Shown here piece after piece: positions 1 through 64,000 of a stretch of DNA of 64,000 nt. Where the stretch lies: assembly GCA_019721035.1 (NCBI GenBank), contig JAHEAA010000004.1:62001-126000 (forward strand). Direction: 5' to 3'. Both the position numbers and the translations under genes were made by a program. Below the pieces are notes generated by a model, which ran no database searches, was not told the origin of the DNA, and worked only from the letters and a program-made list of their open reading frames with translations. Each line of letters starts with the position of its first letter. Positions within the stretch are counted from its first letter, which is position 1. This DNA is from Candidatus Sysuiplasma acidicola (lineage in GTDB: Archaea > Thermoplasmatota > Thermoplasmata > Sysuiplasmatales > Sysuiplasmataceae).

Positions 1-384
1 TGTTTTGCTGCGCACATTCGTCCGCTCGTGACTACTTCCCCTTTCCGCAGTGCCTGAAGGTTTTGTTTCACTGCCTATTGATGATGCAAGGAGAAGCACA
101 TCATTCACCCTCTCCCCGGTGATGCCGAAGAAGGTCCACTTGCCTTTCGGCCTGCGGTAAATGGCACCTGCCCTTTCCAATAACTTCAAGTGGTGCGTTA
201 TGGTCGGCTGTTTCAGGTGCAGCGCTGAGGCAATTTCGCACGTGCAGATTTCTCCGTATGCTGTCATCAACCTGATTATCTGCAGCCTGACAGGCTCAGA
301 TAATGCCCCGAATATTCCTGCGAGTCTTGAAAGCTCCTCGCCGTCACTACGCACAGTAATTGTTCTTGGAAAACAGGTTTCCAT
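1..384 (-). CDS. arsR: ArsR/SmtB-family metal(loid)-responsive repressor, 3' end outside window
   Basis: The reading frame is open from about 417 down to base 1 and runs off the window, so the C-terminus is missing. The translation contains the winged-helix core of ArsR proteins: a recognition segment ending QPTITHHLKLLERAG, preceded by EICTCEIA. That Cys-x-Cys at the start of the DNA-binding helix matches the ELCVCDL arsenite/antimonite site of classical ArsR, so a thiol-dependent metalloid sensor is likely; this is inference from the motif. I chose ATG 384 because a TATA-like CTTAAATTT lies about 25 bases upstream; ATG 417 would add 11 residues and sit upstream of that box. The gene is divergent from the S53 protease. 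What it controls lies off the left edge. Confidence 0.8.
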   Translation of the reverse strand, partial: METCFPRTITVRSDGEELSRLAGIFGALSEPVRLQIIRLMTAYGEICTCEIASALHLKQPTITHHLKLLERAGAIYRRPKGKWTFFGITGERVNDVLLLASSIGSETKPSGTAERGSSHERTNVRSKT

Positions 385-404
385 GCACGATAAATGTAAG
401 ATAT

Positions 405-413
405 CAAATTTAA
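405..413 (-). promoter_or_regulatory. TATA-like box of arsR
   Basis: CTTAAATTT on the minus strand is centred about 25 bases before ATG 384, the spacing expected for a leaderless archaeal transcript. Confidence 0.45.
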
Positions 414-686
414 GCATATCTATTTAGATAGCATCAGAAGGGAAGTAAGTCACACTATTGATGTGTCATTTTCAATTCAACATATCGTGTATGTGCTGGA
501 GTGAAAGGGAATTAATACTCTTGTTAAATAGATTAATATGAATGTAGGTCGTCTTATCCAGATATTAGTCGTTTCCAGATATGCCGGTTGATTTGAACTC
601 GGGAGCAATATCCGGTATAAGTGGCGGTACAGATCAACAGGCGTTGCTGATTAAATAGTCCTTCAAACATTTACTGTCGGGGAAAA

Positions 687-1928
687 GTGATGAAGCAAAA
701 ATTAAGCTCGGCGCTGATAGTGATAATTTTTGTGATTGTGGCCGCAATGCCTGCTCTTGCAGTGCAGCAGAACACGGCAGCGGCAGGAACGCCATTTATG
801 CACACCTTCATAACAAGTGTGCGGGCAGGAAACGGGAAGGGTCCAAGCGGAGGTTCCAGCTCCTCGGGACCTACTTCATATCCCGCATACACACCCGGCC
901 AGATATTCCACGCTTATAACTACAGTGCGAATTACAATGGGACTGGGGAGACAATTGCAATCATAGATGCATATGGGAGTCCGTCAATTCAGAATGATGT
1001 GAAAGTTTTCGACTCCCAGTTCAATCTTCCACCGATTAAACTCACTGTACTTTCTCCCTTTGGCAAGGTGGGAAGAAACGCAGGATGGGCGCTCGAAACA
1101 TCGCTTGATGTGGAGTGGTCCCATGCAATGGCACCGAATGCCAGTATTTTGCTGATAGAGGCACCCTCAGCCTCAACAACCTATCTCATAACCGACTCCA
1201 TCAACTACATTGTGAATAACACGCATGCGAATGTCGTTTCCATGTCCTGGGGGGCAGCAGAGAGCGGACTCACTGCTTCTGAACTGTCACAGTATTCATC
1301 CACCTTTGCTTATGCGGCAAGTCACGGAGTCATAATGGTCGCCGCCTCAGGAGACAGCGGGGCCAATGACAGCACGTCTTCCCCAACTGTGAATTATCCT
1401 GCTTCCGATCCAAGCGTTGTGGGGGCAGGCGGAACCACTCTGCAACTCGCCAATATTACTTCCACAAGCGCCAATTATTCCTACGAATATGCCTGGAATT
1501 CCTCAGGAGGAGGCATAAGCACCTACTTCCCTGAGCCAAAGTACCAGTCAGGTGCCGGCATCACCGCTTCCGGAAGAGCCGTTCCGGATGTTTCATACGA
1601 CGCAAACCCGAACACAGGTTTCTGGATTTACGACAGCACAACCTACGAAGGACTGAAGGGCTGGATACAGGTGGGAGGGACAAGTGCATCATCACCGCAG
1701 TGGGCCGCAATCTTCACGGAAGTGCAGCAATACAAGGGTTCTACAACTTTCAACGGGACAAATGTACTCTCGTCTCTCTATTCTGTTTACAGCAGCAGTA
1801 CAGAGTATGCAAGTGCATTCCATGACATTACTATTGGATACAACGGGTATTACTATGCCGGGACAGGATACGACGAAGTCACAGGAATAGGCTCACCCAA
1901 CGTGAGTGCACTTATAGAATATTTGTGA
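687..1928 (+). CDS. Secreted S53 (sedolisin/kumamolisin-like) acid serine-carboxyl peptidase
   Basis: 413 residues, exported endopeptidase of the kind active at low pH. Residues 1-25 form a signal peptide (basic start, hydrophobic run, MPALA). The S53 catalytic set is visible: Glu137 and Asp141 in ALETSLDVEW, oxyanion Asp223 in SGDSG, and nucleophile Ser333 in GGTSASSP. The C-terminal FHDIT and YDEVTGIGSP segments match the calcium site. Most S53 enzymes carry a propeptide of roughly 170-200 residues; here only about 45 residues, partly Gly/Ser-rich, separate the signal from the catalytic domain, so the prodomain seems absent. The start is GTG 687 or ATG 690. A TATA-like GATTAAATA lies about 30 bases upstream. 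It is likely a scavenging protease. Confidence 0.9.
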   Translation: MMKQKLSSALIVIIFVIVAAMPALAVQQNTAAAGTPFMHTFITSVRAGNGKGPSGGSSSSGPTSYPAYTPGQIFHAYNYSANYNGTGETIAIIDAYGSPSIQNDVKVFDSQFNLPPIKLTVLSPFGKVGRNAGWALETSLDVEWSHAMAPNASILLIEAPSASTTYLITDSINYIVNNTHANVVSMSWGAAESGLTASELSQYSSTFAYAASHGVIMVAASGDSGANDSTSSPTVNYPASDPSVVGAGGTTLQLANITSTSANYSYEYAWNSSGGGISTYFPEPKYQSGAGITASGRAVPDVSYDANPNTGFWIYDSTTYEGLKGWIQVGGTSASSPQWAAIFTEVQQYKGSTTFNGTNVLSSLYSVYSSSTEYASAFHDITIGYNGYYYAGTGYDEVTGIGSPNVSALIEYL

Positions 1929-2045
1929 GTGGTTTTGCTGCCAAACATTTTAAAAACCTCTTCCCGCCGTTTTTGATCGGCTCATATGGGTGTTGATTTT
2001 GCCCTTCCAGTATCAGTGGCCACGCATCCATTCAATCTATTGCAT

Positions 2046-2143
2046 GCGGGAGGAGGGATTTGAACCCACGGACCCCTGCGGGACAGAATTTCCCAAGTTC
2101 ATTCTTAAGTCCTGCGCTGTTGGCCAAGCTTAGCTACTCCCGC
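2046..2143 (-). tRNA. tRNA-Leu(TAA) with a 14-nt intron
   Basis: The minus strand folds as a class II tRNA: perfect acceptor GCGGGAG/CTCCCGC, a D arm, anticodon stem CAGGA/TTCTG, variable arm with CCC-GCA-GGG, and T loop TTCAAAT. The loop between the anticodon stem halves is 21 nt. Removing 14 nt (AATGAACTTGGGAA) after the base next to the anticodon gives CTTAAGA with anticodon TAA and an 84-nt mature tRNA. An intron at 37/38 is the canonical archaeal place for the splicing endonuclease. The T stem has one T-T mismatch. No 3' CCA is encoded. A TATA-like AAATTATTCC lies about 30 bases upstream on the minus strand. Confidence 0.9.
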
Positions 2144-2268
2144 TTTGTGCGTGAGATAAGCAGAGTGGAATAATTTGATTTCCACGTCATGAGAATTTGC
2201 GGTGGTGGACAGCAAAGCGTTAATCTATTACCTGCTGACTCAAAGCCTGGCAGTCAGGTTGTGTTACA

Positions 2269-3780
2269 ATGGTCAAGGAATACGGAATCTTCTTGAATGG
2301 TGACTGGACAGAAAGCTCAGGAAATGAATTTTTCGAAACACTGAATCCTGCGACGGGTGAAGTGCTTGCCCGCTTTGCAAAGGGCACACCGAAGGATGTG
2401 GACAACGCCGTGCGTTCGGCCGAAAGGGGTTTCAGACTGTGGAAAGAGGTCCCTGCACCGATGAGGGGCGAAATACTGTTTGAAGCGGCGCTGAATATAG
2501 CCAGGCATAAAGAGGAACTCAGCCGCCTCGTAACGGCGGAAATGGGCAAGGTGCTCAGCGAAGGCAGAGGAGAAGTCCAGGAGGCCATCGACTTTTTCAA
2601 ATACATAGCAGGAGAGGGAAGAAGAATGTTCGGCGAAACCACGCCGTCCGAACTTCCTGACAAGTTCAACATGACGGTGCGCCTTCCCAAGGGTCCTGTG
2701 GGACTAATAACGCCGTGGAACTTTCCCGTCTCCATACCGTCATGGAAGATGGGCGCTGCACTGATTTCAGGCTGCTCAATTGTACTTAAGCCGGCAACGG
2801 ACACGCCTCTGTGCGCCGCCAGATTCATAGAACTCGTCAATGAGGCAGGCATGCCGCCGGGCGTCATAAATCTGGTCGCTGGAAGCGGAGCGGAAGCCGG
2901 AAATGCGCTCATTCGTCACGAAGGCATCAGGGCACTGTCCTTTACGGGGGGCGTGAATACTGGCAGGGAAGTGTACACAGAGGGTGCACGCAGACTCATA
3001 CAGGTGCATCTGGAGCTCGGAGGCAAGAATCCGGTCATAGTCATGGATGACGCCAATCTTGATATTGTTCTGGACGGCGTTCTCTTCGGAGCGTTCGGAA
3101 CATCCGGTCAGAGATGCACTGCGACAAGCAGACTGATACTACACCAGGCAGTCTACGACGAGCTTATGGGAAGGCTTGTTGACAGGGTGGAAAAGCTGAA
3201 GATCGGTAATCCTGCCGAAGATCTTACAGACATGGGCCCAGTTATCAACAGAAAGGCAAAGGAGAGCATAATGGGATATATCGACGTCGGCAAAAAGGAG
3301 GGCGGAAAGATCGCCACCGGCGGCAATGCACTCGAAGGCGGAATATATTCCAGGGGAAATTACATACAGCCCACTATTATAGAAACGAGACACGGCACAA
3401 GGGTCAGCACCGAGGAAATATTCGGTCCTGTGCTTTCCGTCATTAAAGTCTCATCCTTTGGCGAAGCGGTCGAAGTTGCAAACGGTGTCCAGTACGGCCT
3501 GAGTTCATCTATATACACCAGGAACGTGAATCTTGCGTTCAGGGCAATACAACAGCTCGACGCCGGCATCACGTACGTGAATGCGCCGACCATAGGTGCG
3601 GAGATACATCTGCCCTTCGGCGGAGTCAAGAACACGGGAACCGGAGGGAGGGAAGCTGGATCGGTCGCGATCGAGGAGTTCACCGAACTCAAGAGTGTTT
3701 TCATCGACTACAGCGACATGCTGCAGAAGGCACAGATCGACACGGAGCACAGGTTGAAGGAAAAGCTCCACTCGAAATGA
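2269..3780 (+). CDS. NAD(P)-dependent aldehyde dehydrogenase
   Basis: 503 residues, the usual ALDH-superfamily length. It oxidises an aldehyde to the acid with NAD(P). General base Glu249 sits in LELGGKNP and catalytic Cys283 in GQRCTATSR; the cofactor-side motif PWNFPVSIPSWK and FTGGVNTG (Rossmann loop) are present. The N-terminus (KEYGIFLNGDW) resembles archaeal glyceraldehyde or 2-oxoglutarate-semialdehyde dehydrogenases, but substrate cannot be read from sequence. In Thermoplasmata a role in the non-phosphorylating Entner-Doudoroff pathway or in pentose/amino-acid breakdown is plausible. It stands alone, convergent with the DUF99 operon, with 2 bp between stop codons. Confidence 0.9.
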   Translation: MVKEYGIFLNGDWTESSGNEFFETLNPATGEVLARFAKGTPKDVDNAVRSAERGFRLWKEVPAPMRGEILFEAALNIARHKEELSRLVTAEMGKVLSEGRGEVQEAIDFFKYIAGEGRRMFGETTPSELPDKFNMTVRLPKGPVGLITPWNFPVSIPSWKMGAALISGCSIVLKPATDTPLCAARFIELVNEAGMPPGVINLVAGSGAEAGNALIRHEGIRALSFTGGVNTGREVYTEGARRLIQVHLELGGKNPVIVMDDANLDIVLDGVLFGAFGTSGQRCTATSRLILHQAVYDELMGRLVDRVEKLKIGNPAEDLTDMGPVINRKAKESIMGYIDVGKKEGGKIATGGNALEGGIYSRGNYIQPTIIETRHGTRVSTEEIFGPVLSVIKVSSFGEAVEVANGVQYGLSSSIYTRNVNLAFRAIQQLDAGITYVNAPTIGAEIHLPFGGVKNTGTGGREAGSVAIEEFTELKSVFIDYSDMLQKAQIDTEHRLKEKLHSK

Positions 3781-3782
3781 GT

Positions 3783-4355
3783 TCAGGGCTTTCCCCTGGA
3801 TTCTCCCATGGTCAACGCGCCGGCAAATATGTGTGCCAGCCTGAGAGGTTCAGGATAGTTGCCTCTCACGATGGCAGCGTCCAGCAGTTGCACTGCCTGC
3901 TCAATGTCGATGCCGGCACAGCTTACGCTCAGTTTCCACTTTTCAGTCTCCACTCTGACGGTTTCGTGCATCCTGATGAGCTCGCACCTCTCTTTCCAGT
4001 CCTGAAAATATTTACGGAGTGCGCTATCCATTGATTCGAAATCTGGATGTCTTCTTGTTACGGTGAGAACGGGAAGAGCGGTCGCATCATGTATGTAATC
4101 CAGGTCAAAGATGTTGAAGCCGCCGCATGCAATGCCGTCAAGCAATATTGCCCTCATCTGCTCCTTCAGCCTGGATCTGTTCACGGCGTCGCTTATTGCT
4201 GCTGAAGCATCTCTTCCATCCACAGTGCAGCTTGTTACGATGGCCCCTTCGACATAGGATGGCAGTCTGGCCACGATACCCACGAGCGGCACCGTTCCCT
4301 GCCTGAATTCGAATCTTCCGTCATCAAACGCGACAATCCTTGTCTGTCCTTTCAT
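3783..4355 (-). CDS. DUF99 family protein (endonuclease V-like fold)
   Basis: 190 residues, matching the archaeal DUF99 family, which is distantly related to endonuclease V. Seen motifs include an N-terminal acidic segment RIVAFDDGRF, the central LLDGIACGGFNIFDL, and TVTRRHPD; these correspond to conserved acidic positions around the EndoV-like metal site. Biochemical function of DUF99 proteins is not settled, so a nucleic-acid role is only an inference. It is the last gene of a three-gene minus-strand operon (membrane protein, pth2, DUF99), 7 bp after the pth2 stop, which ties it loosely to translation or RNA quality control. Confidence 0.85.
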   Translation of the reverse strand: MKGQTRIVAFDDGRFEFRQGTVPLVGIVARLPSYVEGAIVTSCTVDGRDASAAISDAVNRSRLKEQMRAILLDGIACGGFNIFDLDYIHDATALPVLTVTRRHPDFESMDSALRKYFQDWKERCELIRMHETVRVETEKWKLSVSCAGIDIEQAVQLLDAAIVRGNYPEPLRLAHIFAGALTMGESRGKP

Positions 4356-4362
4356 ATAGCGC

Positions 4363-4731
4363 TCACAGGAGCTGCAGACTCCCAGTAACAGGATCTATCT
4401 CGCCGTTCTCAGCGGGCCCTATTCCCAGGCATGTCACGGTGCCCGGCGGAACTTCAGTCAGGCCGGCATCTGCAACCAGACTTGTAACGAGCCCCCTCCC
4501 CCTGGCATTTTCCCTGACCATGTGAAGTTCACTCAGCGACTTTATCCTGACGACGACTTTTCTCTGTCCCTCTTTCAGCCATGCATCGAAGGTCTTCCTG
4601 TTCCCCTCCCTGCACTGCAGCGCGCATCCGACTGCCGCATGTGCCACCTGCACCGCCATCTTTCCGGGAGAAAGTTTCAGGTCGGATCTGACCACTACTA
4701 CCAGCTTATACTGAAATTTATCTTCCTGCAT
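4363..4731 (-). CDS. pth2: Archaeal/eukaryotic-type peptidyl-tRNA hydrolase (Pth2)
   Basis: Pth2 cleaves the ester bond of peptidyl-tRNA lost from ribosomes and recycles tRNA. The product of 122 residues starts at ATG 4731 with MQEDKFQYKLVVVVR; a longer frame exists but the extra 31 residues are not part of the family. The signature LSPGKMAVQVAHA with the catalytic Lys and His region, then the TCLGIGP segment near the C-terminus, are typical. The start lies inside the 3' end of the upstream membrane-protein gene (14-bp overlap), so translational coupling is likely. Confidence 0.93.
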   Translation of the reverse strand: MQEDKFQYKLVVVVRSDLKLSPGKMAVQVAHAAVGCALQCREGNRKTFDAWLKEGQRKVVVRIKSLSELHMVRENARGRGLVTSLVADAGLTEVPPGTVTCLGIGPAENGEIDPVTGSLQLL

Positions 4732-5062
4732 TTTTTCCTTCCCCTCCTGCACGCTTTCTGTAACTGAGCTTCCTCCCTCGTCCGGACGCCGCAATGACGA
4801 GGAATACGGCTGCAATGGCAACAAGCACTGCTATGAAAACGGTGAAGTTCAGCGGCTTACCGTAGATGCCGGACAGAAACGTGAGCAGGAATAGGAGAAT
4901 GATGGAAATTGCGACGCTAATTCCAACCGAGGCGGCAATGAGCTCTGTTATGTCGTTCCTCCACTTGCTCCCTCTCTCTGCGAAAGCAAGCACTGCCGAC
5001 AGGCCCGGCAGAAAGAACATCAGCGCAACGGCTGCAACCAGTTCCGGAATTGAAGCAGGCAT
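4718..5062 (-). CDS. Small membrane protein, DUF1616-like
   Basis: 114 residues with three hydrophobic segments: about residues 7-26, 41-64 and 72-92, then a very basic tail (RGRGRKLSYRKRAGG). The first segment with FFLPGLSAVLAF and the following ELIAASVGISVAI resemble the N-terminal part of archaeal DUF1616 membrane proteins, but the protein is much shorter than most of them. Function unknown. It leads the operon with pth2 and DUF99. It starts 5062 and is divergent from tgtA with a 50-bp gap. Confidence 0.7.
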   Translation of the reverse strand: MPASIPELVAAVALMFFLPGLSAVLAFAERGSKWRNDITELIAASVGISVAISIILLFLLTFLSGIYGKPLNFTVFIAVLVAIAAVFLVIAASGRGRKLSYRKRAGGEGKNAGR

Positions 5063-5082
5063 CTGCCTTGAAATGTAATTTA

Positions 5083-5091
5083 GTTATAATA
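5083..5091 (+). promoter_or_regulatory. TATA-like box of tgtA
   Basis: GTTATAATA is centred about 27 bases before ATG 5114, which favours that ATG over the upstream GTG 5096 as a leaderless start. Confidence 0.5.
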
Positions 5092-5113
5092 ACAGGTGCT
5101 GACTCCCGTCTGG

Positions 5114-7027
5114 ATGCCAGCGGATTTCGAACTGATTGAAAGAGACGGCATGGGCAGGATTTGCACATTGCGCACGCCACACGGCACTGTGGAGACTCCA
5201 ACCGTGCTGCCCGTGATCAATCCGAACAGGAACCTGATCACGGCGCGGGAAATGAGGGATGACTTCGGTGCGCAGATGGTGATTACCAATTCCTATATTA
5301 TCGCCAGGGAACCGGAGCTGCGAGAAACGGCACTCTCTTCTGGCGTGCATGGCCTTCTCCACTTCGACGGACCGGTGATGACTGACAGCGGCACATTTCA
5401 GGGTCACGTGTACGGTGATCTGGGCATTGATGCCGATGAGATTATGGAGCTGCAGCGCGCATTCGGAAGCGACGTTTCCACTGTCCTCGACGTCTTTTCC
5501 GAACCTGAATTTTCAAGGGAGAGGGCGGCAGAAGCTGTGAAGATCACGACAGAGCGTGCCTCGAGGTCCATCATGCTTGACGGCGGGAAGAGCATTATAG
5601 CATGCACAGTGCAGGGCTCCCTTTACGCCGATTTGCGGGAGCATGCGGCGAAAGAGCTCTCTGCACTTGGCGCAGGCTACGCGGCCGTGGGAGGCATAGT
5701 GCCGCTGATGGAAAGGGGCATGTACACAGATCTGGTAAATGTTGTGATAGCCTCAAAGAAGGGATTGCATCCGTCGCTCCCCGTACACCTGTTCGGCGCA
5801 GGGCATCCGCTGATTTTTCCGATTGCAGCGCTCATGGGATGCGACATATTCGATTCCGCTTCGTACGCGAAATATGCCCAGGACGATAGAATGATTTTTC
5901 CCGATCGCACCGTCCATCTGTCGGAGCTGGAGTACAATCCCTGCGTCTGTCCGGTATGCAGCACACATACGCTGAAGGAGATAAAGTCCGCCGAAGGCCC
6001 GGGGCGTGTGGACATGCTCGCACGACACAATCTGCACATCATTTTTTCCGAAATCAGGCTCGTGAAGCAGGCGATTCGCGAGCAGCGGCTCTGGGAGCTG
6101 GCGGAGAACAGGGCGCGTTCGAACCCGTCGCTGTTCGATTCGTATCTTTCCCTGCTTGACCAGTATGCTTTCCTGGAGCGATACGAACCGCTTTCCAGGG
6201 AATCGGGCATGTCTGCTGTCGACAGTGTATCGCTCTCAAGGCCCTCCGTGGTAAGGTTTGCATCGAGGCTGAATGAATTGAGGGCCGGAGATGGGAGGAG
6301 GCTGCTCCTGCTCAAAGGAACGAAACCATATTTCTCACATCTCGATTTCTCGTTGAAGTCGGAGGATGAGGACATCGTCGTGGAGACGCCGTTCGGCCTG
6401 ATGCCGATCACGCTGACCGAAACATACCCGTTTGCGCAATCCTCCTTTTCCGTAGGCTCATCACCAGAGCAGCACATGCTGGAGTACATGAGCAGATTTC
6501 AGTACAGCCATTTCAGGAGTGCGGAAGGAAAGTGGAGGCGAAGGGGCAACACTGTTCCGGATTCCGCATACTTCGAGCTGATAAGGAAGGTGTGCGAGTA
6601 TCAGTTCGGAACAAGACGTTCCGATGCGCTGCTCTCGGGAAAAATAGAGTTCGTTCGCTCATCCAACACGGGAAAACTGCGCTCTGTCATCAGGAACGGC
6701 AAACAGATACTCTTCTTCAGAACCGGCGACGGCCTGTTTTCACTGAAAATCGAAGGTGCGAAGATCATTCACTCCCGCACGCAGGCTCCAGGGATGAGGG
6801 TCATATGCATGGAGGATGCAGCCGGTTTTGTCTCTGCTGGAAAGAGCCTCTTCTGCAAGTTTGTGAAGGAAGCGGATGCCGATATCCGGCCGGGCGACGA
6901 ATGTATCGTGGTGGATGAGAAGGACAGGCTTCTCGCATGCGGCAGGACGATGATGAACAGGGAGGAAATGCTTTCATTCAGACGCGGCGTCGCGGTGGAT
7001 GTCAGGGATTATCCTTCCTCAGCATAG
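5114..7027 (+). CDS. tgtA: Archaeosine tRNA-guanine transglycosylase (arcTGT)
   Basis: It exchanges guanine-15 in the tRNA D loop for 7-cyano-7-deazaguanine, the first tRNA-bound step of archaeosine synthesis. 637 residues form one uninterrupted chain with the catalytic TIM barrel (nucleophile region VMTDSGTFQ, Asp91 by this start), a zinc site CVCPVCSTHT near residue 280, the C1/C2 archaeal domains, and a C-terminal PUA domain over about the last 85 residues. Some archaea split the catalytic and PUA parts; here they are fused. I use ATG 5114 because of the TATA spacing; GTG 5096 would add six residues. Confidence 0.95.
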   Translation: MPADFELIERDGMGRICTLRTPHGTVETPTVLPVINPNRNLITAREMRDDFGAQMVITNSYIIAREPELRETALSSGVHGLLHFDGPVMTDSGTFQGHVYGDLGIDADEIMELQRAFGSDVSTVLDVFSEPEFSRERAAEAVKITTERASRSIMLDGGKSIIACTVQGSLYADLREHAAKELSALGAGYAAVGGIVPLMERGMYTDLVNVVIASKKGLHPSLPVHLFGAGHPLIFPIAALMGCDIFDSASYAKYAQDDRMIFPDRTVHLSELEYNPCVCPVCSTHTLKEIKSAEGPGRVDMLARHNLHIIFSEIRLVKQAIREQRLWELAENRARSNPSLFDSYLSLLDQYAFLERYEPLSRESGMSAVDSVSLSRPSVVRFASRLNELRAGDGRRLLLLKGTKPYFSHLDFSLKSEDEDIVVETPFGLMPITLTETYPFAQSSFSVGSSPEQHMLEYMSRFQYSHFRSAEGKWRRRGNTVPDSAYFELIRKVCEYQFGTRRSDALLSGKIEFVRSSNTGKLRSVIRNGKQILFFRTGDGLFSLKIEGAKIIHSRTQAPGMRVICMEDAAGFVSAGKSLFCKFVKEADADIRPGDECIVVDEKDRLLACGRTMMNREEMLSFRRGVAVDVRDYPSSA

Positions 7028-7238
7028 CGGCAACTGCGACCTCCAGCCCGGCTATGAAATCATCCGCAGTCCGCAGCAGACTCATCAGCGATGCCGAAGA
7101 GGCTCGTGCGACGATTGTTCCGCCACTGGCAGAGGACGACAGAAAATCACCGTTATCTATCTCAACCGCTTTCTGCACGTCCTCGGCGATTTCACCAAGT
7201 GTGAGGCTCATTTCAATGCTGTATGCCTGCAAATGCAC
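7002..7238 (-). CDS. pcc1: KEOPS complex subunit Pcc1
   Basis: Pcc1 is the dimerising small subunit of KEOPS, which makes t6A37 on ANN-decoding tRNAs together with Kae1, Bud32 and Cgi121. The 78-residue product has the Pcc1 strand-loop signature SGGTIVARASSASLMSLLRTADDF. GTG 7238 is the only sensible start: an in-frame stop (shared with the upstream gene's stop) lies 12 bases before it, and GCGGAG gives a ribosome-binding site. The 3' end overlaps the convergent tgtA by 26 bp. Other KEOPS genes are not in the window. Confidence 0.85.
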   Translation of the reverse strand: MHLQAYSIEMSLTLGEIAEDVQKAVEIDNGDFLSSSASGGTIVARASSASLMSLLRTADDFIAGLEVAVAAMLRKDNP

Positions 7239-7250
7239 CGTCTCCGCATT

Positions 7251-7532
7251 TCACAATTTAAGACCGAAAGTCACTGTGAACTCCTCGACCTTTCTGAATT
7301 CCTTCAGGAAATACCGTCCCTTGTCAGTAATGCTGTACACCGATTTATCTCCCTCGTCTCTCCTGTTCACAAACCCCACGTTTTCCATCTGGCCAAGATA
7401 TTTCAGTAACCTGTCGTACGAAAGATTGGCCCTGTACAGGATGTGCGTCGGCCTGGCATCCCCTTCATCGGCTATCGCACTGAGTATATCGGCAAGGATT
7501 CTCGGTTTGGATCTGTAGCTGCTTTCACTCAA
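7251..7532 (-). CDS. Winged-helix DNA-binding protein
   Basis: 93 residues. The pattern is a helix-turn-helix (THILYRANLSYDRLLKYLGQMENVGFV) followed by a wing (NRRDEGDKSVYSITDKGRYFL) and a final helix, as in the ArnR-like or archaeal MarR-type short wHTH proteins. It most likely regulates transcription; targets are unknown. It overlaps the end of the upstream membrane-protein gene by 8 bp and precedes pcc1 by 12 bp, so the three are an operon. Confidence 0.8.
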   Translation of the reverse strand: MSESSYRSKPRILADILSAIADEGDARPTHILYRANLSYDRLLKYLGQMENVGFVNRRDEGDKSVYSITDKGRYFLKEFRKVEEFTVTFGLKL

Positions 7533-8154
7533 TACTCTTTCTCTCCTTGTGCTCAGTGCCGTAGTGTTTCGGCCCTATTGCCATATACAGCAGACCAAAC
7601 GCGAGAAGCTGGAATATGCTGTAATACAGGTATCCGGCGGTCTCAATTCTTGGTGAAAACACCAGCAATGCGCTGACGAGGTGCAGAATGAAGAGGAGAG
7701 AGAAGCTCGAGAGGACCAGCGCTGTGCCCGCCGTCGGTCTTCTGCTGTAGCTATTCCACACGCTGAACACGATTACCCCAAGCAGTATCGCTATCAGGAT
7801 CTGGAATGTGAAGGGGATGAAGAGGAGAGCAATGATCGGCAGCAGATTCTCCGCCTTGGGCTTAATGAGGTATGCGAGCATGATGAGCGTGTAGGCGAAT
7901 ACCTCTACCATTGTTACGGTGTAGTAGAAAAGAAAGGTTATGCCCGCTCCGGCAGTATGGCGCAGGCCCGCGATTGCACCCACCGTCTCCAGTGCGAAAA
8001 CAAGTGTGACAAGGGCGAAACCGGCCGCGAGAATCAGCAGATTCAGATTCTGAGCGATCCTGTATCCCCTGTACGCCCTGTACGAAACAAGAAGAGCAAC
8101 AAGCAGTGTAATCGCAGATGCAACCGCCTCAAAGACATGATAGACTTCAACCAT
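7525..8154 (-). CDS. Polytopic membrane protein of unknown function
   Basis: 209 residues with six or seven hydrophobic segments spanning nearly the whole chain and no soluble domain; a short basic tail (KHYGTEHKERKSIE) ends it. I recognise no catalytic motif. The layout resembles archaeal seven-helix sensory-type modules that precede transcription regulators, and the next gene is a winged-helix protein, so a membrane sensor for that regulator is possible, but this is inference from neighbourhood only. Confidence 0.75.
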   Translation of the reverse strand: MVEVYHVFEAVASAITLLVALLVSYRAYRGYRIAQNLNLLILAAGFALVTLVFALETVGAIAGLRHTAGAGITFLFYYTVTMVEVFAYTLIMLAYLIKPKAENLLPIIALLFIPFTFQILIAILLGVIVFSVWNSYSRRPTAGTALVLSSFSLLFILHLVSALLVFSPRIETAGYLYYSIFQLLAFGLLYMAIGPKHYGTEHKERKSIE

Positions 8155-8270
8155 AACACAATCTGCCCGGCATCAGTGGTGCATCTGGTCAAACTTCTTA
8201 ACGATTCGTACGTATGATCCATTCCTTTACAATATAACTGTGGCGGCAAATCAGCCGTGCGGTGATATGA

Positions 8271-8717
8271 ATGGCCAATAAACTGACAGGTGGAATGTCC
8301 AAGAGGGCGAAGTATCTCGCTGTGTCTCTGGCAGCGCTCATCGCCGTAGGCGGGTTCGCTGCCGTCAGCATGGCAAATGCTTCCAGCCAGCTCAGTGCCA
8401 GCGGCAGCGCCGGAACGCAAAACATGTACAACGGAGAGTACCTGGAAGTCGTTGCCTGGACCTGGTCGGGCGGTCACAGGGTGCCGGTTGCAGATGCAAA
8501 CGTCACTGTGTACACCATTTCGCACAGTGTTGCCGCAAACGGGACGATCACGATAACCCTCACGCCCTTCGAGACAAACACGACAAATGCTCATGGTGCA
8601 GCGTACTTCAATCTTCCAGACGGCAAGTATGCCATAGCAGTGCACTTTGACGGCGCACGGGGGTTCGCTCTTCTGGATCTGCGCTTTTACAGGACCGTCT
8701 TTGTAGAACTCAAGTGA
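8271..8717 (+). CDS. Secreted or membrane-anchored protein with a small beta-sandwich domain
   Basis: 148 residues. A basic N-terminus is followed by a hydrophobic segment at about 14-35 (signal peptide or anchor). The rest reads as a carboxypeptidase-regulatory/Ig-like fold: VPVADANVTVYTIS, then FETNTTNAHGAAYFNLPDGKYAIAVH, the usual strand pattern of such domains with a Gly-x-Tyr strand. Role unknown; surface display is likely. It is divergent from the membrane protein operon at 7.0-8.15 kb. Confidence 0.7.
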   Translation: MANKLTGGMSKRAKYLAVSLAALIAVGGFAAVSMANASSQLSASGSAGTQNMYNGEYLEVVAWTWSGGHRVPVADANVTVYTISHSVAANGTITITLTPFETNTTNAHGAAYFNLPDGKYAIAVHFDGARGFALLDLRFYRTVFVELK

Positions 8718-8753
8718 TGCTCGCGGGCGCACAAACCATTTAACGGGATTTGG

Positions 8754-8873
8754 TCAACGGTACAGTATCCTGTAATCCATATCCCGTATTGTTTTATCCG
8801 CTATTTCCTGTATGTCAACGTTGAGCACGGACTTCAGCAGATATCTGACTCTTGCCTTTTCGTCAACTGTCAG
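8754..8873 (-). CDS. 39-codon ORF lacking a normal start (unlisted or broken small gene)
   Basis: The minus strand is open from a TAA at about 8886 to TGA 8754. From CTG 8873 the product is LTVDEKARVRYLLKSVLNVD followed by IQEIADKTIRDMDYRILYR, with amphipathic helix character and codon choice like neighbouring genes. No ATG, GTG or TTG is in frame. A TATA-like TTTTTTATA at 8904-8912 points to a start near 8885, where ATG CAG TGA is found; removing one base there (8882) would give M-S-D-K-L-T-V in frame. It is either a CTG-started peptide, a frameshifted gene, or a sequence error. I do not recognise a family. Confidence 0.35.
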   Translation of the reverse strand: MTVDEKARVRYLLKSVLNVDIQEIADKTIRDMDYRILYR

Positions 8874-8967
8874 TTTATCACTGCATTAACGTCTGTTACA
8901 CAGTATAAAAAACACGCTGCCTGATTATCCTGCAATGCAAGCCGACGGCCATGGCGCAGGACAACGC

Positions 8968-9294
8968 CTATCTTCTGACTGGTCTTCCCCTGTTCCTCTG
9001 GTCCCTGTCCCTGAAATCGCCATGATCTGCTTCGATTCTCTCCCTCTCGGTGTTGAGTGTGCCAAGCCAGTACATTCTGGCATTTTCCTTGTTCATCAGC
9101 GCACCCTTCTGCACAAGTGCCATCTTCATCTTCTGTCTGAATTGAAGCGCCTTTGCTTCGTTCTTGCCGGATGGAGTGTCACCCTCCCAGAGCTTTTCAA
9201 ACTGTGCTTCCTTCTCGGTCGGCAAATGCTGCACCTTCGACTCGATGACGCGCTCAACCTCTTTAAAGTTTGCATTTCTCCGGGCCGAATCCAA
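8968..9294 (-). CDS. Highly charged hypothetical protein
   Basis: 108 residues from TTG 9294. The protein is rich in Lys, Glu and Arg, without membrane segments or cysteines; helices are expected throughout. Arginine is mostly AGG/AGA and codon third positions fit the real genes nearby, which is why I believe it is coding. No family recognised. The start region overlaps the promoter of the divergent peroxiredoxin gene, so joint control is possible. Confidence 0.55.
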   Translation of the reverse strand: MDSARRNANFKEVERVIESKVQHLPTEKEAQFEKLWEGDTPSGKNEAKALQFRQKMKMALVQKGALMNKENARMYWLGTLNTERERIEADHGDFRDRDQRNRGRPVRR

Positions 9295-9304
9295 AAACTT
9301 ATTT
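9293..9304 (+). promoter_or_regulatory. TATA-like box of the peroxiredoxin gene
   Basis: AAAAACTTATTT is centred about 28 bases before ATG 9327, consistent with leaderless transcription. It lies between two divergent genes. Confidence 0.45.
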
Positions 9305-9326
9305 CCTTTCTTTCCTACTCCGTATC

Positions 9327-9800
9327 ATGACAGAATTGAAAGTGGGAGAAAAAGTCCCTGATTTCACGCTACCCAGCGGAATAGGTAAGAAAGTGTCCCT
9401 GAACGAGCTCGTTCAGCGAGGTACGACCGTCATCGCCTTCTATCCCGGCGATTTCAGTTCCGTATGCACGAACGAGTGGTGCAGCTTCCGCGACGGCCTG
9501 AAGGAGTTCGAGTCGCTGAAGGCAAAAGTCGTCGGAATAAGCGGAGACAGTCATTTTGTCCACGAGGCCTTCAAGAAGGCGAATTCGCTGAACTTCGATC
9601 TGCTCAGCGACTACGATCATGAAGTGTCGAAGAGATACGGCGTATACTATGAAGAGTTCCTCGGTCTCAGGGGAGTATCAAAGCGATCGGTTTTCATAGT
9701 CGACAGCAAAGGTATTCTCAGATTCAAGTGGGTAACCGAGGATGCCTCGAAGCTGCCCGATTTGGCACAGATAAAGACGGAACTGGCACGTGTGAACTGA
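9327..9800 (+). CDS. Peroxiredoxin (AhpC/TSA, Bcp-like)
   Basis: 157 residues, thioredoxin fold, reduces hydrogen peroxide or organic peroxides in the cytoplasm. Peroxidatic Cys47 lies in YPGDFSSVCTNEWC; Cys52 five residues on is the likely resolving cysteine, a spacing known from Bcp/PrxQ-type enzymes. The start at ATG 9327 (MTELKVGEKVPDF) is the family start and has a TATA box at leaderless distance; an upstream in-frame start at 9270 would add 19 unrelated residues. Confidence 0.92.
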   Translation: MTELKVGEKVPDFTLPSGIGKKVSLNELVQRGTTVIAFYPGDFSSVCTNEWCSFRDGLKEFESLKAKVVGISGDSHFVHEAFKKANSLNFDLLSDYDHEVSKRYGVYYEEFLGLRGVSKRSVFIVDSKGILRFKWVTEDASKLPDLAQIKTELARVN

Positions 9801-9844
9801 GGCAGCATCGCATTAGCGCCCTCCTTCAGGTCCGGAGGTCTTCC

Positions 9845-10474
9845 TTAACCTCTGAAACCCATCGCAATCACATATGTTTCAGAGCTCTGTTTCCTGCTGG
9901 CAACAGGCTTGGACAGGCGCACCTCTTTGAATGATGCCGTCACGGCCGCTACGACTTCCTTCTCTGACCTGCCTTCAAACAGCTTGGCTACAAAATTACC
10001 GTTCCGTGCCAGCACGAGTCTGGCGACGCCGAGCGCAGCCATGACGAGCGCCACGGAACGTTCATGGTCCAGATCGTAATTTCCGCTGATGTTAGGCGCC
10101 ATATCTGAGAGCACAACGTCCACTCTTCCACCGGCCGCTCCGAGTATTTTTTCTGCGGCGGAGGGAGCGGTCACGTCGGCACGAAGTGCTGTTACACCAT
10201 CCAGCTCCTTCAACGGCGCTATGTCAACACCTACTACTGTGCCGTTCTCGCCGGCTATCTCCTTCTCCACCTGAAGCCAACCGCCTGGCGCCGCGCCCAG
10301 ATCAACGCATTTCATGCCTTCGAACATGAAACTGAACTTGTCCTGAAGCTGCATCAGTTTGAATGCCGCCCTGCTCCTGTAATGCTCTCTTTTTGCCTTG
10401 AGATAATAGTAATCACGCTTCCTCTCCTTCATCCATCTTCTGCCCAGGCAATCACTCTCCCTCAGCTCTTTCAC
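9845..10474 (-). CDS. rlmE: FtsJ/RrmJ-type rRNA 2'-O-methyltransferase
   Basis: SAM-dependent ribose methylation, in this family of 23S rRNA in the peptidyl-transferase A loop. 209 residues. The SAM-binding loop is VDLGAAPGGW (about 57-66). The K-D-K-E catalytic tetrad is complete: Lys39, Asp124 in LSDMAPN, Lys164 in VAKLFEG, Glu199 in SSETYV. GTG 10474 has a TATA-like TTTTATGG about 23 bases upstream; Met15 is an alternative start. The archaeal protein lacks the TRAM extension found in some haloarchaeal homologs. Confidence 0.92.
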   Translation of the reverse strand: MKELRESDCLGRRWMKERKRDYYYLKAKREHYRSRAAFKLMQLQDKFSFMFEGMKCVDLGAAPGGWLQVEKEIAGENGTVVGVDIAPLKELDGVTALRADVTAPSAAEKILGAAGGRVDVVLSDMAPNISGNYDLDHERSVALVMAALGVARLVLARNGNFVAKLFEGRSEKEVVAAVTASFKEVRLSKPVASRKQSSETYVIAMGFRG

Positions 10475-10548
10475 AAAGAGTGGATAACCAATCCATAAAA
10501 CTATCTGGCAATCAGTCCTGTTTCATGAAGCAGCCGAACGCTGCGAAG

Positions 10549-10558
10549 ATTTTATTCA
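10549..10558 (+). promoter_or_regulatory. TATA-like box of purM
   Basis: GATTTTATTC is centred about 27 bases before ATG 10580, supporting that start rather than GTG 10562. Confidence 0.45.
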
Positions 10559-10579
10559 CCCGTGCTGCATGATGCACTC

Positions 10580-11608
10580 ATGAGCATATCCCGCGGCGCG
10601 TACGCCATGTCCGGTGTCGATATAGATCTCAAGAGCAGTTTCATATCATCCCTGGTGCACGAACTGAAATACCGTAGAAGGGTGAACGGTCCGGCCATCG
10701 AGACCGGTCACTTCACCGCTGCCGTAACATTCGGAAAGCACCTGCTGACGCTGTCGACCGACGGTGTCGGATCGAAACTGCTGATAGCGCGGAAGATGAA
10801 CAGGTGGGACACCGTCGGAATCGATTGTGTGGCCATGAATGTGAACGACACGATATGCATAGGCGCGGAACCGATTGCTCTAGTGGATTACGTTGCAACA
10901 CCGACCATTGAATCAGACATAGCCGCGGATCTCGGACGCGGTCTTAACCGTGGAGCGAAAGCTGCAAACGTCACAGTTGTCGGCGGAGAAGTCGCGGTCC
11001 TCAGCAGCATGCTGAATGAACTCGATCTCTCTGCCAGCTGTCTTGGTGTTGTCGAACGCAGTAAAATAATAACGGGCAGGGGCATCAGAGCAGGCGATGA
11101 AATAATCGGTCTTGCGAGCAGCGGTCTGCATTCCAACGGCTTTACGCTGGTGAGGATGATTCTCAGTGAGAAGAACATATCACTTGATGAAAAATTCGGG
11201 GCTGGCAAATCCCTCGGCAATGTGCTACTCACTCCGACGACGATATATGTGCGGCCGGTGCTCAAATGCGTTTTGCGCGGAGGCATCACCGGTATGGCCA
11301 ACATCACCGGCGGCGGCATGAGGAATATACTCCGCCTCAGCGAAAAGGTTCATTTCATTATAACCGATTTGCCAAAGCCGCAGCGTATCTTCTCATTCCT
11401 TTCGGAAAACGGCGGCATACCTGATAGCGAGATGTTTCAGACGTTCAATATGGGCATCGGGTTCGTCATTGTTGTCGGGAAAGGGCAGGGTGACGAGACA
11501 GTCAGATGCCTGAAAAGAAATCGGTTGGGCGCACGCATTATTGGTCATGTTGAGAAAGGCCGGGGTGTGACGCTCGAGGAGTACGGTGTCCATTACGATC
11601 ATTACTGA
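10580..11608 (+). CDS. purM: Phosphoribosylformylglycinamidine cyclo-ligase (AIR synthetase)
   Basis: Fifth step of purine synthesis: ATP-dependent closure of FGAM to AIR. 342 residues, the usual size. The N-terminal strand and loop motif HLLTLSTDGVGSKLLIA and the ATP-grasping segment GLASSGLHSNGFTLVR are typical of the PurM superfamily, with NITGGGMRN in the C-terminal domain. The start follows a TATA box at leaderless distance. The next gene, an amidohydrolase, begins inside the 3' end of purM (23-bp overlap). No other purine gene is adjacent. Confidence 0.93.
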   Translation: MSISRGAYAMSGVDIDLKSSFISSLVHELKYRRRVNGPAIETGHFTAAVTFGKHLLTLSTDGVGSKLLIARKMNRWDTVGIDCVAMNVNDTICIGAEPIALVDYVATPTIESDIAADLGRGLNRGAKAANVTVVGGEVAVLSSMLNELDLSASCLGVVERSKIITGRGIRAGDEIIGLASSGLHSNGFTLVRMILSEKNISLDEKFGAGKSLGNVLLTPTTIYVRPVLKCVLRGGITGMANITGGGMRNILRLSEKVHFIITDLPKPQRIFSFLSENGGIPDSEMFQTFNMGIGFVIVVGKGQGDETVRCLKRNRLGARIIGHVEKGRGVTLEEYGVHYDHY

Positions 11609-13217
11609 CGGTCCGGTCAATGCCATGATGCCCGGATCAATCACGGAATCGGCCACTTCACCGGACAGTGGTGACCTGCTGATTTACAACGCGAATCTCT
11701 TCACAGGCATGAGATATGCAGAAGCTGTGCTGATTCGAAATGGCGTTGTCGAATGTGTCGGCGACAACGAAATGGTTCTTCTTGCAGCTGGTAACGATGA
11801 CCGTCTGGTGCGCATGAATGCAGGCGGCAGCCTTGTTCTTCCGGGCCTGGTTGATGCTCACATGCATCTTCTCGAGACCGGCACTGAAATGATAATGGGA
11901 CAGCTGCGCAATTACGGCTCCATACAGCATATGGTAGGTGAGATGCGGAAGCGATGCGCCGAACTTCCGTTCCTCATATCCGGCGGGTGGGATGAGGAGA
12001 ATTTCGCCGAGCGCAGATTACCTGACAGACATGATCTGGACGCGATCTCAAGAAACAAGCCTGTCATGCTGTTCAGATTCTGTCACCATGTCGTCTCTGT
12101 GAATTCGTTTGTAATAGAGAAGTGCGGACTGGAACATGCCGCAGATGTTCCGGGAGGCATAATCCGGCGCGACGCATCGGGTGTTCCCACAGGGGTGCTC
12201 CTTGACAGGGCAATGGAAGCTGTCCTGGATCTGAGAAGAGAACTCATCTCTTCGATTGCAGAAGATGCGGTCAGGAAGGCAACAGAATACGCGCTCTCCA
12301 GAGGGTTGACCACGCTGATGCCGCTCGATTCGGACCGCCTGGAGTTTAAAACATGCAGAGATATGGCTGCCAGAAATGAACTTGGGTGCAGACTCCGGCT
12401 GTTTCTGTCGGCACAGGATTTCGAGTCCTTCCTTGAAAGCCGGGATGCGGACATGCATGACGATATGATACGCGTGTGCGGTGTGAAACTCTTTGCTGAC
12501 GGCAGCTTCGGCGGAAGAACAGCACTGCTTTCGACGCCTTATGAGGACGATCAGACCACCGGTCTCCGCCTCACCGATGAAGTTGACATGATCAGGTATA
12601 TGGTGATGGCCAGGGAAAGGGGAATGATGGTTGCTGCGCACGCAATCGGAGACAGAGCAATAGAGGAGGTGCTGACTGCAGCAGAGAAAGCCGGAATGAA
12701 GGGAAGAGATCTGCGCCTTGAACACGCCGCTTTCACTCCACCCAGTGTGATTGGGAAGATTGACGCGTTTCGTCCGGTCATGGTTGTGCAGCCTCACTTC
12801 CTTGTCGGAGACTGGTGGCTTCCTGACAGGCTGGGGAAGAGATGCATTGACTGTTATCTCTTCCGGACGTTCAGAGACATGGGACTCATGCCTGTCGGAT
12901 CAAGCGATTCGCCCGTAGAACCGCTTGATCCATGGAGCGGCATTCTCTCCGCGGTCGACAGGGGAAGGCATGCGGGAGTGCGCATAGCCGATATGACTGC
13001 CGGTGAAGCTCTCGACGCGGAGGCTGCTGTGCTGATGTATACCGCTTGGGCAGGCGCCGCTTCCGGCGAAACTGGCAGGCTGGGGATGCTGGAGCCGGGA
13101 AGTTTTGGAGACGCCGTCATGATGTCAGAAAAATCAATCGCGGATGCAATACGCAAACCGTCTGTCATGATGACTGCAGTTGCCGGTCGCATCCGTTTCG
13201 CATCCGGCGGGAAGTGA
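11586..13217 (+). CDS. YtcJ-like metal-dependent amidohydrolase
   Basis: 543 residues of the amidohydrolase-3 group. It hydrolyses an amide, imide or similar bond; the substrate is unknown. Metal ligands visible: the His-x-His pair in GLVDAHMHLLETG, a later AAHAIGDRAIEEV histidine, RLEHAAF, and the distal Asp in GSSDSPVEPLDPW. The N-terminal GDLLIYNANLFTG strand set and the C-terminal return form the composite beta sandwich of the family. GTG 11586 is preceded by GAGGAG at good spacing, although it overlaps purM by 23 bp. Confidence 0.88.
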   Translation: MSITIITDGPVNAMMPGSITESATSPDSGDLLIYNANLFTGMRYAEAVLIRNGVVECVGDNEMVLLAAGNDDRLVRMNAGGSLVLPGLVDAHMHLLETGTEMIMGQLRNYGSIQHMVGEMRKRCAELPFLISGGWDEENFAERRLPDRHDLDAISRNKPVMLFRFCHHVVSVNSFVIEKCGLEHAADVPGGIIRRDASGVPTGVLLDRAMEAVLDLRRELISSIAEDAVRKATEYALSRGLTTLMPLDSDRLEFKTCRDMAARNELGCRLRLFLSAQDFESFLESRDADMHDDMIRVCGVKLFADGSFGGRTALLSTPYEDDQTTGLRLTDEVDMIRYMVMARERGMMVAAHAIGDRAIEEVLTAAEKAGMKGRDLRLEHAAFTPPSVIGKIDAFRPVMVVQPHFLVGDWWLPDRLGKRCIDCYLFRTFRDMGLMPVGSSDSPVEPLDPWSGILSAVDRGRHAGVRIADMTAGEALDAEAAVLMYTAWAGAASGETGRLGMLEPGSFGDAVMMSEKSIADAIRKPSVMMTAVAGRIRFASGGK

Positions 13218-13358
13218 AGAGCGCGGCGAATTGCGCGAATCGTGTTCACTCACAGGTCCCATGAGCAGGCTCCGTCTTCCTTGGCGGAACATTGTCGCGA
13301 ACACCGGTTTATGTCTCCGCGGAGGAATAATAGAAAAAGGAGTATGTGTTACGGCCGG

Positions 13359-14186
13359 ATGATGCAATCTGTCAGTTATTCAGGACCAGACGGCATTCTC
13401 TATCTCTCCGATGCAGAACATGTTCTCGGGCAGATGGAACCTGCGAGCATAGATATGATATACGTCGATCCTCCTTTTTTCAGCAACAGGATCATCAGGC
13501 ATCCTCCCCACACGCATCCGGGTGAAGCTTCATTCAATGACCAGTGGGACAGCATGGCCGCCTATGTCTCATGGCTCTCCAGTTTACTTCGCCTGAGCCG
13601 CCGGGCACTCTCAGACACCGGTTCGATATTCGTGCATCTCGACTGGCATGCCTGCCACTACATAAAAGTGGAAATGGACAGGATATTCGGTTATGAAAAT
13701 TTCATAAACGAAATAATCTGGTTCTACAAGACCGGCGGAGCGGGCAGGAGGAACTTCAGCCGGAAACACGACAACATATTGTTCTACTCAAAGGGCACTA
13801 AATATCGCTTCACGCAGGGCACAGAGAGATCGTACCTCAAGTACAAGTACGGTTTCTCGAACATAGACATACAACACGATGAAAACGGATACTATACGGA
13901 AGTTTTACAGAGGGACGTGTGGGATATCCCAGCACTCCGTGGAAATCAGCCTGAGAATACTCATTATCCTACACAGAAACCCGAATCTGTCGTGGAAAGA
14001 ATGTTAAAAGCTACGACCTGCGAAGACAGCACTGTGGCGGATTTTTTCTGTGGGAGCGGGACGCTGCCGGCTGTAGCGGCAAGAACCGGCCGGAGATGGA
14101 TAGCTTGCGACTCGTCTCCGCAGGCATTCGATGTGTCAAGAAAGAGGCTCTCCGCTGTATACGGCAGTCACTGGATGAAGTTATGA
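13359..14186 (+). CDS. DNA methyltransferase, beta class (orphan; adenine-N6 or cytosine-N4)
   Basis: Motif IV (IYVDPPFF) stands near the N-terminus and the SAM motif I (DFFCGSGT) near the C-terminus, the order of beta-class amino-methyltransferases; DPPF suggests adenine as target. Between them are the QRDVWDIPAL and HYPTQKPE segments that are standard for this group. No restriction endonuclease or specificity gene is next to it, so it appears solitary. The frame stays open back to GTG 13242, but a TATA-like AATAATAGA at about 13326 favours ATG 13359 or 13362; ATG 13344 is another option. Confidence 0.88.
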   Translation: MMQSVSYSGPDGILYLSDAEHVLGQMEPASIDMIYVDPPFFSNRIIRHPPHTHPGEASFNDQWDSMAAYVSWLSSLLRLSRRALSDTGSIFVHLDWHACHYIKVEMDRIFGYENFINEIIWFYKTGGAGRRNFSRKHDNILFYSKGTKYRFTQGTERSYLKYKYGFSNIDIQHDENGYYTEVLQRDVWDIPALRGNQPENTHYPTQKPESVVERMLKATTCEDSTVADFFCGSGTLPAVAARTGRRWIACDSSPQAFDVSRKRLSAVYGSHWMKL

Positions 14187-14370
14187 CATCCTCAAGCGAG
14201 TCCCGGACTCTCTTCAATTCCGCTCGACGTTTACTGATTTTACTGGAACGGTCACGGAACACCGGTACGGTTTTCCACTTGGGATCTTGCGCTCCTTCCA
14301 CCTGCACGAATCCCGACATGTCAGGCCCTTCTGGTTCCTCCGCAGGTGAGCGTGACCACGTTGCTGCTCG

Positions 14371-14380
14371 TTTTTATAAA
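14371..14380. promoter_or_regulatory. Near-palindromic TATA element upstream of the thioesterase gene
   Basis: TTTTTATAAA is centred 25-26 bases before ATG 14401. Because TTTATAAA reads almost the same on both strands it could also serve minus-strand transcription toward the methylase. Confidence 0.5.
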
Positions 14381-14400
14381 GCCGAAGCTGATCGGTGTTA

Positions 14401-14910
14401 ATGCTGATACAGATGCAAACCAGTAGCAAGAAGATTTCGGACAGCGCATCAAGCATCTCGCGTGTGATGATGCCGACGGATGCGAACATAGCCGGAAACG
14501 TGTTCGGCGGAACAATACTGAAAATGATAGATGAAGTGTCGGGACTCGTTGCTCTCCGTCATTGCAATTCTAATGTTGTGACAGCCTCAATCGAGCACAT
14601 GGATTTCCTCTATCCAGTGCACATAGGCGATTTGCTTACCCTGGATGCAAAACTGACTTACGTCGGAAAAAGTTCGATGGAGGTGATGGTCAACGTGACG
14701 GCCGAGAATCTGCTTACCGGAGACTCGCATCACGCCGGCGACTCTCTAGTAACACTGGTAGCACTGGATCGTGACGGTCATCCAAGGCCCGTCCCGAGAC
14801 TTGTTCTCGTCAGCGATCAGGAACGTAAGACATTTGCCGAGGGTGAGGAGAGGCGCAAAAGGCGGACAGAACGCGCAATAAAGAGGGAGAGCGGGCAGAA
14901 AACCTCCTAG
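14401..14910 (+). CDS. Acyl-CoA thioesterase (hotdog fold, BACH/YciA-like)
   Basis: Hydrolyses acyl-CoA to acid and CoA. 169 residues with one hotdog domain: NIAGNVFGGTILKMIDEVSG carries the conserved Asn, Gly-Gly and catalytic Asp region, followed by the EHMDFLYPVHIGDLL strand. The C-terminal 30 residues are basic and helical. ATG 14401 sits at leaderless distance from a strong TATA box; upstream GTG 14395 would add two residues. Chain-length preference cannot be read from sequence. Confidence 0.9.
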   Translation: MLIQMQTSSKKISDSASSISRVMMPTDANIAGNVFGGTILKMIDEVSGLVALRHCNSNVVTASIEHMDFLYPVHIGDLLTLDAKLTYVGKSSMEVMVNVTAENLLTGDSHHAGDSLVTLVALDRDGHPRPVPRLVLVSDQERKTFAEGEERRKRRTERAIKRESGQKTS

Positions 14911-14944
14911 AGGTTGTTTGAACTAAGATTCAGGCGCTGACAAG

Positions 14945-16288
14945 ATGTCTGAAGATAAGGAATTCCCGCTTGATGAAAAGGACTACAGATCGCTTCTGAA
15001 TGCAGGTGGAAGAAAAGCGCTCATTGCTGCCCGACATGCATTTGCGAGGTTTGGTTTCAGGTCAAATTTCATGATGGTAGCAGACAGTCTTCTCTCTTTA
15101 GAGTACCCGCAGGGGGACAGTTTTTCGCCTGTAAGGACACTCCATCATTCAAAGCACATCAACTCCCATCTGGCCGGCATCAATACTCAGCTGCCTGTCC
15201 TTCACGCTGTGATGATGTCATCCGGACGCAGTGTATCGACCACCGCAGGACGTGCGGGCTCCTCCCTAACTTCCACACAGCTTGTCTTTGAGATGCTCAA
15301 GGCAATCGATGACGGTGGAAGGAACAGGGCCTGCAGCATCGCAATGGAGCTCGCATCGCGCGGCAAATATGAGTTGCTCGTGGACACTCTCAGAGAAGAG
15401 ACAGTCAGACGATATTCCTATTCATTTACGCCTTCTATTCTGTTGAATGCCATAAGGTGCATTGTTTCTGGAAACGGTTTCACTGAAGGTGCGGCCCGCG
15501 TCGCCGCTTCCGCAGTGACAGGCGCGGGTATCTCACCGGATGCTGTGAATGCCACAAAGGCGCTGAAGTACGCCGGTGTTTCCACCGATAGAGCCGCAGA
15601 GAACGATCATTTTCCTGACGGCGACATCGACCAGAGAGTCGCGGCATCCATCAGGAGCGGCATTCCGGAGATGGCGCTTCGCGTCATTGCGGATGAACTG
15701 AACAAAGGCGTCAGTCCGCGCTGTATTCTAAACACGATCTGTCTCGAAGCGTTGCTCAACTCTGCCGGGTCGGAGAAAAAATCCACTTACGAGTTCATCG
15801 TTCAAAACTCTTCATCCATCATTGAGTCCATCGTTTTCTCAGGCGTGGTAAAGTCTGCGGATATAATCGAAATGATGACCATCGCGTCTCACCTGTCTCA
15901 GATTTACACCGCCCGCGATACCGCCTCTCCTGTCACCGAAAACAGCCGCCAGTGGAGTGTTGATGAAGCTGTGTCTATGTTTGAGAACGGAGATCCTTCC
16001 GCGCTCATCGGCATTCTTTACAGCAAGGGCGGGGATTCAGAGTTCACACGTATTTCCACATATGTTGCGGAGCTTGTTGTTACGTGCGATCAGACCGGAC
16101 TGTACTCCGAGTCCCTGTGTCATTGTTCATCCTCAATGCTATGCGGATCGCTGCTGGATTCAAGCGCAAGTCGTGCCGCCTCTCTTCGTGAATGCGTGTC
16201 ATATCTCTCTGCTTTGAGGAAACGCGGAGCCGAATGCAACAACACCGTCAGTTCCACCGTGCATGACGAGGTTGAGTCATCAACGTGA
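14945..16288 (+). CDS. Hypothetical protein, 447 residues, no recognised family
   Basis: Soluble and mostly helical, without signal peptide, membrane segments or a nucleotide-binding loop. The region at about 45-80 is the most ordered-looking and has a cluster of histidines (LHHSKHINSHLAGI, then VLHAVMM), which could bind a metal; that is speculative. The rest is rich in Ser and Ala with helical repeats. It follows the thioesterase by 34 bp on the same strand. Codon use resembles the neighbours, so it is probably a genuine lineage-specific gene. Confidence 0.75.
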   Translation: MSEDKEFPLDEKDYRSLLNAGGRKALIAARHAFARFGFRSNFMMVADSLLSLEYPQGDSFSPVRTLHHSKHINSHLAGINTQLPVLHAVMMSSGRSVSTTAGRAGSSLTSTQLVFEMLKAIDDGGRNRACSIAMELASRGKYELLVDTLREETVRRYSYSFTPSILLNAIRCIVSGNGFTEGAARVAASAVTGAGISPDAVNATKALKYAGVSTDRAAENDHFPDGDIDQRVAASIRSGIPEMALRVIADELNKGVSPRCILNTICLEALLNSAGSEKKSTYEFIVQNSSSIIESIVFSGVVKSADIIEMMTIASHLSQIYTARDTASPVTENSRQWSVDEAVSMFENGDPSALIGILYSKGGDSEFTRISTYVAELVVTCDQTGLYSESLCHCSSSMLCGSLLDSSASRAASLRECVSYLSALRKRGAECNNTVSSTVHDEVESST

Positions 16289-16476
16289 ATTTTACACGGC
16301 ACATCATGCTGCGTGTTGCATCAACATATGATTCGGGTGCGCTGTAAAAGTCAATTCCACGAGTCGGATGGTTCGATCGAGCGATCAGGATCGTAATGAA
16401 GACTCAAAACGTCGTCGCGTTTCATAGCGAAATTTTATTTGCATGAATGTATATGTACCCTCTGGAGTGATGCTTT

Positions 16477-16533
16477 TTGCCCGCTAAGAAAAAGGCAAAG
16501 ACTGCAAAAAAGGCAAAAAAGGGAAAGAAGTAG
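16477..16533 (+). CDS. 18-residue lysine/alanine micropeptide
   Basis: TTG CCC GCT AAG and so on to TAG encodes MPAKKKAKTAKKAKKGKK, with 11 lysines. GGAGTGA, six bases before TTG, is a good ribosome-binding site. A TATA-like ATTTTATTT lies about 42 bases and a TATAT about 25 bases upstream, and a hairpin plus T-run follows the stop. Such an isolated start-SD-stop-terminator unit is unlikely by chance. The composition resembles histone H1 tails, so nucleic-acid or ribosome binding is a guess. Confidence 0.5.
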   Translation: MPAKKKAKTAKKAKKGKK

Positions 16534-16547
16534 AGGCCTGAATGTTT

Positions 16548-16578
16548 GAAGGGCTAAACGCTCTTCCCTTCTTTTTTT
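16548..16578 (+). terminator. Hairpin and T-run terminator
   Basis: GAAGGG and CCCTTC with a 12-base loop are followed directly by seven T. It stands 14 bases after the stop of the lysine-rich micropeptide. Confidence 0.5.
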
Positions 16579-16723
16579 CATTTCCCGATTTGCAAGACAC
16601 AAAATTTTTAATTTTTTTAAAATCCATGGCACACGCACACGATTTTTTGCACCATTTGGACTGTTGAAAATCTGTTTTCCGACTACAATAATGCTATCTA
16701 CGTGCGTATTCAATCTTCGATAC

Positions 16724-18868
16724 ATGCCATCCGCGGCTAAACGTCAAAACAGGCTGGAAGGGGAACACAGCACATATCTCAGTCATGCGGCCAATCAGCG
16801 TGTCGACTGGTTTCCCTGGTGCGACGAGGCATTCAGCAGGGCCAGAGAGCAGAAGAAGCCTATTCTTCTCGACATCGGCGCCTCGTGGTGCCACTGGTGT
16901 CATGTGATGGACGACGGCACATATGAGCATGAGTCAGTTGCGGAGAGGATCAATCGGCATTTTGTTGCAATAAAGGTAGACAGGGACGAACGACCGGACA
17001 TCGATGCGAGATATCAGAAAGCAGTGAATGCGATGACCGGTCAGGGCGGATGGCCGCTGACTGTTTTCATGGACGACGACGGGAGACCGTTTTACGGCGG
17101 CACGTATTTTCCGCCGGAATCCTCCGGCGGGATGCCGGGATTCCTGGAAGTCCTCGATAAGGTCAGCTCATATTATTCAGAAAGCGGCAGCGACGCCAGG
17201 GAAGTCGGAAGGCGTGTTGCGGCAGCCATCATGGAGGATAAAGCGCAACCACCCGGTGACGTGAAATCGTCTGTCGTCTCTGCAGCTCTTCATCGTATGG
17301 TCGAGGAGGCAGATGCCGCAAACGGCGGTTTCGGACATGCTCCTAAATTTCCGCATACTGCCGCGATGGAGTTCCTGATGGCGCAGATGAGCAGGGGTGA
17401 AACCGAAGCTGTCCCGGTGATCCTCATGACGCTCAACAGGATGCAGTCCGGCGGTATTCACGATCAGATAGGTGGCGGTTTTCACAGGTATTCTACGGAC
17501 CATGCATGGATAGTGCCGCATTTTGAGAAGATGACTTATGACAACGCTGGTCTCATCCGCAACTACCTGCATGGATATCAGATTTTTCATGACGAAGAAT
17601 ACAGGAAGACTGCCGACGGCATTGCGGCTTTCTTCGTCAACACGCTTTATGGAGATAACGGTTTTTTCGCGAGTCAGGATGCCGACGCTTTTCCCGGAGA
17701 CGACGGCGACTTCTGGACATGGACACCAGCAGAACTCTCCGAGGCTGCAACCGGAAGGGAGAGAGAGGCTGCTGCGCTCCATTTTCACATCCGCGGTGCG
17801 GCCGAAATGCACGGGAGAAGAGACAGACATGTGCTCTACAGAGCCATGGATGCAGTTGAAGTGGCTGAAAGCATGTCGCTCGGGAAAGACGAAACACAGA
17901 AATTGATTTCCTCGGCAATGGAAAAAATGCTCGAAGCGAGAAAACGCCGACCTGTGCCCAGTGTCGACAGAACGGTGTATTCAAACTGGAATGGAATGGC
18001 TATCAGCTCGCTTTACGAATATGCGCGAACATTTCTTAACGAGGACATTGCGTCAAAATGCAGGCTTGCCGTAGACGCTGCGTTAGCATCTTCGTTCGAC
18101 GAGGAGCAAGGTTTCCTGCATACGGTCGGTGGCAATCGCGCGGTGCATGGTCTGCTGGAGGATCAGGTCCACATGGGCCACGCGCTGCTGGATGCTTTTT
18201 GTTATCATGGCGTTCCTGCGTATATTTCCGCCGCGAAATCAGTTGCCGAAATCATTGTTCTCGATTATGCTCTTCCCTCCGGCGCACTGAATGATATCGA
18301 CCGGAGAGTCGAGGCACAAAAAAATACCGGCCTTCACTCTTCTGATAATGTGCAGTTATTCGATTCACCCTGCGCCTCTCCAAATGCAAGTGCATCTTTA
18401 TTCCTCCAGCGGATTGCATCGATTACGGGCGATTCAACGTTCGATCGTCATGCAGCGGGAATACTAATGTATTCAGTGCCGAGATGCGCTGGTTCAGGGA
18501 CTTATGCGGGTGCAATGTTTCAGGCCATGGATATGCAGTTGAACGGCATACCTCAGATTGTCATAGCCGGGGATGCGTCATCTCCGGGATTCATGGAGCT
18601 CAGGCGGGCTGCCGGTGCCGCGTATCTTCCTGGAAAAGAAGTGATTTGCGTCGACACCACTTCTTCCGCCGCTCCACAATTTTCGGACACCGTCAATGCA
18701 ATGATACTCAAGTCTGCTTCTTCAGGCCGGGCGATAGCATTCCTCTGCACGGGAAAGACGTGTTCCGCTCCTGCGGACAACGCCACCGAGCTTCTCAGGC
18801 GTATTCATGATGCTCAATCGTCGAGGATACCTCCGTTTTCAAACGGTGGAGTGAAGCCGCATCAATGA
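16724..18868 (+). CDS. YyaL/SSP411-type thioredoxin-domain protein (DUF255)
   Basis: 714 residues: an N-terminal thioredoxin-like domain (about 30-160) with CHWCHVMD and GQGGWPLTVF, followed by a long (alpha/alpha)6-barrel-like region similar to cellobiose epimerase/N-acyl-glucosamine epimerase folds. The family is widespread, its reaction is not established; the CxxC suggests redox activity. The frame extends to 16664, but ATG 16724 (MPSAAKRQNRLEGE) begins just before the family's conserved DWFPWCDEAF region and looks the better start. Not linked to a pathway by neighbours. Confidence 0.88.
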   Translation: MPSAAKRQNRLEGEHSTYLSHAANQRVDWFPWCDEAFSRAREQKKPILLDIGASWCHWCHVMDDGTYEHESVAERINRHFVAIKVDRDERPDIDARYQKAVNAMTGQGGWPLTVFMDDDGRPFYGGTYFPPESSGGMPGFLEVLDKVSSYYSESGSDAREVGRRVAAAIMEDKAQPPGDVKSSVVSAALHRMVEEADAANGGFGHAPKFPHTAAMEFLMAQMSRGETEAVPVILMTLNRMQSGGIHDQIGGGFHRYSTDHAWIVPHFEKMTYDNAGLIRNYLHGYQIFHDEEYRKTADGIAAFFVNTLYGDNGFFASQDADAFPGDDGDFWTWTPAELSEAATGREREAAALHFHIRGAAEMHGRRDRHVLYRAMDAVEVAESMSLGKDETQKLISSAMEKMLEARKRRPVPSVDRTVYSNWNGMAISSLYEYARTFLNEDIASKCRLAVDAALASSFDEEQGFLHTVGGNRAVHGLLEDQVHMGHALLDAFCYHGVPAYISAAKSVAEIIVLDYALPSGALNDIDRRVEAQKNTGLHSSDNVQLFDSPCASPNASASLFLQRIASITGDSTFDRHAAGILMYSVPRCAGSGTYAGAMFQAMDMQLNGIPQIVIAGDASSPGFMELRRAAGAAYLPGKEVICVDTTSSAAPQFSDTVNAMILKSASSGRAIAFLCTGKTCSAPADNATELLRRIHDAQSSRIPPFSNGGVKPHQ

Positions 18869-19078
18869 TTTAGCACGCTATCCTGCACACAACGCCGCGT
18901 GAATCCATTCTGAGTCACGATTCCTGCAGGGAATGTGTGGGAATGGAATCGAACGCTCTTCCGGCAATAGGCTGTTTCTGTCAGCTTGCTCAGGCAGATT
19001 TGAGTTGGAGAATGGCAAAGTGAAAAGGCTGAACTCATACGGAGCATTGCTCATGAATTCGAAATAGGCAGTGGTGAC

Positions 19079-19612
19079 ATGTCTGAGGTAGAGTGGATAA
19101 GGAAGTGGTACGATTACAACGCATTCGTCCGACAGAGATATCTGGAAACGCTGTCGAAGCTCCCGCCGGAGGAGTTGACGCGGGATCGGGGAGCATCGTT
19201 TCCGACATTGCTCGACATCTTCGCTCATTCACTGGGAGGCACCGAAACATGGATTGTCAGAATGTCGGCGCTGAACAGCAAACCGTTCAAACCATTCGAC
19301 GGCCCGGACGACCTTTCTCTGGACGACATCCGTCAATATGATAAGTCAGTTCAGGAACAGGTCATACGTTTCTTCTCGAGGCTCACTGATAGAGACCTCG
19401 ACCGGACATATCTGGTTCCGAAACTTCCACCGTGGTGGGACGAAGATTTCACGACGTCGATTCGTTCAACTCTCCTGCATGTTATTGAGCATGAGTTGCA
19501 GCATCGCGGAGAGCTGAACGCTCTGTTGTGGCAAATCAATGTGGAACCGCCTATCACGAACTGGCGCGACTTTGGGCAAATGCATACAGACCCGTCGAGC
19601 GCGAAAGAGTAA
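19079..19612 (+). CDS. DinB-family four-helix protein (paralog A)
   Basis: 177 residues, DinB/YfiT fold. The metal-binding histidine triad is visible: His61 in DIFAHSLGG and two in HVIEHELQHRGE. Bacterial relatives include thiol-dependent transferases using mycothiol or bacillithiol, but the archaeal substrate is unknown. It is convergent with and clearly related to the DinB gene at 19746-20273; shared blocks are DRGASFP and EHELQHRGELNALLWQ. Confidence 0.85.
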   Translation: MSEVEWIRKWYDYNAFVRQRYLETLSKLPPEELTRDRGASFPTLLDIFAHSLGGTETWIVRMSALNSKPFKPFDGPDDLSLDDIRQYDKSVQEQVIRFFSRLTDRDLDRTYLVPKLPPWWDEDFTTSIRSTLLHVIEHELQHRGELNALLWQINVEPPITNWRDFGQMHTDPSSAKE

Positions 19613-19745
19613 ACCGGCAGGTTGGAGCACAGATCGGACTGCAGATGAATCCGATTAACGTTATCAGGGTGTCTGTAAAGCAAATTGATGTGATGCCAGG
19701 ATCTTGCCTGAACCAAGCAAACCTTGCTGTCACTAGTGAAGCGGT

Positions 19746-20273
19746 TCACTCTGCAAGATTACTGCTGAACCAGGCGCGTGTCGGAGCATCAACGTCCATT
19801 TGCCAGAAGAGGGCATTCATTTCGCCGCGATGCTGCAGTTCTTCTTCGACCATGTGCCAGATGATGGTTCTCAGGTTGACCTTCATTTCGAACGGTTTTC
19901 CATTCCCTGCAACACCGCGGATAACATAACTCTCGTTCAATTTCTCCGCTGTTAATGACTCTGCGAGCTGCCTGCTGACTTCAGCGATGCGGCTGATATG
20001 CTTTCGGATTTGCGACTCCGAAATGCGTCCTTTGATCTCGGTGTGCGTTTCCTGGTGATTCTGCGGCACGCTTTCGAACCACCAGATGTTGTTGTCAATA
20101 ATGTGAAGAAAGATGTCCTGGATGGACGGAAACGATGCGCCCCTGTCTTTCAATCGATCGGATTCTGGCAGCAGGAAAAGCGTATCCATGTATCCGGTCC
20201 GTGTCTCCACCAGCCATTCTATCCAGGCCCGGGCCAGTGTCACTTCATCGATTTTCTTTACTTCGGAAGACAT
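19746..20273 (-). CDS. DinB-family four-helix protein (paralog B)
   Basis: 175 residues with the same skeleton as paralog A: DRGASFPSIQDIFLHIIDNN, then TIIWHMVEEELQHRGEMNALFWQ. In the second helix pair the triad is His, His, His as in other DinB proteins. It follows the VOC gene by 29 bp, so those two probably form an operon; both families often handle small electrophiles or thiol adducts, which suggests a detoxification pair (inference). Confidence 0.85.
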   Translation of the reverse strand: MSSEVKKIDEVTLARAWIEWLVETRTGYMDTLFLLPESDRLKDRGASFPSIQDIFLHIIDNNIWWFESVPQNHQETHTEIKGRISESQIRKHISRIAEVSRQLAESLTAEKLNESYVIRGVAGNGKPFEMKVNLRTIIWHMVEEELQHRGEMNALFWQMDVDAPTRAWFSSNLAE

Positions 20274-20302
20274 AATTCACCTCATTGCAGCGAGTCGGAC
20301 AG

Positions 20303-20695
20303 TTACTTTGGGAAATGCGATATTTCCCACAGGTTCCCCTCCGGATCTTCAAAGAATGCGAATCTCTGGCCGTTGCTCCTGGATGCAGGCGGCTGCAGGA
20401 ACCGCACGCCTTTCTTACGTAATTCCTCGTACGCGCGATCTGTGTCCTCAAGGAACACTGCAAAGTAGTTTCGCTGGATGAGGTTTTCCCCCGGTCTTAC
20501 GCGATCCACTGGAATCTCCCCTGCAAGTCCTTCCGCGGAAATCAACGCAACACCAGGGCCGCCTTTGCCGAAAGTGAGATACGCGAACTCGTCCGAAAGC
20601 TCCTGCTGTTTCAATCCGATAATATCTCTGTAAAATTCGGCACACTTCCTGACATCTCTGACTGTCAGAGCATAAGCGTTGAAATGATCAATCAC
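20303..20695 (-). CDS. VOC-superfamily (glyoxalase/bleomycin-resistance fold) protein
   Basis: 130 residues, a single VOC unit of two beta-alpha-beta-beta-beta modules. NAYALTVRDVRKCAEFYRDIIGL opens the first module, YFAVFLEDTDRAYEELRKKGV the second, and FFEDPEGNLWEIS ends with the conserved metal-ligand Glu. Substrate unknown. First gene of a likely VOC-DinB operon. Confidence 0.88.
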   Translation of the reverse strand: MIDHFNAYALTVRDVRKCAEFYRDIIGLKQQELSDEFAYLTFGKGGPGVALISAEGLAGEIPVDRVRPGENLIQRNYFAVFLEDTDRAYEELRKKGVRFLQPPASRSNGQRFAFFEDPEGNLWEISHFPK

Positions 20696-20852
20696 GGAAT
20701 CCCCCCATGATGCGGCGGGTAATCGGCGGCCTGTCGCACCTGATTTCGAAATTGCAACCGGCTATAATATCATATCTGGACGGCCGGCGGCACTCAGGGC
20801 GGCTGATTTAAAATCCACGCGTCCGGCTCATGCGTTCTTCACGATTCGTTTT

Positions 20853-21017
20853 TCAGTCATTGAGGGTGGCTTCGCAGAGCTTCCCTCTGTCCCAGCGCAG
20901 TCCCCTTCCCTCGGCGCAGTCTCTGCAGAGAATCACAAAGCCGCCGGGACTCATGAGATCGCTGAACTTCTTTAAGTCAATCAGCTCAACTGGCATCTGG
21001 CACTCTGCGCATTGCAT
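20853..21017 (-). CDS. 54-residue zinc-ribbon protein
   Basis: A gene too short for the usual length cut-off. ATG 21017 starts MQCAECQMPVELIDLKKFSD and the frame ends at TGA 20853. Two Cys-x2-Cys knuckles, Cys3/Cys6 and the pair in VILCRDCAEG, are 28 residues apart, the layout of a single zinc ribbon. It is followed by a charged tail with one more Cys. It lies 43 bp downstream of the SAMP gene on the same strand; AGTTAATTAG about 34 bases upstream may be its own promoter. Such proteins often bind nucleic acid or act as small adaptor subunits. Confidence 0.7.
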   Translation of the reverse strand: MQCAECQMPVELIDLKKFSDLMSPGGFVILCRDCAEGRGLRWDRGKLCEATLND

Positions 21018-21060
21018 TCAGATCGTATCGCATTAGGCTGGACAGGCTAATTAACTTTGC

Positions 21061-21339
21061 TTATCCGCCTGACACCGCGGGCACAACATCCACCGTCGAA
21101 TCACGCCTGACTGCGGTCTTCTCCCCTGCCAGAAATCTGATGTCCTTTCCGTCGACGTATACGTTGATGTAGCGTCTCAGCACGTTTCCATCCTGGTATA
21201 TTCTTCTCCTGAATTCATCGCCGAAAATACCGCCGAGCTTTTCAAACAGCTTGTCAACTGATCCTTCAAAATCCAGCTCCAGCTCCCTGTTTCCTCTGGT
21301 AATGGACTGCATCGATGACGAGAAATTTACTGTTACCAT
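21061..21339 (-). CDS. Ubiquitin-like MoaD/ThiS-family protein (SAMP-like)
   Basis: 92 residues, beta-grasp fold, ending in VPAVSGG; the C-terminal Gly-Gly is the site adenylated by an E1-like enzyme. Archaeal members serve as sulfur carriers for molybdopterin or tRNA thiolation and as protein modifiers (SAMPs). YINVYVDGKDIRFLAGEKTAV is typical of MoaD. The start is 5 bases from the threonine synthase stop, so the two are cotranscribed; such thrC-moaD pairing suggests a sulfur carrier role, which is not proven. Confidence 0.85.
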   Translation of the reverse strand: MVTVNFSSSMQSITRGNRELELDFEGSVDKLFEKLGGIFGDEFRRRIYQDGNVLRRYINVYVDGKDIRFLAGEKTAVRRDSTVDVVPAVSGG

Positions 21340-21343
21340 TCAA

Positions 21344-22627
21344 TCACACCGTTCCCGCATTGTAGCCGAAAATCGGCAGTACGTTTTCAATCTCCGCCTT
21401 AACCTCGTATGTGCTTCCGACGACGCCGCCTGTGAGGTGGGACGGCGTTTTGAGCCCGTTGCCCGTAATGAGGCACACGACCCTTTCATTTCCGCTTATG
21501 GTTCCGTCTTCAACCTTCCTTCTGAGGGAAGCGATGACAGTGCCGCCTGCAGGTTCGGTGAATATGCCCTCCTTCCTTGCGAGGAGCATCTGTCCTTCGA
21601 TAATCTCGCTGTCCGATGGGGCGTCAGCAAAACCTCCGGTCTCTCTTATTATCGACAGTGCCTCCAGACCGGAAGCCGGATTGCCGATAGCCAGTGATTC
21701 GGCGACTGTATCGGGGTCGCGGACTGGTCTTATTATGTCGTCACCCCTCGCGTATGCATCGGCAACGGTGGAGCAACCCGAAGGCTGCGCTCCGGAAATT
21801 ATGCAGTTCCCCTCGCTGATGCCGTATCGCCTGAACTCGTTGAGCCCTTTGTTCACTGCAGTCAGCAGTGCTCCGGATCCGATTGGCACTATCATCCTGT
21901 CCGGTTCTTCCCAGCCGAGCTGTTCGACGACCTCCATCGCCAGCGTCTTTGATCCTTCGACATAATACGGTCTGAGGTTGATGTTGACGAAGCCAATATT
22001 CAGCCTGTCTGTGATGAGATTTGAAATCCGGTTGGCGTCGTCGTATGTTCCTTCGACCGAAATCACTTTTGCGCCGTATGCCAGCGCAGACAGAATCTTG
22101 GTGCGATCCGTATCCGCCGGTATGATGACATAACAGGGAATGCGGTATCTTGCCGCGGCCGCCGCGGTAGCTCCTGCCAGATTGCCGGTCGATGCGCAGC
22201 CCACTCCGTCCAGTCCGAATTCGAGTATTTTGGGTATGGACACGGCTACCGGCCTGTCCTTGAATGAATAGGTGGGGTTGACGGTGTCATCCTTGATGAA
22301 CAGTTCCCTAATACCTATCTCTTCCGCAAGATTTTTGCAATTCCTCAGTGGAGTGAGCCCGGGGTTAAGCCCGGCTCTCCCTGCCGCGGGATTAACGGGA
22401 AGAAGTGGCCAGTACCTCCAGATACTGGGCGGTCCTGCGCTTATGTTCTTTCTGCTCAGGGCAGCCTCCACTCTGTTCTCGTCATATCGTACCTCGAGCG
22501 GCGCAAAACATTCATCGCATGCATTTGACATTGAGAGGGGAAAGGATTTTCCGCATTCCTTGCAGAAGAGTCCCTTCGCAAGGTTGTCTGTTTTACCGTT
22601 CTCATTTGACTCGTGCGCTATCATCAT
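21344..22627 (-). CDS. thrC: Threonine synthase
   Basis: PLP enzyme turning O-phosphohomoserine into threonine. 427 residues. An N-terminal zinc ribbon (CKECGKSFP, CDECFAP) is followed by the fold-type II PLP domain; the PLP lysine lies in PTYSFKDRP, and GCASTGNLAGATAA binds the phosphate. ATG 22627 or 22624 sits 23-26 bases from TTTAATAAAACC read on the minus strand. Upstream gene of the SAMP-like protein in one operon. Confidence 0.93.
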   Translation of the reverse strand: MMIAHESNENGKTDNLAKGLFCKECGKSFPLSMSNACDECFAPLEVRYDENRVEAALSRKNISAGPPSIWRYWPLLPVNPAAGRAGLNPGLTPLRNCKNLAEEIGIRELFIKDDTVNPTYSFKDRPVAVSIPKILEFGLDGVGCASTGNLAGATAAAAARYRIPCYVIIPADTDRTKILSALAYGAKVISVEGTYDDANRISNLITDRLNIGFVNINLRPYYVEGSKTLAMEVVEQLGWEEPDRMIVPIGSGALLTAVNKGLNEFRRYGISEGNCIISGAQPSGCSTVADAYARGDDIIRPVRDPDTVAESLAIGNPASGLEALSIIRETGGFADAPSDSEIIEGQMLLARKEGIFTEPAGGTVIASLRRKVEDGTISGNERVVCLITGNGLKTPSHLTGGVVGSTYEVKAEIENVLPIFGYNAGTV

Positions 22628-22643
22628 TGCTTCTCATGTTGAA

Positions 22644-22655
22644 CTTTAATAAAAC
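22644..22655 (-). promoter_or_regulatory. TATA-like box of thrC
   Basis: GTTTTATTAAAG on the minus strand is centred 23-26 bases from the tandem ATG codons at 22627 and 22624. Confidence 0.45.
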
Positions 22656-22825
22656 CAATGTTGATACAAAAATTCGTAATAGAATATGTGTGATGCACGA
22701 TTGTATGCATGCTGCGTGTCTGAAACGTGCCGTTCCGGAGTGCAATCATGGGAGTGACGAGAAATTCCCTGCATTCATCTTCTCCTTCTTCATGCACGCC
22801 GGCTGCGTCGGTGTATTCCAATATG

Positions 22826-22835
22826 AATTAATATG
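22826..22835 (+). promoter_or_regulatory. TATA-like box of the XRE-CBS regulator
   Basis: AATTAATATG is centred 26 bases before ATG 22857, so the mRNA is expected to be leaderless. Confidence 0.5.
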
Positions 22836-22856
22836 TGAATATCATTAGCAGCGGCG

Positions 22857-23420
22857 ATGGCTTTTCCTGCAGTCACCGACATAAAGAAGATGCGAAAACA
22901 GCTAGATATGACGCAGAACGAACTGGCCAAAGCCTCGCAGGTGAGCCAGTCGACGATCGCAAAGCTGGAGAGAAACACTATCTCCGCTAGCTACGAGATA
23001 GTGACGAGGGTGTTTTCGGCTCTGGAAAATGAGGGAAAAGTGCGAAAGATAAAGAAAACAGCCAGGGATGTTCTCCATGCTTCGATAGTTACCGTAGCCA
23101 ACCAGGCAACACTGGCAGAAGTCGGCGACATGATGAAAAAGCGCGGTTATTCACAGATGCCCGTAATGAACGGCGAGAGTGTGGTCGGAAGCATCTCCGA
23201 AGAGGCTATACTGGGCAAACTGAGACAGGGGTTGAGCATCGATGAACTGTCGGAAATAAAGGTGGAGGAAGTCATGAACGAGGCATACCCCGTCATTCCC
23301 GAAGAGACACCGGTCGAAACGGTTGCGACACTTCTGTATCACAGTTCCGCCGTGCTGGTGCAGCGGCGCGGAAAGATATGCGGGATCATAACCAAATCGG
23401 ATCTGCTGAAGCTCATTTAG
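22857..23420 (+). CDS. XRE-type HTH regulator fused to paired CBS domains
   Basis: 187 residues. Residues about 8-60 form an XRE helix-turn-helix (MTQNELAKASQVSQSTIAKLER), then two CBS motifs from about 70 to the end (VTVANQATLAEVGDMMKKRG and YPVIPEETPVETVATLLYHS). CBS pairs usually bind adenine nucleotides or SAM, so this is probably a ligand-controlled transcription factor. The architecture is common in archaea. It lies between threonine synthase (divergent) and glutamate dehydrogenase (convergent). Confidence 0.9.
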   Translation: MAFPAVTDIKKMRKQLDMTQNELAKASQVSQSTIAKLERNTISASYEIVTRVFSALENEGKVRKIKKTARDVLHASIVTVANQATLAEVGDMMKKRGYSQMPVMNGESVVGSISEEAILGKLRQGLSIDELSEIKVEEVMNEAYPVIPEETPVETVATLLYHSSAVLVQRRGKICGIITKSDLLKLI

Positions 23421-23480
23421 AGAAAAAGAGGTTAAAGTGTTTGTATTCTGCTGCTTCTGAAACCGAAGCCCGGTGCTCGT

Positions 23481-24734
23481 TCAGGGCCAGAGACCCCTCG
23501 CCATATGCGCGTCGACGACCTTCTTTACGGCGTATACATACGCGGCCGTCCTCATGTCAATGTTCTCCTTCTTCGAGATCGGGAGAATTCCCTCGTAAGC
23601 GCTTGTCATGACTCTCTCCAGTTTCTGGTTCACTTCCTCCAGAGACCAGAAGAAGCTCTGTATGTCCTGCACCCATTCGAAGTAGCTCACGGTTACTCCT
23701 CCTGCGTTTGCGAGAACGTCAGGCATGAGCAATACGCCGTTCTTGAAAAGTATCTCATCCGCTCTCGGCGTAGTCGGCCCGTTTGCTTCTTCCACAATCA
23801 TCTTTGCCTTGATGGATGAGGCGTTCTTTTCTGTAATCTGGTTCTCAAGTGCCGCAGGTACAAGCATGTCAACGTCCAGCGTCAGCAGTTCCTCGTTGGA
23901 AATGCTCTTTGTTCCCGGGAAGTTGATGACTGAACCTGTCTTAGCCTTGTGCGCATCTAGCTTCTGTATGTCAAGTCCGTCCTTGCTGTAGATGCCACCC
24001 TTGCTGTCGCTCACCGCAACCACCTTTGAGCCAAGACCGCTGTTGAAGAGTCTCGCGCCTATTGCTCCCGCGTTTCCGTAGCCCTGGACAGCAACGGTTG
24101 CTTTCTTTGTGTCTATGCCTGCCGTCTTCGCTGCCGCCTTTGCAACATACATCGCGCCCCTTGCGGTGGCTTCACCACGCCCCTCGGAGCCGCCGACGCT
24201 CAGTGGTTTCCCGGTAACAACGCCCGGAACGGAATATCCCTTTATCATGCTGAATGTGTCCATCATCCATGCCATAGTCTGGGAATCGGTGTAGACATCC
24301 GGAGCAGGTATGTCCTTCTCAGGCCCGATTATAATGCTTATCTCGGACGTGTATCTCCTAGTGAGCCTTTCGAGCTCGTTTTGGCTCAGCTTCTTCGGAT
24401 CGACGATTATTCCGCCCTTGGCGCCGCCAAACGGCAGATTCACAACGGCGGTTTTCCACGTCATCCATGCCGCAAGTGCCCTGACCTCGTTGAGCGTCAC
24501 GTTCGGGTGATACCTTACCCCTCCCTTGCAGGGGCCGCGTGAATAGTTGTACTGCACACGGTATCCGGTAAAGACCCTCACCGTGTCATTATCCATCCTT
24601 ACAGGGAAATTGACCGTGAGTTCCCTCTTTGGATGTGTCAGTATTTCCACCATGCCTGCATCCAGGTTCAGTATCTTTGCCGCTTTCTTTATCTGCGCTA
24701 CTGCAATCTCAAACTGATCCAGTTGTTCAGCCAT
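23481..24734 (-). CDS. gdhA: Glutamate dehydrogenase
   Basis: Reversible oxidative deamination of glutamate to 2-oxoglutarate, a main nitrogen and energy junction in peptide-using Thermoplasmata. 417 residues, the size of hexameric archaeal enzymes. GPCKGGVRYHP and the catalytic-lysine segment LPFGGAKGGIIVDPKKLS are present, as is the Rossmann loop VAVQGYGNAGAIGA. The coenzyme (NAD or NADP) cannot be set by eye. Single gene, convergent with the XRE-CBS regulator. Confidence 0.95.
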   Translation of the reverse strand: MAEQLDQFEIAVAQIKKAAKILNLDAGMVEILTHPKRELTVNFPVRMDNDTVRVFTGYRVQYNYSRGPCKGGVRYHPNVTLNEVRALAAWMTWKTAVVNLPFGGAKGGIIVDPKKLSQNELERLTRRYTSEISIIIGPEKDIPAPDVYTDSQTMAWMMDTFSMIKGYSVPGVVTGKPLSVGGSEGRGEATARGAMYVAKAAAKTAGIDTKKATVAVQGYGNAGAIGARLFNSGLGSKVVAVSDSKGGIYSKDGLDIQKLDAHKAKTGSVINFPGTKSISNEELLTLDVDMLVPAALENQITEKNASSIKAKMIVEEANGPTTPRADEILFKNGVLLMPDVLANAGGVTVSYFEWVQDIQSFFWSLEEVNQKLERVMTSAYEGILPISKKENIDMRTAAYVYAVKKVVDAHMARGLWP

Positions 24735-24791
24735 TTAATTACTTCCCGTTATTTCTGCACCACTTTGAAGTCCGACGGGTGCATTTAGCCA

Positions 24792-24977
24792 TCAAAAGCA
24801 TTGCTGTGATATTTTAAGCCTATCGATGTTACTTTTGAACAGTGTCATCCATGTTTTGCCCGCGGCAGTGACGGATATCCTGATACCGTTCTGCTTTTTC
24901 GAACGGAGAACGGTAAGTCCTGGCAGAATAGTAGCGCCGATGGGATGACCGTATTGAGTGAGCCTGAGAACCATCAT
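24792..24977 (-). CDS. Small hypothetical protein coupled to the SPOUT gene
   Basis: 61 residues, beta-rich with a basic C-terminal part. Its ATG shares one base with the TAA stop of the upstream gene (TAATG), a strong hint of translational coupling and of a real gene. It reads MMVLRLTQYGHPIGATILPG and then LRSKKQNGIRISVTAAGKTW; the basic strands could bind RNA. No family recognised. Confidence 0.55.
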   Translation of the reverse strand: MMVLRLTQYGHPIGATILPGLTVLRSKKQNGIRISVTAAGKTWMTLFKSNIDRLKISQQCF

Positions 24978-25552
24978 TACCGAGTCATCGCACTCCAGTC
25001 CCTTTTAAGTATTTCCAGCAGGCCCGGTGTGATGATGACTTTCTCTTCCACCATCGGATAACCATAAGGCAGTTGAGTGCTGTGTACATCATCCCATTTA
25101 ATCTCCACTTCTTCCGTTATTTCCAGTTCATCCAGCGAAGCACCGAGCAACAGCGCACGCGCAACAAAGACCGCGCTGTCTATGGTCATCTGTTTTTTTC
25201 CGAGATTTCTCGTTATATTTCTCTTCGGGTTGAATCTGCTTGTTATGTACTTCCTTGTTCTTCCTGATGGCCTGTCATGACCAAGTATCCCGCCGACGAT
25301 GACATAGCTGTGTGTGAACAGTTCTGCTCGGGTCAGTTCCCTGTCAGCCTGATGGTCCAGTATTATGCATCCGCGGCCTCCCGTGTACTCAACGGCGTCG
25401 CTGCCCACGGTTTTTCCCAGGGCTGCAATACTCGTCTTCATGACAGGGTTCTGAACATTCGTGTATGTGAGGTTTGGCCATATCTCTTTACAGTGTGCAT
25501 ACTCGGCCATGAGCCAGTCTGAATATTCTGTCTCGCAGTTCTCAATCAGCAT
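24977..25552 (-). CDS. SPOUT-superfamily SAM-dependent methyltransferase (DUF431/Sfm1-like)
   Basis: 191 residues from ATG 25552 (MLIENCETEYSDWLMAEYAH). The knot segment GGILGHDRPSGRT, then RNLGKKQMTIDSAVFVARAL, matches DUF431. The yeast member Sfm1 methylates an arginine of a ribosomal protein, while the archaeal group is usually annotated as an RNA methyltransferase, so the substrate is open. The frame stays open to 25645, but the extra N-terminal residues are basic and unlike the family. It is coupled to the 61-residue gene that follows. Confidence 0.8.
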   Translation of the reverse strand: MLIENCETEYSDWLMAEYAHCKEIWPNLTYTNVQNPVMKTSIAALGKTVGSDAVEYTGGRGCIILDHQADRELTRAELFTHSYVIVGGILGHDRPSGRTRKYITSRFNPKRNITRNLGKKQMTIDSAVFVARALLLGASLDELEITEEVEIKWDDVHSTQLPYGYPMVEEKVIITPGLLEILKRDWSAMTR

Positions 25553-25837
25553 TTCAGGATACTTTCTAACTGCTCTTCGGGTGTTTCCGGAAGTCCTCCC
25601 CCGCATTACTGAGACAGCCTTCCGACTACCAGATGCGGCAGGCACAATGTCACCAGCTGCTGCGCGAGACGATATGCATAATCGGCAGGACTCGGAGTGA
25701 ATGCGACGATAAAAAGGTGATTGTCAATATTGCCCGACGCACGATCCAAAAACGCGTGGAAGATGACGATTATCAACTGCTGTCACTTCTGTAAAAAAGG
25801 TTATTAATCGTATTGCGTGGTTGCTCTGCAGATCCTT

Positions 25838-26614
25838 ATGAAGGCGGCACAGGAGGAGTCAAAAGCGGCTTCCCCGGACAGCATAGGCAGGGAAAAATGT
25901 TTCACGGGAATCGAAGGACTGGACAGTATACTAGGAGGCGGCATTCCGCGAAACAACACTATTCTGCTTACCGGTAACTGCGGAACAGGTAAGACTTCCC
26001 TGTCCCTGGAATTTCTTCTTCACGGTGCCGTGAGCGGTGAAAACGGGCTCTATCTATCTGTTACCGAACCTTTCGAAAAACTCATTGCCAATATGATACC
26101 ATATGACTTTTTCCGACGTGATCTGATTAAAAGCGGGAAGATGACATTCATAGATATCTCTGCGATATACAGCAGACTCGGCTTCAAGCGGGACAAAATG
26201 TCGCTGGAAGACGTGGACCTGCTTGTCGTCGCACTCGGGGACCTGACAAGGGAAACGAAGGCAAGACGGCTCGTCATAGACTCGATCACATCGATAGCCT
26301 ACCAGCTGGATACACAGGAGAAGCTGAGGAATCTGATGCTCGGTCTCAGCAAGATGTTATCCGGGCTGGGAACCACATCGCTTGTGATATCTGAAATGAC
26401 AGCCGCAGATTCCAGCTATTCGAAATACGGAGTGGAGGAGGCCGTTGCAGACGGCGTCATACTGATGGGAAACATGGAAAGGAACGGAGACATGCTCAGA
26501 ACACTCCAGGTAATAAAGATGAGAGGAACATCACATTCCAGGGCGAAATATGTGCTTGATCTCTCGACGGCAGGCACGCTGCTTGTGCCGCTTCTGAAGG
26601 GGGGATCGGCATAA
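25838..26614 (+). CDS. KaiC-like RecA-superfamily ATPase (intact Walker A)
   Basis: 258 residues, one KaiC domain. Walker A is GNCGTGKTS with Lys52, and RRLVIDSIT is the Walker B region. Archaeal KaiC-like proteins act in signalling, motility (ArlH) and unknown complexes. It is the first of three adjacent KaiC-like genes on the same strand. I use ATG 25838, nine or so bases downstream of the start expected from the TATA-like TTATTAAT at about 25804; GTG 25817 would add seven residues. Confidence 0.88.
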   Translation: MKAAQEESKAASPDSIGREKCFTGIEGLDSILGGGIPRNNTILLTGNCGTGKTSLSLEFLLHGAVSGENGLYLSVTEPFEKLIANMIPYDFFRRDLIKSGKMTFIDISAIYSRLGFKRDKMSLEDVDLLVVALGDLTRETKARRLVIDSITSIAYQLDTQEKLRNLMLGLSKMLSGLGTTSLVISEMTAADSSYSKYGVEEAVADGVILMGNMERNGDMLRTLQVIKMRGTSHSRAKYVLDLSTAGTLLVPLLKGGSA

Positions 26615-26619
26615 TAGAT

Positions 26620-27177
26620 GTGTCCGTCCAGGTGGCAGGGGAGATGAAGAAACTGGAGCCCAGCACATCGACTTCCCTGGAAATAGGTACCGAAGTTTAT
26701 TTCGACGCCATAAAGGGCATGCTGAATCAGCATAACAAGAATGTTCAGATCATCTATGTAGCCTCGACAGTTCCTGCGGATGCGATAATCAGCGCCATGA
26801 AGATGATAGGTGTCGACACGAGTCACGTCAGATTCATAGACTGCATCTCAAGCATGATGACGGGCCAGCGAGGGAGTCCCGAAAACGTGATACTGATTGA
26901 GAGCCCGACAATGCTGGAGAACATCATGCTCAAGATAGAATTTGTCCGGAGGAAATCGGCCGGAAAGACTGTGCTTGTAATCGTGGACTCCATCAACACC
27001 CTGCACATACACAACGACTGGAAGATCATGGGTGAATTCCTGCATATAATGGTCAACGGCCTGCGCTCCAGGGGCGCAATGGTACTCATGCTCAGCATAA
27101 ACGAGCAACAGACGCAGGAAGTGAGCACACTGCTCGGACTCGTGAGCGACAAGACAATCAGGTTCGGAGGAGAATGA
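26620..27177 (+). CDS. KaiC-like protein without Walker A
   Basis: 185 residues. The core beta strands of a RecA fold are present (QIIYVASTVPADAIISAMKM, then KTVLVIVDSINTLHIH as Walker B-like), but the N-terminal strand-loop-helix with the P-loop is missing, so it should not hydrolyse ATP alone. It starts GTG 26620, five bases after the previous stop, and its last four bases overlap the next gene. It resembles the reduced KaiC/DUF-type partners seen beside active KaiC genes in archaea; a heteromeric complex with its neighbours is likely. Confidence 0.75.
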   Translation: MSVQVAGEMKKLEPSTSTSLEIGTEVYFDAIKGMLNQHNKNVQIIYVASTVPADAIISAMKMIGVDTSHVRFIDCISSMMTGQRGSPENVILIESPTMLENIMLKIEFVRRKSAGKTVLVIVDSINTLHIHNDWKIMGEFLHIMVNGLRSRGAMVLMLSINEQQTQEVSTLLGLVSDKTIRFGGE

Positions 27178-27899
27178 TGCCTGTCACTTCAGGAATAAGA
27201 CACCTCGATGCAGCCCTCGGGGGAGGATTCGCGGACGGGACGTTGTGCGCAATAGTGGGTGACACCGGCTCGGGACTCGGAGTGCTTGCCAAACAGTTTG
27301 CCTCGGTAGGCGACGAGAAAAGTTACTATTTTTCCACAATAGACAGCAGGGATGAAGTCCTTTCCACAATAACACGCTTCGGCTGGCGGACGGATCTGGA
27401 GATTGTCGATATAGGTGACAAGTACTACGATTCCGTACTCCTCAAAAGGCTGGAAGTCACGCGGTACAGGCAGGAAGGCATAAAGGTCATGGACGTCTTT
27501 GAAAGCCCTACGGAGGGCGAAAGGCCTTTTAACTTTCTCACATTCCTGACGCATGAGATTTTCAAGATAAAACCTCCCTTCAGAATCACGATAGACTCGC
27601 TGGATTTCTTCCTCGACAACTACGGCGTCGAGGATGTTCTCGGTGCACTCAGGACGCTGAAGGCATACAACAAGCGAAGCAGGGGCACTTTGCTGGTAAC
27701 GATGACAAAAAACGTATTTGATACACGCACCCAGAATTCGATATATGCCTTATGTGACACGATGCTTGAACTCGACAGAGAACGCGTAGGCAAAAAATTC
27801 GAAAACAGTCTTATCGTAAGCAAGGTGAAGAGTTTTCCGGAAAGGACAAAGATACTGCAGTATTCAATAACTGCAGACGGTTTCACTCTTTTCGAATGA
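27174..27899 (+). CDS. KaiC-like protein with altered Walker A
   Basis: 241 residues of KaiC/RecA fold. The P-loop reads GDTGSGLGV (residues 29-37): the invariant Lys is Leu35 and the Thr/Ser is Gly36, so ATP binding is probably lost or changed, although the loop glycines survive. FRITIDSLDFFLDNYG is the Walker B region. ATG 27174 overlaps the previous stop in an ATGA. Together the three genes form a tightly coupled operon of one active and two degenerate paralogs. Confidence 0.8.
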   Translation: MMPVTSGIRHLDAALGGGFADGTLCAIVGDTGSGLGVLAKQFASVGDEKSYYFSTIDSRDEVLSTITRFGWRTDLEIVDIGDKYYDSVLLKRLEVTRYRQEGIKVMDVFESPTEGERPFNFLTFLTHEIFKIKPPFRITIDSLDFFLDNYGVEDVLGALRTLKAYNKRSRGTLLVTMTKNVFDTRTQNSIYALCDTMLELDRERVGKKFENSLIVSKVKSFPERTKILQYSITADGFTLFE

Positions 27900-27902
27900 G
27901 CA

Positions 27903-28400
27903 TCATTCGTAGCTTCTCACGTGCCTGAGTCTCACTTTAATCAGCGAGCTGGCAGGATGGGTGGAAACCACCGTGGTGCCGAATACCCTGTCTGTGAATC
28001 TCTGTCTCGGATCCCCATAGGTGAAGAGCCCGAGAATGACATCCAGCGGCAGCAGTATGTACCAGAAAAGTTTGGCAATATTGCGGAAGACCGCTTCATG
28101 CAGATTCAACTCTCCTTTCTGTGAAGATACGCGCAATGCCATGATTTTCTTGCCTAGCGTGTATCCATAGAAGTACTCTGAAGAGGTTGAATAAATGAAC
28201 CAGCAGATGCCGGACGCTATACCAACAAAAAGCTCAAAGTAGAGTTTCCCGAAGCCAAAAGTCATGCCGACTGCCCAGACTGGAACAAAAACAGTCAATG
28301 TATCGATAAGTCCCGCAGCCGCTCTCTTGATCCAGTGCGAGCGCAAAATGCTGTTCCTGAAAAGCATTTCAATGGCTATTGGCATTCCACATCCCTGCAT
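27903..28400 (-). CDS. RDD-family membrane protein
   Basis: 165 residues with three hydrophobic segments, starting after WIKRAAAGLIDTLTV, which holds the Arg and Asp of the RDD motif, and a second Asp in RFTDRVFGT near the end. RDD proteins are thought to be small transport or ion-antiport membrane proteins; some bacterial members affect Na+/H+ exchange. ATG 28400 lies about 25 bases from CATTATATC on the minus strand, so I prefer it over TTG 28406. Confidence 0.82.
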   Translation of the reverse strand: MQGCGMPIAIEMLFRNSILRSHWIKRAAAGLIDTLTVFVPVWAVGMTFGFGKLYFELFVGIASGICWFIYSTSSEYFYGYTLGKKIMALRVSSQKGELNLHEAVFRNIAKLFWYILLPLDVILGLFTYGDPRQRFTDRVFGTTVVSTHPASSLIKVRLRHVRSYE

Positions 28401-28625
28401 CTTCAACGATTATCGCAGATATAATGCTATCGGAAGTGTCTGACGATTGTCTGCTGTCATGGCACTCAACCGATCTCCGGTGTAACGCACTCTGCATGCC
28501 GTCGGATGCGTGCAAACCCTGCTGGTGAGATCGGCTTACTGTATTGCGCAAAATTGAGAAACACCGGGCGCCAATCTTCGGAGTGCCGAAGCTGTTATGT
28601 AGACAACCGCTATATTCACAAGTTC

Positions 28626-29102
28626 ATGGTCACACTGCTGCCGTTGAGTCCCGCCGAGTTCGATGACTATCTGAATGACAGCATCAGAAATTACGCCGCC
28701 GAGAAAGTCAGGGCCGGCACATGGACTGAGGCCGGTGCAGATGTGCTTTCTAAAGAAGCGTTCGACCAGCTTCTGCCGCAGGGTCTTGACACCGAACATC
28801 AGCATCTCTATTCCATCGTCGACGAAGCCAGCCGGAACAAGGTAGGCATGGTCTGGATCGGTGTCAAAGACAGGAGTCCCGTGCCAGGTGCCTGGATTTG
28901 GGACATCATTATCTACGAACAATACAGGCGCAGGGGATACGCGACCGAAACACTGCAAGCTCTTGACCGCCTCCTGCAAACGATGAATATCGACAGTCTG
29001 TCGCTTCATGTCTTTGGCCACAACGCAGGTGCATTGAGTCTGTATGAGAAGAACGGTTTCCGGCCGACTGACATCACGATGACAAAAAAAATTGGCCGAT
29101 GA
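28626..29102 (+). CDS. GNAT-family N-acetyltransferase
   Basis: 158 residues. The acetyl-CoA binding motif A is IIIYEQYRRRGYATETLQAL (R-x-x-G-x-A-type pyrophosphate loop) and motif B HVFGHNAGALSLYEKNGF. The acceptor is unknown. The frame opens at 28506, but ATG 28626 (MVTLLPLSPAEFDDYL) starts right at the first GNAT strand; the upstream 40 residues are Cys- and Arg-rich and look non-coding. Confidence 0.88.
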   Translation: MVTLLPLSPAEFDDYLNDSIRNYAAEKVRAGTWTEAGADVLSKEAFDQLLPQGLDTEHQHLYSIVDEASRNKVGMVWIGVKDRSPVPGAWIWDIIIYEQYRRRGYATETLQALDRLLQTMNIDSLSLHVFGHNAGALSLYEKNGFRPTDITMTKKIGR

Positions 29103-29203
29103 CATCCGTGGACTGCTGCAGCGGACGCTTTTCTTTCTGACCGCCATTCTCCAAGCCTGTGAGGCTCTGCAGCCCGCCGGCATTCAGCGCATGACAAACT
29201 GCA

Positions 29204-32137
29204 TCATTCGATATATCGTATGGCGGTCGACGGTTCTATCCTGGACACAGCACGTACTGAGCTGACGACTGCCACTACGGTAAGAAGGAGGGAAATCATC
29301 ACGAGCAGAATGATGCTTGAAGGTGAATATGCAAAGGCCAGTACATCGCTGAGTCTGGCTGCTATTACTTCTCCGTTTACGAGACTCATCACCACGCCTA
29401 TCACCGAACCCGAGAATGCGATGAAAACAAACTCAAGAAGAAATGATGCAGACATCATGCGCCTGGTGAATCCTATCGCCCTGAGGAGACCAATCTGCTG
29501 TCTTCTCTCGACTACAGAGCGCATTGCTATGATGCCCAGGCCCGCGGTCCCCGCTACGAGTCCCATGGCTATGAATATCTCGGTCATTTCCACGATGCCC
29601 TGTATGTCCATTGTGAGCTGCTGCGTAATGAGATTCAGATTGATCACGACAGGATCATAAGATATGAGCGCCCTCCTCAGGTTAATGGATGCGACCGTAG
29701 GTGACACACCGGGTGCGAGTCTTATGAAGAGTACCGGGAATGCCTGTTTCAGCAGGCCGAGCGAAGACATGTCCGGGAGCCGGACAAAAACACCCTGGAA
29801 ACCGAATTCGTCGAGTATGCCTGCAACAATGACGCTTCTGGCGCTGTGATTTGCGCCGTAAATTGTCAGCTCACTTCCCAGGGCTGCTTTTACCGGTGCC
29901 GGTGTGCCTGTCCCGAAATTGCCTTTTGTAATGCCGGCCAGCGTCATGTCGATGATGGCAAGCGAACTGTTGTTTCTGACCGCACTCCAAACGGCGCCTG
30001 GTGAAGGGAAACGCGGCAGGTAGCTGTAAAACTGATACCTGTTATGCGAGGCAAAACCGCCGTTCTCACTGCCCGAAGGGATTCCCACAAGCGGATATAT
30101 GAACGGTGCGGAGCCGTTCAATGTGAACGCCGTGCCTGTGTCATATATCAGGTCTGCCGCTGAGATGTATCCGGCGAGCGTGGAATTTCCAGTGACGGCA
30201 GAAGTCAGGTTTCCTCCGTTTCCGCTGTAGACCACAAAGTTGTAGCCGCCGCTCTGTTTTGCGACTGTCTGCACTGCCGCCTGGTTAATCATGCTACCGA
30301 GCACCGAAACTGAAACTATGCCGAAAATGACAAATGAAAATAATGCGAGGGACGCCGCAGTCCTGATCTTCTTCTGCGTGGGAAATGCAAGCGCCTGACG
30401 TATCGTCGGAACGATGCTTCCGCCGCTGTGTTTTCCCGGTCTTATGACTTTTAGCATCAGCGGTTCGAGCGAGAAGAAGACGAGTATTCCTCCAGTGACA
30501 AGGAAAAGGCCCGACTCTACATAGATGTAGTATGAATAGGTGAAATTGTGCGGAAACAGATTCCATGACTGCGGCAAGCCCCAAATGAGTATGAGCGCCG
30601 CTCCGGCTGCGCCCGTAAGATAACCGGCGCCCGTGGCCGATATGACGAGCCATACGGCAGAGATGGAAACAAGCGAAAGCCCCAGCATCGCTACTTCAAG
30701 CAGTTTCAGCTGGAAACCCATGTAGATTAGCGTGACGGAAGTCAGCGCGAATACAAGAGGAACGGCGACTCTTGACACGCCTTTCACCTTACTTCCGGCG
30801 GCAGTGTTTCTACGGATGGTTTCTATCACGCTGAATCTGCTTATCCTGTAACTCGCAATGAGTATGATGACTAGCGTGGCAACCGCTCCCGCTGAAAATC
30901 CGGTAACAACGTCCGGCACAGTGACAGTGAATGAGGAAAGCAGTATGCCAGTCTCCCGCACCGGTGCGGCAAATGTGCTGCCGAACAATTCGACAAAACC
31001 CAGCGTCATCAGGAAACCGATGCCGACACCGAGGGCAGAGCCTGCGAAGCAGGACAGAAGCGTATAGACGAATCCCTCTGAAACAAATCCTCCGGTAATC
31101 TGCCTTCTGGTTGCACCAAGCGCCCTGAGCGTACCGAGATCCCTCATTCTCTCCTCGGCAAGCATGTAGAATATGACCGCCACAAGAATCAGGCCGGTGG
31201 CCACTGCGAAGAGGCTCAGCGCCAGGTAGAGATCTGAGATGTCGCTCACCTCGGAATGAACCAGATTCAGCTGCTGCAGCAGGACAGGATATGCGGCGAG
31301 TCCCGTACCAAGCTTTCCGTTGACTGTCGAAAGCGTGCTGTTCAGCAGTTTCATCACTGCATCCGACTGCTGCGCTCCTTCCAGCACGCTGCCCGTGTTG
31401 GCAACCGCAATGAGGCTGATGCTGCCTGCGGAGCCCGTAACCACGGACGAATCGCCGAGTCTCATGAAAATATTGAATCCGGAATCGAAGTATCCTCTGA
31501 AGTTGTCCTTCACGATGGCGTATATTGTGCCGGTGTAACTCCTGCCGTTTCCTGCGTACACTGTAAGTTTATCGCCCTGCGAGGCGTCCAGTTGCTTTGC
31601 GGCAAGCTGATCGACGAGCATCTCTCCGTGCGGGAGCCGGTTCACCGTGCTGCCGTTCACAGAAATGAAATTTCCGAGTATGCTGTTTGCCCACCAGGGT
31701 GCCGCGCAAAAACCAAGTTCATAGTACGGCACACGTGTGGTATTATCGTAGGCGCTTACGGTCAGATAGGTCATAGGCACGAGGCCCGCGACAAGCCGGC
31801 TGCCCGAAACAGTGCTGTTGATATCATTGTATGCGCCGTAACTGAAGGGGCTGCCATAAAGCGAGTTGCCGTAGTTTGTTACGGTCTCGTCGACATGGCC
31901 ATAGCTGAGCGTGACCATGTTGCTGCTCAGCGTCAGCATGCTGCTCCTCATCACCAGCGCGCCGCTAATCATTGCCGATCCTATCATCAGGCCTGCTATT
32001 ATCAGCACTGCTCTCTTTCTGTTTCCGAATGCATTACGCATGAAGAGCCTGAAGATGAATCTGTTCCGGATGATGATTCCAACCGACAGTGCAGCCAGCA
32101 GCAGAAATGCAATCGCCAGGTAAAGTGTGATGTCAAT
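29204..32137 (-). CDS. ABC transporter permease, FtsX/MacB-like, likely ATT start
   Basis: 977 residues if read from ATT 32137. Two FtsX domains with four-helix sets frame large extracytoplasmic regions: after the first helix a MacB-like periplasmic-type domain, a second one in the middle, and a final FtsX block (AMGLVAGTAGLGIIAMRSVVERRQQIGLLRAIGFTRR). The first ATG in frame, 32041, would drop a well-formed helix (LYLAIAFLLLAALSVGIII) and the FIFRLFMRNAFGNRKRA cytoplasmic segment start. Between the in-frame TAA at about 32162 and that ATG there is no ATG, GTG or TTG; ATT 32137 gives I/M-D-I-T-L-Y. It follows the ATPase stop by 10 bases. Probably lipoprotein or surface-compound export. Confidence 0.85.
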   Translation of the reverse strand: MDITLYLAIAFLLLAALSVGIIIRNRFIFRLFMRNAFGNRKRAVLIIAGLMIGSAMISGALVMRSSMLTLSSNMVTLSYGHVDETVTNYGNSLYGSPFSYGAYNDINSTVSGSRLVAGLVPMTYLTVSAYDNTTRVPYYELGFCAAPWWANSILGNFISVNGSTVNRLPHGEMLVDQLAAKQLDASQGDKLTVYAGNGRSYTGTIYAIVKDNFRGYFDSGFNIFMRLGDSSVVTGSAGSISLIAVANTGSVLEGAQQSDAVMKLLNSTLSTVNGKLGTGLAAYPVLLQQLNLVHSEVSDISDLYLALSLFAVATGLILVAVIFYMLAEERMRDLGTLRALGATRRQITGGFVSEGFVYTLLSCFAGSALGVGIGFLMTLGFVELFGSTFAAPVRETGILLSSFTVTVPDVVTGFSAGAVATLVIILIASYRISRFSVIETIRRNTAAGSKVKGVSRVAVPLVFALTSVTLIYMGFQLKLLEVAMLGLSLVSISAVWLVISATGAGYLTGAAGAALILIWGLPQSWNLFPHNFTYSYYIYVESGLFLVTGGILVFFSLEPLMLKVIRPGKHSGGSIVPTIRQALAFPTQKKIRTAASLALFSFVIFGIVSVSVLGSMINQAAVQTVAKQSGGYNFVVYSGNGGNLTSAVTGNSTLAGYISAADLIYDTGTAFTLNGSAPFIYPLVGIPSGSENGGFASHNRYQFYSYLPRFPSPGAVWSAVRNNSSLAIIDMTLAGITKGNFGTGTPAPVKAALGSELTIYGANHSARSVIVAGILDEFGFQGVFVRLPDMSSLGLLKQAFPVLFIRLAPGVSPTVASINLRRALISYDPVVINLNLITQQLTMDIQGIVEMTEIFIAMGLVAGTAGLGIIAMRSVVERRQQIGLLRAIGFTRRMMSASFLLEFVFIAFSGSVIGVVMSLVNGEVIAARLSDVLAFAYSPSSIILLVMISLLLTVVAVVSSVRAVSRIEPSTAIRYIE

Positions 32138-32147
32138 TGCCGTCGGC

Positions 32148-32852
32148 TCAACTCCCGCTGTCTGTTATTCTGCCGTCGGAAAGCCGTATCCTGATGTTCG
32201 TGCGCGAGGCTACCTCGGCATTGTGCGTCACGACGACAACGGTCGAATGCTGCTCACGGTTCAGCCTGCTGAAGAGTTCCAGCACAGCCGAGCCGGCCTC
32301 GCTGTCGAGATTGCCGGTGGGCTCGTCGGCCCACAGGACTGCAGGCATGTTGACCAGTGATCTTGCGATGGCGACACGCTGCTGTTCACCGCCAGAAAGC
32401 TGGTCAGGTTTGAAACCGGTTCTGTTCTCCAGTCCAACAAATTCGAGGACTTCAATTGCCCTCCTTCTTGCCTCGGAAGCACGAACGCCCGTAATCAGCG
32501 CCGGCAGCTCCACGTTCTCTACAACGTTAAAGACTGGCAGAAGTGCATAATTCTGAAACACGAAACCCATGCTTGACGCCCTGAACCTGCTTATTTCTCT
32601 GTCTGTCATACCGGTGATGTTCCTTCCCGCTATGATGACTTCCCCCTCTGTAACGCGGTCAAGACCGGAGAGACAATTGAGCAGCGTCGATTTACCCGAA
32701 CCGGACGGGCCGGTAACTGCGACAAAGTCTCCCCGCCTTATGCTGACGGTCACATTCTTCAGCGCGGCAAATCTCTCTTTTCCCACTGTGTAATATTTGC
32801 TTATGTTCTGTGCCCGGACAGCGTATCCGTCATCTGCTGCATGCCCCTGCAT
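32148..32852 (-). CDS. ABC transporter ATP-binding protein, LolD/MacB type
   Basis: 234 residues. Walker A GPSGSGKST, Q-loop FVFQNYALLP, signature LSGGEQQRVAIARSL, Walker B VLWADEPTGNLDS and the H-loop THNAEVA are all intact. It partners the FtsX permease just downstream. ATG 32852 is at leaderless distance from TTAATTAATTG; the frame extends to 32927 but the extra residues are not conserved-looking. An MacB/FtsX-type system works by mechanotransmission rather than by a substrate channel. Confidence 0.93.
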   Translation of the reverse strand: MQGHAADDGYAVRAQNISKYYTVGKERFAALKNVTVSIRRGDFVAVTGPSGSGKSTLLNCLSGLDRVTEGEVIIAGRNITGMTDREISRFRASSMGFVFQNYALLPVFNVVENVELPALITGVRASEARRRAIEVLEFVGLENRTGFKPDQLSGGEQQRVAIARSLVNMPAVLWADEPTGNLDSEAGSAVLELFSRLNREQHSTVVVVTHNAEVASRTNIRIRLSDGRITDSGS

Positions 32853-32873
32853 ATCAATTACTTGGACCGGTGA

Positions 32874-32886
32874 CCAATTAATTAAC
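32874..32886 (-). promoter_or_regulatory. TATA-like box of the ABC exporter operon
   Basis: GTTAATTAATTGG on the minus strand is centred about 28 bases before ATG 32852. Confidence 0.45.
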
Positions 32887-33172
32887 AATGCTGCCTCCGC
32901 CCCCGCATTCGGGGCGCAGGATGCCACTCGGCTCGCCCGTCACTCATCACAAATCAGCGTTGGGTTTCTCGTCACTGTGGCAGCAGGACTATTGACCATC
33001 CCCTTAACAATGTTGTGCTCGCATTGCTATCCCGGGCGGAGGAGCTTTTTATCAACTTTGTGCGTAAAACAGCACGCTTCCGCTCAATACGGGCGTCAAC
33101 CGAAGTTTGTGCAGCGTGACAGGGGAACCGGCGCTCGGAAAGCTTTTTAGAACAGTATGCGCATCTTAATGC
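32887..33172. other. Intergenic region with two similar TATA elements
   Basis: Between the ABC operon and the Trm112-like gene. AGCTTTTTA occurs at 33043-33051 and again at 33141-33149 in the plus direction. The second is 27 bases before GTG 33173 and should be the gene's promoter. The first would start a transcript near 33073, giving a 100-base leader or a small RNA. I see no convincing reading frame here. Confidence 0.4.
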
Positions 33173-33355
33173 GTGAAGAGCAAACTCATGGAGATACTGG
33201 CGTGTCCTGTCTGCAGGCATCATCCACTGGAACTTGAAGTGGATAAAAAGGAAGCCGAGGAAATAATTTCAGGCACTATCAAATGCGCAAAGTGCGGAAA
33301 CGCATACCCCATCCAGGACTCCATACCAAATATGCTGCCGCCAGAACTCAGATAG
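33173..33355 (+). CDS. Trm112-like zinc-binding protein (DUF343)
   Basis: 60 residues. CPVCRHHP and CAKCGNAYPIQDSIPNMLP are the two zinc knuckles and the closing motif of the Trm112 family. Trm112 proteins activate class I methyltransferases acting on tRNA, rRNA and release factor; archaeal versions do likewise. GTG 33173 is 27 bases after a TATA box; ATG 33188 is an alternative that keeps the fold. It converges with the aminotransferase gene. Confidence 0.9.
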   Translation: MKSKLMEILACPVCRHHPLELEVDKKEAEEIISGTIKCAKCGNAYPIQDSIPNMLPPELR

Positions 33356-33366
33356 GCGTCCTGCGC

Positions 33367-34521
33367 TCATCCCAGTCTGACGAGTGCCTTCTCGATCGCA
33401 TCCAGTCCTTTTTCCAGCTGCTCCATGCCTGTCGCATATGATATTCTGAAGTGATGCTCCCCGAATTTGCCGAATGACGATCCGGGCGTGACGCCGACAT
33501 GCGCCTGATCAAGCAGGTAATCTCCCATCCTGTCAGAATCCATATCAAATTCGTATTTAGGGAAAGCGTAGAATGCTCCCTTTGGTTCCACCATGCTCAG
33601 GCCATTGATTTCCCCGATGCGCCGTACCACGAAATCCCGTCTTCTACGGAATTCCGCGACCATCTCTTCCACTGGTTCCCTGGGCCCCTTCAGCGCCGCG
33701 ACGCCCGCCTTCTGCACGAATGATGTGGCACATGTTATCGAATGTGTCTGGATCTTCTGTATGTCGCCTATCAGGCTCTTGTCTGCATGGAGATAACCAA
33801 GTCTCCATCCGGTCATCGAATAAGTTTTCGAAAAACCGTTCACCGTTATGACTCTCTCTTTCATGCCGTCGAGCGATGCCGGAGAGTGGTTCACAGCATC
33901 GTAAATGATCTTCTCATAGATTTCATCACTGATGATAAGCAGATCATGGTCAACGGCAAGTTCGCATATTCCGGCCACATCCTCTTTCCTCATTACAGCC
34001 CCTGTTGGATTGCAGGGAGAGTTCAGTATTATCATTCTCGTACTGTCATTAATCTTCTCGGCGACCAGCTCGGGAGTAAGCCTGAACGATGTTTCCTCGT
34101 CCGCTCTTACAGGGACAGGAATGTCCTCTGCGATGCGCACCATCGGCTCGTATGAAACCCACGCCGGGTCCGGCATTATGACTTCCGATCCTCTGTCAAC
34201 AAGCGCGAGAACGGCCATGAAAATGGCCTGCTTTGTCGGTGTCACGACGATTTCCGACGCATGTGCATCTATCCTGTTTTCAGAACGGAGTTTTTCCGCT
34301 ATTGCCTCTCTCAGTTCGGGTATGCCGGAGGAAGGCGTGTATTTCGTGAAACCGGCCTTCAGCGCGGAGATGCACTCATCGACTATGTGCTGCGGAGTCG
34401 GAAAATCGGGCTCCCCTATGGAAAACGAAATAACATCAATGCCCTTCGATTTCAGTTCCTTGACTTTGTCAGCGACTTTCACCGTGCCTGATTCCACAAC
34501 TGAGCTCATTCTCGCGCTCAT
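33367..34521 (-). CDS. PLP-dependent aminotransferase, class I/II (aspartate aminotransferase-like)
   Basis: 384 residues. PLP lysine in NGFSKTYSMTGWRLGY, the NSPCNPTGAV loop, and DEIYEKIIYD aspartate-type pyridine clamp are present; FRISYATG holds the carboxylate-binding Arg. Closest in style to archaeal aspartate/alanine aminotransferases of subgroup I-gamma; exact substrate unknown. ATG 34521 sits 26 bases from GTTTTAAGGG on the minus strand. Confidence 0.9.
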   Translation of the reverse strand: MSARMSSVVESGTVKVADKVKELKSKGIDVISFSIGEPDFPTPQHIVDECISALKAGFTKYTPSSGIPELREAIAEKLRSENRIDAHASEIVVTPTKQAIFMAVLALVDRGSEVIMPDPAWVSYEPMVRIAEDIPVPVRADEETSFRLTPELVAEKINDSTRMIILNSPCNPTGAVMRKEDVAGICELAVDHDLLIISDEIYEKIIYDAVNHSPASLDGMKERVITVNGFSKTYSMTGWRLGYLHADKSLIGDIQKIQTHSITCATSFVQKAGVAALKGPREPVEEMVAEFRRRRDFVVRRIGEINGLSMVEPKGAFYAFPKYEFDMDSDRMGDYLLDQAHVGVTPGSSFGKFGEHHFRISYATGMEQLEKGLDAIEKALVRLG

Positions 34522-34856
34522 GTGTGAAGGGATATCACGTTCCCTTAAAACACTTTACTGACTGCGGGCAGCAGGGGCAATATACGGCTGCAAGCTGAGG
34601 GCGCAGGCAAGTCGGAACAGAAGTATTTCCACCCGAGCGAAGCGAGAGCGGACATGCTGACAGGCAACAATATTGTTTGTTGCGATTTTCGAAAGCAATT
34701 TCACACGCTCCTACATTACTCTACGCTGAAAATTTCACGCCCCCCAATCCCTCAGTGGGAAAGCACTCGAATAATCGACTGCCACCTGATTCCTTTGGCA
34801 TACATAGATAAGGAAGATCCTGTTTTTATTATCAAGCGACCAGGGAGGTCGACGTT
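34522..34856. other. Intergenic region upstream of pdxS
   Basis: 335 bases between divergent aspartate aminotransferase and pdxS. It holds the aminotransferase promoter at the left and, at the right, TTTTTATTATC (about 34821-34831) with GGGAGGTC eight bases before the pdxS ATG. The middle has a purine-rich stretch with repeated GCGA/GAGC units near 34635, and a 70-codon frame at 34654 that lacks coding character. No clear RNA gene seen. Confidence 0.4.
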
Positions 34857-35765
34857 ATGCCTCTGAATATAGACATATCTTCACTAAGACACGGAACGGA
34901 ACTGATTAAGAGAGGATTCGCCAGCATGCAGAAAGGCGGCGTCATAATGGACGTGACGAATGCCGAACAGGCTGCGATAGCTGAGGAAGCCGGATCAGTG
35001 GCAGTCATGGCGCTGGAGAGGGTTCCCGCCGATATAAGGGCCGCCGGAGGCGTGGCGAGAATGGCCGATCCGCTCAAAGTGCTCGAAATCATTGATGCCG
35101 TCACCATACCGGTAATGGCAAAATGCAGAATAGGTCATGCGGCAGAAGCACTGGTTCTGCAGTCACTGGGCGTGGATATGATTGACGAGAGTGAGGTGCT
35201 GACGCCCGCAGATCCATTTTATCATGTGGACAAGAGGGCGTTTACAGTTCCTTTCGTCTGCGGCGCGAGAGACCTGGGTGAGGCGCTGAGAAGAATCGGC
35301 GAAGGTGCCGCGATGATCAGAACTAAAGGCGAACCGGGAACCGGAAACGTGGTTGAGGCCGTAAGGCATCAGCGTGTTGTCATGTCTAAAATACGATCTC
35401 TCAAGGGTCTTTCCGACGAAGAGCTCAACGGCGTGGCGCGGGAAATAAACGCACCGCTGGAACTCGTGAAGGAAACAGCAGTGCTTCAACGCCTGCCCGT
35501 CGTCAACTTCGCTGCCGGCGGAATAGCCTCCCCGGCCGACGCTGCACTGATGATGCAGCTTGGCAGCGACGGAATATTCGTGGGAAGCGGCATATTCAAG
35601 GCGAAGAATCCGAAGATGATGGCAAAGGCAATTGTGGAAGCGACGCTGCACTTTGACGATCCTTCCATTGTCGCAGAAGTTTCAAAGGGTCTAGGCGAAT
35701 CGATGCCCGGCGTGGAAATATCCAAGCTTGCCCAGGAACAGCGCATGCAGGAAAGAGGCTACTGA
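34857..35765 (+). CDS. pdxS: Pyridoxal 5'-phosphate synthase lyase subunit
   Basis: Makes PLP from ribose 5-phosphate, glyceraldehyde 3-phosphate and ammonia, working with the glutaminase PdxT. 302 residues, TIM barrel. [20 protein letters not shown], the catalytic-lysine region [13 protein letters not shown], and the phosphate loop [15 protein letters not shown] are all as in the family. It has a real leader with a Shine-Dalgarno site rather than a leaderless start. pdxT is not next to it and not in the window. Confidence 0.96.
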
Positions 35766-35779
35766 AGCCGAGGCAGTGT

Positions 35780-36361
35780 TTATCTCCTCAATCTCAGGTG
35801 GAGCGGTACCAGCATCGGCACGTTCCTTCTGTAATCATCATACGTTGCTCCGTACCTGTGCTTCATGAACGGCTCCTGAATTGCTTTCAGATAGAGTAAA
35901 TAGGCTACGGCAAGTGAAGGCGTTATGATGAAGATGGCCACGGCGGACTGCAGGAGCACTCCCAGCCCGGCCAGTATTATCAGATATCCAAGTCCCTTCG
36001 GATTCCTGCTAATGGAGTACGGTCCGTTTACAATCAGCCTTTCACCGCTCCTGTGCTGTGTGTATGAGAGGGCCCAGAATATCCAGGATGCGCCAATCAT
36101 GAAAAGCAGCGAGAATATTATGAAATTCCAGGGAAATATGTCGAAGTATGTCCAGGTGAACGCCTGTGAGAGCACGGGCGTTGAGTAATCGACTGCGGCA
36201 AGATATCCAAATGGTATCATCACCGTCACCAGGTATGCGAGCACAGACTTCTCAACAGAAGCGATGAGGGAGGATTTCTGCTGGCTCCTCCCGTCATTCC
36301 ATCTGGCCGCGCTGCTGCGCCTGTCCAGACCCCTGTCTGTTCTATCGGCTCCCCTGAACAA
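35780..36361 (-). CDS. Membrane methyltransferase of the isoprenylcysteine/phospholipid methyltransferase type
   Basis: 193 residues with four or five membrane segments. The C-terminal half has the conserved pattern NGPYSISRNPKGLGYLIILA followed by EPFMKHRYGATYDDYRRNVPML, matching the SAM-binding end of ICMT/PEMT-like proteins. The methyl acceptor is unknown; lipid is plausible. TTG 36361 is about 30 bases after CTTTTTATAAC on the minus strand. The first 30 residues are polar and may not belong. Confidence 0.78.
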   Translation of the reverse strand: MFRGADRTDRGLDRRSSAARWNDGRSQQKSSLIASVEKSVLAYLVTVMIPFGYLAAVDYSTPVLSQAFTWTYFDIFPWNFIIFSLLFMIGASWIFWALSYTQHRSGERLIVNGPYSISRNPKGLGYLIILAGLGVLLQSAVAIFIITPSLAVAYLLYLKAIQEPFMKHRYGATYDDYRRNVPMLVPLHLRLRR

Positions 36362-36978
36362 TCGTCATCCCATCCGTCAGACACTATGTATGCGGCGTTA
36401 TAAAAAGCTAATCGATTTGCTCAATTGGAGGGTCAATGCAAGCGTGTCCATGAGCATAACCAGTGAACTGATACACATGCCTCAGCCCTGATTACATTGC
36501 CAGATATGCTTTGCGGGATATGACCCGATGAGGAAGATCGCCTGTCATCAAAATGTAATGCGATACTATCGCCTTGGCTGTGGCTGCTTCTGAACGGCAC
36601 GGCACGGTCAGGAAGTCGAACGGCCATCTCTTGTCCGTACAGACGGCGGTACTGCGAGTGTTCTGTGATTTTAGGCATAGTTCAGCTATCAAGATTCGCT
36701 TCGCGGAGATGTTAGATTCAGGAAAAACTGGAAAGCAGCTTGTTGAACTCCTTCTCAGGATGATCGTGTGGGGGGCGCCAGGACTGTGATTAGAATACAG
36801 TAATTTATTGGCACACCCGGTGTCATCAACGGTTTATAATGCTCTATTCAGGGTTACGATGTGGAGGGTTTACCGCGAATTCAAATCAGTCGACATCTGT
36901 TTCTAATGAGGCATTTCAATCAGCCGTGACTTCAACGGCAGCTAAGGAATGCAACACAGCTGAACTGTCAATCGAGGT
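36362..36978. other. 617-base region without a supported gene
   Basis: GTTATAAAAAG at 36388-36398 can act as TATA box in both directions. Plus-strand frames here are short; 36574-36789 is open for 71 codons from TTG and its second half (IKIRFAEMLDSGKTGKQLVE) looks faintly protein-like, but there is no ribosome-binding site or family match. From about 36790 the sequence becomes AT-richer, running into the next gene. It may hold gene remnants. Confidence 0.35.
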
Positions 36979-37590
36979 ATGCTGATGGAGGAAGTCAACA
37001 GCTCAGCATACGGCGCGGAAACTGTCAACCTTCATTTCAAACTGCGTGATACTCCATTGGGCCGGCTATTGATTCCCTTCTCACTTTTCTTTTCTGTGTG
37101 CTTTATCGCCGAGCTTGCTGACTGGTATCTCACAAGATTGGGTTTTACATACAGCTATGGGCTGTTCGGTTTTAACAACAACCAACCTGTCATTCGAGCT
37201 CTTGCTGCTAACTTCATTGCGGCTACCTACGTGGGCCAGATGGTTCTCTCCCTGTCACTCTTCATCATATTCTATCTGATCGCGAACTTAATGCCACCTG
37301 CAAAGTCCCGGATAATTTTGGTTGTTTCCATCTTAACAGGCTCATTCGCAGGGAATTTTGTTGGTTATATGATTATCTTCAATGACCTCTATTATCTTCC
37401 TTTTCTGTCCCATGGGAATTTGACGATAGGCGAGGCTCAGCCATCCATTCTAGGTGCATTACTGTATGCGAGCGTCGCAGGAGACTGGTTGCGCATGGCT
37501 CTGGTTGCACTCGGTGGATTTTTTATGGGCGGCTTGCAACGATTGACCGAAGAGTCAGAAATTAATGAGCCCTCAAAAGTTCGACGATAG
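36979..37590 (+). CDS. Four-helix membrane protein of unknown function
   Basis: 203 residues with hydrophobic segments at about 30-52, 78-102, 110-135 and 165-185, a polar N-terminus and a short charged tail (TEESEINEPSKVRR). No known motif. The gene and its flanks are AT-richer than the surroundings and use more A/T-ending codons, which could mean recent acquisition. ATG 36979 or 36985 can start it. No operon partner. Confidence 0.65.
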   Translation: MLMEEVNSSAYGAETVNLHFKLRDTPLGRLLIPFSLFFSVCFIAELADWYLTRLGFTYSYGLFGFNNNQPVIRALAANFIAATYVGQMVLSLSLFIIFYLIANLMPPAKSRIILVVSILTGSFAGNFVGYMIIFNDLYYLPFLSHGNLTIGEAQPSILGALLYASVAGDWLRMALVALGGFFMGGLQRLTEESEINEPSKVRR

Positions 37591-37780
37591 TTCAATCGGG
37601 AGATCACTGCCTCATACATCCTGGATCACTGTTCAAAAGTCACACCCTATCATCAATTGAGTGTTCAGACGTACTGCTTGTCAGTGTCCGATTGCGCAGG
37701 AAACTGTATCCTCACAAGATTGCCTTCAAATCTTCCCTTATGGCATTAACACCTGCACGCGGTGTTGATTGAGGGAAAAG

Positions 37781-38758
37781 ATGTTAAGTATGTTCGTATC
37801 TAAGGTATTGAGGAATAAAATGTGGTCCATACTTGCGACGGAAGGATTCAAGTACATTGATCTGCAGGCCTCGTCATCTCTTGGAGCCTTTGCAGGCGGT
37901 ATCGTGATACTGTTCATAGTGCTCATCTTCCTTTCCGCAATGATTAAGATCGTTAAGGAATACGAGCGTATCGTCAATTTCAGACTCGGCAAGGCACAGG
38001 CAGAGAAAGGACCCGGTATAGTGTTTATAATTCCAGGCATCGACAAGCCGGTTCGTGTTGACCTGAGGGAGCGGTTCCTCCAGATTCCACATCAGACATG
38101 CATTACCAAGGACAACGCACCGGTAGACATCGATTTCATCATCTATTTCAAGGTCATCAGCGCCGCGGATTCTGTCATACAGGTTAACAATTTCGAAGGG
38201 GCGGCGATGGGCATCGCCACAACAACACTCAGGGCTGTTATCGGAGACATCAACCTGGATGAAGTTCTTTCAAAGAGAGAAGAAATCAACGCAGTGCTGC
38301 GAACAAAACTGGATGAAGTTACGACAAGATGGGGCGTCAAAGTCACCAATGTGGAGATAAGGGAAATACTGCCTCCGAAGAATGTGTCAGATGCAATGAT
38401 ACTGCAGATGTCTGCGGAAAGGAGCAGGCGTGCGGTCGTCACGGAAGCCGAAGGAAAGAAGTCCGCAACGATAACCGTAGCAGAGGGCGACAGGCAGAGC
38501 GCCATACTCAGGGCGGAAGGGGAGAAGCAGTCCGCCATACTGAAGGCAGAGGGGTATGCGCAGGCGCTGAGTACAGTCTTTTCGGCCGCGAAGACAATCG
38601 ATTCGAAGACGCTGACGCTGCAGTACCTCGACACGCTCAAGGCGCTGGGAAGCAGCGCTGCCACCAAATTCGTCCTGCCTGCTGAGTTCACTCAGCTGCT
38701 TGCACCCATAAAGGCGATGATCAGCAGTGCGGAGACGGAGGCAGGCAAGAGTGAGTGA
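37781..38758 (+). CDS. Stomatin-like SPFH/band 7 protein (slipin)
   Basis: 325 residues. One membrane segment at about 45-65 (GGIVILFIVLIFLSAMIKIV), then the SPFH domain (KEYERIVNFRLGK, FIIPGIDKPVRVDLRE, NAPVDIDFIIYFKV) and a C-terminal helical region with three AEG-K repeats typical of slipins. It scaffolds membrane microdomains and, in archaea, is the target of a NfeD-type protease. The next gene overlaps by 8 bp and encodes a short NfeD. I use ATG 37781 with GAGGG before it; TTG 37769 is possible. Confidence 0.92.
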   Translation: MLSMFVSKVLRNKMWSILATEGFKYIDLQASSSLGAFAGGIVILFIVLIFLSAMIKIVKEYERIVNFRLGKAQAEKGPGIVFIIPGIDKPVRVDLRERFLQIPHQTCITKDNAPVDIDFIIYFKVISAADSVIQVNNFEGAAMGIATTTLRAVIGDINLDEVLSKREEINAVLRTKLDEVTTRWGVKVTNVEIREILPPKNVSDAMILQMSAERSRRAVVTEAEGKKSATITVAEGDRQSAILRAEGEKQSAILKAEGYAQALSTVFSAAKTIDSKTLTLQYLDTLKALGSSAATKFVLPAEFTQLLAPIKAMISSAETEAGKSE

Positions 38759-39185
38759 GTCGGCTCCACGCAACGACAACAGCCTGATCGATCGGCTGTT
38801 CCTGTTCGGCATAAGGCCCTTTCTGATAGTCATCGGCATATTCGCCATCGGCCTGTATATGCTCGCGTACGGCATTTCGGGCATGGATGCCGGCTATATC
38901 TTTACCGGCGTGATTCTCCTGCTTCTGAGCGCCGGCCTCGCATATGGTTTCAAGACGACCGGGACAAAGAGGATCACGAAGGCATATTTCACAAAAGACA
39001 TCAAGGTGGGTCGCATCGGAAAAGCAAAAAAATCTTTCGGCGGGACGACGCGCGGTGTCGTGGATCTGGACAATGAGTACTGGACAGCCGTTTCAGACGA
39101 TAACATAGCAGAAGGGGACGACGTCACGGTGCTGTCAGTCGAGCCGGACAGGGTAACGCTGCGCGTAGAGAAGAAGAAAAGCTGA
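38751..39185 (+). CDS. Short NfeD-like membrane protein
   Basis: 144 residues from GTG 38751, which overlaps the slipin stop. Two hydrophobic helices (about 20-40 and 48-70) are followed by an OB-fold NfeD domain: RIGKAKKSFGGTTRGVVDLD, YWTAVSDDNIAEGDDVTVLSVE. Short NfeD proteins pair with stomatins in bacteria and archaea. The product ends in a run of basic residues. Confidence 0.85.
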   Translation: MSESAPRNDNSLIDRLFLFGIRPFLIVIGIFAIGLYMLAYGISGMDAGYIFTGVILLLLSAGLAYGFKTTGTKRITKAYFTKDIKVGRIGKAKKSFGGTTRGVVDLDNEYWTAVSDDNIAEGDDVTVLSVEPDRVTLRVEKKKS

Positions 39186-39236
39186 ATGCATGCTTCCTCC
39201 CACCCTCCGCGATGCACACAGACACCGCACTTGAAA

Positions 39237-40553
39237 TCAATGATCCTTTCCAGTCTGCGGCGGCGCTTCTTCAACTCTCAGCTTTCCGTCGCCGTAATCG
39301 AGGACCTTCACATTCGTGCCCTTGGATATGAATTTGTCAGAAGTGCATGTCCATTCTTCCGAAAGGACGTTGCAAATTCCTCCGCTTCCCGGCATAACAT
39401 CTGTGACGGCCCATCCCAGGGCTCCGATTGTTCTGTGCGGTCCTACGAGCTTCGGACCATCCATCATCGCCTTCCTTATTCTTGAAATGTAAACCGCACC
39501 GATTATGAGCAATGCTCCGACGACACCCATGCCGATGTAGTTTCCCGTTCCGAACGGCGTGGGAGAATAGCCCAGGGAGTTTCCGGCAAGCAACCAGCTG
39601 CCCACCAGGCCGAGCAATATTCCGGACATTGCAAAGATCCCGTGTCCCGCCTTCAGCTCTAGGAATATCAGCACCGCGGCCGCAATCAGTATGAGTATTG
39701 CCACGACCGGCGCACCTATCACCTCGGCTCCCAGCAGGCCGAGCGCAATCATTATTCCGCCGAAGAATGTGAGGAACAGTGTCCTGTGTGTCATGTCTAT
39801 GAATATGGCCACGATCCCCACGAGGAAGAATATGCCGTCGAGCGTCGGATTGCTAACGACGCTCAGAAACTGATCGAACACAGGCTCCTGAAATACATTG
39901 ATCGTCGCATTCTGAAGACCCGCGAGTCCGAGAAACTCACTGAACGACTGCGCTTCACCGGATATCAGCCCGATCGCATAAGCCGTGCTTGCATTGTAGG
40001 CGACATTGTTTTCGGCCATATTTTCCGCGGCACTCACATTGTAATGATTTCTGGACGCAAGCGCTCCTATGAACTGCACTGAAAAGTTCTTCACATGCTG
40101 CTCTTCCAGTGCAGTTCCGCCTATAATGTAAGGCGTAGATGGTCCTATCACTGAGCCGTCTCCCATGTATGTCCTGTTCGTCGCGAGAGCAATGTAGCTG
40201 CCTGCAGAAGCTGCCGCCCCGTCCGGCGGCACATACGTATATACGGAAAGACCCCTGGACTGCACGCTCTGAATGGCACTGACTATGGACAGCATATTCT
40301 CGAGAAGCCCTCCGGGCGTGTTCATCACGATGACCATGTCTTCATGATTCGATATGGCTGCGGAAGCCGCTGTCTGCACATAGCTTGCAGCCCCCTGGTC
40401 AACGGCAATGTTGAAGTTGACAACAATGACACTCCTGTGTGCCGTCGCAGAAGCCGTGTCCGCACGGGCAGCCGATTGTGCTGCCGCTGGATGTGGCAGG
40501 AATATGAGCATAAAGACTGCAACAACAGCCAGTATGCGCAGAACGGCACGCAT
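39237..40553 (-). CDS. Membrane-bound NfeD serine protease (ClpP-class)
   Basis: 438 residues. A signal peptide (about 1-25) leads to a ClpP/crotonase-like protease domain, with VMNTPGGLLENML and nucleophile Ser in AAASAGSYIAL; the Ser-Lys dyad lysine is likely that of EEQHVKNFSVQF. Then come about five membrane helices and a C-terminal OB domain ending LRVEEAPPQTGKDH. The Pyrococcus enzyme PH1510 cuts the C-terminus of its stomatin partner. Here the slipin operon is convergent, 50 bp away. ATG 40553 fits a TATA-like AATAAATTTAATTG; TTG 40562 would add three residues. Confidence 0.92.
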   Translation of the reverse strand: MRAVLRILAVVAVFMLIFLPHPAAAQSAARADTASATAHRSVIVVNFNIAVDQGAASYVQTAASAAISNHEDMVIVMNTPGGLLENMLSIVSAIQSVQSRGLSVYTYVPPDGAAASAGSYIALATNRTYMGDGSVIGPSTPYIIGGTALEEQHVKNFSVQFIGALASRNHYNVSAAENMAENNVAYNASTAYAIGLISGEAQSFSEFLGLAGLQNATINVFQEPVFDQFLSVVSNPTLDGIFFLVGIVAIFIDMTHRTLFLTFFGGIMIALGLLGAEVIGAPVVAILILIAAAVLIFLELKAGHGIFAMSGILLGLVGSWLLAGNSLGYSPTPFGTGNYIGMGVVGALLIIGAVYISRIRKAMMDGPKLVGPHRTIGALGWAVTDVMPGSGGICNVLSEEWTCTSDKFISKGTNVKVLDYGDGKLRVEEAPPQTGKDH

Positions 40554-40686
40554 GGCAGTCAATACGGTTGACCCGCAATTAAATTTATTGGCTGCGGGCG
40601 TCGCCAGCGGCGATTCGAGGCTTCTCAGGCGTGATAAGCGTCGGATAAGTAATATAAAGGCTCCGTGAAGTTGAAATCAGGATAAC

Positions 40687-41400
40687 TTGGCGCAACACAG
40701 TTTTCAGAGGTCAATCAGGGGCGCGGAGAATGGAACATCCGGGTTTCCGCGCTCATATGTGTCTGTCCCGCCAGCAAAAGTCAAGGCGCTCACTGGGAAC
40801 CGCAGAAAGATACTGCAGTTACTCTACAGTTTCCCGGCCTCCAGCGTCTCCAGGATTTCCAGGGAGGTGAAACTCACACCGAATACAGTCAAATGGCATC
40901 TGAATGCGCTGAAGAAGTGGGAGTTCATAAACGAGGAGAGGGTGGACAACAGATCAGTATTTTTCCCGTGCAATTTTCTGGATCAGTCAGAGCTTCAGAT
41001 TCTGACCATCCTCAATGACGAATCATCCAGCCTGATTTTCAGGAACGTGTTCTATCACCCCGGAACAACCCAGAAAGAAATCAGGGAGATGCTCGAGCTG
41101 ACGCAGAACACAGCTGGTTATTTCCTCAGAAAACTCACTCATATGGGCGCAGTCGAGGAGAAGCAGGACGGAAAGTTCAAACACTATTATCCGTCAAGAG
41201 AGATAATGAAGAGACTCGAGGAGAGGCGGAAAAAATCGGGCGATTATGCTCACTCTCTGGTGCAGAGACTCGCCTCCGACGGCGTCGAGGTCACCGAACT
41301 CAAGATACTCAGCGACTCATTTTCGTTCACGTTCAGGCACAGGAAGGGAGAAGAAACCATAGTTTTCGATTCGAATCCGTTCAGGAATGTAATAGCCTGA
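40687..41400 (+). CDS. Two-domain winged-helix transcription regulator
   Basis: 237 residues. Two consecutive winged helices: NRRKILQLLYSFPASSVSRI through PNTVKWHLNALKKWEFI, and FYHPGTTQKEIREMLELTQN through AGYFLRKLTHMGAVEEK. The C-terminal 60 residues form a small separate unit. Tandem wHTH repressors of this size are frequent in Thermoplasmata; the ligand and target are unknown. TTG 40687 start follows TAATATAAAGG by about 30 bases. Confidence 0.85.
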   Translation: MAQHSFQRSIRGAENGTSGFPRSYVSVPPAKVKALTGNRRKILQLLYSFPASSVSRISREVKLTPNTVKWHLNALKKWEFINEERVDNRSVFFPCNFLDQSELQILTILNDESSSLIFRNVFYHPGTTQKEIREMLELTQNTAGYFLRKLTHMGAVEEKQDGKFKHYYPSREIMKRLEERRKKSGDYAHSLVQRLASDGVEVTELKILSDSFSFTFRHRKGEETIVFDSNPFRNVIA

Positions 41401-41441
41401 TGCTCCCCTCATTGTTCCGAAGCCATGTGCAGTGCGTCCGT

Positions 41442-44126
41442 TCAGCCCGTATTCCTCATCCCGTACGCTATCCCCTTTATGCTCATCAGCATTATTCTCT
41501 CAAGTTTCATGTCCTGCTCTCGGCTTCGCAGGCGTGAAATTACCTCTGCCTGCACGGCGTTGATGACATCCACGTACGGGTTGCGCAGCGCAATGCTTTC
41601 TCTTAGCGTTCTGTTATCCTCAAGCAGTGCTTTGCCTCTCAGCTCGGAAACCGTTTTTACCGTCCTGTCATATTCTTTCTCAAATGTGTCAAAAAGAGAT
41701 CGGTTGCCCGGCGATGCGAGCTCCGCGTAACGCGACCCGACATAGAAATCCGTTTTCGCCAGCGTCATTTCAAGCATGTCTATGAGCGATTTGAAGAAGT
41801 TCCACTGCGCCGCCATTTCACGGCGCGTGTGCTTCCCTGCCGCACTCCTTGTCCGGAGCCCCGTGCCGGCGCCGTACCATCCGGAAATCAGGTGCCTGTT
41901 CTGTGTCCAGGAGAAGACCCACGGTATGGCTCTCAGATCACGGAACGACAGATGCCCTCTGGTGGCCGGTCTGGTGCCTATGTTCAGCGAAGGAATGTAT
42001 TTCAGCGGCGTAGCTTCGGAGAGATATCCTGGCAGTCTGCTGTCCGTCAGCATTCTCCTGTATGTCTCATGCGATTTCTCCGAAATCAGCTCCATCTCCT
42101 CAACCCATGTGTCTCTGGTCCTCAGCGTGTGTGATTTGAGTCTCAGAATCGCGCTTATCGCCTGCTCATATTCCCTTATGGTGATTTCCCTGTCGAAATA
42201 CCTGCTCCAGAGTACCTCCCCCTGCTCCGTGAATTTGAGACTGCATCCGGCCGACTCCTGCGGCTGCGAAAGTATCGCAAGATGCGTCGGCCCGCCGCCT
42301 CTGCTTATTGAACCACCCCGTCCGTGAAAAAACTTGAGCCTGACGCCGAAACGGGAAGCCGCTTCCAGCAGGTCCGTCTGAGAGCAGTATATGAGCCATC
42401 TGGAGGTCATGTAGCCAGCATCCTTGTTGCTGTCAGAATAGCCGAGCATAATCTCCTGCTCCATGCCCCTCCTTGACAGAAATTCACTATACAGTCTGTT
42501 ACCGAACAGTCTTGTCATGACATCGGCAGACTTTCTGAGGTCTGCATATGTCTCGAACAGCGGGACGACCGGCAGTTCCGACGTTCCGTCAGTGCCGAGT
42601 CCTGCGGCCTTCTGCAGGAAGAGCGCCTCGAGAAGCTGGATGTCAGAATGCGTATTGCTGACAATGTAACTGCCCATTGAGCCTTTTCCGAATCTCTTCT
42701 GTGCCTCTCCGGCGGCCTTCAGCATGGCCAGTATTCTGGTTTCCCTGTGTCCTTCCCTGCCGGCGATGACAGGCTTAACAGGTGAGGCAAGCAACTCCTC
42801 GAGGCGCTTTCTCTTTTCATCATCTGTCATGTCATTATATCCCGCAGTTTCCTCTGACGACGGGGCAAGAGCGGCTACCGCATCTGACTGTTCTGAGGAA
42901 TGAACACGTATGTCCGGGGATGCGAGATGGATCGAAAAGGTTTCCACAGTTCTTATGAGATCCTCCAGTGCACCTCCGGCAATTGTGTCATTGCCCCCCT
43001 CGAGCAGACTCTGCTGCATGACCCTCAGATCAGAGAGAAGTTCTTCGCCGCAGGTATAGCGTCTGGGCGCGTGCGCTTCAGTTTCTGCGAGTCTCGCTAT
43101 GATGAAACTGCACAGAGCCCTGTACGGCTCATTTTCGTTTACCCTGGAAATCTCTTTCCACACCTCCGGAAAATCGGTCTTGCAGGTTTCGAGTCGGTGC
43201 ATGAGCGCGCCGCTCATGATGGCATATTTCTCAGACACCGAAAGTCTGGATATGAGCCTGTTGAGGGCAGCGGTGTATTTTGAAAAGAGCAGTCGCTGCT
43301 GCATGCGCAGCGCATCGAGCATAGTGCCTGCATCCGTAATCGGATTGCCGTCTGCGTCCGAGCCAATCCACGAGCCGTACCGTATGAACGCCGGAAACCT
43401 GTAGTTTCGTCCGGGAAATGCCCGCCTGAATGAAAAATCGAGTCTCCTGTAGAATTCCGGTATTGTTTCAATGATGTTTATGTCAAAGAAATACAGGCCG
43501 TATTTCAACTCGTCTTCCATTTCAGGTCTCCTGCCGCGCAGCTCGTCAGTAAGCCACAGTTCAGCAATCTCCTCCCTTAGGGATGCGTATGCTGCCGTTT
43601 TTTCTAGGTCTGTCGAAGCGTCGTGAAGCTCCAGCAGCGCCTCCTCGACTCGTTTCACTTTTTCAAGTATCGTTTTCCTTCGTGCCTCGGTAGGATGGGG
43701 TGTGAGCACAAATGCAAGCGCTATCGAGTTGAACATCTCCTCGACCCCGCCTGCTGACAGGCCGTTCCTGGCGAGCGTCAGCATCATCTCTTCAGCCGAA
43801 TCGGTAACGGCACCGCGTCTCATGCCCGCCTTCAGCTTTCTTATCCTGAGGACGTCCTCCGCCACGTTCACGATCTGAAAATAGGCTGTGAATGCACGCA
43901 CAAGCAGCAGGAGTCCGTCGTCGTCCTGTGCTCTGACCAGCCTTGAAAGCTCACGCGAAGCAAGCGTTTTTCCCCGGCGAAGCGACACGGAGAGCCTTCT
44001 CGCACTCTCGACGAGTTCCAGTGCATCTCTTCCCTCAATTTCGCCGATTGTGTTTCCCAGCGTCTCCGCGAGGAAGCCGACGTCGCTACGCAAATCCCCG
44101 CCCGCAGGCACAACGCGCTTTTCCAT
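41442..44126 (-). CDS. ppc: Phosphoenolpyruvate carboxylase, bacterial type
   Basis: Fixes bicarbonate on PEP to give oxaloacetate, feeding the TCA cycle. 894 residues, the length of the bacterial/plant enzyme, not of the roughly 500-residue archaeal PpcA. The catalytic His motif VLTPHPTEARRK, GYSDSNKDAGYMTSRW, FFHGRGGSISRGGGPTH and the C-terminal RNPYVDVINAVQ all match. ATG 44126 is downstream of TAAAA-rich promoter-like sequence. It lies directly beside the sulfur island, where carbon fixation for an autotrophic or mixotrophic sulfur oxidiser would be useful (inference). Confidence 0.96.
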   Translation of the reverse strand: MEKRVVPAGGDLRSDVGFLAETLGNTIGEIEGRDALELVESARRLSVSLRRGKTLASRELSRLVRAQDDDGLLLLVRAFTAYFQIVNVAEDVLRIRKLKAGMRRGAVTDSAEEMMLTLARNGLSAGGVEEMFNSIALAFVLTPHPTEARRKTILEKVKRVEEALLELHDASTDLEKTAAYASLREEIAELWLTDELRGRRPEMEDELKYGLYFFDINIIETIPEFYRRLDFSFRRAFPGRNYRFPAFIRYGSWIGSDADGNPITDAGTMLDALRMQQRLLFSKYTAALNRLISRLSVSEKYAIMSGALMHRLETCKTDFPEVWKEISRVNENEPYRALCSFIIARLAETEAHAPRRYTCGEELLSDLRVMQQSLLEGGNDTIAGGALEDLIRTVETFSIHLASPDIRVHSSEQSDAVAALAPSSEETAGYNDMTDDEKRKRLEELLASPVKPVIAGREGHRETRILAMLKAAGEAQKRFGKGSMGSYIVSNTHSDIQLLEALFLQKAAGLGTDGTSELPVVPLFETYADLRKSADVMTRLFGNRLYSEFLSRRGMEQEIMLGYSDSNKDAGYMTSRWLIYCSQTDLLEAASRFGVRLKFFHGRGGSISRGGGPTHLAILSQPQESAGCSLKFTEQGEVLWSRYFDREITIREYEQAISAILRLKSHTLRTRDTWVEEMELISEKSHETYRRMLTDSRLPGYLSEATPLKYIPSLNIGTRPATRGHLSFRDLRAIPWVFSWTQNRHLISGWYGAGTGLRTRSAAGKHTRREMAAQWNFFKSLIDMLEMTLAKTDFYVGSRYAELASPGNRSLFDTFEKEYDRTVKTVSELRGKALLEDNRTLRESIALRNPYVDVINAVQAEVISRLRSREQDMKLERIMLMSIKGIAYGMRNTG

Positions 44127-44212
44127 AACTCCGCGAATGATGATTTTACGGCTGTTTTAAAGACTTTGCTATTTTTTATCAGTTGTTCCCGGAATCCCGG
44201 TCGGGGAAGGCA

Positions 44213-44497
44213 TCAGAAGGAGATGAAACAGTCTGCATGCGCCATGAGGCCTGAAAGGCCGTTTCTTCCGATTCGTTCTGCGTCACGCCGCAGCGGCAGC
44301 TGTTCCGTGGAATCCTCGACACATAGCGTGAACACCGCTCCGAGCCGATGGAGGTCATCCGTCAGTCTCTTCATGCAGAATATGGCGGCGCCTTCCAGGA
44401 CGATGGTTGTCTCAGCCCTTGCGCAGAGGCTCGCTATCAGGCCGGGAATATCGGAATCGTGCGCAATCCTGCGATGTATGTGTATGAGCACCTTCAT
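44213..44497 (-). CDS. DsrH/TusB-like sulfur-relay protein
   Basis: 94 residues; third of a DsrE-DsrF-DsrH-like trio. KVLIHIHRRIAHDSDIPGLIASL begins the Rossmann-like DsrE fold, and the size and place fit DsrH/TusB. There are Cys residues in SLCARAET, FCMKR and TLCVED, but none aligns clearly with the DsrH active-site cysteine. ATG 44497 overlaps the previous gene's stop. It is the last gene of the sHdr-type operon. Confidence 0.65.
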   Translation of the reverse strand: MKVLIHIHRRIAHDSDIPGLIASLCARAETTIVLEGAAIFCMKRLTDDLHRLGAVFTLCVEDSTEQLPLRRDAERIGRNGLSGLMAHADCFISF

Positions 44498-44832
44498 CAG
44501 AACACCAGCACCTTCGACGAAAGCATGATCGATGAGAGTTCATCGGACTCAATCAGTCTGTAATTTTCCGGAAGTGGCACTTCGGGGATCAGCCGCCTGA
44601 ACGAACCGGCGTGAACACGGATACGGATGGAGTCGGTGCCTTCCATTCTCTTCAGCGTCTCTCTCCCGAATTTTCCACCAGTCTGTTCCAGCAGTATGAA
44701 TGCGCCGTCGTCTATAAGGATGAAATCAACTTCATGATTCAATGCCGCAATCATGAATGAGACGCGCACCGCCTCCGTCAGATGTGCCGTCGACAGCGGC
44801 GGTCTCGTGAGCAACACTGTTACCTTCATCAT
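44497..44832 (-). CDS. DsrF/TusC-like sulfur-relay protein
   Basis: 111 residues of DsrE/F fold (KVTVLLTRPPLSTAHLTEAVR, NHEVDFILIDDGAFILLEQTG). It contains no cysteine at all, in line with a structural DsrF role in a DsrEFH hexamer rather than with sulfur carriage. It overlaps both neighbours by 1-4 bases, so the three subunits are translationally coupled. Confidence 0.75.
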   Translation of the reverse strand: MMKVTVLLTRPPLSTAHLTEAVRVSFMIAALNHEVDFILIDDGAFILLEQTGGKFGRETLKRMEGTDSIRIRVHAGSFRRLIPEVPLPENYRLIESDELSSIMLSSKVLVF

Positions 44833-45173
44833 TCCTCCGCCGTGTAGCTGAATATTGCGTCCGCCGTCTCAATCTCTTCGACAAGATCCTCGAGCCCGCC
44901 CATTTTTGCTTTCTCTATGAGCGTGCTCACACCCCTCATTGCAGAGCATGTCGAACAGCAGATTATGTTCACACCGCCGAGTCCGGCAAAACCTGCAACC
45001 ACCTCGGCCGCCCCTTTGCGGCTCAGCGGCATCGACGCGTTGTAGGTGCCGTCGCCAAGCAGGAAAACCGAGACCGTGTGCCCTTCCCCTGAAAGCGCGG
45101 CAGCCTTTTCCAGCACATATTCGGCCTCCCTGTGCTGAACCGGAGACGAGAAGAGAATGAAGAGGCAGCGCAC
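44829..45173 (-). CDS. dsrE: DsrE/TusD-like sulfurtransferase subunit
   Basis: 114 residues from GTG 45173, preceded by GGAGGAG. The fold start RCLFILFSSPVQHREAEYVLEKA and FLLGDGTYNA are typical. The active-site segment is ICCSTCSAMRG with Cys72, Cys73 and Cys76; the Cys before Arg-Gly corresponds to the persulfide-carrying cysteine of DsrE. It probably accepts sulfane sulfur from TusA or hands it on to it. Part of the sHdr-associated operon. Confidence 0.82.
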   Translation of the reverse strand: MRCLFILFSSPVQHREAEYVLEKAAALSGEGHTVSVFLLGDGTYNASMPLSRKGAAEVVAGFAGLGGVNIICCSTCSAMRGVSTLIEKAKMGGLEDLVEEIETADAIFSYTAEE

Positions 45174-45177
45174 GATG

Positions 45178-45375
45178 CTACTCCTCCACAGCGGACCAGC
45201 CGGACATCGTGCACACATATCTGCTGCCCTCTATTTCCACGATGCCGCCCTTGTCCACCTCTCCCTCAAAGAAAAGGCTGTTCAGCAGTTCCAGGTGTTC
45301 GGACGGAATGCCTTCCGTCCGTCCTCCTGTGAAGAACGGATCGCCTATCCTCGCAATGACCCTCACCCTGATCAT
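45178..45375 (-). CDS. Unknown 65-residue protein in the sulfur operon
   Basis: Begins at ATG 45375, immediately after the Mrp stop (TGAATG), and ends 5 bases before dsrE, so it is surely cotranscribed. Sequence is MIRVRVIARIGDPFFTGGRT, then a helix and a strand-rich end IVEIEGSRYVCTMSGWSAVEE with one Cys. Small, beta-rich and acidic. I recognise no family. The place between a P-loop ATPase and DsrE suggests an assembly or sulfur-relay accessory, without further proof. Confidence 0.7.
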   Translation of the reverse strand: MIRVRVIARIGDPFFTGGRTEGIPSEHLELLNSLFFEGEVDKGGIVEIEGSRYVCTMSGWSAVEE

Positions 45376-46464
45376 TCACATCTTCCTCTGTCTCTCTGCC
45401 TGCGCATTCTGCAGCATGGCAAATCGCATCCTTCTGATTGTTTTGAACAGTTCGGTGTTGCTGTAAAGCTCTATTTCTCCTCTGTCGGAGAGTCCGCTGA
45501 CGGCCGGGTCGAGCGGAATCGTCCCTATATATGGAACGTCAAGCTCCGACGCTGCCTTCTCCCCTCCTTCCCTTCCGAAGACATTGACTCTGGATCCGTC
45601 AGGAAGGCGGAGGAATGCCATGTTTTCAATCACGCCAGTGACTGGCACATGCATCTCCCTGGCCATAATTACTGCCCTCGCGACAACGGACCGTGCCACC
45701 TCCATCGGACTCGTGACGAAAAGGACGCCGTCAGGCGTGAGCGACTGGAAAACAGTCATCGGCGCATCGGATGTTCCAGGCGGAAGGTCTACTATCAGGT
45801 AGTGGAGCTTTCCCCAGGCCGTTTCGGAGAACAGCCCCCTTATTGCGCTGTTTATGAGCGGCCCCCTCCAGACAAGCGGTGTCTTGAACCTGTCCATGAT
45901 CAGGTCCACTGTCATGATCTTTACGCCTGTCTGCGAACTGAGCGGCACTATTTTTCCGTCCTTGCCAAGTTCAGGCAGGCTGTTCAGACCGAACATTCTG
46001 GAAATACACGGTCCGGTGATATCGGCGTCTAGTATGCCTGTCCTGAATCCAAGCATGGAGAGGTGTGTGGCCAGAACGGCAGTCACGAAGCTCTTGCCCA
46101 CGCCGCCCTTTCCCGATGCGACTGCGATTATGTTCGAAATGTCTCCGCGCGGAAGCGCGTCTATGCCTGTTCTCTCGTGCGTCCCGCTATCGACGATCGG
46201 GAGTTCAACGCTTCGCCGGGTCGCCGCGCCGGTGTCCGCTGTTTCGGAAAATTCGACGACAGCTCTGTATCCCTCCCCGGCAAGAACGGCCTCGATGTCC
46301 GACTTTATGACGTTGCTCAGCGGATACGCGTGCGGCACGGACACTCTCACCTTCACTTCCGTCCCCTCTACGTCGACGGCAGAGAGCATTCCCTTTTCGC
46401 TCAGGGAATATTTCTCTTCGGGGTGCGGAACTGTTGAGAGCAGTTCAATCGGTTCCCGAGTCAA
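45376..46464 (-). CDS. mrp: Mrp/NBP35-family P-loop ATPase without CxxC
   Basis: 362 residues. An N-terminal MIP18-like region (about 1-75) precedes the deviant Walker A VASGKGGVGKSF (118-125), ADITGPCISRMFGLN and LIVDLPPGTSDAPMTVFQ. In usual Mrp/ApbC iron-sulfur carriers a Cys-x-x-Cys follows the IENM motif; here the same place reads VIENMAFLRLPDGSRVNVFG with no cysteine, and the whole protein has only one or two Cys. So scaffold-type Fe-S transfer is doubtful, and a different chaperone role in the sHdr system is suggested. 6 bp after the lipoate ligase gene. Confidence 0.88.
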   Translation of the reverse strand: MTREPIELLSTVPHPEEKYSLSEKGMLSAVDVEGTEVKVRVSVPHAYPLSNVIKSDIEAVLAGEGYRAVVEFSETADTGAATRRSVELPIVDSGTHERTGIDALPRGDISNIIAVASGKGGVGKSFVTAVLATHLSMLGFRTGILDADITGPCISRMFGLNSLPELGKDGKIVPLSSQTGVKIMTVDLIMDRFKTPLVWRGPLINSAIRGLFSETAWGKLHYLIVDLPPGTSDAPMTVFQSLTPDGVLFVTSPMEVARSVVARAVIMAREMHVPVTGVIENMAFLRLPDGSRVNVFGREGGEKAASELDVPYIGTIPLDPAVSGLSDRGEIELYSNTELFKTIRRMRFAMLQNAQAERQRKM

Positions 46465-46470
46465 CGGCTC

Positions 46471-47595
46471 TCATCCCCCGCCGCTGTTTGTGATTGAAGG
46501 ATGTCTTGCGGCCTCGGTTATGGCGTTTGCAAAATCATCAGGCATGGCGCCGAGGATCCTGACGCCGTCCTCTGTCATAACGGATGCAACCTTTTCAGAT
46601 ATGGTTTTCGCGTTCAGAGGCAGGCCCTCCAGAGCTCTTTCGAGCCTGTCGAGCTTCCAGGTTACCGGCACTGTGAAAAAATCGCCCGAAAGCACGATGC
46701 TCCCAATCGTTCCGCGGTCCACCAGCAGCGTGACACGGATCAGTTTCTGCGCCTTGTAGTCGTACTTGCAGAGAAACACTCCTTCCCTGATCTTCACTAT
46801 GCGGCGATCGGCGAAAAGTTCACTCCTGCTGCTGTCCCTTGAGAACACCCATTCACTTCCCTTCCTCTCCTCCACAAGCACGGAGAGACGGTACGCTTCA
46901 TCCTCCGTAACGGACGAACTGTTTATCTGTCCACCGTACAGCCTTCCGAACTCGCCGGTGAGCGCCGCATCGATTTCCTCCCTGCTCACCTGTCTTCCCA
47001 GCAGCGCTCTGACGGACGTCAGGTGCTCTTCCATCGTCCGAGCCATCTTGTCCCTGAATTTTTCATCAGGCACTCTCAGTATGCCTGACATCATCTCCAG
47101 ATTCAGATCCAGCAGTATGTCTCCGGTGAGGACTCTCGCGCTGTCGATATCCACTGCCCCGTTTGCGCTGATCTTGCGTCCGTCCACCGCAAGGTCATTC
47201 AATCCGGATCTGACTGTATGTATCCCTATCCGCTGAAGTGCTGAGGAGACGGGTTCGAGCATCCTTCCGTAGTACTCCTGTATAGTTCCTCCCGTTGTGG
47301 GCGAACCGAGACTGCTGATCAGGAAGTAATCCTCTTCCCACGGTCCGTCCGCTATCGCGCCTCCTCCGATCACACGGCGTACCACCGGTATGGAATTCCT
47401 CGTGCAGTAGTCCATGTCAATCTCCTGCAGCGCCTCCTGGTGGAAGCCGACGTTTGCGAACGGTTTCTCTGCATGACACAGGACCAGCGTGTCTCCGCGC
47501 TTTCCTTCGCTCACCGACCCGGCGAGGACGACGAACATGTTAGTCATCACGTAACCGTCAACCGGACCGAGGTTGATAACGTCCAGTCCGGTCAT
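46471..47595 (-). CDS. Lipoate-protein ligase, sLpl(AB)-type
   Basis: 374 residues from ATG 47595, with GAGGGG before it. The catalytic part has PVVRRVIGGGAIADGP and the lipoyl-AMP lysine Lys141 in GRKISANGA. After it a C-terminal domain of about 110 residues resembles the LplB accessory domain, so both parts are fused. Such ligases are a mark of sHdr clusters, where they load lipoate on LbpA rather than on dehydrogenase E2 proteins. The LipS1/LipS2 synthases that insert sulfur are not in the window. Confidence 0.88.
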   Translation of the reverse strand: MTGLDVINLGPVDGYVMTNMFVVLAGSVSEGKRGDTLVLCHAEKPFANVGFHQEALQEIDMDYCTRNSIPVVRRVIGGGAIADGPWEEDYFLISSLGSPTTGGTIQEYYGRMLEPVSSALQRIGIHTVRSGLNDLAVDGRKISANGAVDIDSARVLTGDILLDLNLEMMSGILRVPDEKFRDKMARTMEEHLTSVRALLGRQVSREEIDAALTGEFGRLYGGQINSSSVTEDEAYRLSVLVEERKGSEWVFSRDSSRSELFADRRIVKIREGVFLCKYDYKAQKLIRVTLLVDRGTIGSIVLSGDFFTVPVTWKLDRLERALEGLPLNAKTISEKVASVMTEDGVRILGAMPDDFANAITEAARHPSITNSGGG

Positions 47596-47603
47596 TTTTC
47601 CCC

Positions 47604-47987
47604 TCAGAAACTCAGAACGGTGTCGGAATCCAGCGACAGGTCCACGAGCGTGGAAGAGCCGACAACCTTCACGCCGCTTATGACATCCTTCGGATCTATG
47701 TCGCAAAGGCTCCTCAGGCTCTCCTCGCAGGCGTAGAACTTCACGCCGCCTTCCAGTGCCATGTTGATGAACTGCATCAGCGTTCCGCCCTTCTTCAGCT
47801 TTACCTGCTCCGCAAAACCGGACTTAAGCAGCTTTGGCGCATGCATCAGAAAATACATTGATGTATCGACTTCCATCGCCGCCGACAGCGCTGCCGTGTA
47901 GAATGGTGCGTACGTTTTCTCCGGATCTTCGGGTCCGGTCGTCATGACAATCAGTAATTTTTTTCCCTCGACATCCGCCACTTGCAT
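47604..47987 (-). CDS. DsrE3-like sulfur-carrier protein
   Basis: 127 residues of DsrE fold: KKLLIVMTTGPEDPEKTYAPFYTAA, then MYFLMHAPKLLKSG. Two cysteines, Cys87 and Cys95 in KFYACEESLRSLC, stand at the sulfur-binding loop. sHdr gene clusters commonly include DsrE3 proteins that work with TusA and rhodanese. It lies between the lipoate-binding protein and the ligase, coupled to both. Confidence 0.85.
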   Translation of the reverse strand: MQVADVEGKKLLIVMTTGPEDPEKTYAPFYTAALSAAMEVDTSMYFLMHAPKLLKSGFAEQVKLKKGGTLMQFINMALEGGVKFYACEESLRSLCDIDPKDVISGVKVVGSSTLVDLSLDSDTVLSF

Positions 47988-47991
47988 CACC

Positions 47992-48441
47992 TCACTGCTG
48001 GCATCTTATGCATTTTATGTTGTCCCTGCTGATGAACTCCCTGTACCGCGACATCGCGCTCTCCCCCGTGAGCAGCGCCGCCTTCTCCTCCGGACTGGAC
48101 ACTTTCACACGCACAATCCAGCCCCTGCCGTACGGATCGTTGTTGATCAGCTCCGGGTGCGAAACAAGCTCCTCGTTCGGTTTCACAACTACGCCAGTCA
48201 GCGGCGCAAGCACCGCTCCGGCCCATTTACCGCTTTCGATTGTAGCGAGCGGTTTCCCCCTTGGTCTGGCTGTCCCCTCGCCCTTGACTCTGATGACGAC
48301 AATCTTGCCCGCCCTCGTCTGCGCCGGGTCAGTCAGCCCTATCACGGCCTCATCGCCCTCAAACCTCACCCACGACATCTGATTTCCTTCCAGGAAATAG
48401 AAAAGATCGTCAGGCAGCTCGCATCCGTTAATCATTGCCAT
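47992..48441 (-). CDS. lbpA: Lipoate-binding protein LbpA (GcvH-like)
   Basis: 149 residues, the swinging-arm carrier of the sHdr pathway. Lipoylation lysine Lys72 in LATIESGKWAGAVLAPLTG; GRGWIVRVKV ends the lipoyl fold, as in glycine-cleavage H protein. The C-terminus has an added tail with a Cys-x-x-Cys (CIRCQQ), unusual for GcvH. No glycine-cleavage genes are nearby, while Hdr and lipoate ligase are, which separates it from true GcvH. GGAGG eight bases before ATG 48441. Confidence 0.92.
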   Translation of the reverse strand: MAMINGCELPDDLFYFLEGNQMSWVRFEGDEAVIGLTDPAQTRAGKIVVIRVKGEGTARPRGKPLATIESGKWAGAVLAPLTGVVVKPNEELVSHPELINNDPYGRGWIVRVKVSSPEEKAALLTGESAMSRYREFISRDNIKCIRCQQ

Positions 48442-48459
48442 GTTCGAAACCTCCTGAAT

Positions 48460-49371
48460 CTAGAACCCTTTCGAGTGCAAAATCTTTCCTGCATCGGAGA
48501 AATTGTCCGCGAGCCGCGCGTCCCGCCTGCTGTGACCGAACGCCAGCGCCATCAGCTGCGTGAAGTACACGACCGGCCTTACAATCTCTCTGCCGTACTG
48601 TTTTTCGATCATAGGTATGTTCGCCTCTATGTTCATCTGCCCGAGCGGGCACATCGTCACGACGAAGTCAGCATTCAGTCTTGCAGCCTCGTTAAGTATC
48701 GACGCACTGAATCCGACGGAGACCTCGCGATCCGCAATTGCATGTCCCCCGCCGCAGCAGACAGTCTTCAGCGGATAATCGACCGTTTCCGCTCCAATCG
48801 CCTCCATGAGATCATCCATGAAGTGCGGATGCTCCGGATTGTCCCTTTCGCCGGAACCGGCGCCGGTGTAAATCTTCGGCCTCGTGTAGAGGCAGCCGTA
48901 ATAGCAGGCGACCCTGAGTCCTTTCAGCGGTTTCCTGACTCTTTTCCTCACCGCATCGAGTCCCGCCTGCTGGTAGATGACCTCTATTATGTGTTTTACC
49001 TCCACATCTCCCTCGTATGAAGGTGCCCCCGCCTTGTTCAGATACTCGTTCATTCTGTTCTTTGTGGCCGCGTCCTCGGTTATTGCCTTGTTCGCTCTTC
49101 CAAGCGAGAAGACGCATCCGTTGCAGGGCGCCACAACCGCCTTCGAGCCCATCTCCTTCGCGAGTGCGAGATTCCTCCCGGGCAGGAAGACGGACAGGTC
49201 ATAGCTCACTGTCTTCACTTCCGTTGCGCCGCAGCAGTTGTAGTCCACAATCTCGTCCATCACTATGCCCAGGTCCCTGCTCACCAGCTCGGAACTCTTC
49301 CTGTAGGCCTTCCCGAGACCGTCCAGCGAACAGCCCGGATAAAATGCCAGCCCGCCTTCATCGTAACTCAT
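48460..49371 (-). CDS. hdrB: sHdrB2: heterodisulfide reductase B-like subunit with two CCG domains
   Basis: 303 residues from ATG 49371. Two cysteine-rich CCG units are seen: FYPGCSL with YNCCGATEV and APCNGC, then ACYYGCLYTRP with VCCGGGHA and MCPLG. In HdrB these bind non-cubane [4Fe-4S] clusters that split a disulfide. In sHdr the substrate is thought to be LbpA-bound sulfur. Start overlaps the end of hdrC2 by 14 bp. Numbering B2 is by gene order. Confidence 0.9.
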   Translation of the reverse strand: MSYDEGGLAFYPGCSLDGLGKAYRKSSELVSRDLGIVMDEIVDYNCCGATEVKTVSYDLSVFLPGRNLALAKEMGSKAVVAPCNGCVFSLGRANKAITEDAATKNRMNEYLNKAGAPSYEGDVEVKHIIEVIYQQAGLDAVRKRVRKPLKGLRVACYYGCLYTRPKIYTGAGSGERDNPEHPHFMDDLMEAIGAETVDYPLKTVCCGGGHAIADREVSVGFSASILNEAARLNADFVVTMCPLGQMNIEANIPMIEKQYGREIVRPVVYFTQLMALAFGHSRRDARLADNFSDAGKILHSKGF

Positions 49372-50059
49372 AACCATCTTTCTCCAGTATCTCTTCTGCA
49401 ACTTTCCTTACTTTCTTCCATCCCTTCGTTCTGTGTCTGAACGGACCTGTTCTCAGTCTCCCGGTCCTGAGCATATTCATGCCCATCTTCATCATGTACG
49501 ATGCGTCGAACTCCTTCATTTCCTCGTCCCTGATGTAATTCCTCAGCAGCATGATCTCGTCTAGTATGCCCGTTTTGAGCACATTGCCGACATACTCGTC
49601 ATCCCATCTGCTTGCGGGCGTCTCCTGCATCCAGCCCTTCTTTCTCATGTAGCCGTCGATGGCATGAATGACCTCCTCCACTCTCACGTCCTTCGGGCAC
49701 CGTTCGACGCACTTGTTGCAAGCCAGGCATCGCCAGATGACATCCTTGTACTTCTTCAGCTCTTCCTCGTCGCCTATCTTTGCGAGATAGATGAAATATC
49801 TGGGGTTGAATTCCCGCAGACCGAAATCGGTATGCATGCAGCAGCCCGATGTGCACGTTCCGCACTGCCAGCATCTGTTTATCGTTCTGCCTTCCGGCGT
49901 CGAAGCTATTTCGTCCACCATGGCAGGCTGATACTGTGACAGAATCCTCTGCTGTATGAATATGTTCCACTGGCCCGAAACATCCCTCCCTTCTAGCTCT
50001 GCGCTGTCCTTCTGCAGGATCTTCTGCTTCTCAATGAGATGTTTCTCATGGATTGGCAC
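49358..50059 (-). CDS. hdrC: sHdrC2: HdrC-like iron-sulfur subunit
   Basis: 233 residues. Two [4Fe-4S] motifs: Cys63/66/69/73 in CWQCGTCTSGC and Cys111/114/117/121 in CLACNKCVERCP. It passes electrons between HdrA and HdrB. GTG 50059 overlaps the end of the hyp gene by 14 bp. Together with sHdrB2 it forms the second C-B pair of the operon. Confidence 0.92.
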   Translation of the reverse strand: MPIHEKHLIEKQKILQKDSAELEGRDVSGQWNIFIQQRILSQYQPAMVDEIASTPEGRTINRCWQCGTCTSGCCMHTDFGLREFNPRYFIYLAKIGDEEELKKYKDVIWRCLACNKCVERCPKDVRVEEVIHAIDGYMRKKGWMQETPASRWDDEYVGNVLKTGILDEIMLLRNYIRDEEMKEFDASYMMKMGMNMLRTGRLRTGPFRHRTKGWKKVRKVAEEILEKDGYELR

Positions 50060-50756
50060 GGTGTATCCTCCTGATGCCGAGTATCATTGTGGAAATGACG
50101 CCGTGGTTGGGGAAGAGCGCTTCCATGCCGCCCGCATTCATCGAATTGTCCTTTGCACCAATCACGTCCTGCGAATAGTACAGCGCACTCATCAGATCTA
50201 TGGGTATGAAATCCTTGAATCTGTAACCGTGCACGGCAAGGGATGCGGCAATGCTCTTCATCACCTTCTGGACCTGTTCAAAACTGATGGGCCTTTTTTC
50301 GGCGGCAATAGCTTCTCTCAGCGCGCCGGTGCCGTTTGACGGATTCCACACCCATCTGGTCGCGAGCCCGTACCTGGCGGGATATGAAAAGTGTATCATC
50401 TCATATGCCAGGTCCATGAGCACTTCGGGCGGACCTCCTTTGAGCGACATGAAAAGCGATATGCAGCGCTCCGGATCAGTGTCAGAGGATGATAGCGAAT
50501 CTATGGCACTGTCTATCTCCTCAGCTGTGTTGCCTGAGAGAATGGAATCGCAGTGTCTCCTCGCCGTAAAGCACAGTCTGATGAAATCCCTCCTTCCCTG
50601 TTCGGTCCTCTCCCGCTCTGAGACGTATTCCCGGATGACGGCCGACTTGAGTCTTAGCCTTTCAATATAGGCGGACAGCTCCACTTCCCAGTTCTGGCCG
50701 ATAGTTGCATCCGCAATTTCCCGCAGACGGTAACTGTTCAGCATAAGCTCAGGCAT
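50046..50756 (-). CDS. sHyp: conserved protein of the sHdr cluster
   Basis: 236 residues, soluble, helical, no metal motifs. It lies between hdrA and the second hdrC, exactly where the conserved hypothetical gene (hyp) of bacterial and archaeal sHdr clusters stands, and is of matching length; identity is by position and general look. LMSLKGGPPEVLMDLAYEMIHFSYPARYG is a distinctive central stretch. Probably a structural subunit. Confidence 0.82.
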   Translation of the reverse strand: MPELMLNSYRLREIADATIGQNWEVELSAYIERLRLKSAVIREYVSERERTEQGRRDFIRLCFTARRHCDSILSGNTAEEIDSAIDSLSSSDTDPERCISLFMSLKGGPPEVLMDLAYEMIHFSYPARYGLATRWVWNPSNGTGALREAIAAEKRPISFEQVQKVMKSIAASLAVHGYRFKDFIPIDLMSALYYSQDVIGAKDNSMNAGGMEALFPNHGVISTMILGIRRIHRANP

Positions 50757-51855
50757 TTACCTTCATCGACCTGTCGCTTGTTCTCTTTGATTTCGATTCT
50801 TTTGTTCCGGCGCGCTTCCTGACGTAGTTGAAAGCCTTCATGGCGGCTGCCGACCCTTCGGTTATTGCATCGGGTATGGCCTTCGGGCCCGTCGCAGTTC
50901 CTGCGACAAACACATTCTCCACCGTCGTGTGGACAGGCAGGCTGTCGGCCTCGAGCGGCTTGACGAATCCGTGCTCCTCCATTTCCAGGCCAAGGAGTTT
51001 TGCCATCTCGACCGTTCCCTGGCTTGCCTCCATGCCTGTGGTCAGGACGAGCATGTCGAACGGCACCTCGCTCGGCCGCTGTAGTATAGTGTCCTCGGCC
51101 ATTGCGATCAGGTTTCCTTCATCCCCCTTGCTGATAGCACCTATTCTTCCGCGTATGAATTTGACGTTCAGATCCTCCATCGCCTTCCAGTACAGCTGAT
51201 CTTCCCAGAAGCCGTATGTCCTTATGTCCATGTAATAGATGTAGGTGTCAATCTCCGGATGTTTTTTCTTCACTTCCATCGCCTGTTTGATGGACACCGC
51301 GCAACCCAGCCTGCAGCAGTAGAACTTCCCAACCTGCCTGTCGCGCGAACCAACGCACAGAAGCCAGCCTATGCGCTCAGGCATTTTGCCGTTCGACGGT
51401 CGGACGAGATTGTCATCGGACAGCATCTTTTCAAAATCCTTGAAATCTATTACGTCCGGATAGATGCCATAGCCGTACTCGTACTTCTTGTGAGGGTCCC
51501 AGTGCTCGAAACCTGTTGCGAGAATCACGGCATCGAACACTTCCTCTTCCTTTCCGCCGTCCCCGGAAGTGAATGCAACCTTTGCCTGTCCATCGACATT
51601 GTTGATGCCCGAAACGATTGTATTGAGTTTCGTTGTGACCGTAGACGATTCAACCTGTTTAATCAGCGGGTCCAGCACCTCTTCCACCGGCTTGAGATCC
51701 GGCGCGATGAGGCTGTAGTGGAGTCGCTTTGGTGTACCGCCCAGGACAGACTCTTTTTCGACGAGAACAACCTCCGCACCCGCCCCGATAAGATCAATCG
51801 AAGCGCTCAGACCCGCTGGTCCCCCTCCTATCACGAGTATGCGTGGTGATGCCAG
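50749..51855 (-). CDS. hdrA: sHdrA: FAD-containing HdrA-like subunit, probable CTG start
   Basis: 368 residues from CTG 51855. The FAD-binding loop is RILVIGGGPAGLSA, and the flavin/Fe-S part KFYCCRLGCAVSIKQA holds the conserved cysteines. The only standard start, GTG 51834, would begin inside the first Rossmann strand (giving M-I-G-G-G), so an upstream start is needed. In the window between the in-frame TGA and that GTG only CTG 51855 and an ATT are options; GGTGAT before the CTG is a suitable ribosome site. sHdrA is the flavin hub feeding electrons, probably to NAD. Confidence 0.92.
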   Translation of the reverse strand: MASPRILVIGGGPAGLSASIDLIGAGAEVVLVEKESVLGGTPKRLHYSLIAPDLKPVEEVLDPLIKQVESSTVTTKLNTIVSGINNVDGQAKVAFTSGDGGKEEEVFDAVILATGFEHWDPHKKYEYGYGIYPDVIDFKDFEKMLSDDNLVRPSNGKMPERIGWLLCVGSRDRQVGKFYCCRLGCAVSIKQAMEVKKKHPEIDTYIYYMDIRTYGFWEDQLYWKAMEDLNVKFIRGRIGAISKGDEGNLIAMAEDTILQRPSEVPFDMLVLTTGMEASQGTVEMAKLLGLEMEEHGFVKPLEADSLPVHTTVENVFVAGTATGPKAIPDAITEGSAAAMKAFNYVRKRAGTKESKSKRTSDRSMKVNA

Positions 51856-51863
51856 TGAATCAC

Positions 51864-53135
51864 CTAACCTGCCTTGGTCTTCAATCCTTCAGGCAGCACC
51901 TGTCCCTTGTTTACGGCGAAATATTTTTCCATCTCTCTGTGCGGTGTATACAACTGCTCCACTTCTCCCCCGTTTTTAATCTGTTCCAGATACTTCATGA
52001 AATCATCCTTGTATGTTTTGTAGTCTATACCCATTTTTTCCATCAACTTCTCAGTGGGTGACGCATGCCAGTGCAGCTGCACGATCTTGTACGGGTGCGC
52101 TCCAGCGGCCAGCGCCGCGATCTGAACATCGGCCAGCACTGGAACCATAAACTCCATGCCGTGAACCTTGCCTATCCACTGACTCTTGTCAAGCGTCGTA
52201 ACGCAGCCGGTGTCCGTTGTGATGGCAACGTCCGAATGAGCTTCTTCGACCATCGGCTTTATTTTGCGGAGCGTCGCAAACGATCTGGTGAATTCCCTTT
52301 CCGTGAGAATGTGTCTGAAACCGAATCCGCAGCAGTCATACCAAGTGCTGTAATCGGCAACCTTCGCGCCGAGCGAAATCATGAGGGCCGTTGGCGGCGC
52401 AGGTCTCTGTCCGCCGTTGACGCTTTCATCATAAATCGCATCTTCCGGCACCATTTTGTAGTAGTGGCAGGGCTCATGCACTGTGGCCGTAACTTCCGAC
52501 ATATTGTACTTCGACATGGCCGCCATCCTGTCACGCATGACATGTACCCATTCACTGTAATGGACAATCTCTTCAGGGATCGTCAGCTCCTTCCCCATGT
52601 GGTGCATGATGTCCCTGACCTTGTCCCTTACTTCCTTGTTCTCAATAATGAGCTTCCGCATCTCCTTGTAATCGCCGTAGCTCGTGCCGCAGTGTATCAG
52701 AGGGAACGTGCCTGTCTCCCATGCTCTGTGCCAGTTCCTCACTGCGACGGCGGCGAGCGCCACCGGATTAGATGTGCCTGTTCCATGATAGTTCCACGCC
52801 GTGCACGAAGTCTGATGCGGTTCGTTCAGATATGTCGTCCCGAACTGGTTCATGAACCATAACAGTGAGGCGGGATACCCGGGTATGTTCCCGCACTGGC
52901 CGCAGGACTTGTGATGCCACAGGTGGTCCGTGGGAATCTTCTTTTCCCAGCCAAAAAGTGTTTTGACATTGACAGGCTTGTTCTTTGCCTCAATGGGTAT
53001 GACGATGATCTCTCCCTTGTCATGAAGTTTCCACATTTCCTCTCTGACGTCCATGACTTTCTTGTCAGAAACCGCCCTCTTCTCGGATCTGGCTTTCACG
53101 ACTTCCCTGATCTGGTCAGCGCTCAGCATCTTCAT
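51864..53135 (-). CDS. hdrB: sHdrB1: long HdrB-like subunit
   Basis: 423 residues with CCG-type cysteines: KSCGQCGNIPG, HEPCHYYKM, YDCCGFGFRH and DTGCVTT. It is longer than sHdrB2, with an N-terminal extension that includes a charged helix. First B subunit by gene order. It likely holds a non-cubane Fe-S cluster at the sulfur-handling active site. Stop is 8 bp before the presumed CTG start of hdrA. Confidence 0.9.
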   Translation of the reverse strand: MKMLSADQIREVVKARSEKRAVSDKKVMDVREEMWKLHDKGEIIVIPIEAKNKPVNVKTLFGWEKKIPTDHLWHHKSCGQCGNIPGYPASLLWFMNQFGTTYLNEPHQTSCTAWNYHGTGTSNPVALAAVAVRNWHRAWETGTFPLIHCGTSYGDYKEMRKLIIENKEVRDKVRDIMHHMGKELTIPEEIVHYSEWVHVMRDRMAAMSKYNMSEVTATVHEPCHYYKMVPEDAIYDESVNGGQRPAPPTALMISLGAKVADYSTWYDCCGFGFRHILTEREFTRSFATLRKIKPMVEEAHSDVAITTDTGCVTTLDKSQWIGKVHGMEFMVPVLADVQIAALAAGAHPYKIVQLHWHASPTEKLMEKMGIDYKTYKDDFMKYLEQIKNGGEVEQLYTPHREMEKYFAVNKGQVLPEGLKTKAG

Positions 53136-53139
53136 CTCA

Positions 53140-53925
53140 TCATTTCTCCCTGTGTCCGATGTCTTCTAAGCCGAATTTTTCCTTCATTTCTTCAAATTCA
53201 CCTTTCCAGTCTGAAATTATGTCAACAATCATTTCTACCAGGTCAGGGTCTAGCGATCTGAGCATATCGAGGACACCGGACTCTTCATAAATCTGGGCAA
53301 GCTCCAGTGCAGTCTGCATGGAAACTTCCCAGGACGAGTCTGTTACCTGAAGAACATCTATGGGTATAGCCTTCCTGAGCGTCACGAGGTCGCCTGCCTT
53401 GGATACTGCTTTCGGATCCCAGTCTATGAAGAAATCCGGCTGTATCATGTCGGGCGAAACCTGCGTACCGTGTGTCATGACCTTGAGAAGGCTTCTGCTT
53501 GCCGGCTTCAGTACCTCCTTTGCGCTCTCGAGTCCGTTCCTGACGGCCAGTTCTCTCATCACGCTTATTATGCCGGCAATATCGTTTCCGAACCTGCATC
53601 TCATGTTACACGTGTAGCACTGGCAGCACGCCCAGATTTTTTCCTGCATGGCGTCCAGTAGAACATCGGGGTCATCGGACATGGCTATCTGCAGCATTTC
53701 CCTCGGGCTGAAGTCGTAGAATCTTGCAGCCGGACATCCTGTAGTGCATTCGCCGCAATTCAGGCAACCCAGAACGAATTCCCTGTACCTGAAGTCTCCG
53801 CGCATTTCCGAAAATATTTTTCGCGCGAGTTCATGAGGCTGCTCTCCATGCTCCCTTGCCCCGGCTATAATCATCGATGGTGTCCGTTCATCCTTTCTCT
53901 GCGGAAGATTCTTCAATATCGACAT
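53140..53925 (-). CDS. hdrC: sHdrC1: HdrC-like iron-sulfur subunit, first gene of the operon
   Basis: 261 residues. Cluster one: Cys54/57/60/64 in CLNCGECTTGCP. Cluster two: Cys100/103/106/110 in ACCQCYTCNMRC. The C-terminal 120 residues are helical. ATG 53925 has GGAGG seven bases upstream and a leader of roughly 60 bases containing a hairpin. It leads the operon sHdrC1-B1-A-Hyp-C2-B2-lbpA-dsrE3-lpl-mrp-unknown-dsrEFH. Confidence 0.92.
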   Translation of the reverse strand: MSILKNLPQRKDERTPSMIIAGAREHGEQPHELARKIFSEMRGDFRYREFVLGCLNCGECTTGCPAARFYDFSPREMLQIAMSDDPDVLLDAMQEKIWACCQCYTCNMRCRFGNDIAGIISVMRELAVRNGLESAKEVLKPASRSLLKVMTHGTQVSPDMIQPDFFIDWDPKAVSKAGDLVTLRKAIPIDVLQVTDSSWEVSMQTALELAQIYEESGVLDMLRSLDPDLVEMIVDIISDWKGEFEEMKEKFGLEDIGHREK

Positions 53926-53935
53926 CAGTCGCCTC

Positions 53936-53956
53936 CGATCCGCAAAATGCGGATCG
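53936..53956 (-). promoter_or_regulatory. Perfect 9-bp hairpin in the sHdr operon leader
   Basis: CGATCCGCA and TGCGGATCG with a 3-base loop. On the mRNA the stem ends one or two bases before the GGAGG ribosome site of hdrC1, so it could gate translation, or serve as operator DNA. Confidence 0.5.
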
Positions 53957-54006
53957 TCCGTTGCCTGACAATGTTAGGTATTTGGGCTATCCTTATGGAC
54001 AATTTG

Positions 54007-54017
54007 TTAAATATACT
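54007..54017 (-). promoter_or_regulatory. TATA-like box of the sHdr operon
   Basis: AGTATATTTAA on the minus strand. A start about 25 bases further would be near 53987 and leaves a leader of about 62 bases before ATG 53925. Confidence 0.5.
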
Positions 54018-54248
54018 TTTGGTGACGCGATGAATGTAGTAACATGCTGGGCTGCATGGCATGCTATAACTTCCATGCGTATGGCAGCAACAAGCTGACT
54101 GTTGAAAAGACAGGATGAAGATACACCGCGTCGTGATAGGCGCCATTCGTTTGACCGGAATATGGACTCAGCTGTGTTAATGTACTCACTTGGGCACGAC
54201 GGTTTCGGACAAACATCCGGTTTCTACGCCGGGCAGTTGCAGATATGG
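54018..54248. other. Spacer between tusA and the sHdr promoter
   Basis: 231 bases with no supported reading frame, RNA gene or repeat. A plus-strand frame through 54098 overlaps the hdrC1 start and lacks coding character. Confidence 0.4.
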
Positions 54249-54488
54249 TCAATGCGCCCGCTTTATTTTCAGGCTGATGTAGTCCCCGCTCTCCTCTATG
54301 CTCATTATCTCGTGGCCCGTTCTCTTTGACCAGGCCTGAAGATCCGGCTTCGCGGCAGGATCGTTAGCCATGACGCATATCTCCTCCCCGATTCCAACCT
54401 GTTTAATCGCCTTGCTTGTCTCAAACACCGGAATTGGGCATTGCATTCCCCTGAAATCAAAAACCTTTGCTTCTTCCGCCATGTCCAT
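54249..54488 (-). CDS. tusA: TusA sulfur-carrier protein
   Basis: 79 residues. The catalytic CPxP motif is FRGMQCPIPVFETSKAI with Cys17. TusA carries persulfide sulfur between rhodaneses, DsrE proteins and the oxidising complex. ATG 54488 has GGAGG eight bases upstream. It stands upstream of the sHdr operon, same strand, and divergent from the DsrE2-like gene. Confidence 0.93.
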   Translation of the reverse strand: MDMAEEAKVFDFRGMQCPIPVFETSKAIKQVGIGEEICVMANDPAAKPDLQAWSKRTGHEIMSIEESGDYISLKIKRAH

Positions 54489-54609
54489 GGAATTGCCTCC
54501 TCACAATAAATACTTAATTCATGCCTGCATTTGATGTTGACATTGTCTTGGCCAACGGGGAATTTACTTATAATGTGTAGCTGATTATGTAGGCAAGGGG
54601 AAGCATACA

Positions 54610-55050
54610 ATGCAGGAAACTGTGGAACAGTCGACTATGAAAAACAAGCTTGTGCTTGTGGTGAGCAAGGGTACGATGGATGCGGCCTATCCGGCGCTGA
54701 TACTGGCGACGACTGCGGCTGCGCAGGGAATGGAAGTGTACATGTACTTCACATTCGGCGGAATGAAGCTTCTTACGAAGGGGCAGGCCGAAACGCTGGA
54801 ACCTTCCAAGGACATCGGCATGACGGCGGAGCAATTGAAGGGGCTGATATCCAAGGGCGGAATGCCCTCAGTGGCGCAGATGCTGCAGATGGCAGCCGAA
54901 TCCGGGGTTCACATAAACGCATGCTCACCGACGATGAAGTTGTTCGGAACGACCAAGGAGAATCTGACTATTCCCGGTGCAGATGTTGTCGGAGCCGCAA
55001 CCTTCCTGGAATGGGCTTCAGACCCCTCGGCAATAACTCTTTTCATCTGA
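54610..55050 (+). CDS. DsrE2-like sulfur-trafficking protein
   Basis: 146 residues. Fold start NKLVLVVSKGTMDAAYPALIL with two hydrophobic stretches (25-40 and 43-55), and Cys105 in VHINACSPTMKLFG at the loop used for persulfide in DsrE2 proteins. It shares a divergent promoter region with tusA (ACTTATAATG at about 54567). First gene of a three-gene plus-strand cassette. Confidence 0.85.
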   Translation: MQETVEQSTMKNKLVLVVSKGTMDAAYPALILATTAAAQGMEVYMYFTFGGMKLLTKGQAETLEPSKDIGMTAEQLKGLISKGGMPSVAQMLQMAAESGVHINACSPTMKLFGTTKENLTIPGADVVGAATFLEWASDPSAITLFI

Positions 55051-55081
55051 ACCTCGCGGATTCTGCACCGGAGCCTTTCAG

Positions 55082-55366
55082 GTGAAGATAGCGTATATCC
55101 GGTACTCGGATCCGAAACCTTTTTCCCCCGAGGGGAAAGAGGGTGTGGGCACGAACACGTACAGGGCGATATTCAGGACTGGCGGGATTGTCGTGATGGA
55201 GGATGAAGAAATGATTCTGCTTGGTGAACAGGCCGTCAAACAGGACAATGTTCAGATCGCCCAGAGATTCGGTTCCGACATGTTTCCCGCTTACCGCAAT
55301 GTCGTGCCGATCAGGAAGAGAGATATACTCGAAAGAACGGATTTCGAGATCCCGGTCAAGGAATGA
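55082..55366 (+). CDS. Unknown 94-residue protein of the DsrE2 cassette
   Basis: Starts GTG 55082 and its stop adjoins the next start. Mixed alpha/beta, charged, no cysteine. KIAYIRYSDPKPFSPEGKEG and AQRFGSDMFPAYRNVVPIRKRD are notable stretches. No family recognised. Place implies a role in sulfur handling together with the DsrE2-like protein and the phosphatase-like protein. Confidence 0.7.
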   Translation: MKIAYIRYSDPKPFSPEGKEGVGTNTYRAIFRTGGIVVMEDEEMILLGEQAVKQDNVQIAQRFGSDMFPAYRNVVPIRKRDILERTDFEIPVKE

Positions 55367-55867
55367 GTGTTGGCAGAGAGTATAATCCGGCGGCTTGTAT
55401 ATGGGCGCCCGGTAAGCAGGATTCTAGTCGTAGGCGGCGTTAATCTCGATGCCAGTCCCATAATGCAATACCTGCTCATGGCAGCCTCAGCCGGAAAGGG
55501 GATGGTAATTGAGTCTGCGGGCCTTTCGGCCGTCGAAGGTATGCAGATGAGTACACGCGCATCGTCCTTCCTTTCAAATCGCGGCATCAGTGCAGCCGAA
55601 CGGTCAGGCTTCAGAAGCAGGAAACTGACCGACACCCTTGCCCGCGATTTCGAGCTGCTCCTTGTCACCAGCATGGCTGTGAAAGGTTTCCTGCTGTTCC
55701 TCTATCCGGACATGACGATATACACTTTCTCTGAATATGCGCTCATCGGCGCAGATGCCGGCGAGATGGCGGCAGCCGACGATGATGAATATGTCAGAAT
55801 GGGCAACGAGCTGGCGGAGATGGCCGTGCGGATAGTCGCACGAGCCGTCAAGAATACAACATTCTGA
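55367..55867 (+). CDS. Catalytically dead low-molecular-weight phosphatase-like protein
   Basis: 166 residues. The LMW tyrosine phosphatase/arsenate reductase fold is suggested by ILVVGGVNLDASPIMQYLL (P-loop region), VIESAGLSAVEGMQM and LLLVTSMAVKGFL. In the family the loop is V-C-x-G-N-x-C-R-S-P; here it is V22-G23-G24-V25-N26-L27-D28-A29-S30-P31, so both the nucleophilic Cys and the Arg are gone. It cannot act as phosphatase or arsenate reductase by the usual route and may bind an anion such as sulfite, AMP or thiosulfate. Start GTG 55367 follows the previous TGA directly. Confidence 0.7.
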   Translation: MLAESIIRRLVYGRPVSRILVVGGVNLDASPIMQYLLMAASAGKGMVIESAGLSAVEGMQMSTRASSFLSNRGISAAERSGFRSRKLTDTLARDFELLLVTSMAVKGFLLFLYPDMTIYTFSEYALIGADAGEMAAADDDEYVRMGNELAEMAVRIVARAVKNTTF

Positions 55868-55905
55868 AGTGCAGACTCTGCCTGACGGCAGTCGCCTGCG
55901 TCGTC

Positions 55906-56397
55906 TCAATTTTCTGGAACGCTGACTGGATGGCGAGGATCTTCCTTTATTGTGTCAAGAACCATGGACGGAACGACTTCCTTTATGCCGCGGATGGCGC
56001 CGACTTCCCTCAGCATTGCAGCGAAGTCATGTTTCGTCAGTGAACTTCCTAGCGCTATGATGTCATACAATCCGACTGTCTGATAGGTGTAGCATATCCC
56101 CTTTACTCCTGACACCCTGCGTCCAACTTCTTTCGGATCGGAACCGTTCTCAATCCTTATGTACAGTGCAGCACAGAGTACCGGTCCAGATTTTTCAGGA
56201 TCGACGATTACGGTGAAGCTCCTGATGAGCCCGCTTTTCACCATCCGTCCCACCCGCTCGCTCACGGTCGTGACGCTTACATCGAATTTCCTGGCAATGC
56301 GCCTGTATGAAGTGCGGGCGTTTGCCTGAAGTTCCTTGATTATTCCCACGTCAAGCATGTCCAGTTCGGCAAAGCCGTTGTCTGCTTTCCCCTGCAT
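55906..56397 (-). CDS. Lrp/AsnC-family transcription regulator
   Basis: 163 residues: N-terminal HTH (RTSYRRIARKFDVSVTTVSERVGRM) and C-terminal RAM ligand domain (VCAALYIRIENG to IALGSS). Lrp-type regulators in archaea sense amino acids or related effectors. It sits between the two sulfur operons and may control them. A TATA-like AATAATTAATATC is about 60 bases upstream. Confidence 0.88.
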   Translation of the reverse strand: MQGKADNGFAELDMLDVGIIKELQANARTSYRRIARKFDVSVTTVSERVGRMVKSGLIRSFTVIVDPEKSGPVLCAALYIRIENGSDPKEVGRRVSGVKGICYTYQTVGLYDIIALGSSLTKHDFAAMLREVGAIRGIKEVVPSMVLDTIKEDPRHPVSVPEN

Positions 56398-56526
56398 CTT
56401 CTTCAGCCCAATCCGCTCCCCGTTTTCCTTCTGCTCTTACATTCCCGCAGATATTAATTATTTGCCCGGTCATTGCCGCTCACCGCATGACTCCTTTTTT
56501 CCAGATGCCGCTGCGAAATTCATTGC

Positions 56527-56542
56527 TGCAGAGTGCTCTGCA
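56527..56542. promoter_or_regulatory. 16-bp palindrome between lrp and the apr operon
   Basis: TGCAGAG-TG-CTCTGCA is a perfect inverted repeat with a two-base centre. It lies about 70 bases upstream of the lrp TATA box and about 95 bases upstream of the apr TATA box, a suitable place for an operator. Confidence 0.5.
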
Positions 56543-56636
56543 CGAAGCGCACAACGAATCGTGAACATGTGGAATCTTGAGGTGGAACTCCGGACAATGT
56601 CAGTTTTATTGCCGTATTATCGAATAACTATAAGTA

Positions 56637-56646
56637 AACTATAATT
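56637..56646 (+). promoter_or_regulatory. TATA-like box of the apr-sat operon
   Basis: AAACTATAAT is centred 26 bases before ATG 56668. A second similar element, AACTATAAGT, is 11 bases further upstream. Confidence 0.55.
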
Positions 56647-56667
56647 GATGCGTCAGCCGGTACAGCT

Positions 56668-57441
56668 ATGGTTGCAGTAAACATATCTACACTGTTTCCG
56701 CCAGCGTATTTCAGACTTTTCGTCCTGATACTTGTCCTCGGCGCCGTCTTCGGCGTTCTTTACGACGTGTACGGACGGAAGAAGATAAAGGCATATGAAG
56801 AGGAGAGGAAGTGGAAGAGGAGTTTCGGAAGAACTCCCGTGGAGCACAACACTTCGCGCTTATCGATCATAATGCGTGTGCTGATCAGCAATGTGGGGCT
56901 TTCCGGTGAAATAGCTTCGTGCACCGAACCCGCCCTCGACAGACCACGCAGGGCTGCGCATCTTCTCCTGTTCTGGGGTTTCATAATCTCGGCGCTGTCC
57001 ATGCTGGGGAAGGCGTTTGTCTACCCTACGCTTAACGCATTTCCCCTTTCGAATCCGCTTGAAGCGGGAACGAATGCAGGCAATGCAATGCTACTCGCAG
57101 GAGGGCTGATTATGCTTTTCATGCGCGTGAACATCCGTTCCGAACGCGATTCGATGTTCGGTGCCGTGCGTGCGGACATGTTTCTCTTTTCGGTCATGCT
57201 TGCAGTCGTGTTCCAGTTCGTTCTGGAGTTGGCAGACATCAGCGGGTCGGTTGCAGCCACCGAAATTGCCCTCATCTTCTATCTGCCGATCACGGCATTT
57301 CCGTTTCTCTCGATGGCGTGGTCGAAATTCCCCCATATCATCTACAAACCGATGCATGCCATTTTCAGGGAAATCGATGAGGCAGAGGGGTATTCCCATC
57401 TGCCTTCGCCTTCAAAGGTAAGCTTCATCAGAAAGGATTGA
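56668..57441 (+). CDS. Apr-associated membrane electron-transfer protein (AprM/QmoC-like)
   Basis: 257 residues with five membrane helices (about 15-36, 92-113, 132-150, 168-188, 200-220). The layout resembles the NarI/HdrE/QmoC cytochrome b family; His in RRAAHLLLFWG and in KFPHIIYKPMHAIF could be haem ligands. It stands directly before aprBA, where sulfur oxidisers have AprM and sulfate reducers QmoABC. No QmoA or QmoB is present, which favours an AprM role: taking electrons from AprBA to the quinone pool. Leaderless start. Confidence 0.8.
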   Translation: MVAVNISTLFPPAYFRLFVLILVLGAVFGVLYDVYGRKKIKAYEEERKWKRSFGRTPVEHNTSRLSIIMRVLISNVGLSGEIASCTEPALDRPRRAAHLLLFWGFIISALSMLGKAFVYPTLNAFPLSNPLEAGTNAGNAMLLAGGLIMLFMRVNIRSERDSMFGAVRADMFLFSVMLAVVFQFVLELADISGSVAATEIALIFYLPITAFPFLSMAWSKFPHIIYKPMHAIFREIDEAEGYSHLPSPSKVSFIRKD

Positions 57442-57457
57442 GGAGTGGATACAGAAT

Positions 57458-57937
57458 ATGCCAACGTTTGTTTATATGACAATGTGCGACGGTTGCGGCA
57501 AATGCGTCGAATTGTGTCCAAGCGACATCATGCATATAGATCCGGTCAACAGGAGAGCATTTAATGTGGAGCCGGACATGTGCTGGGAATGCTATACGTG
57601 TGTCAAGTACTGTCCGGAGCACGCCATCGATGTCAGAGGTTATGCCGATTTCGCCCCGCTTGGCCACGGAGTCACAGTGCTCAGGGAAGCGGAAAAGGGT
57701 GCCGTTTCATGGAAAATCAAGTACAGGGACGGAAGGATTAAGGAGTTCACGTTCCCGATCCGGACAACCAGGTGGGGTACAATACCGTCCGCACGCTCCC
57801 TTCCTCCGCCTGCGGAAGATGCGTTACACTCACCTCTTCTTTCCCACGAACCGGAGTACCTGAAGGTGGAGAGCCTTCCAACGCTGAAGATCGCGGAACA
57901 GAGCCCCGTTGCAGCTCAAACCGGGAATAGGAAGTGA
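57458..57937 (+). CDS. aprB: Adenylylsulfate reductase beta subunit
   Basis: 159 residues. Two [4Fe-4S] clusters: Cys10/13/16/20 in CDGCGKCVELCP and Cys42/45/48/52 in CWECYTCVKYCP. The C-terminal tail that wraps the alpha subunit is present. It conducts electrons from AprA FAD to the membrane partner. Overlaps aprA by 4 bp. Confidence 0.95.
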   Translation: MPTFVYMTMCDGCGKCVELCPSDIMHIDPVNRRAFNVEPDMCWECYTCVKYCPEHAIDVRGYADFAPLGHGVTVLREAEKGAVSWKIKYRDGRIKEFTFPIRTTRWGTIPSARSLPPPAEDALHSPLLSHEPEYLKVESLPTLKIAEQSPVAAQTGNRK

Positions 57938-59790
57938 TGCTGTTGTCGCTCAGAAAAACGAACTCTGTAAAGCATGTTGACTGTGATATACTGATTGTGG
58001 GCGGCGGTTTCGCGGGATGCGGTGCGGCCTATGAAGCCGGTTACTGGGGCAGGGGTCTGAAAATCGTCATTGCGGAAAAGGCAAACATCGAGAGGAGCGG
58101 CGCGGTCGCGCACGGCCTGTCCGCAATCAACTGCTACATGGGCATGAGATGGGGCGAAAACAGGCCCGAAGACTTTGTGCGGTACGCGAGGGGCGATCTC
58201 ATGGGGCTCGTCAGGGAGGATCTGCTCTTCGACGTCGCAAGGCATGTCGACGCCACCGTGCATATGTTCGAGGAATGGGGCCTTCCGATGATGTACAACA
58301 AGGAAACTGGTCACTATCAGCGGGAGGGAAAATGGCAGATCATGATACACGGGGAATCTTACAAGCCGATTATAGCGGAGGCAGCACAGAAGTCAGTTGA
58401 TGCAGTTTACAACCGCGTCATGATAACCCATCTGCTGACAGATGCGCAGAATGCGAAACGCATCGCAGGCGCAATAGGCCTGGATGTTCGCGACGGAACA
58501 CTCTATGTTTTCAGGGCAAAGGCCGTAATCGTCGGTGCAGCCGGTGCTTCGCACATATACAGGCCCAGGTCCATCGGCGAGGGCGCCGGGCGGACGTGGT
58601 ATCCGCCATGGAATAACGGCTCCGCTTATGCTCTCCTGATGCAGGCCGGAGCGGAGATGATTCAGATGGAAAACAGGATCGTGGTGACGAGATTCAAAGA
58701 CGGCTACGGTCCGGTAGGCGCATGGTTCCTCATGCTGAAGTCCGTTGCCACAAACGCTTACGGCGAGGAGTACGAAAAGGCGCACATCGACAGCCTCAGA
58801 TCTTACGTGGGTTCAAAATATGCAGACGCCAAACCGATGCCGACCTGCCTGAGGAATCATCTCATGCTTGAGGAGATAAAGGCGGGAAAGGGTCCCATCT
58901 ACATTCACACGGAGCGCTCACTTGACACGCGCGAGAAGGAGGAGCTCGGCTGGGAAGATTTCCTGGACATGACGATCGGGCAGGCCGTGATGTGGGCGTC
59001 GCAGAACATAGATCCGAAAGAAGATCCTTCTGAGCTTACCATGTCGGAGCCATACGTCATGGGCTCTCATGCCGTGTGCGCCGGAGCATGGGTTAGCGGC
59101 CCGGAGGACTTCGCGCCCCCGGATTATAACTGGGGTTACAACCGTATGACGACGGTCGAGGGCCTGTTCGGCGCGGGCGACACTGTCGGAGGCAGCGCTC
59201 ATAAATTTTCTTCCGGCTCCTTCACAGAAGGAAGGCTCGCGGCAAAGGCCGCAGTCAGGTATGTCAGGGAACATGCGGATTTCAAACCGGAACTCAATGC
59301 GGCCTCGGTGGAGAGAATCAGGGAAGAGGTCTACCGCCCTCTCGAAAACTATGAAGTCGGAAGCCATGTGATCGTGAAAGGCAGCGTCTCACCGTTTTTC
59401 ATAACGCCCAAGCAGGGGCTGCAGCGGCTTGAGAAGATTATGGACGAATACTGCGGAGGCGTAAGTTCGTATTATTCTACCAATGAAAAGCTGCTGAACA
59501 AGGGACTCCATCTACTGCAGATGCTGAAGGAGGATGCAAACCATATCGGTGCCGAAGATCTGCATCAGCTGCAGAGGACCTGGGAGCTGAATCACAGGAT
59601 ATGGGTCGCTGAGGCTGTTGTCAGGCATACGCTTTTCAGGAAGGAGACCAGATGGCCCGGATACTACTACAGGGCAGACTTTCCGCACGTGGACGATGAG
59701 CAGTGGCATGTATTCGTCAATTCAAGATATGATCCTGCAACGGGCCAGTGGGAATTGAAGTCCATCCCTGTTCACCATATAGTGCCCTGA
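57934..59790 (+). CDS. aprA: Adenylylsulfate reductase alpha subunit
   Basis: 618 residues, FAD flavoprotein interconverting sulfite + AMP and adenosine 5'-phosphosulfate. FAD loop LIVGGGFAGCGAAYEAGYWG near residue 20-40, RSGAVAHGLSAINCYMG, ERSGA and TRFKDGYGPVGAWF follow the family, and GLFGAGDTVGGSAHKFSSGSFTEGR closes the FAD site. Length and order fit the complete enzyme. In the sHdr context the oxidative direction (sulfite to APS) is most likely. Confidence 0.96.
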   Translation: MMLLSLRKTNSVKHVDCDILIVGGGFAGCGAAYEAGYWGRGLKIVIAEKANIERSGAVAHGLSAINCYMGMRWGENRPEDFVRYARGDLMGLVREDLLFDVARHVDATVHMFEEWGLPMMYNKETGHYQREGKWQIMIHGESYKPIIAEAAQKSVDAVYNRVMITHLLTDAQNAKRIAGAIGLDVRDGTLYVFRAKAVIVGAAGASHIYRPRSIGEGAGRTWYPPWNNGSAYALLMQAGAEMIQMENRIVVTRFKDGYGPVGAWFLMLKSVATNAYGEEYEKAHIDSLRSYVGSKYADAKPMPTCLRNHLMLEEIKAGKGPIYIHTERSLDTREKEELGWEDFLDMTIGQAVMWASQNIDPKEDPSELTMSEPYVMGSHAVCAGAWVSGPEDFAPPDYNWGYNRMTTVEGLFGAGDTVGGSAHKFSSGSFTEGRLAAKAAVRYVREHADFKPELNAASVERIREEVYRPLENYEVGSHVIVKGSVSPFFITPKQGLQRLEKIMDEYCGGVSSYYSTNEKLLNKGLHLLQMLKEDANHIGAEDLHQLQRTWELNHRIWVAEAVVRHTLFRKETRWPGYYYRADFPHVDDEQWHVFVNSRYDPATGQWELKSIPVHHIVP

Positions 59791-59805
59791 GGTTAGGGTG
59801 AAAGC

Positions 59806-60963
59806 ATGATACCTGCTCCGTACGGCGGAAAACTCGTCAGCACTGTTATCGAAGAGGCGGTGGCCCGCAGGAGGATCGGGGAGGCGCACGATCTTCCATC
59901 AATAAGCCCGATCATAGATCAGGTGTATGATGCCGAGAAGATATGCTTCGGCGCGTACAGTCCGCTTGAAGGCTTCATGTCCGTGGAGGATTTCACGAGT
60001 GTACTGGAGCGGGGAAGGCTATCAAACGGCATGCCGTGGACAATGCCGGTGTTTCTGGCACCTTCGGGAAAACACGATGCGGCAGTAGTTGATGCAGCAC
60101 GCCGGGGCGATACACTCGCCATACTCGATGCATCTGGCGAACCCTTCGCACTGATTGCCGTGGATGAAAAATTCCCCCTCCAGAAGAGCGAAGTGGCCAG
60201 GAAGGTCTATGGCACTGCTGACGCCGCTCATCCGAATGTCGCTGACCTATCTCAGATGGGAGATGTCTGCATATCCGGGAGGGTCGAACTCCTCCGGAGA
60301 CTTCCACACACTGCATTCGAGTTCACGCCGGAAGAGACACGCTCCATTTTCAAACAGAAGGGATGGAAAAACGTTGCAGGCTACCAGGCACGGAATCCTC
60401 CTCACACGGCGCACGAATACATTCAGAGGGCAACGCTCGAAAGGGATGACATAGATGCGCTGTTCATCCAGCCTGTAATAGGCAAACTGAAGAAGGGAGA
60501 CTATCGCCCGGAAGTGATCATGGATGCTTATGAGGCGTTTGTTTCCAATTATTACCGCAGCGACCGTGTGCTGCTTGCCTCGCTCTCGATATCCATGCGC
60601 TATGCCGGTCCGAAAGCGGTGCTCTTCTACGCAATCGTCAGGCGCAACTACGGCTGCTCGCACTACATAGTGGGCAGGGATCAGGCCGGCGTAGGCAATT
60701 ACTACGACCCTTACGGCGGACACCGAATATTCGATGATTTCGACGTCGGCGTCATTCCGCTCAGGTATGAGGAGACATTCTACTGCAGGGCGTGCAATGG
60801 CATGGCGTCGAGAAAGATATGTCCTCACGGAAATGAATTTCATCAGAGCACCAGTCAGACCGGCATAAGAAAGACGCTGGCAGAAGGCAAGCCTCTGCCG
60901 ACCGAAATACTCAGGCCGGAGGTTGCAGAGGTGCTCAGAAGGGGCGATGTGATAAACGATTAG
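59806..60963 (+). CDS. sat: ATP sulfurylase (sulfate adenylyltransferase)
   Basis: 385 residues, homo-oligomer type. QARNPPHTAHEYIQR near residue 194 is the ATP/APS signature, and GRDQAGVGNYYDPYGG the second. A zinc-like CRACNGMASRKICPHG lies near the C-terminus. Here it is expected to work backwards, converting APS and pyrophosphate to sulfate and ATP (substrate-level phosphorylation). 16 bp after aprA. Confidence 0.96.
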   Translation: MIPAPYGGKLVSTVIEEAVARRRIGEAHDLPSISPIIDQVYDAEKICFGAYSPLEGFMSVEDFTSVLERGRLSNGMPWTMPVFLAPSGKHDAAVVDAARRGDTLAILDASGEPFALIAVDEKFPLQKSEVARKVYGTADAAHPNVADLSQMGDVCISGRVELLRRLPHTAFEFTPEETRSIFKQKGWKNVAGYQARNPPHTAHEYIQRATLERDDIDALFIQPVIGKLKKGDYRPEVIMDAYEAFVSNYYRSDRVLLASLSISMRYAGPKAVLFYAIVRRNYGCSHYIVGRDQAGVGNYYDPYGGHRIFDDFDVGVIPLRYEETFYCRACNGMASRKICPHGNEFHQSTSQTGIRKTLAEGKPLPTEILRPEVAEVLRRGDVIND

Positions 60964-61073
60964 CGCGGTGTCATCACAGGCGGCAGCGCAGCGCAGCACA
61001 AGCACACAACCGATGACTCTCAAGAACGGACGGCGGGAAAGGTGATATACTGAACGGCAACAGTGATGGCGGT

Positions 61074-61823
61074 GTGATTGAAATTGAAGGAAGGACGCTT
61101 GCCATTGTGTCCGATGTTCACGGCAATACGGTAGCGCTCAAAGCGGCGCTCGACGATATGTCAGCCCTCGGGGTGGAGCATGTGATCAGCCTCGGTGACG
61201 TGGCTGCAACCGGCCCGGCGCCTGTGGATGCTGTCCGCATGTTGATCGGAGCAGGCATTCCGTCTGTCATGGGCAATACCGACGAGCGCATACTGCGTCC
61301 CGATCCAGCCAAATTCAATACGGACAGGGGTTCGGAGATACCTGCAATAGATATGTGGTGCTCGCAGAAGCTCGGCAGCGAAGAGCTGAATCACATCGCT
61401 GCCTTCAGTCCGCTCCTTCACGTCCGCTTTGGAGGCAGGAGCATACTGTGCTTTCACGGTTCGCCCAGGTCCAACACCGAAGTCATCGATGCGTCTACCG
61501 CGGAGAAAACCATCGCTGAAATTTTTGCCAAACACGCTCATGATCTGTTTGCTGGAGGCCATACGCATGTTCAGATGCTCAGGAGGCATGGAAGTTCACA
61601 GCTTATCAATCCGGGCAGCGTCGGTCTTCCCTATGATATCGGAAGCGACGGAAGCCATTACCGCCCTGTGAGGGCGGAATATGCAATTGTTGAGGCAGGG
61701 CATTCTTCCCTGTCGGTACGATTCAGGCGCGTGTCTTACAGCATCGACGAGCTCATCGGTGCCGTAGGAAAGAGCGGCATGCCGCATGCCGACTGGTGGA
61801 TGTCTAAATGGAAGCCAAGATGA
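61074..61823 (+). CDS. Calcineurin-like metallophosphoesterase (YfcE/MJ0936 group)
   Basis: 249 residues. Metal motifs: D-x-H in SDVHGNTVALKAAL, GDVAATGP, the GNTDE block, and GGHTHVQMLRR with INPGSVGLP. A C-terminal extension of 50 residues is not part of the core. Probable phosphodiesterase; substrate unknown. GTG 61074 is about 27 bases downstream of GTGATATACT. Confidence 0.88.
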   Translation: MIEIEGRTLAIVSDVHGNTVALKAALDDMSALGVEHVISLGDVAATGPAPVDAVRMLIGAGIPSVMGNTDERILRPDPAKFNTDRGSEIPAIDMWCSQKLGSEELNHIAAFSPLLHVRFGGRSILCFHGSPRSNTEVIDASTAEKTIAEIFAKHAHDLFAGGHTHVQMLRRHGSSQLINPGSVGLPYDIGSDGSHYRPVRAEYAIVEAGHSSLSVRFRRVSYSIDELIGAVGKSGMPHADWWMSKWKPR

Positions 61824-62113
61824 CGATCGGCGCAATGTTTCCGGCGGCCGCTCACAGCCACAACCGTGAACGATATTCAGAATTTTAATTGTGCGGGCGG
61901 CAATTTAGAGCTTCTGCACGCCGCGCTTCGAGCAAGGCAACAGGAATCGAGCTAGGCTGACCGTCCTGAGGCAGCCCATCCGGTGTTCTGTGTATTCTAC
62001 TCGATTGCAGGCAATTACTGCATTTACGTGCGAGCTCTGCAGCGGATGCTTCATCAGAAGGTGCGTGCCGCAGCACCGGCGCGCATCCGCATTGCAATTT
62101 TGGCGGTTGAATG

Positions 62114-63043
62114 TCAGAGGACGCATGCTCCACTGATTCCGAATTCTCTGCGGTCTGCATCGACGAATCCGCCGGCGCCGACCGGTATGATCGTGTTGGG
62201 GCATTCATGCCCGAAATCATCCACCTTGAGTATCGGGAACGTATAGTCTTTCGTCACATCCAGCAGTACATCTTCCATCTGCATCACTTCGTGCTTGGCA
62301 GTCTGCAGGCTGTGCACATGGCCCACAATAACGCCCCTGACGTCATCGAAAACGCCCATCTGCATCAGCTGATTGAACATGTAATCGCAGTCATCAGGAC
62401 CGACGGTGTAGCCTTCCATGAACAGGATGGCGTTGCTGAAGTCCGGCCAGTATGGCGTTCCTGCCAGTTTCAGCAGGCACATGATGTTGCCGCCCATCAG
62501 CCTGCCCTCGGCTCTGCCTCCTCTCACCGTTTTCCGCTCTCCCGCCGCAGCTATTTCTCCGGTTTTTCCTTCAATGAGCCTTCCGGTGAATTCCGCAATA
62601 TCGTACTCGGAGGGCTTCCAGCCGAATCCCCAGGCAACGTCGCTTCCATGGAATGTCACGACCCCTGTCCTGGCGTAAATTGCATTGAGCAGCACTGAAA
62701 TATCGCTGAAGCCGCAGAATATTTTCGGGTTATCCTGTATGAGCTTCCAGTCAAGAAGCGGGAGACAGCCGTTGGCAGTCCCTCCACCCTGGGAGCAGAT
62801 GATTGCTGATATGCTCTCGTCCCCGAACATGGTGTTTATGTCATTCGCCTTTTCGAGCGGTGTGCCGGCAGAATGCCCCCGAACCTTGAATGCATTTTTT
62901 GCTGTAACAACATCGAATCCCATGTCATTCAGGACCCTGATCCCGCTGTTCAGCCGTGAAAGCAGTTCATCTGTGTCGATGGGTGCCGACGGCGATACTA
63001 CACCTATGCGGTCACCGCGCTTCAGTCTGGAAGGCAGATTCAT
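62114..63043 (-). CDS. Peptidase S66 family protein (LD-carboxypeptidase/MccF-like)
   Basis: 309 residues. Nucleophile Ser in IFCGFSDISVLLNA, Glu in ILFMEGYTVG and His in VDDFGHECPNTIIP form the S66 triad; the N-terminal GDRIGVVSPSAP is standard. In bacteria the family trims cell-wall peptides or, as MccF, inactivates microcin C-like toxins. An archaeon without murein would rather use it for a peptide or antibiotic substrate (inference). ATG 63043 start. The region 61824-62113 before its 3' end shows no gene. Confidence 0.9.
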   Translation of the reverse strand: MNLPSRLKRGDRIGVVSPSAPIDTDELLSRLNSGIRVLNDMGFDVVTAKNAFKVRGHSAGTPLEKANDINTMFGDESISAIICSQGGGTANGCLPLLDWKLIQDNPKIFCGFSDISVLLNAIYARTGVVTFHGSDVAWGFGWKPSEYDIAEFTGRLIEGKTGEIAAAGERKTVRGGRAEGRLMGGNIMCLLKLAGTPYWPDFSNAILFMEGYTVGPDDCDYMFNQLMQMGVFDDVRGVIVGHVHSLQTAKHEVMQMEDVLLDVTKDYTFPILKVDDFGHECPNTIIPVGAGGFVDADRREFGISGACVL

Positions 63044-63252
63044 GTGCGCTCAATTGCAAACAAACTCAATACATTTTGCATGACTAACCGACGCTCTGCA
63101 TTCATTCTGAGAGAATCGCAGGTTAGCATCGGACATGTGGCGGCAGAACACCGGTATTGGGAAAGAACGCCCGTAAGGGTTGTCTGAGAGCAATCGGCCA
63201 TCCCCCCAATAGGCGTATAAACCCAATACATTCTCAGTATATCGCAGAAAGA

Positions 63253-63292
63253 CGAAAGATGTCAGACTGGCTCTGACATTATCCGTCTTTCG
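63253..63292. repeat. Nested inverted repeat before the integrase gene
   Basis: CGAAAGA-TGTCAGA-CTGGC-TCTGACA-TTATCCG-TCTTTCG: an inner perfect 7-bp pair with a 5-base centre and an outer 7-bp pair, ending one base before the ATG. It could be an operator, an attachment core or a leader hairpin. Confidence 0.55.
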
Positions 63293-63293
63293 G

Positions 63294-64000
63294 ATGAATA
63301 ACTTCGAGGAATCGGAAATGGAGCCAGATAACGAAGAGATGGCCAATTTTAGAACGTGGGCTGTCGGCACAGGGAAGTATTCCCTGACGACATCGGTTAG
63401 AATGACGCGGACTGTCCGCTCGCTGTATCGGAAGCTAGATCTGGACAACCCCAGTACAGAGGCGCTCTGGGCGTATGTCGAAAGGCAGCTCAAGAAGGGC
63501 AGGAGAGACGGGACGATAAACAATCAGATGAAGGACATCGCTGCATGGTTCAGGTTCAAGGGCATTAAGCTGCAGGTCCCGAGTTTGCGCCAGCGAAGGA
63601 GCAAGGAGCCGTGGGTTCCGAAGGATGATGAGGTTTTCAGGCTTATACGTGTATGTGAAGAGGGTAAAAACAGAATAACCGCACTCAGAAACAAGACAAT
63701 CATTGAGATAATGGCATTTTGCGGCCTGAGACTCGGAGAGGTAGTTCAACTCAACATTTCAGACGTTCAGAATGAATACCTCCACGTGCGCAGCGAGAAA
63801 CTCGAGGCTGAACGAAAGGTTGGTCTTCCCGATTTTGTCAGGTCTGATATAATGACGTATCTGAAGCAACGGAAGTCAAAGGATGCTCGTGCATTATTCA
63901 CTTCTTCACGCAACAGGCTGTCTTACAGCAGTATGCGGCGGATGGTGAAACGTGAGGGGGCGAAGGCTGGGATCAGGGACATGCATCCTCACGCACTGAG
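63294..64000 (+). CDS. Tyrosine recombinase/integrase (XerA-like), 3' end outside window
   Basis: 235 residues are visible. Residues about 15-95 form the helical core-binding domain; the catalytic domain starts near 105. The first catalytic Arg146 is in CGLRLGEVVQL, a lysine is in SEKLEAERKV, and the window stops inside the H-x-L-R box (HPHAL). The tyrosine is beyond the edge. It may be chromosomal XerA (dif resolution) or the integrase of an element that extends to the right; the preceding inverted repeats and lack of housekeeping neighbours favour neither decisively. Confidence 0.88.
   Translation, partial: MNNFEESEMEPDNEEMANFRTWAVGTGKYSLTTSVRMTRTVRSLYRKLDLDNPSTEALWAYVERQLKKGRRDGTINNQMKDIAAWFRFKGIKLQVPSLRQRRSKEPWVPKDDEVFRLIRVCEEGKNRITALRNKTIIEIMAFCGLRLGEVVQLNISDVQNEYLHVRSEKLEAERKVGLPDFVRSDIMTYLKQRKSKDARALFTSSRNRLSYSSMRRMVKREGAKAGIRDMHPHAL

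Follow-up and report, generated by a model that had tools for sequence, protein, structure and literature searches.

The locus analyzed here raises the question of what becomes of the sulfite that an archaeal sHdr system would release. The host belongs to “Candidatus Sysuiplasmatales,” reportedly an order of Thermoplasmata known from acid mine drainage and predicted to oxidize reduced sulfur compounds. In Sulfolobaceae, which share an archaeal sHdr with LbpA, TusA, and DsrE, the fate of sulfite has been called unknown, and sulfite export has been proposed (PMC11323534). Unlike in Sulfolobaceae, the sHdr genes in the window (the whole 64,000-nucleotide stretch of “Candidatus Sysuiplasma acidicola” DNA that was analyzed) adjoin an operon that appears to be dedicated to sulfite-to-sulfate conversion. 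We conclude that this aprMBA-sat operon quite probably encodes an oxidative, lineage I APS reductase module that acts downstream of sHdr and takes sulfite via APS to sulfate with formation of ATP.

The sequence-only reading had placed an aprM-like gene, aprB, aprA, and sat beside an sHdr island, and four forward-strand open reading frames bear this out. The first, aprM (56668..57441), encodes a stand-alone integral membrane protein of 257 amino acids. It is followed by aprB (57458..57937), for the APS reductase beta subunit with two [4Fe-4S] clusters (TIGR02060, PF12139); aprA (57934..59790), for the FAD-containing alpha subunit (TIGR02061, 1JNR, and trees); and sat (59806..60963), for ATP sulfurylase (PF01747 plus PF14306, PRK04149). 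NCBIfam cut-offs were exceeded by AprB (176 bits to TIGR02060; cut-off, 136), AprA (974 bits to TIGR02061; cut-off, 642), and Sat (420 bits to PRK04149; cut-off, 387), and AprA matched 1JNR with an E value of 2e-217. Based on the shared strand and intergenic gaps of 16, -4, and 15 bp, the four genes very probably form one operon. A divergent reverse-strand gene for an Lrp/AsnC-type protein (55906..56397; PF13412, PF13404), a candidate regulator, is kept beside the operon across the family (L038, L171, and L172). Between the window and a second genome of the family (G002), dN was 0.07 for both AprA and AprB, 0.17 for Sat, and 0.19 for AprM; synonymous sites were saturated, leaving only dN usable.

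The AprA active site is kept: residue mapping equates N66, W222, R253, R307, and H379 with N74, W234, R265, R317, and H398 of A. fulgidus, which bind APS and FAD (PMC2211403). In the alignment, AprB has cysteines 10, 13, 16, 20, 42, 45, 48, and 52 in the spacing of the lineage I type (numbering of PMC2211403) and retains Trp43. Compared with the Qmo-linked AprB of another Thermoplasmata genome, G157, it shows a 5-residue gap between Cys-B13 and Gly-B19, where the missing loop is the one assigned to Qmo docking (PMC2211403). The charged loop REAEKG, the proposed dock for AprM, is present. Sat carries the motifs QARNPPHTAHE, in which the pattern QxRNPxHxxHE is kept, and GRDQAGVG; it is of the archaeal type (GRDQAG), with 33 to 39% identity to the proteobacterial Sats compared.

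The adjoining sHdr island is complete and runs on the reverse strand in the order C1-B1-A-hyp-C2-B2-lbpA-dsrE-lpl. It comprises shdrC1 (53140..53925; HdrC models), shdrB1 (51864..53135; HdrB models, CCG domain), shdrA (50749..51834; HdrA models), hyp (50046..50756; recognized by position and conserved in the loci of f1 and of f9, a second Thermoplasmata family taken up below), shdrC2 (49358..50059; HdrC models), and shdrB2 (48460..49401; HdrB models). These are followed by lbpA (47992..48441; PF01597), for a lipoate-binding, GcvH-like protein with a candidate lipoyl lysine in IESGKW, by a DsrE-family gene (47604..47990; PF02635), and by an sLpl-like lipoate-protein ligase gene (46471..47706; PF21948, PF10437). 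Genes for an ApbC/Mrp-like Fe-S carrier (45376..46464; PF10609) and two DsrE-family proteins (44497..45218; PF02635) continue on the same strand, and at the other end lie genes for a TusA sulfur carrier (54249..54488, reverse strand; PF01206) and a DsrE2-type sulfurtransferase (54610..55050, forward strand; PF13686). The hdrC1B1A-hyp-C2B2 operon with lbpA and a lipoate ligase identifies the system as sHdr, and its gene order is that published for bacterial sHdr operons (PMC6382920). Such a system would oxidize sulfane sulfur to sulfite.

Two further forward-strand genes in this region encode proteins with no Pfam match. One, of 94 amino acids (55082-55366), is conserved next to TusA/DsrE2 in the sHdr loci of two families of Thermoplasmata (52 to 66% and 33 to 42% identity) and is a candidate for an unnamed sHdr accessory protein. 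The other, of 166 amino acids (55367-55867), is kept solely in the islands of this lineage (41 to 67%).

AprM has previously been said to resemble no known domain (PMC3779200). The window's protein, orthologous to proteobacterial AprM and encoded 16 bp upstream of aprBA, matched the QmoC model NF038018 across its membrane half alone (positions 185-356; E value, 2e-13). Its score of 50 bits against a required 300 and its lack of a fused, HdrC-like Fe-S domain separate it from QmoC proper, such as the QmoC of the apr-qmo cluster in G157 (390 bits). The QmoC membrane half was matched by the window's AprM and by all nine other AprM proteins, archaeal and proteobacterial (E values, 6e-4 to 3e-14), and the AprM profile aligned over its full length with the QmoC of G157. 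Eight residues are invariant in a 23-row AprM alignment, including H98 and H223, which sit in motifs common to QmoC. A sequence search of the PDB with AprM gave no match. The AlphaFold model (pLDDT, 83.6) had a weak best Foldseek match in the PDB to EtfD (E value, 0.03; probability, 1.00; TM-score, 0.48), a membrane-bound haem-b oxidoreductase delivering electrons to quinone. We conclude that AprM is likely a QmoC-like cytochrome b that lacks the Fe-S domain, its haem being putative. Its similarity to the QmoC membrane half and the two invariant histidines suggest that electrons from AprBA reach quinone via AprM, a concrete idea for how an oxidative APS reductase connects to the quinone pool.

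The G157 locus used in these comparisons (L153; G157:C4:68000-86000) has qmoAB-aprAB-sat-qmoC together, with dsrAB on the same contig, and looks like a full sulfate-reduction cluster.

The sequence-only reading had tied the oxidative direction to AprA grouping with oxidizers and not with reducers, and our phylogeny agrees with it. In a 43-row tree, AprA of the window's genus and of L038 fell within a clade of AprM-linked proteobacteria (Acidiferrobacteraceae, Hydrogenophilales, Rhodospirillaceae, and SAR11). Reducers were represented in this tree by three references, of which one had a long branch, and lineage II and crenarchaea by none. Separation from the AprA of A. fulgidus, of D. gigas, and of the Qmo-linked cluster in G157 had support of 100/100, and a grouping of the genus with those three reducers was rejected (p-AU, 0.013). 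The AprA clade, the loop-less AprB, the position of aprM upstream of aprBA, and the lack of qmo genes support, at the level of sequence, an assignment of the window's AprBA to Apr lineage I, as in sulfur-oxidizing bacteria. AprBA is reversible, however, and the direction is not fixed by its phylogeny. The sister of lineage I is a Thermoplasmata AprA clade of six genomes (G186, G223, G356, G354, G044, and G392; loci L127, L138, L135, L137, L010, and L140), all six with DsrAB; AprM was not found in these genomes, and no qmo genes occur within the stretches read. Thus, the clades of oxidizers have possible reducers close by. APS reductases of two or more kinds occur in Thermoplasmata, and sHdr goes with the window's kind.

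In the sister genus (G004 to G007), AprA comes from inside a proteobacterial subclade and lies in the same conserved island (L001, L002, and L006 in G004, G005, and G007), which implies lateral gene replacement. None of the AprA references was on a viral contig, and plasmids yielded just two matches, one in a Klebsiella record and the other a distant homologue from Ilyobacter. The former, a 21.8-kb “Klebsiella pneumoniae plasmid” from bile (L141; NZ_CP061967.1), has an aprA 53% identical to that of Desulfovibrio gigas and is probably a misassembly with sequence from an intestinal sulfate reducer.

The reversibility of these enzymes and the proximity of the DsrAB-linked sister clade would also accommodate the opposite course, in which Sat activates sulfate and AprBA then reduces it to sulfite in respiration or assimilation. 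Genome content argues against this. No NIR_SIR protein was found in the window's genome (1.97 Mb, 35 contigs, 95% complete) by a search that gave matches in 11 of 14 control genomes, and the genome therefore encodes neither DsrAB nor another siroheme sulfite reductase. DsrAB-type proteins were likewise absent from all eight family genomes; a single-ORF NIR_SIR protein occurred in G002 alone. QmoA and QmoB were not found in a genome search with an HdrA query, which detects both proteins of G157 at 32% identity; the sole HdrA-like protein recovered was sHdrA, which leaves no QmoA or QmoB. The absence of dsrAB and qmoAB, originally judged on the window alone, thus extends to the whole 95%-complete assembly, as does the presence of a single QmoC/AprM-like membrane protein, with one such match genome-wide. 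Dissimilatory sulfate reduction (Sat-AprBA-Qmo-Dsr) would involve both DsrAB and QmoAB, and the genome has neither. Without a sulfite reductase, reduction of sulfate to sulfite would be a dead end; among the simple arguments for oxidation, this one is the strongest. The missing Qmo loop in AprB, the presence of AprM, and the placement of AprA in the oxidizer clade point the same way, making a reductive role very unlikely.

A search for other sulfite-oxidizing enzymes gave a divided result. The genome has no molybdopterin (PF00384) Mo-bisPGD oxidoreductase and hence no SoeABC. COX1 is present in two copies. A source of the sulfane sulfur was looked for as well but not found: the genome has no DoxD, and SOR gave zero matches in this genome and in the controls alike. 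The genome does encode a cytoplasmic, 215-amino-acid SUOX-like protein with a sulfite-oxidase fold (L120; G000:C15:24490-24921), so AprBA-Sat may not be the sole sulfite-oxidizing route. This protein scored 129 bits against PF00174, is also present in G001, G002, G004, and G005, and matches the sulfite dehydrogenases 2XTS and 2CA3, resembling the catalytic domain. Given that Lutacidiplasmatales are believed to use such enzymes (PMC9287336), sulfite might be oxidized chiefly by the SUOX-like protein, with AprBA-Sat as a minor or detoxifying branch. We regard this as unlikely, though less so than the reductive course: the protein is a putative oxidizer, a short form without the dimerization domain, and is unlinked to the sulfur island, and proteobacteria often have apr alongside direct oxidation (PMC6382920).

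We therefore retain the oxidative AprBA-Sat route. In the proposed pathway, TusA, DsrE, and LbpA would bring sulfane sulfur to sHdr, which would free sulfite in the cytoplasm. Sulfite would add to the AprA FAD and react with AMP to give APS, and two electrons would pass from FAD via Trp43 of AprB and the two [4Fe-4S] clusters to AprM, and onward through the quinone pool to a haem-copper oxidase and oxygen. Sat would then convert APS and pyrophosphate to sulfate and ATP. For the oxidative, ATP-yielding sulfite-to-sulfate branch put forward in the sequence-only reading, the gene content, active sites, and AprA clade stood up; from these we infer the direction, the ATP yield, and activity. Haem binding and quinone reduction by AprM are likewise predicted features of the scheme, as is a physical hand-over of sulfite from sHdr to AprBA.

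The distribution of the genes bears on whether the two modules belong together. AprA was found in all eight family genomes searched; across 390 Thermoplasmatota genomes, 19 encoded it. The 10 genomes among these 390 that encode sHdrA (≥55% identity) all encode AprA (Fisher p, 5e-15, a value that ignores relatedness). The same island occurs in G001, G002, G004, and L038, and in the second family, f9 (L156 to L165), sHdr and AprBA are neighbors in a different gene order. Near proteobacterial apr loci, the stretches examined held no shdr operon, just scattered single carrier or ligase homologues, a pattern that would suit a chance neighborhood of apr-sat and sHdr with no common pathway. Such an accident is extremely improbable, however, considering that the two modules stay linked in at least four other genomes of the lineage, that the linkage recurs in f9 despite the different order, and that every sHdrA genome has AprA.

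AprM is absent genome-wide from the f9 genomes, and their AprB is two residues short in the loop proposed to dock AprM. AprM is therefore not indispensable to the pairing, and the electron acceptor of f9 AprBA must be another protein. We also considered selenocysteine at internal TGA codons of the f9 HdrA matches and rejected it, as the alignment showed these TGAs to be terminal stop codons. Separately, in a genome labeled Thaumarchaeota archaeon Centralia_MAG_53 (L040), homologues of HdrC1, LbpA, and DsrE lie no more than 10 kb from aprM-aprBA-sat, and the pairing may thus extend to a second archaeal phylum.

Close counterparts of each module are known. With sat-aprMBA of Allochromatium vinosum and other Apr lineage I bacteria, the window shares the aprM-aprB-aprA order, a linked Sat, an AprB without the Qmo-docking loop, and the AprA clade (PMC3779200, PMC2211403); it differs in its archaeal host, its archaeal-type Sat, and its sHdr neighbor in place of rDsr. 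QmoABC-linked APS reductases (A. fulgidus, D. gigas, and G157) have the AprBA chemistry in common with it, and their QmoC has a membrane half to which AprM is similar, but the window's system lacks QmoA/QmoB, an Fe-S domain on AprM, and DsrAB and belongs to another AprA clade. In Thioalkalivibrio, hdrC1B1A-hyp-C2B2 with lbpA occurs in one genome with aprBA/sat, in the same shdr gene order, with sHdr making sulfite and AprBA/Sat oxidizing it (PMC6382920). Those strains all carry soeABC, and many carry sorAB (PMC6382920), whereas SoeABC was not found in the window's genome, where, unlike in Thioalkalivibrio, the sHdr and AprBA-Sat modules form one island.

According to a study from 2018, apr had yet to be identified in acidophiles (PMC6289977). 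A Thermoplasmatales MAG from an acid pit lake has been reported with aprAB and dsrAB (PMC9326234), and aprAB plus dsrAB in hot-spring Thermoplasmata have been taken to indicate sulfate reduction (PMC11094006). The sequence-only reading considered the pairing undescribed for Thermoplasmata; the open-access papers found contain no description of an archaeon with sHdr plus AprBA/Sat. The combination is known from bacteria, and the window is a new archaeal case. On balance, we lean toward the view that two Thermoplasmata families have every step needed to take sulfane sulfur to sulfate and are the first archaeal sHdr organisms with ATP-yielding sulfite-oxidation genes inside the sulfur island; the window's family would use AprM, and f9, in which AprM and some of the AprB docking loop have been lost, would need a different acceptor. 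The apr-sat operon supplies a step that is without identified genes in the best-studied archaeal sulfur oxidizers, and through the window's own sulfite-to-sulfate module the fate of sulfite in archaeal sHdr organisms becomes directly testable.
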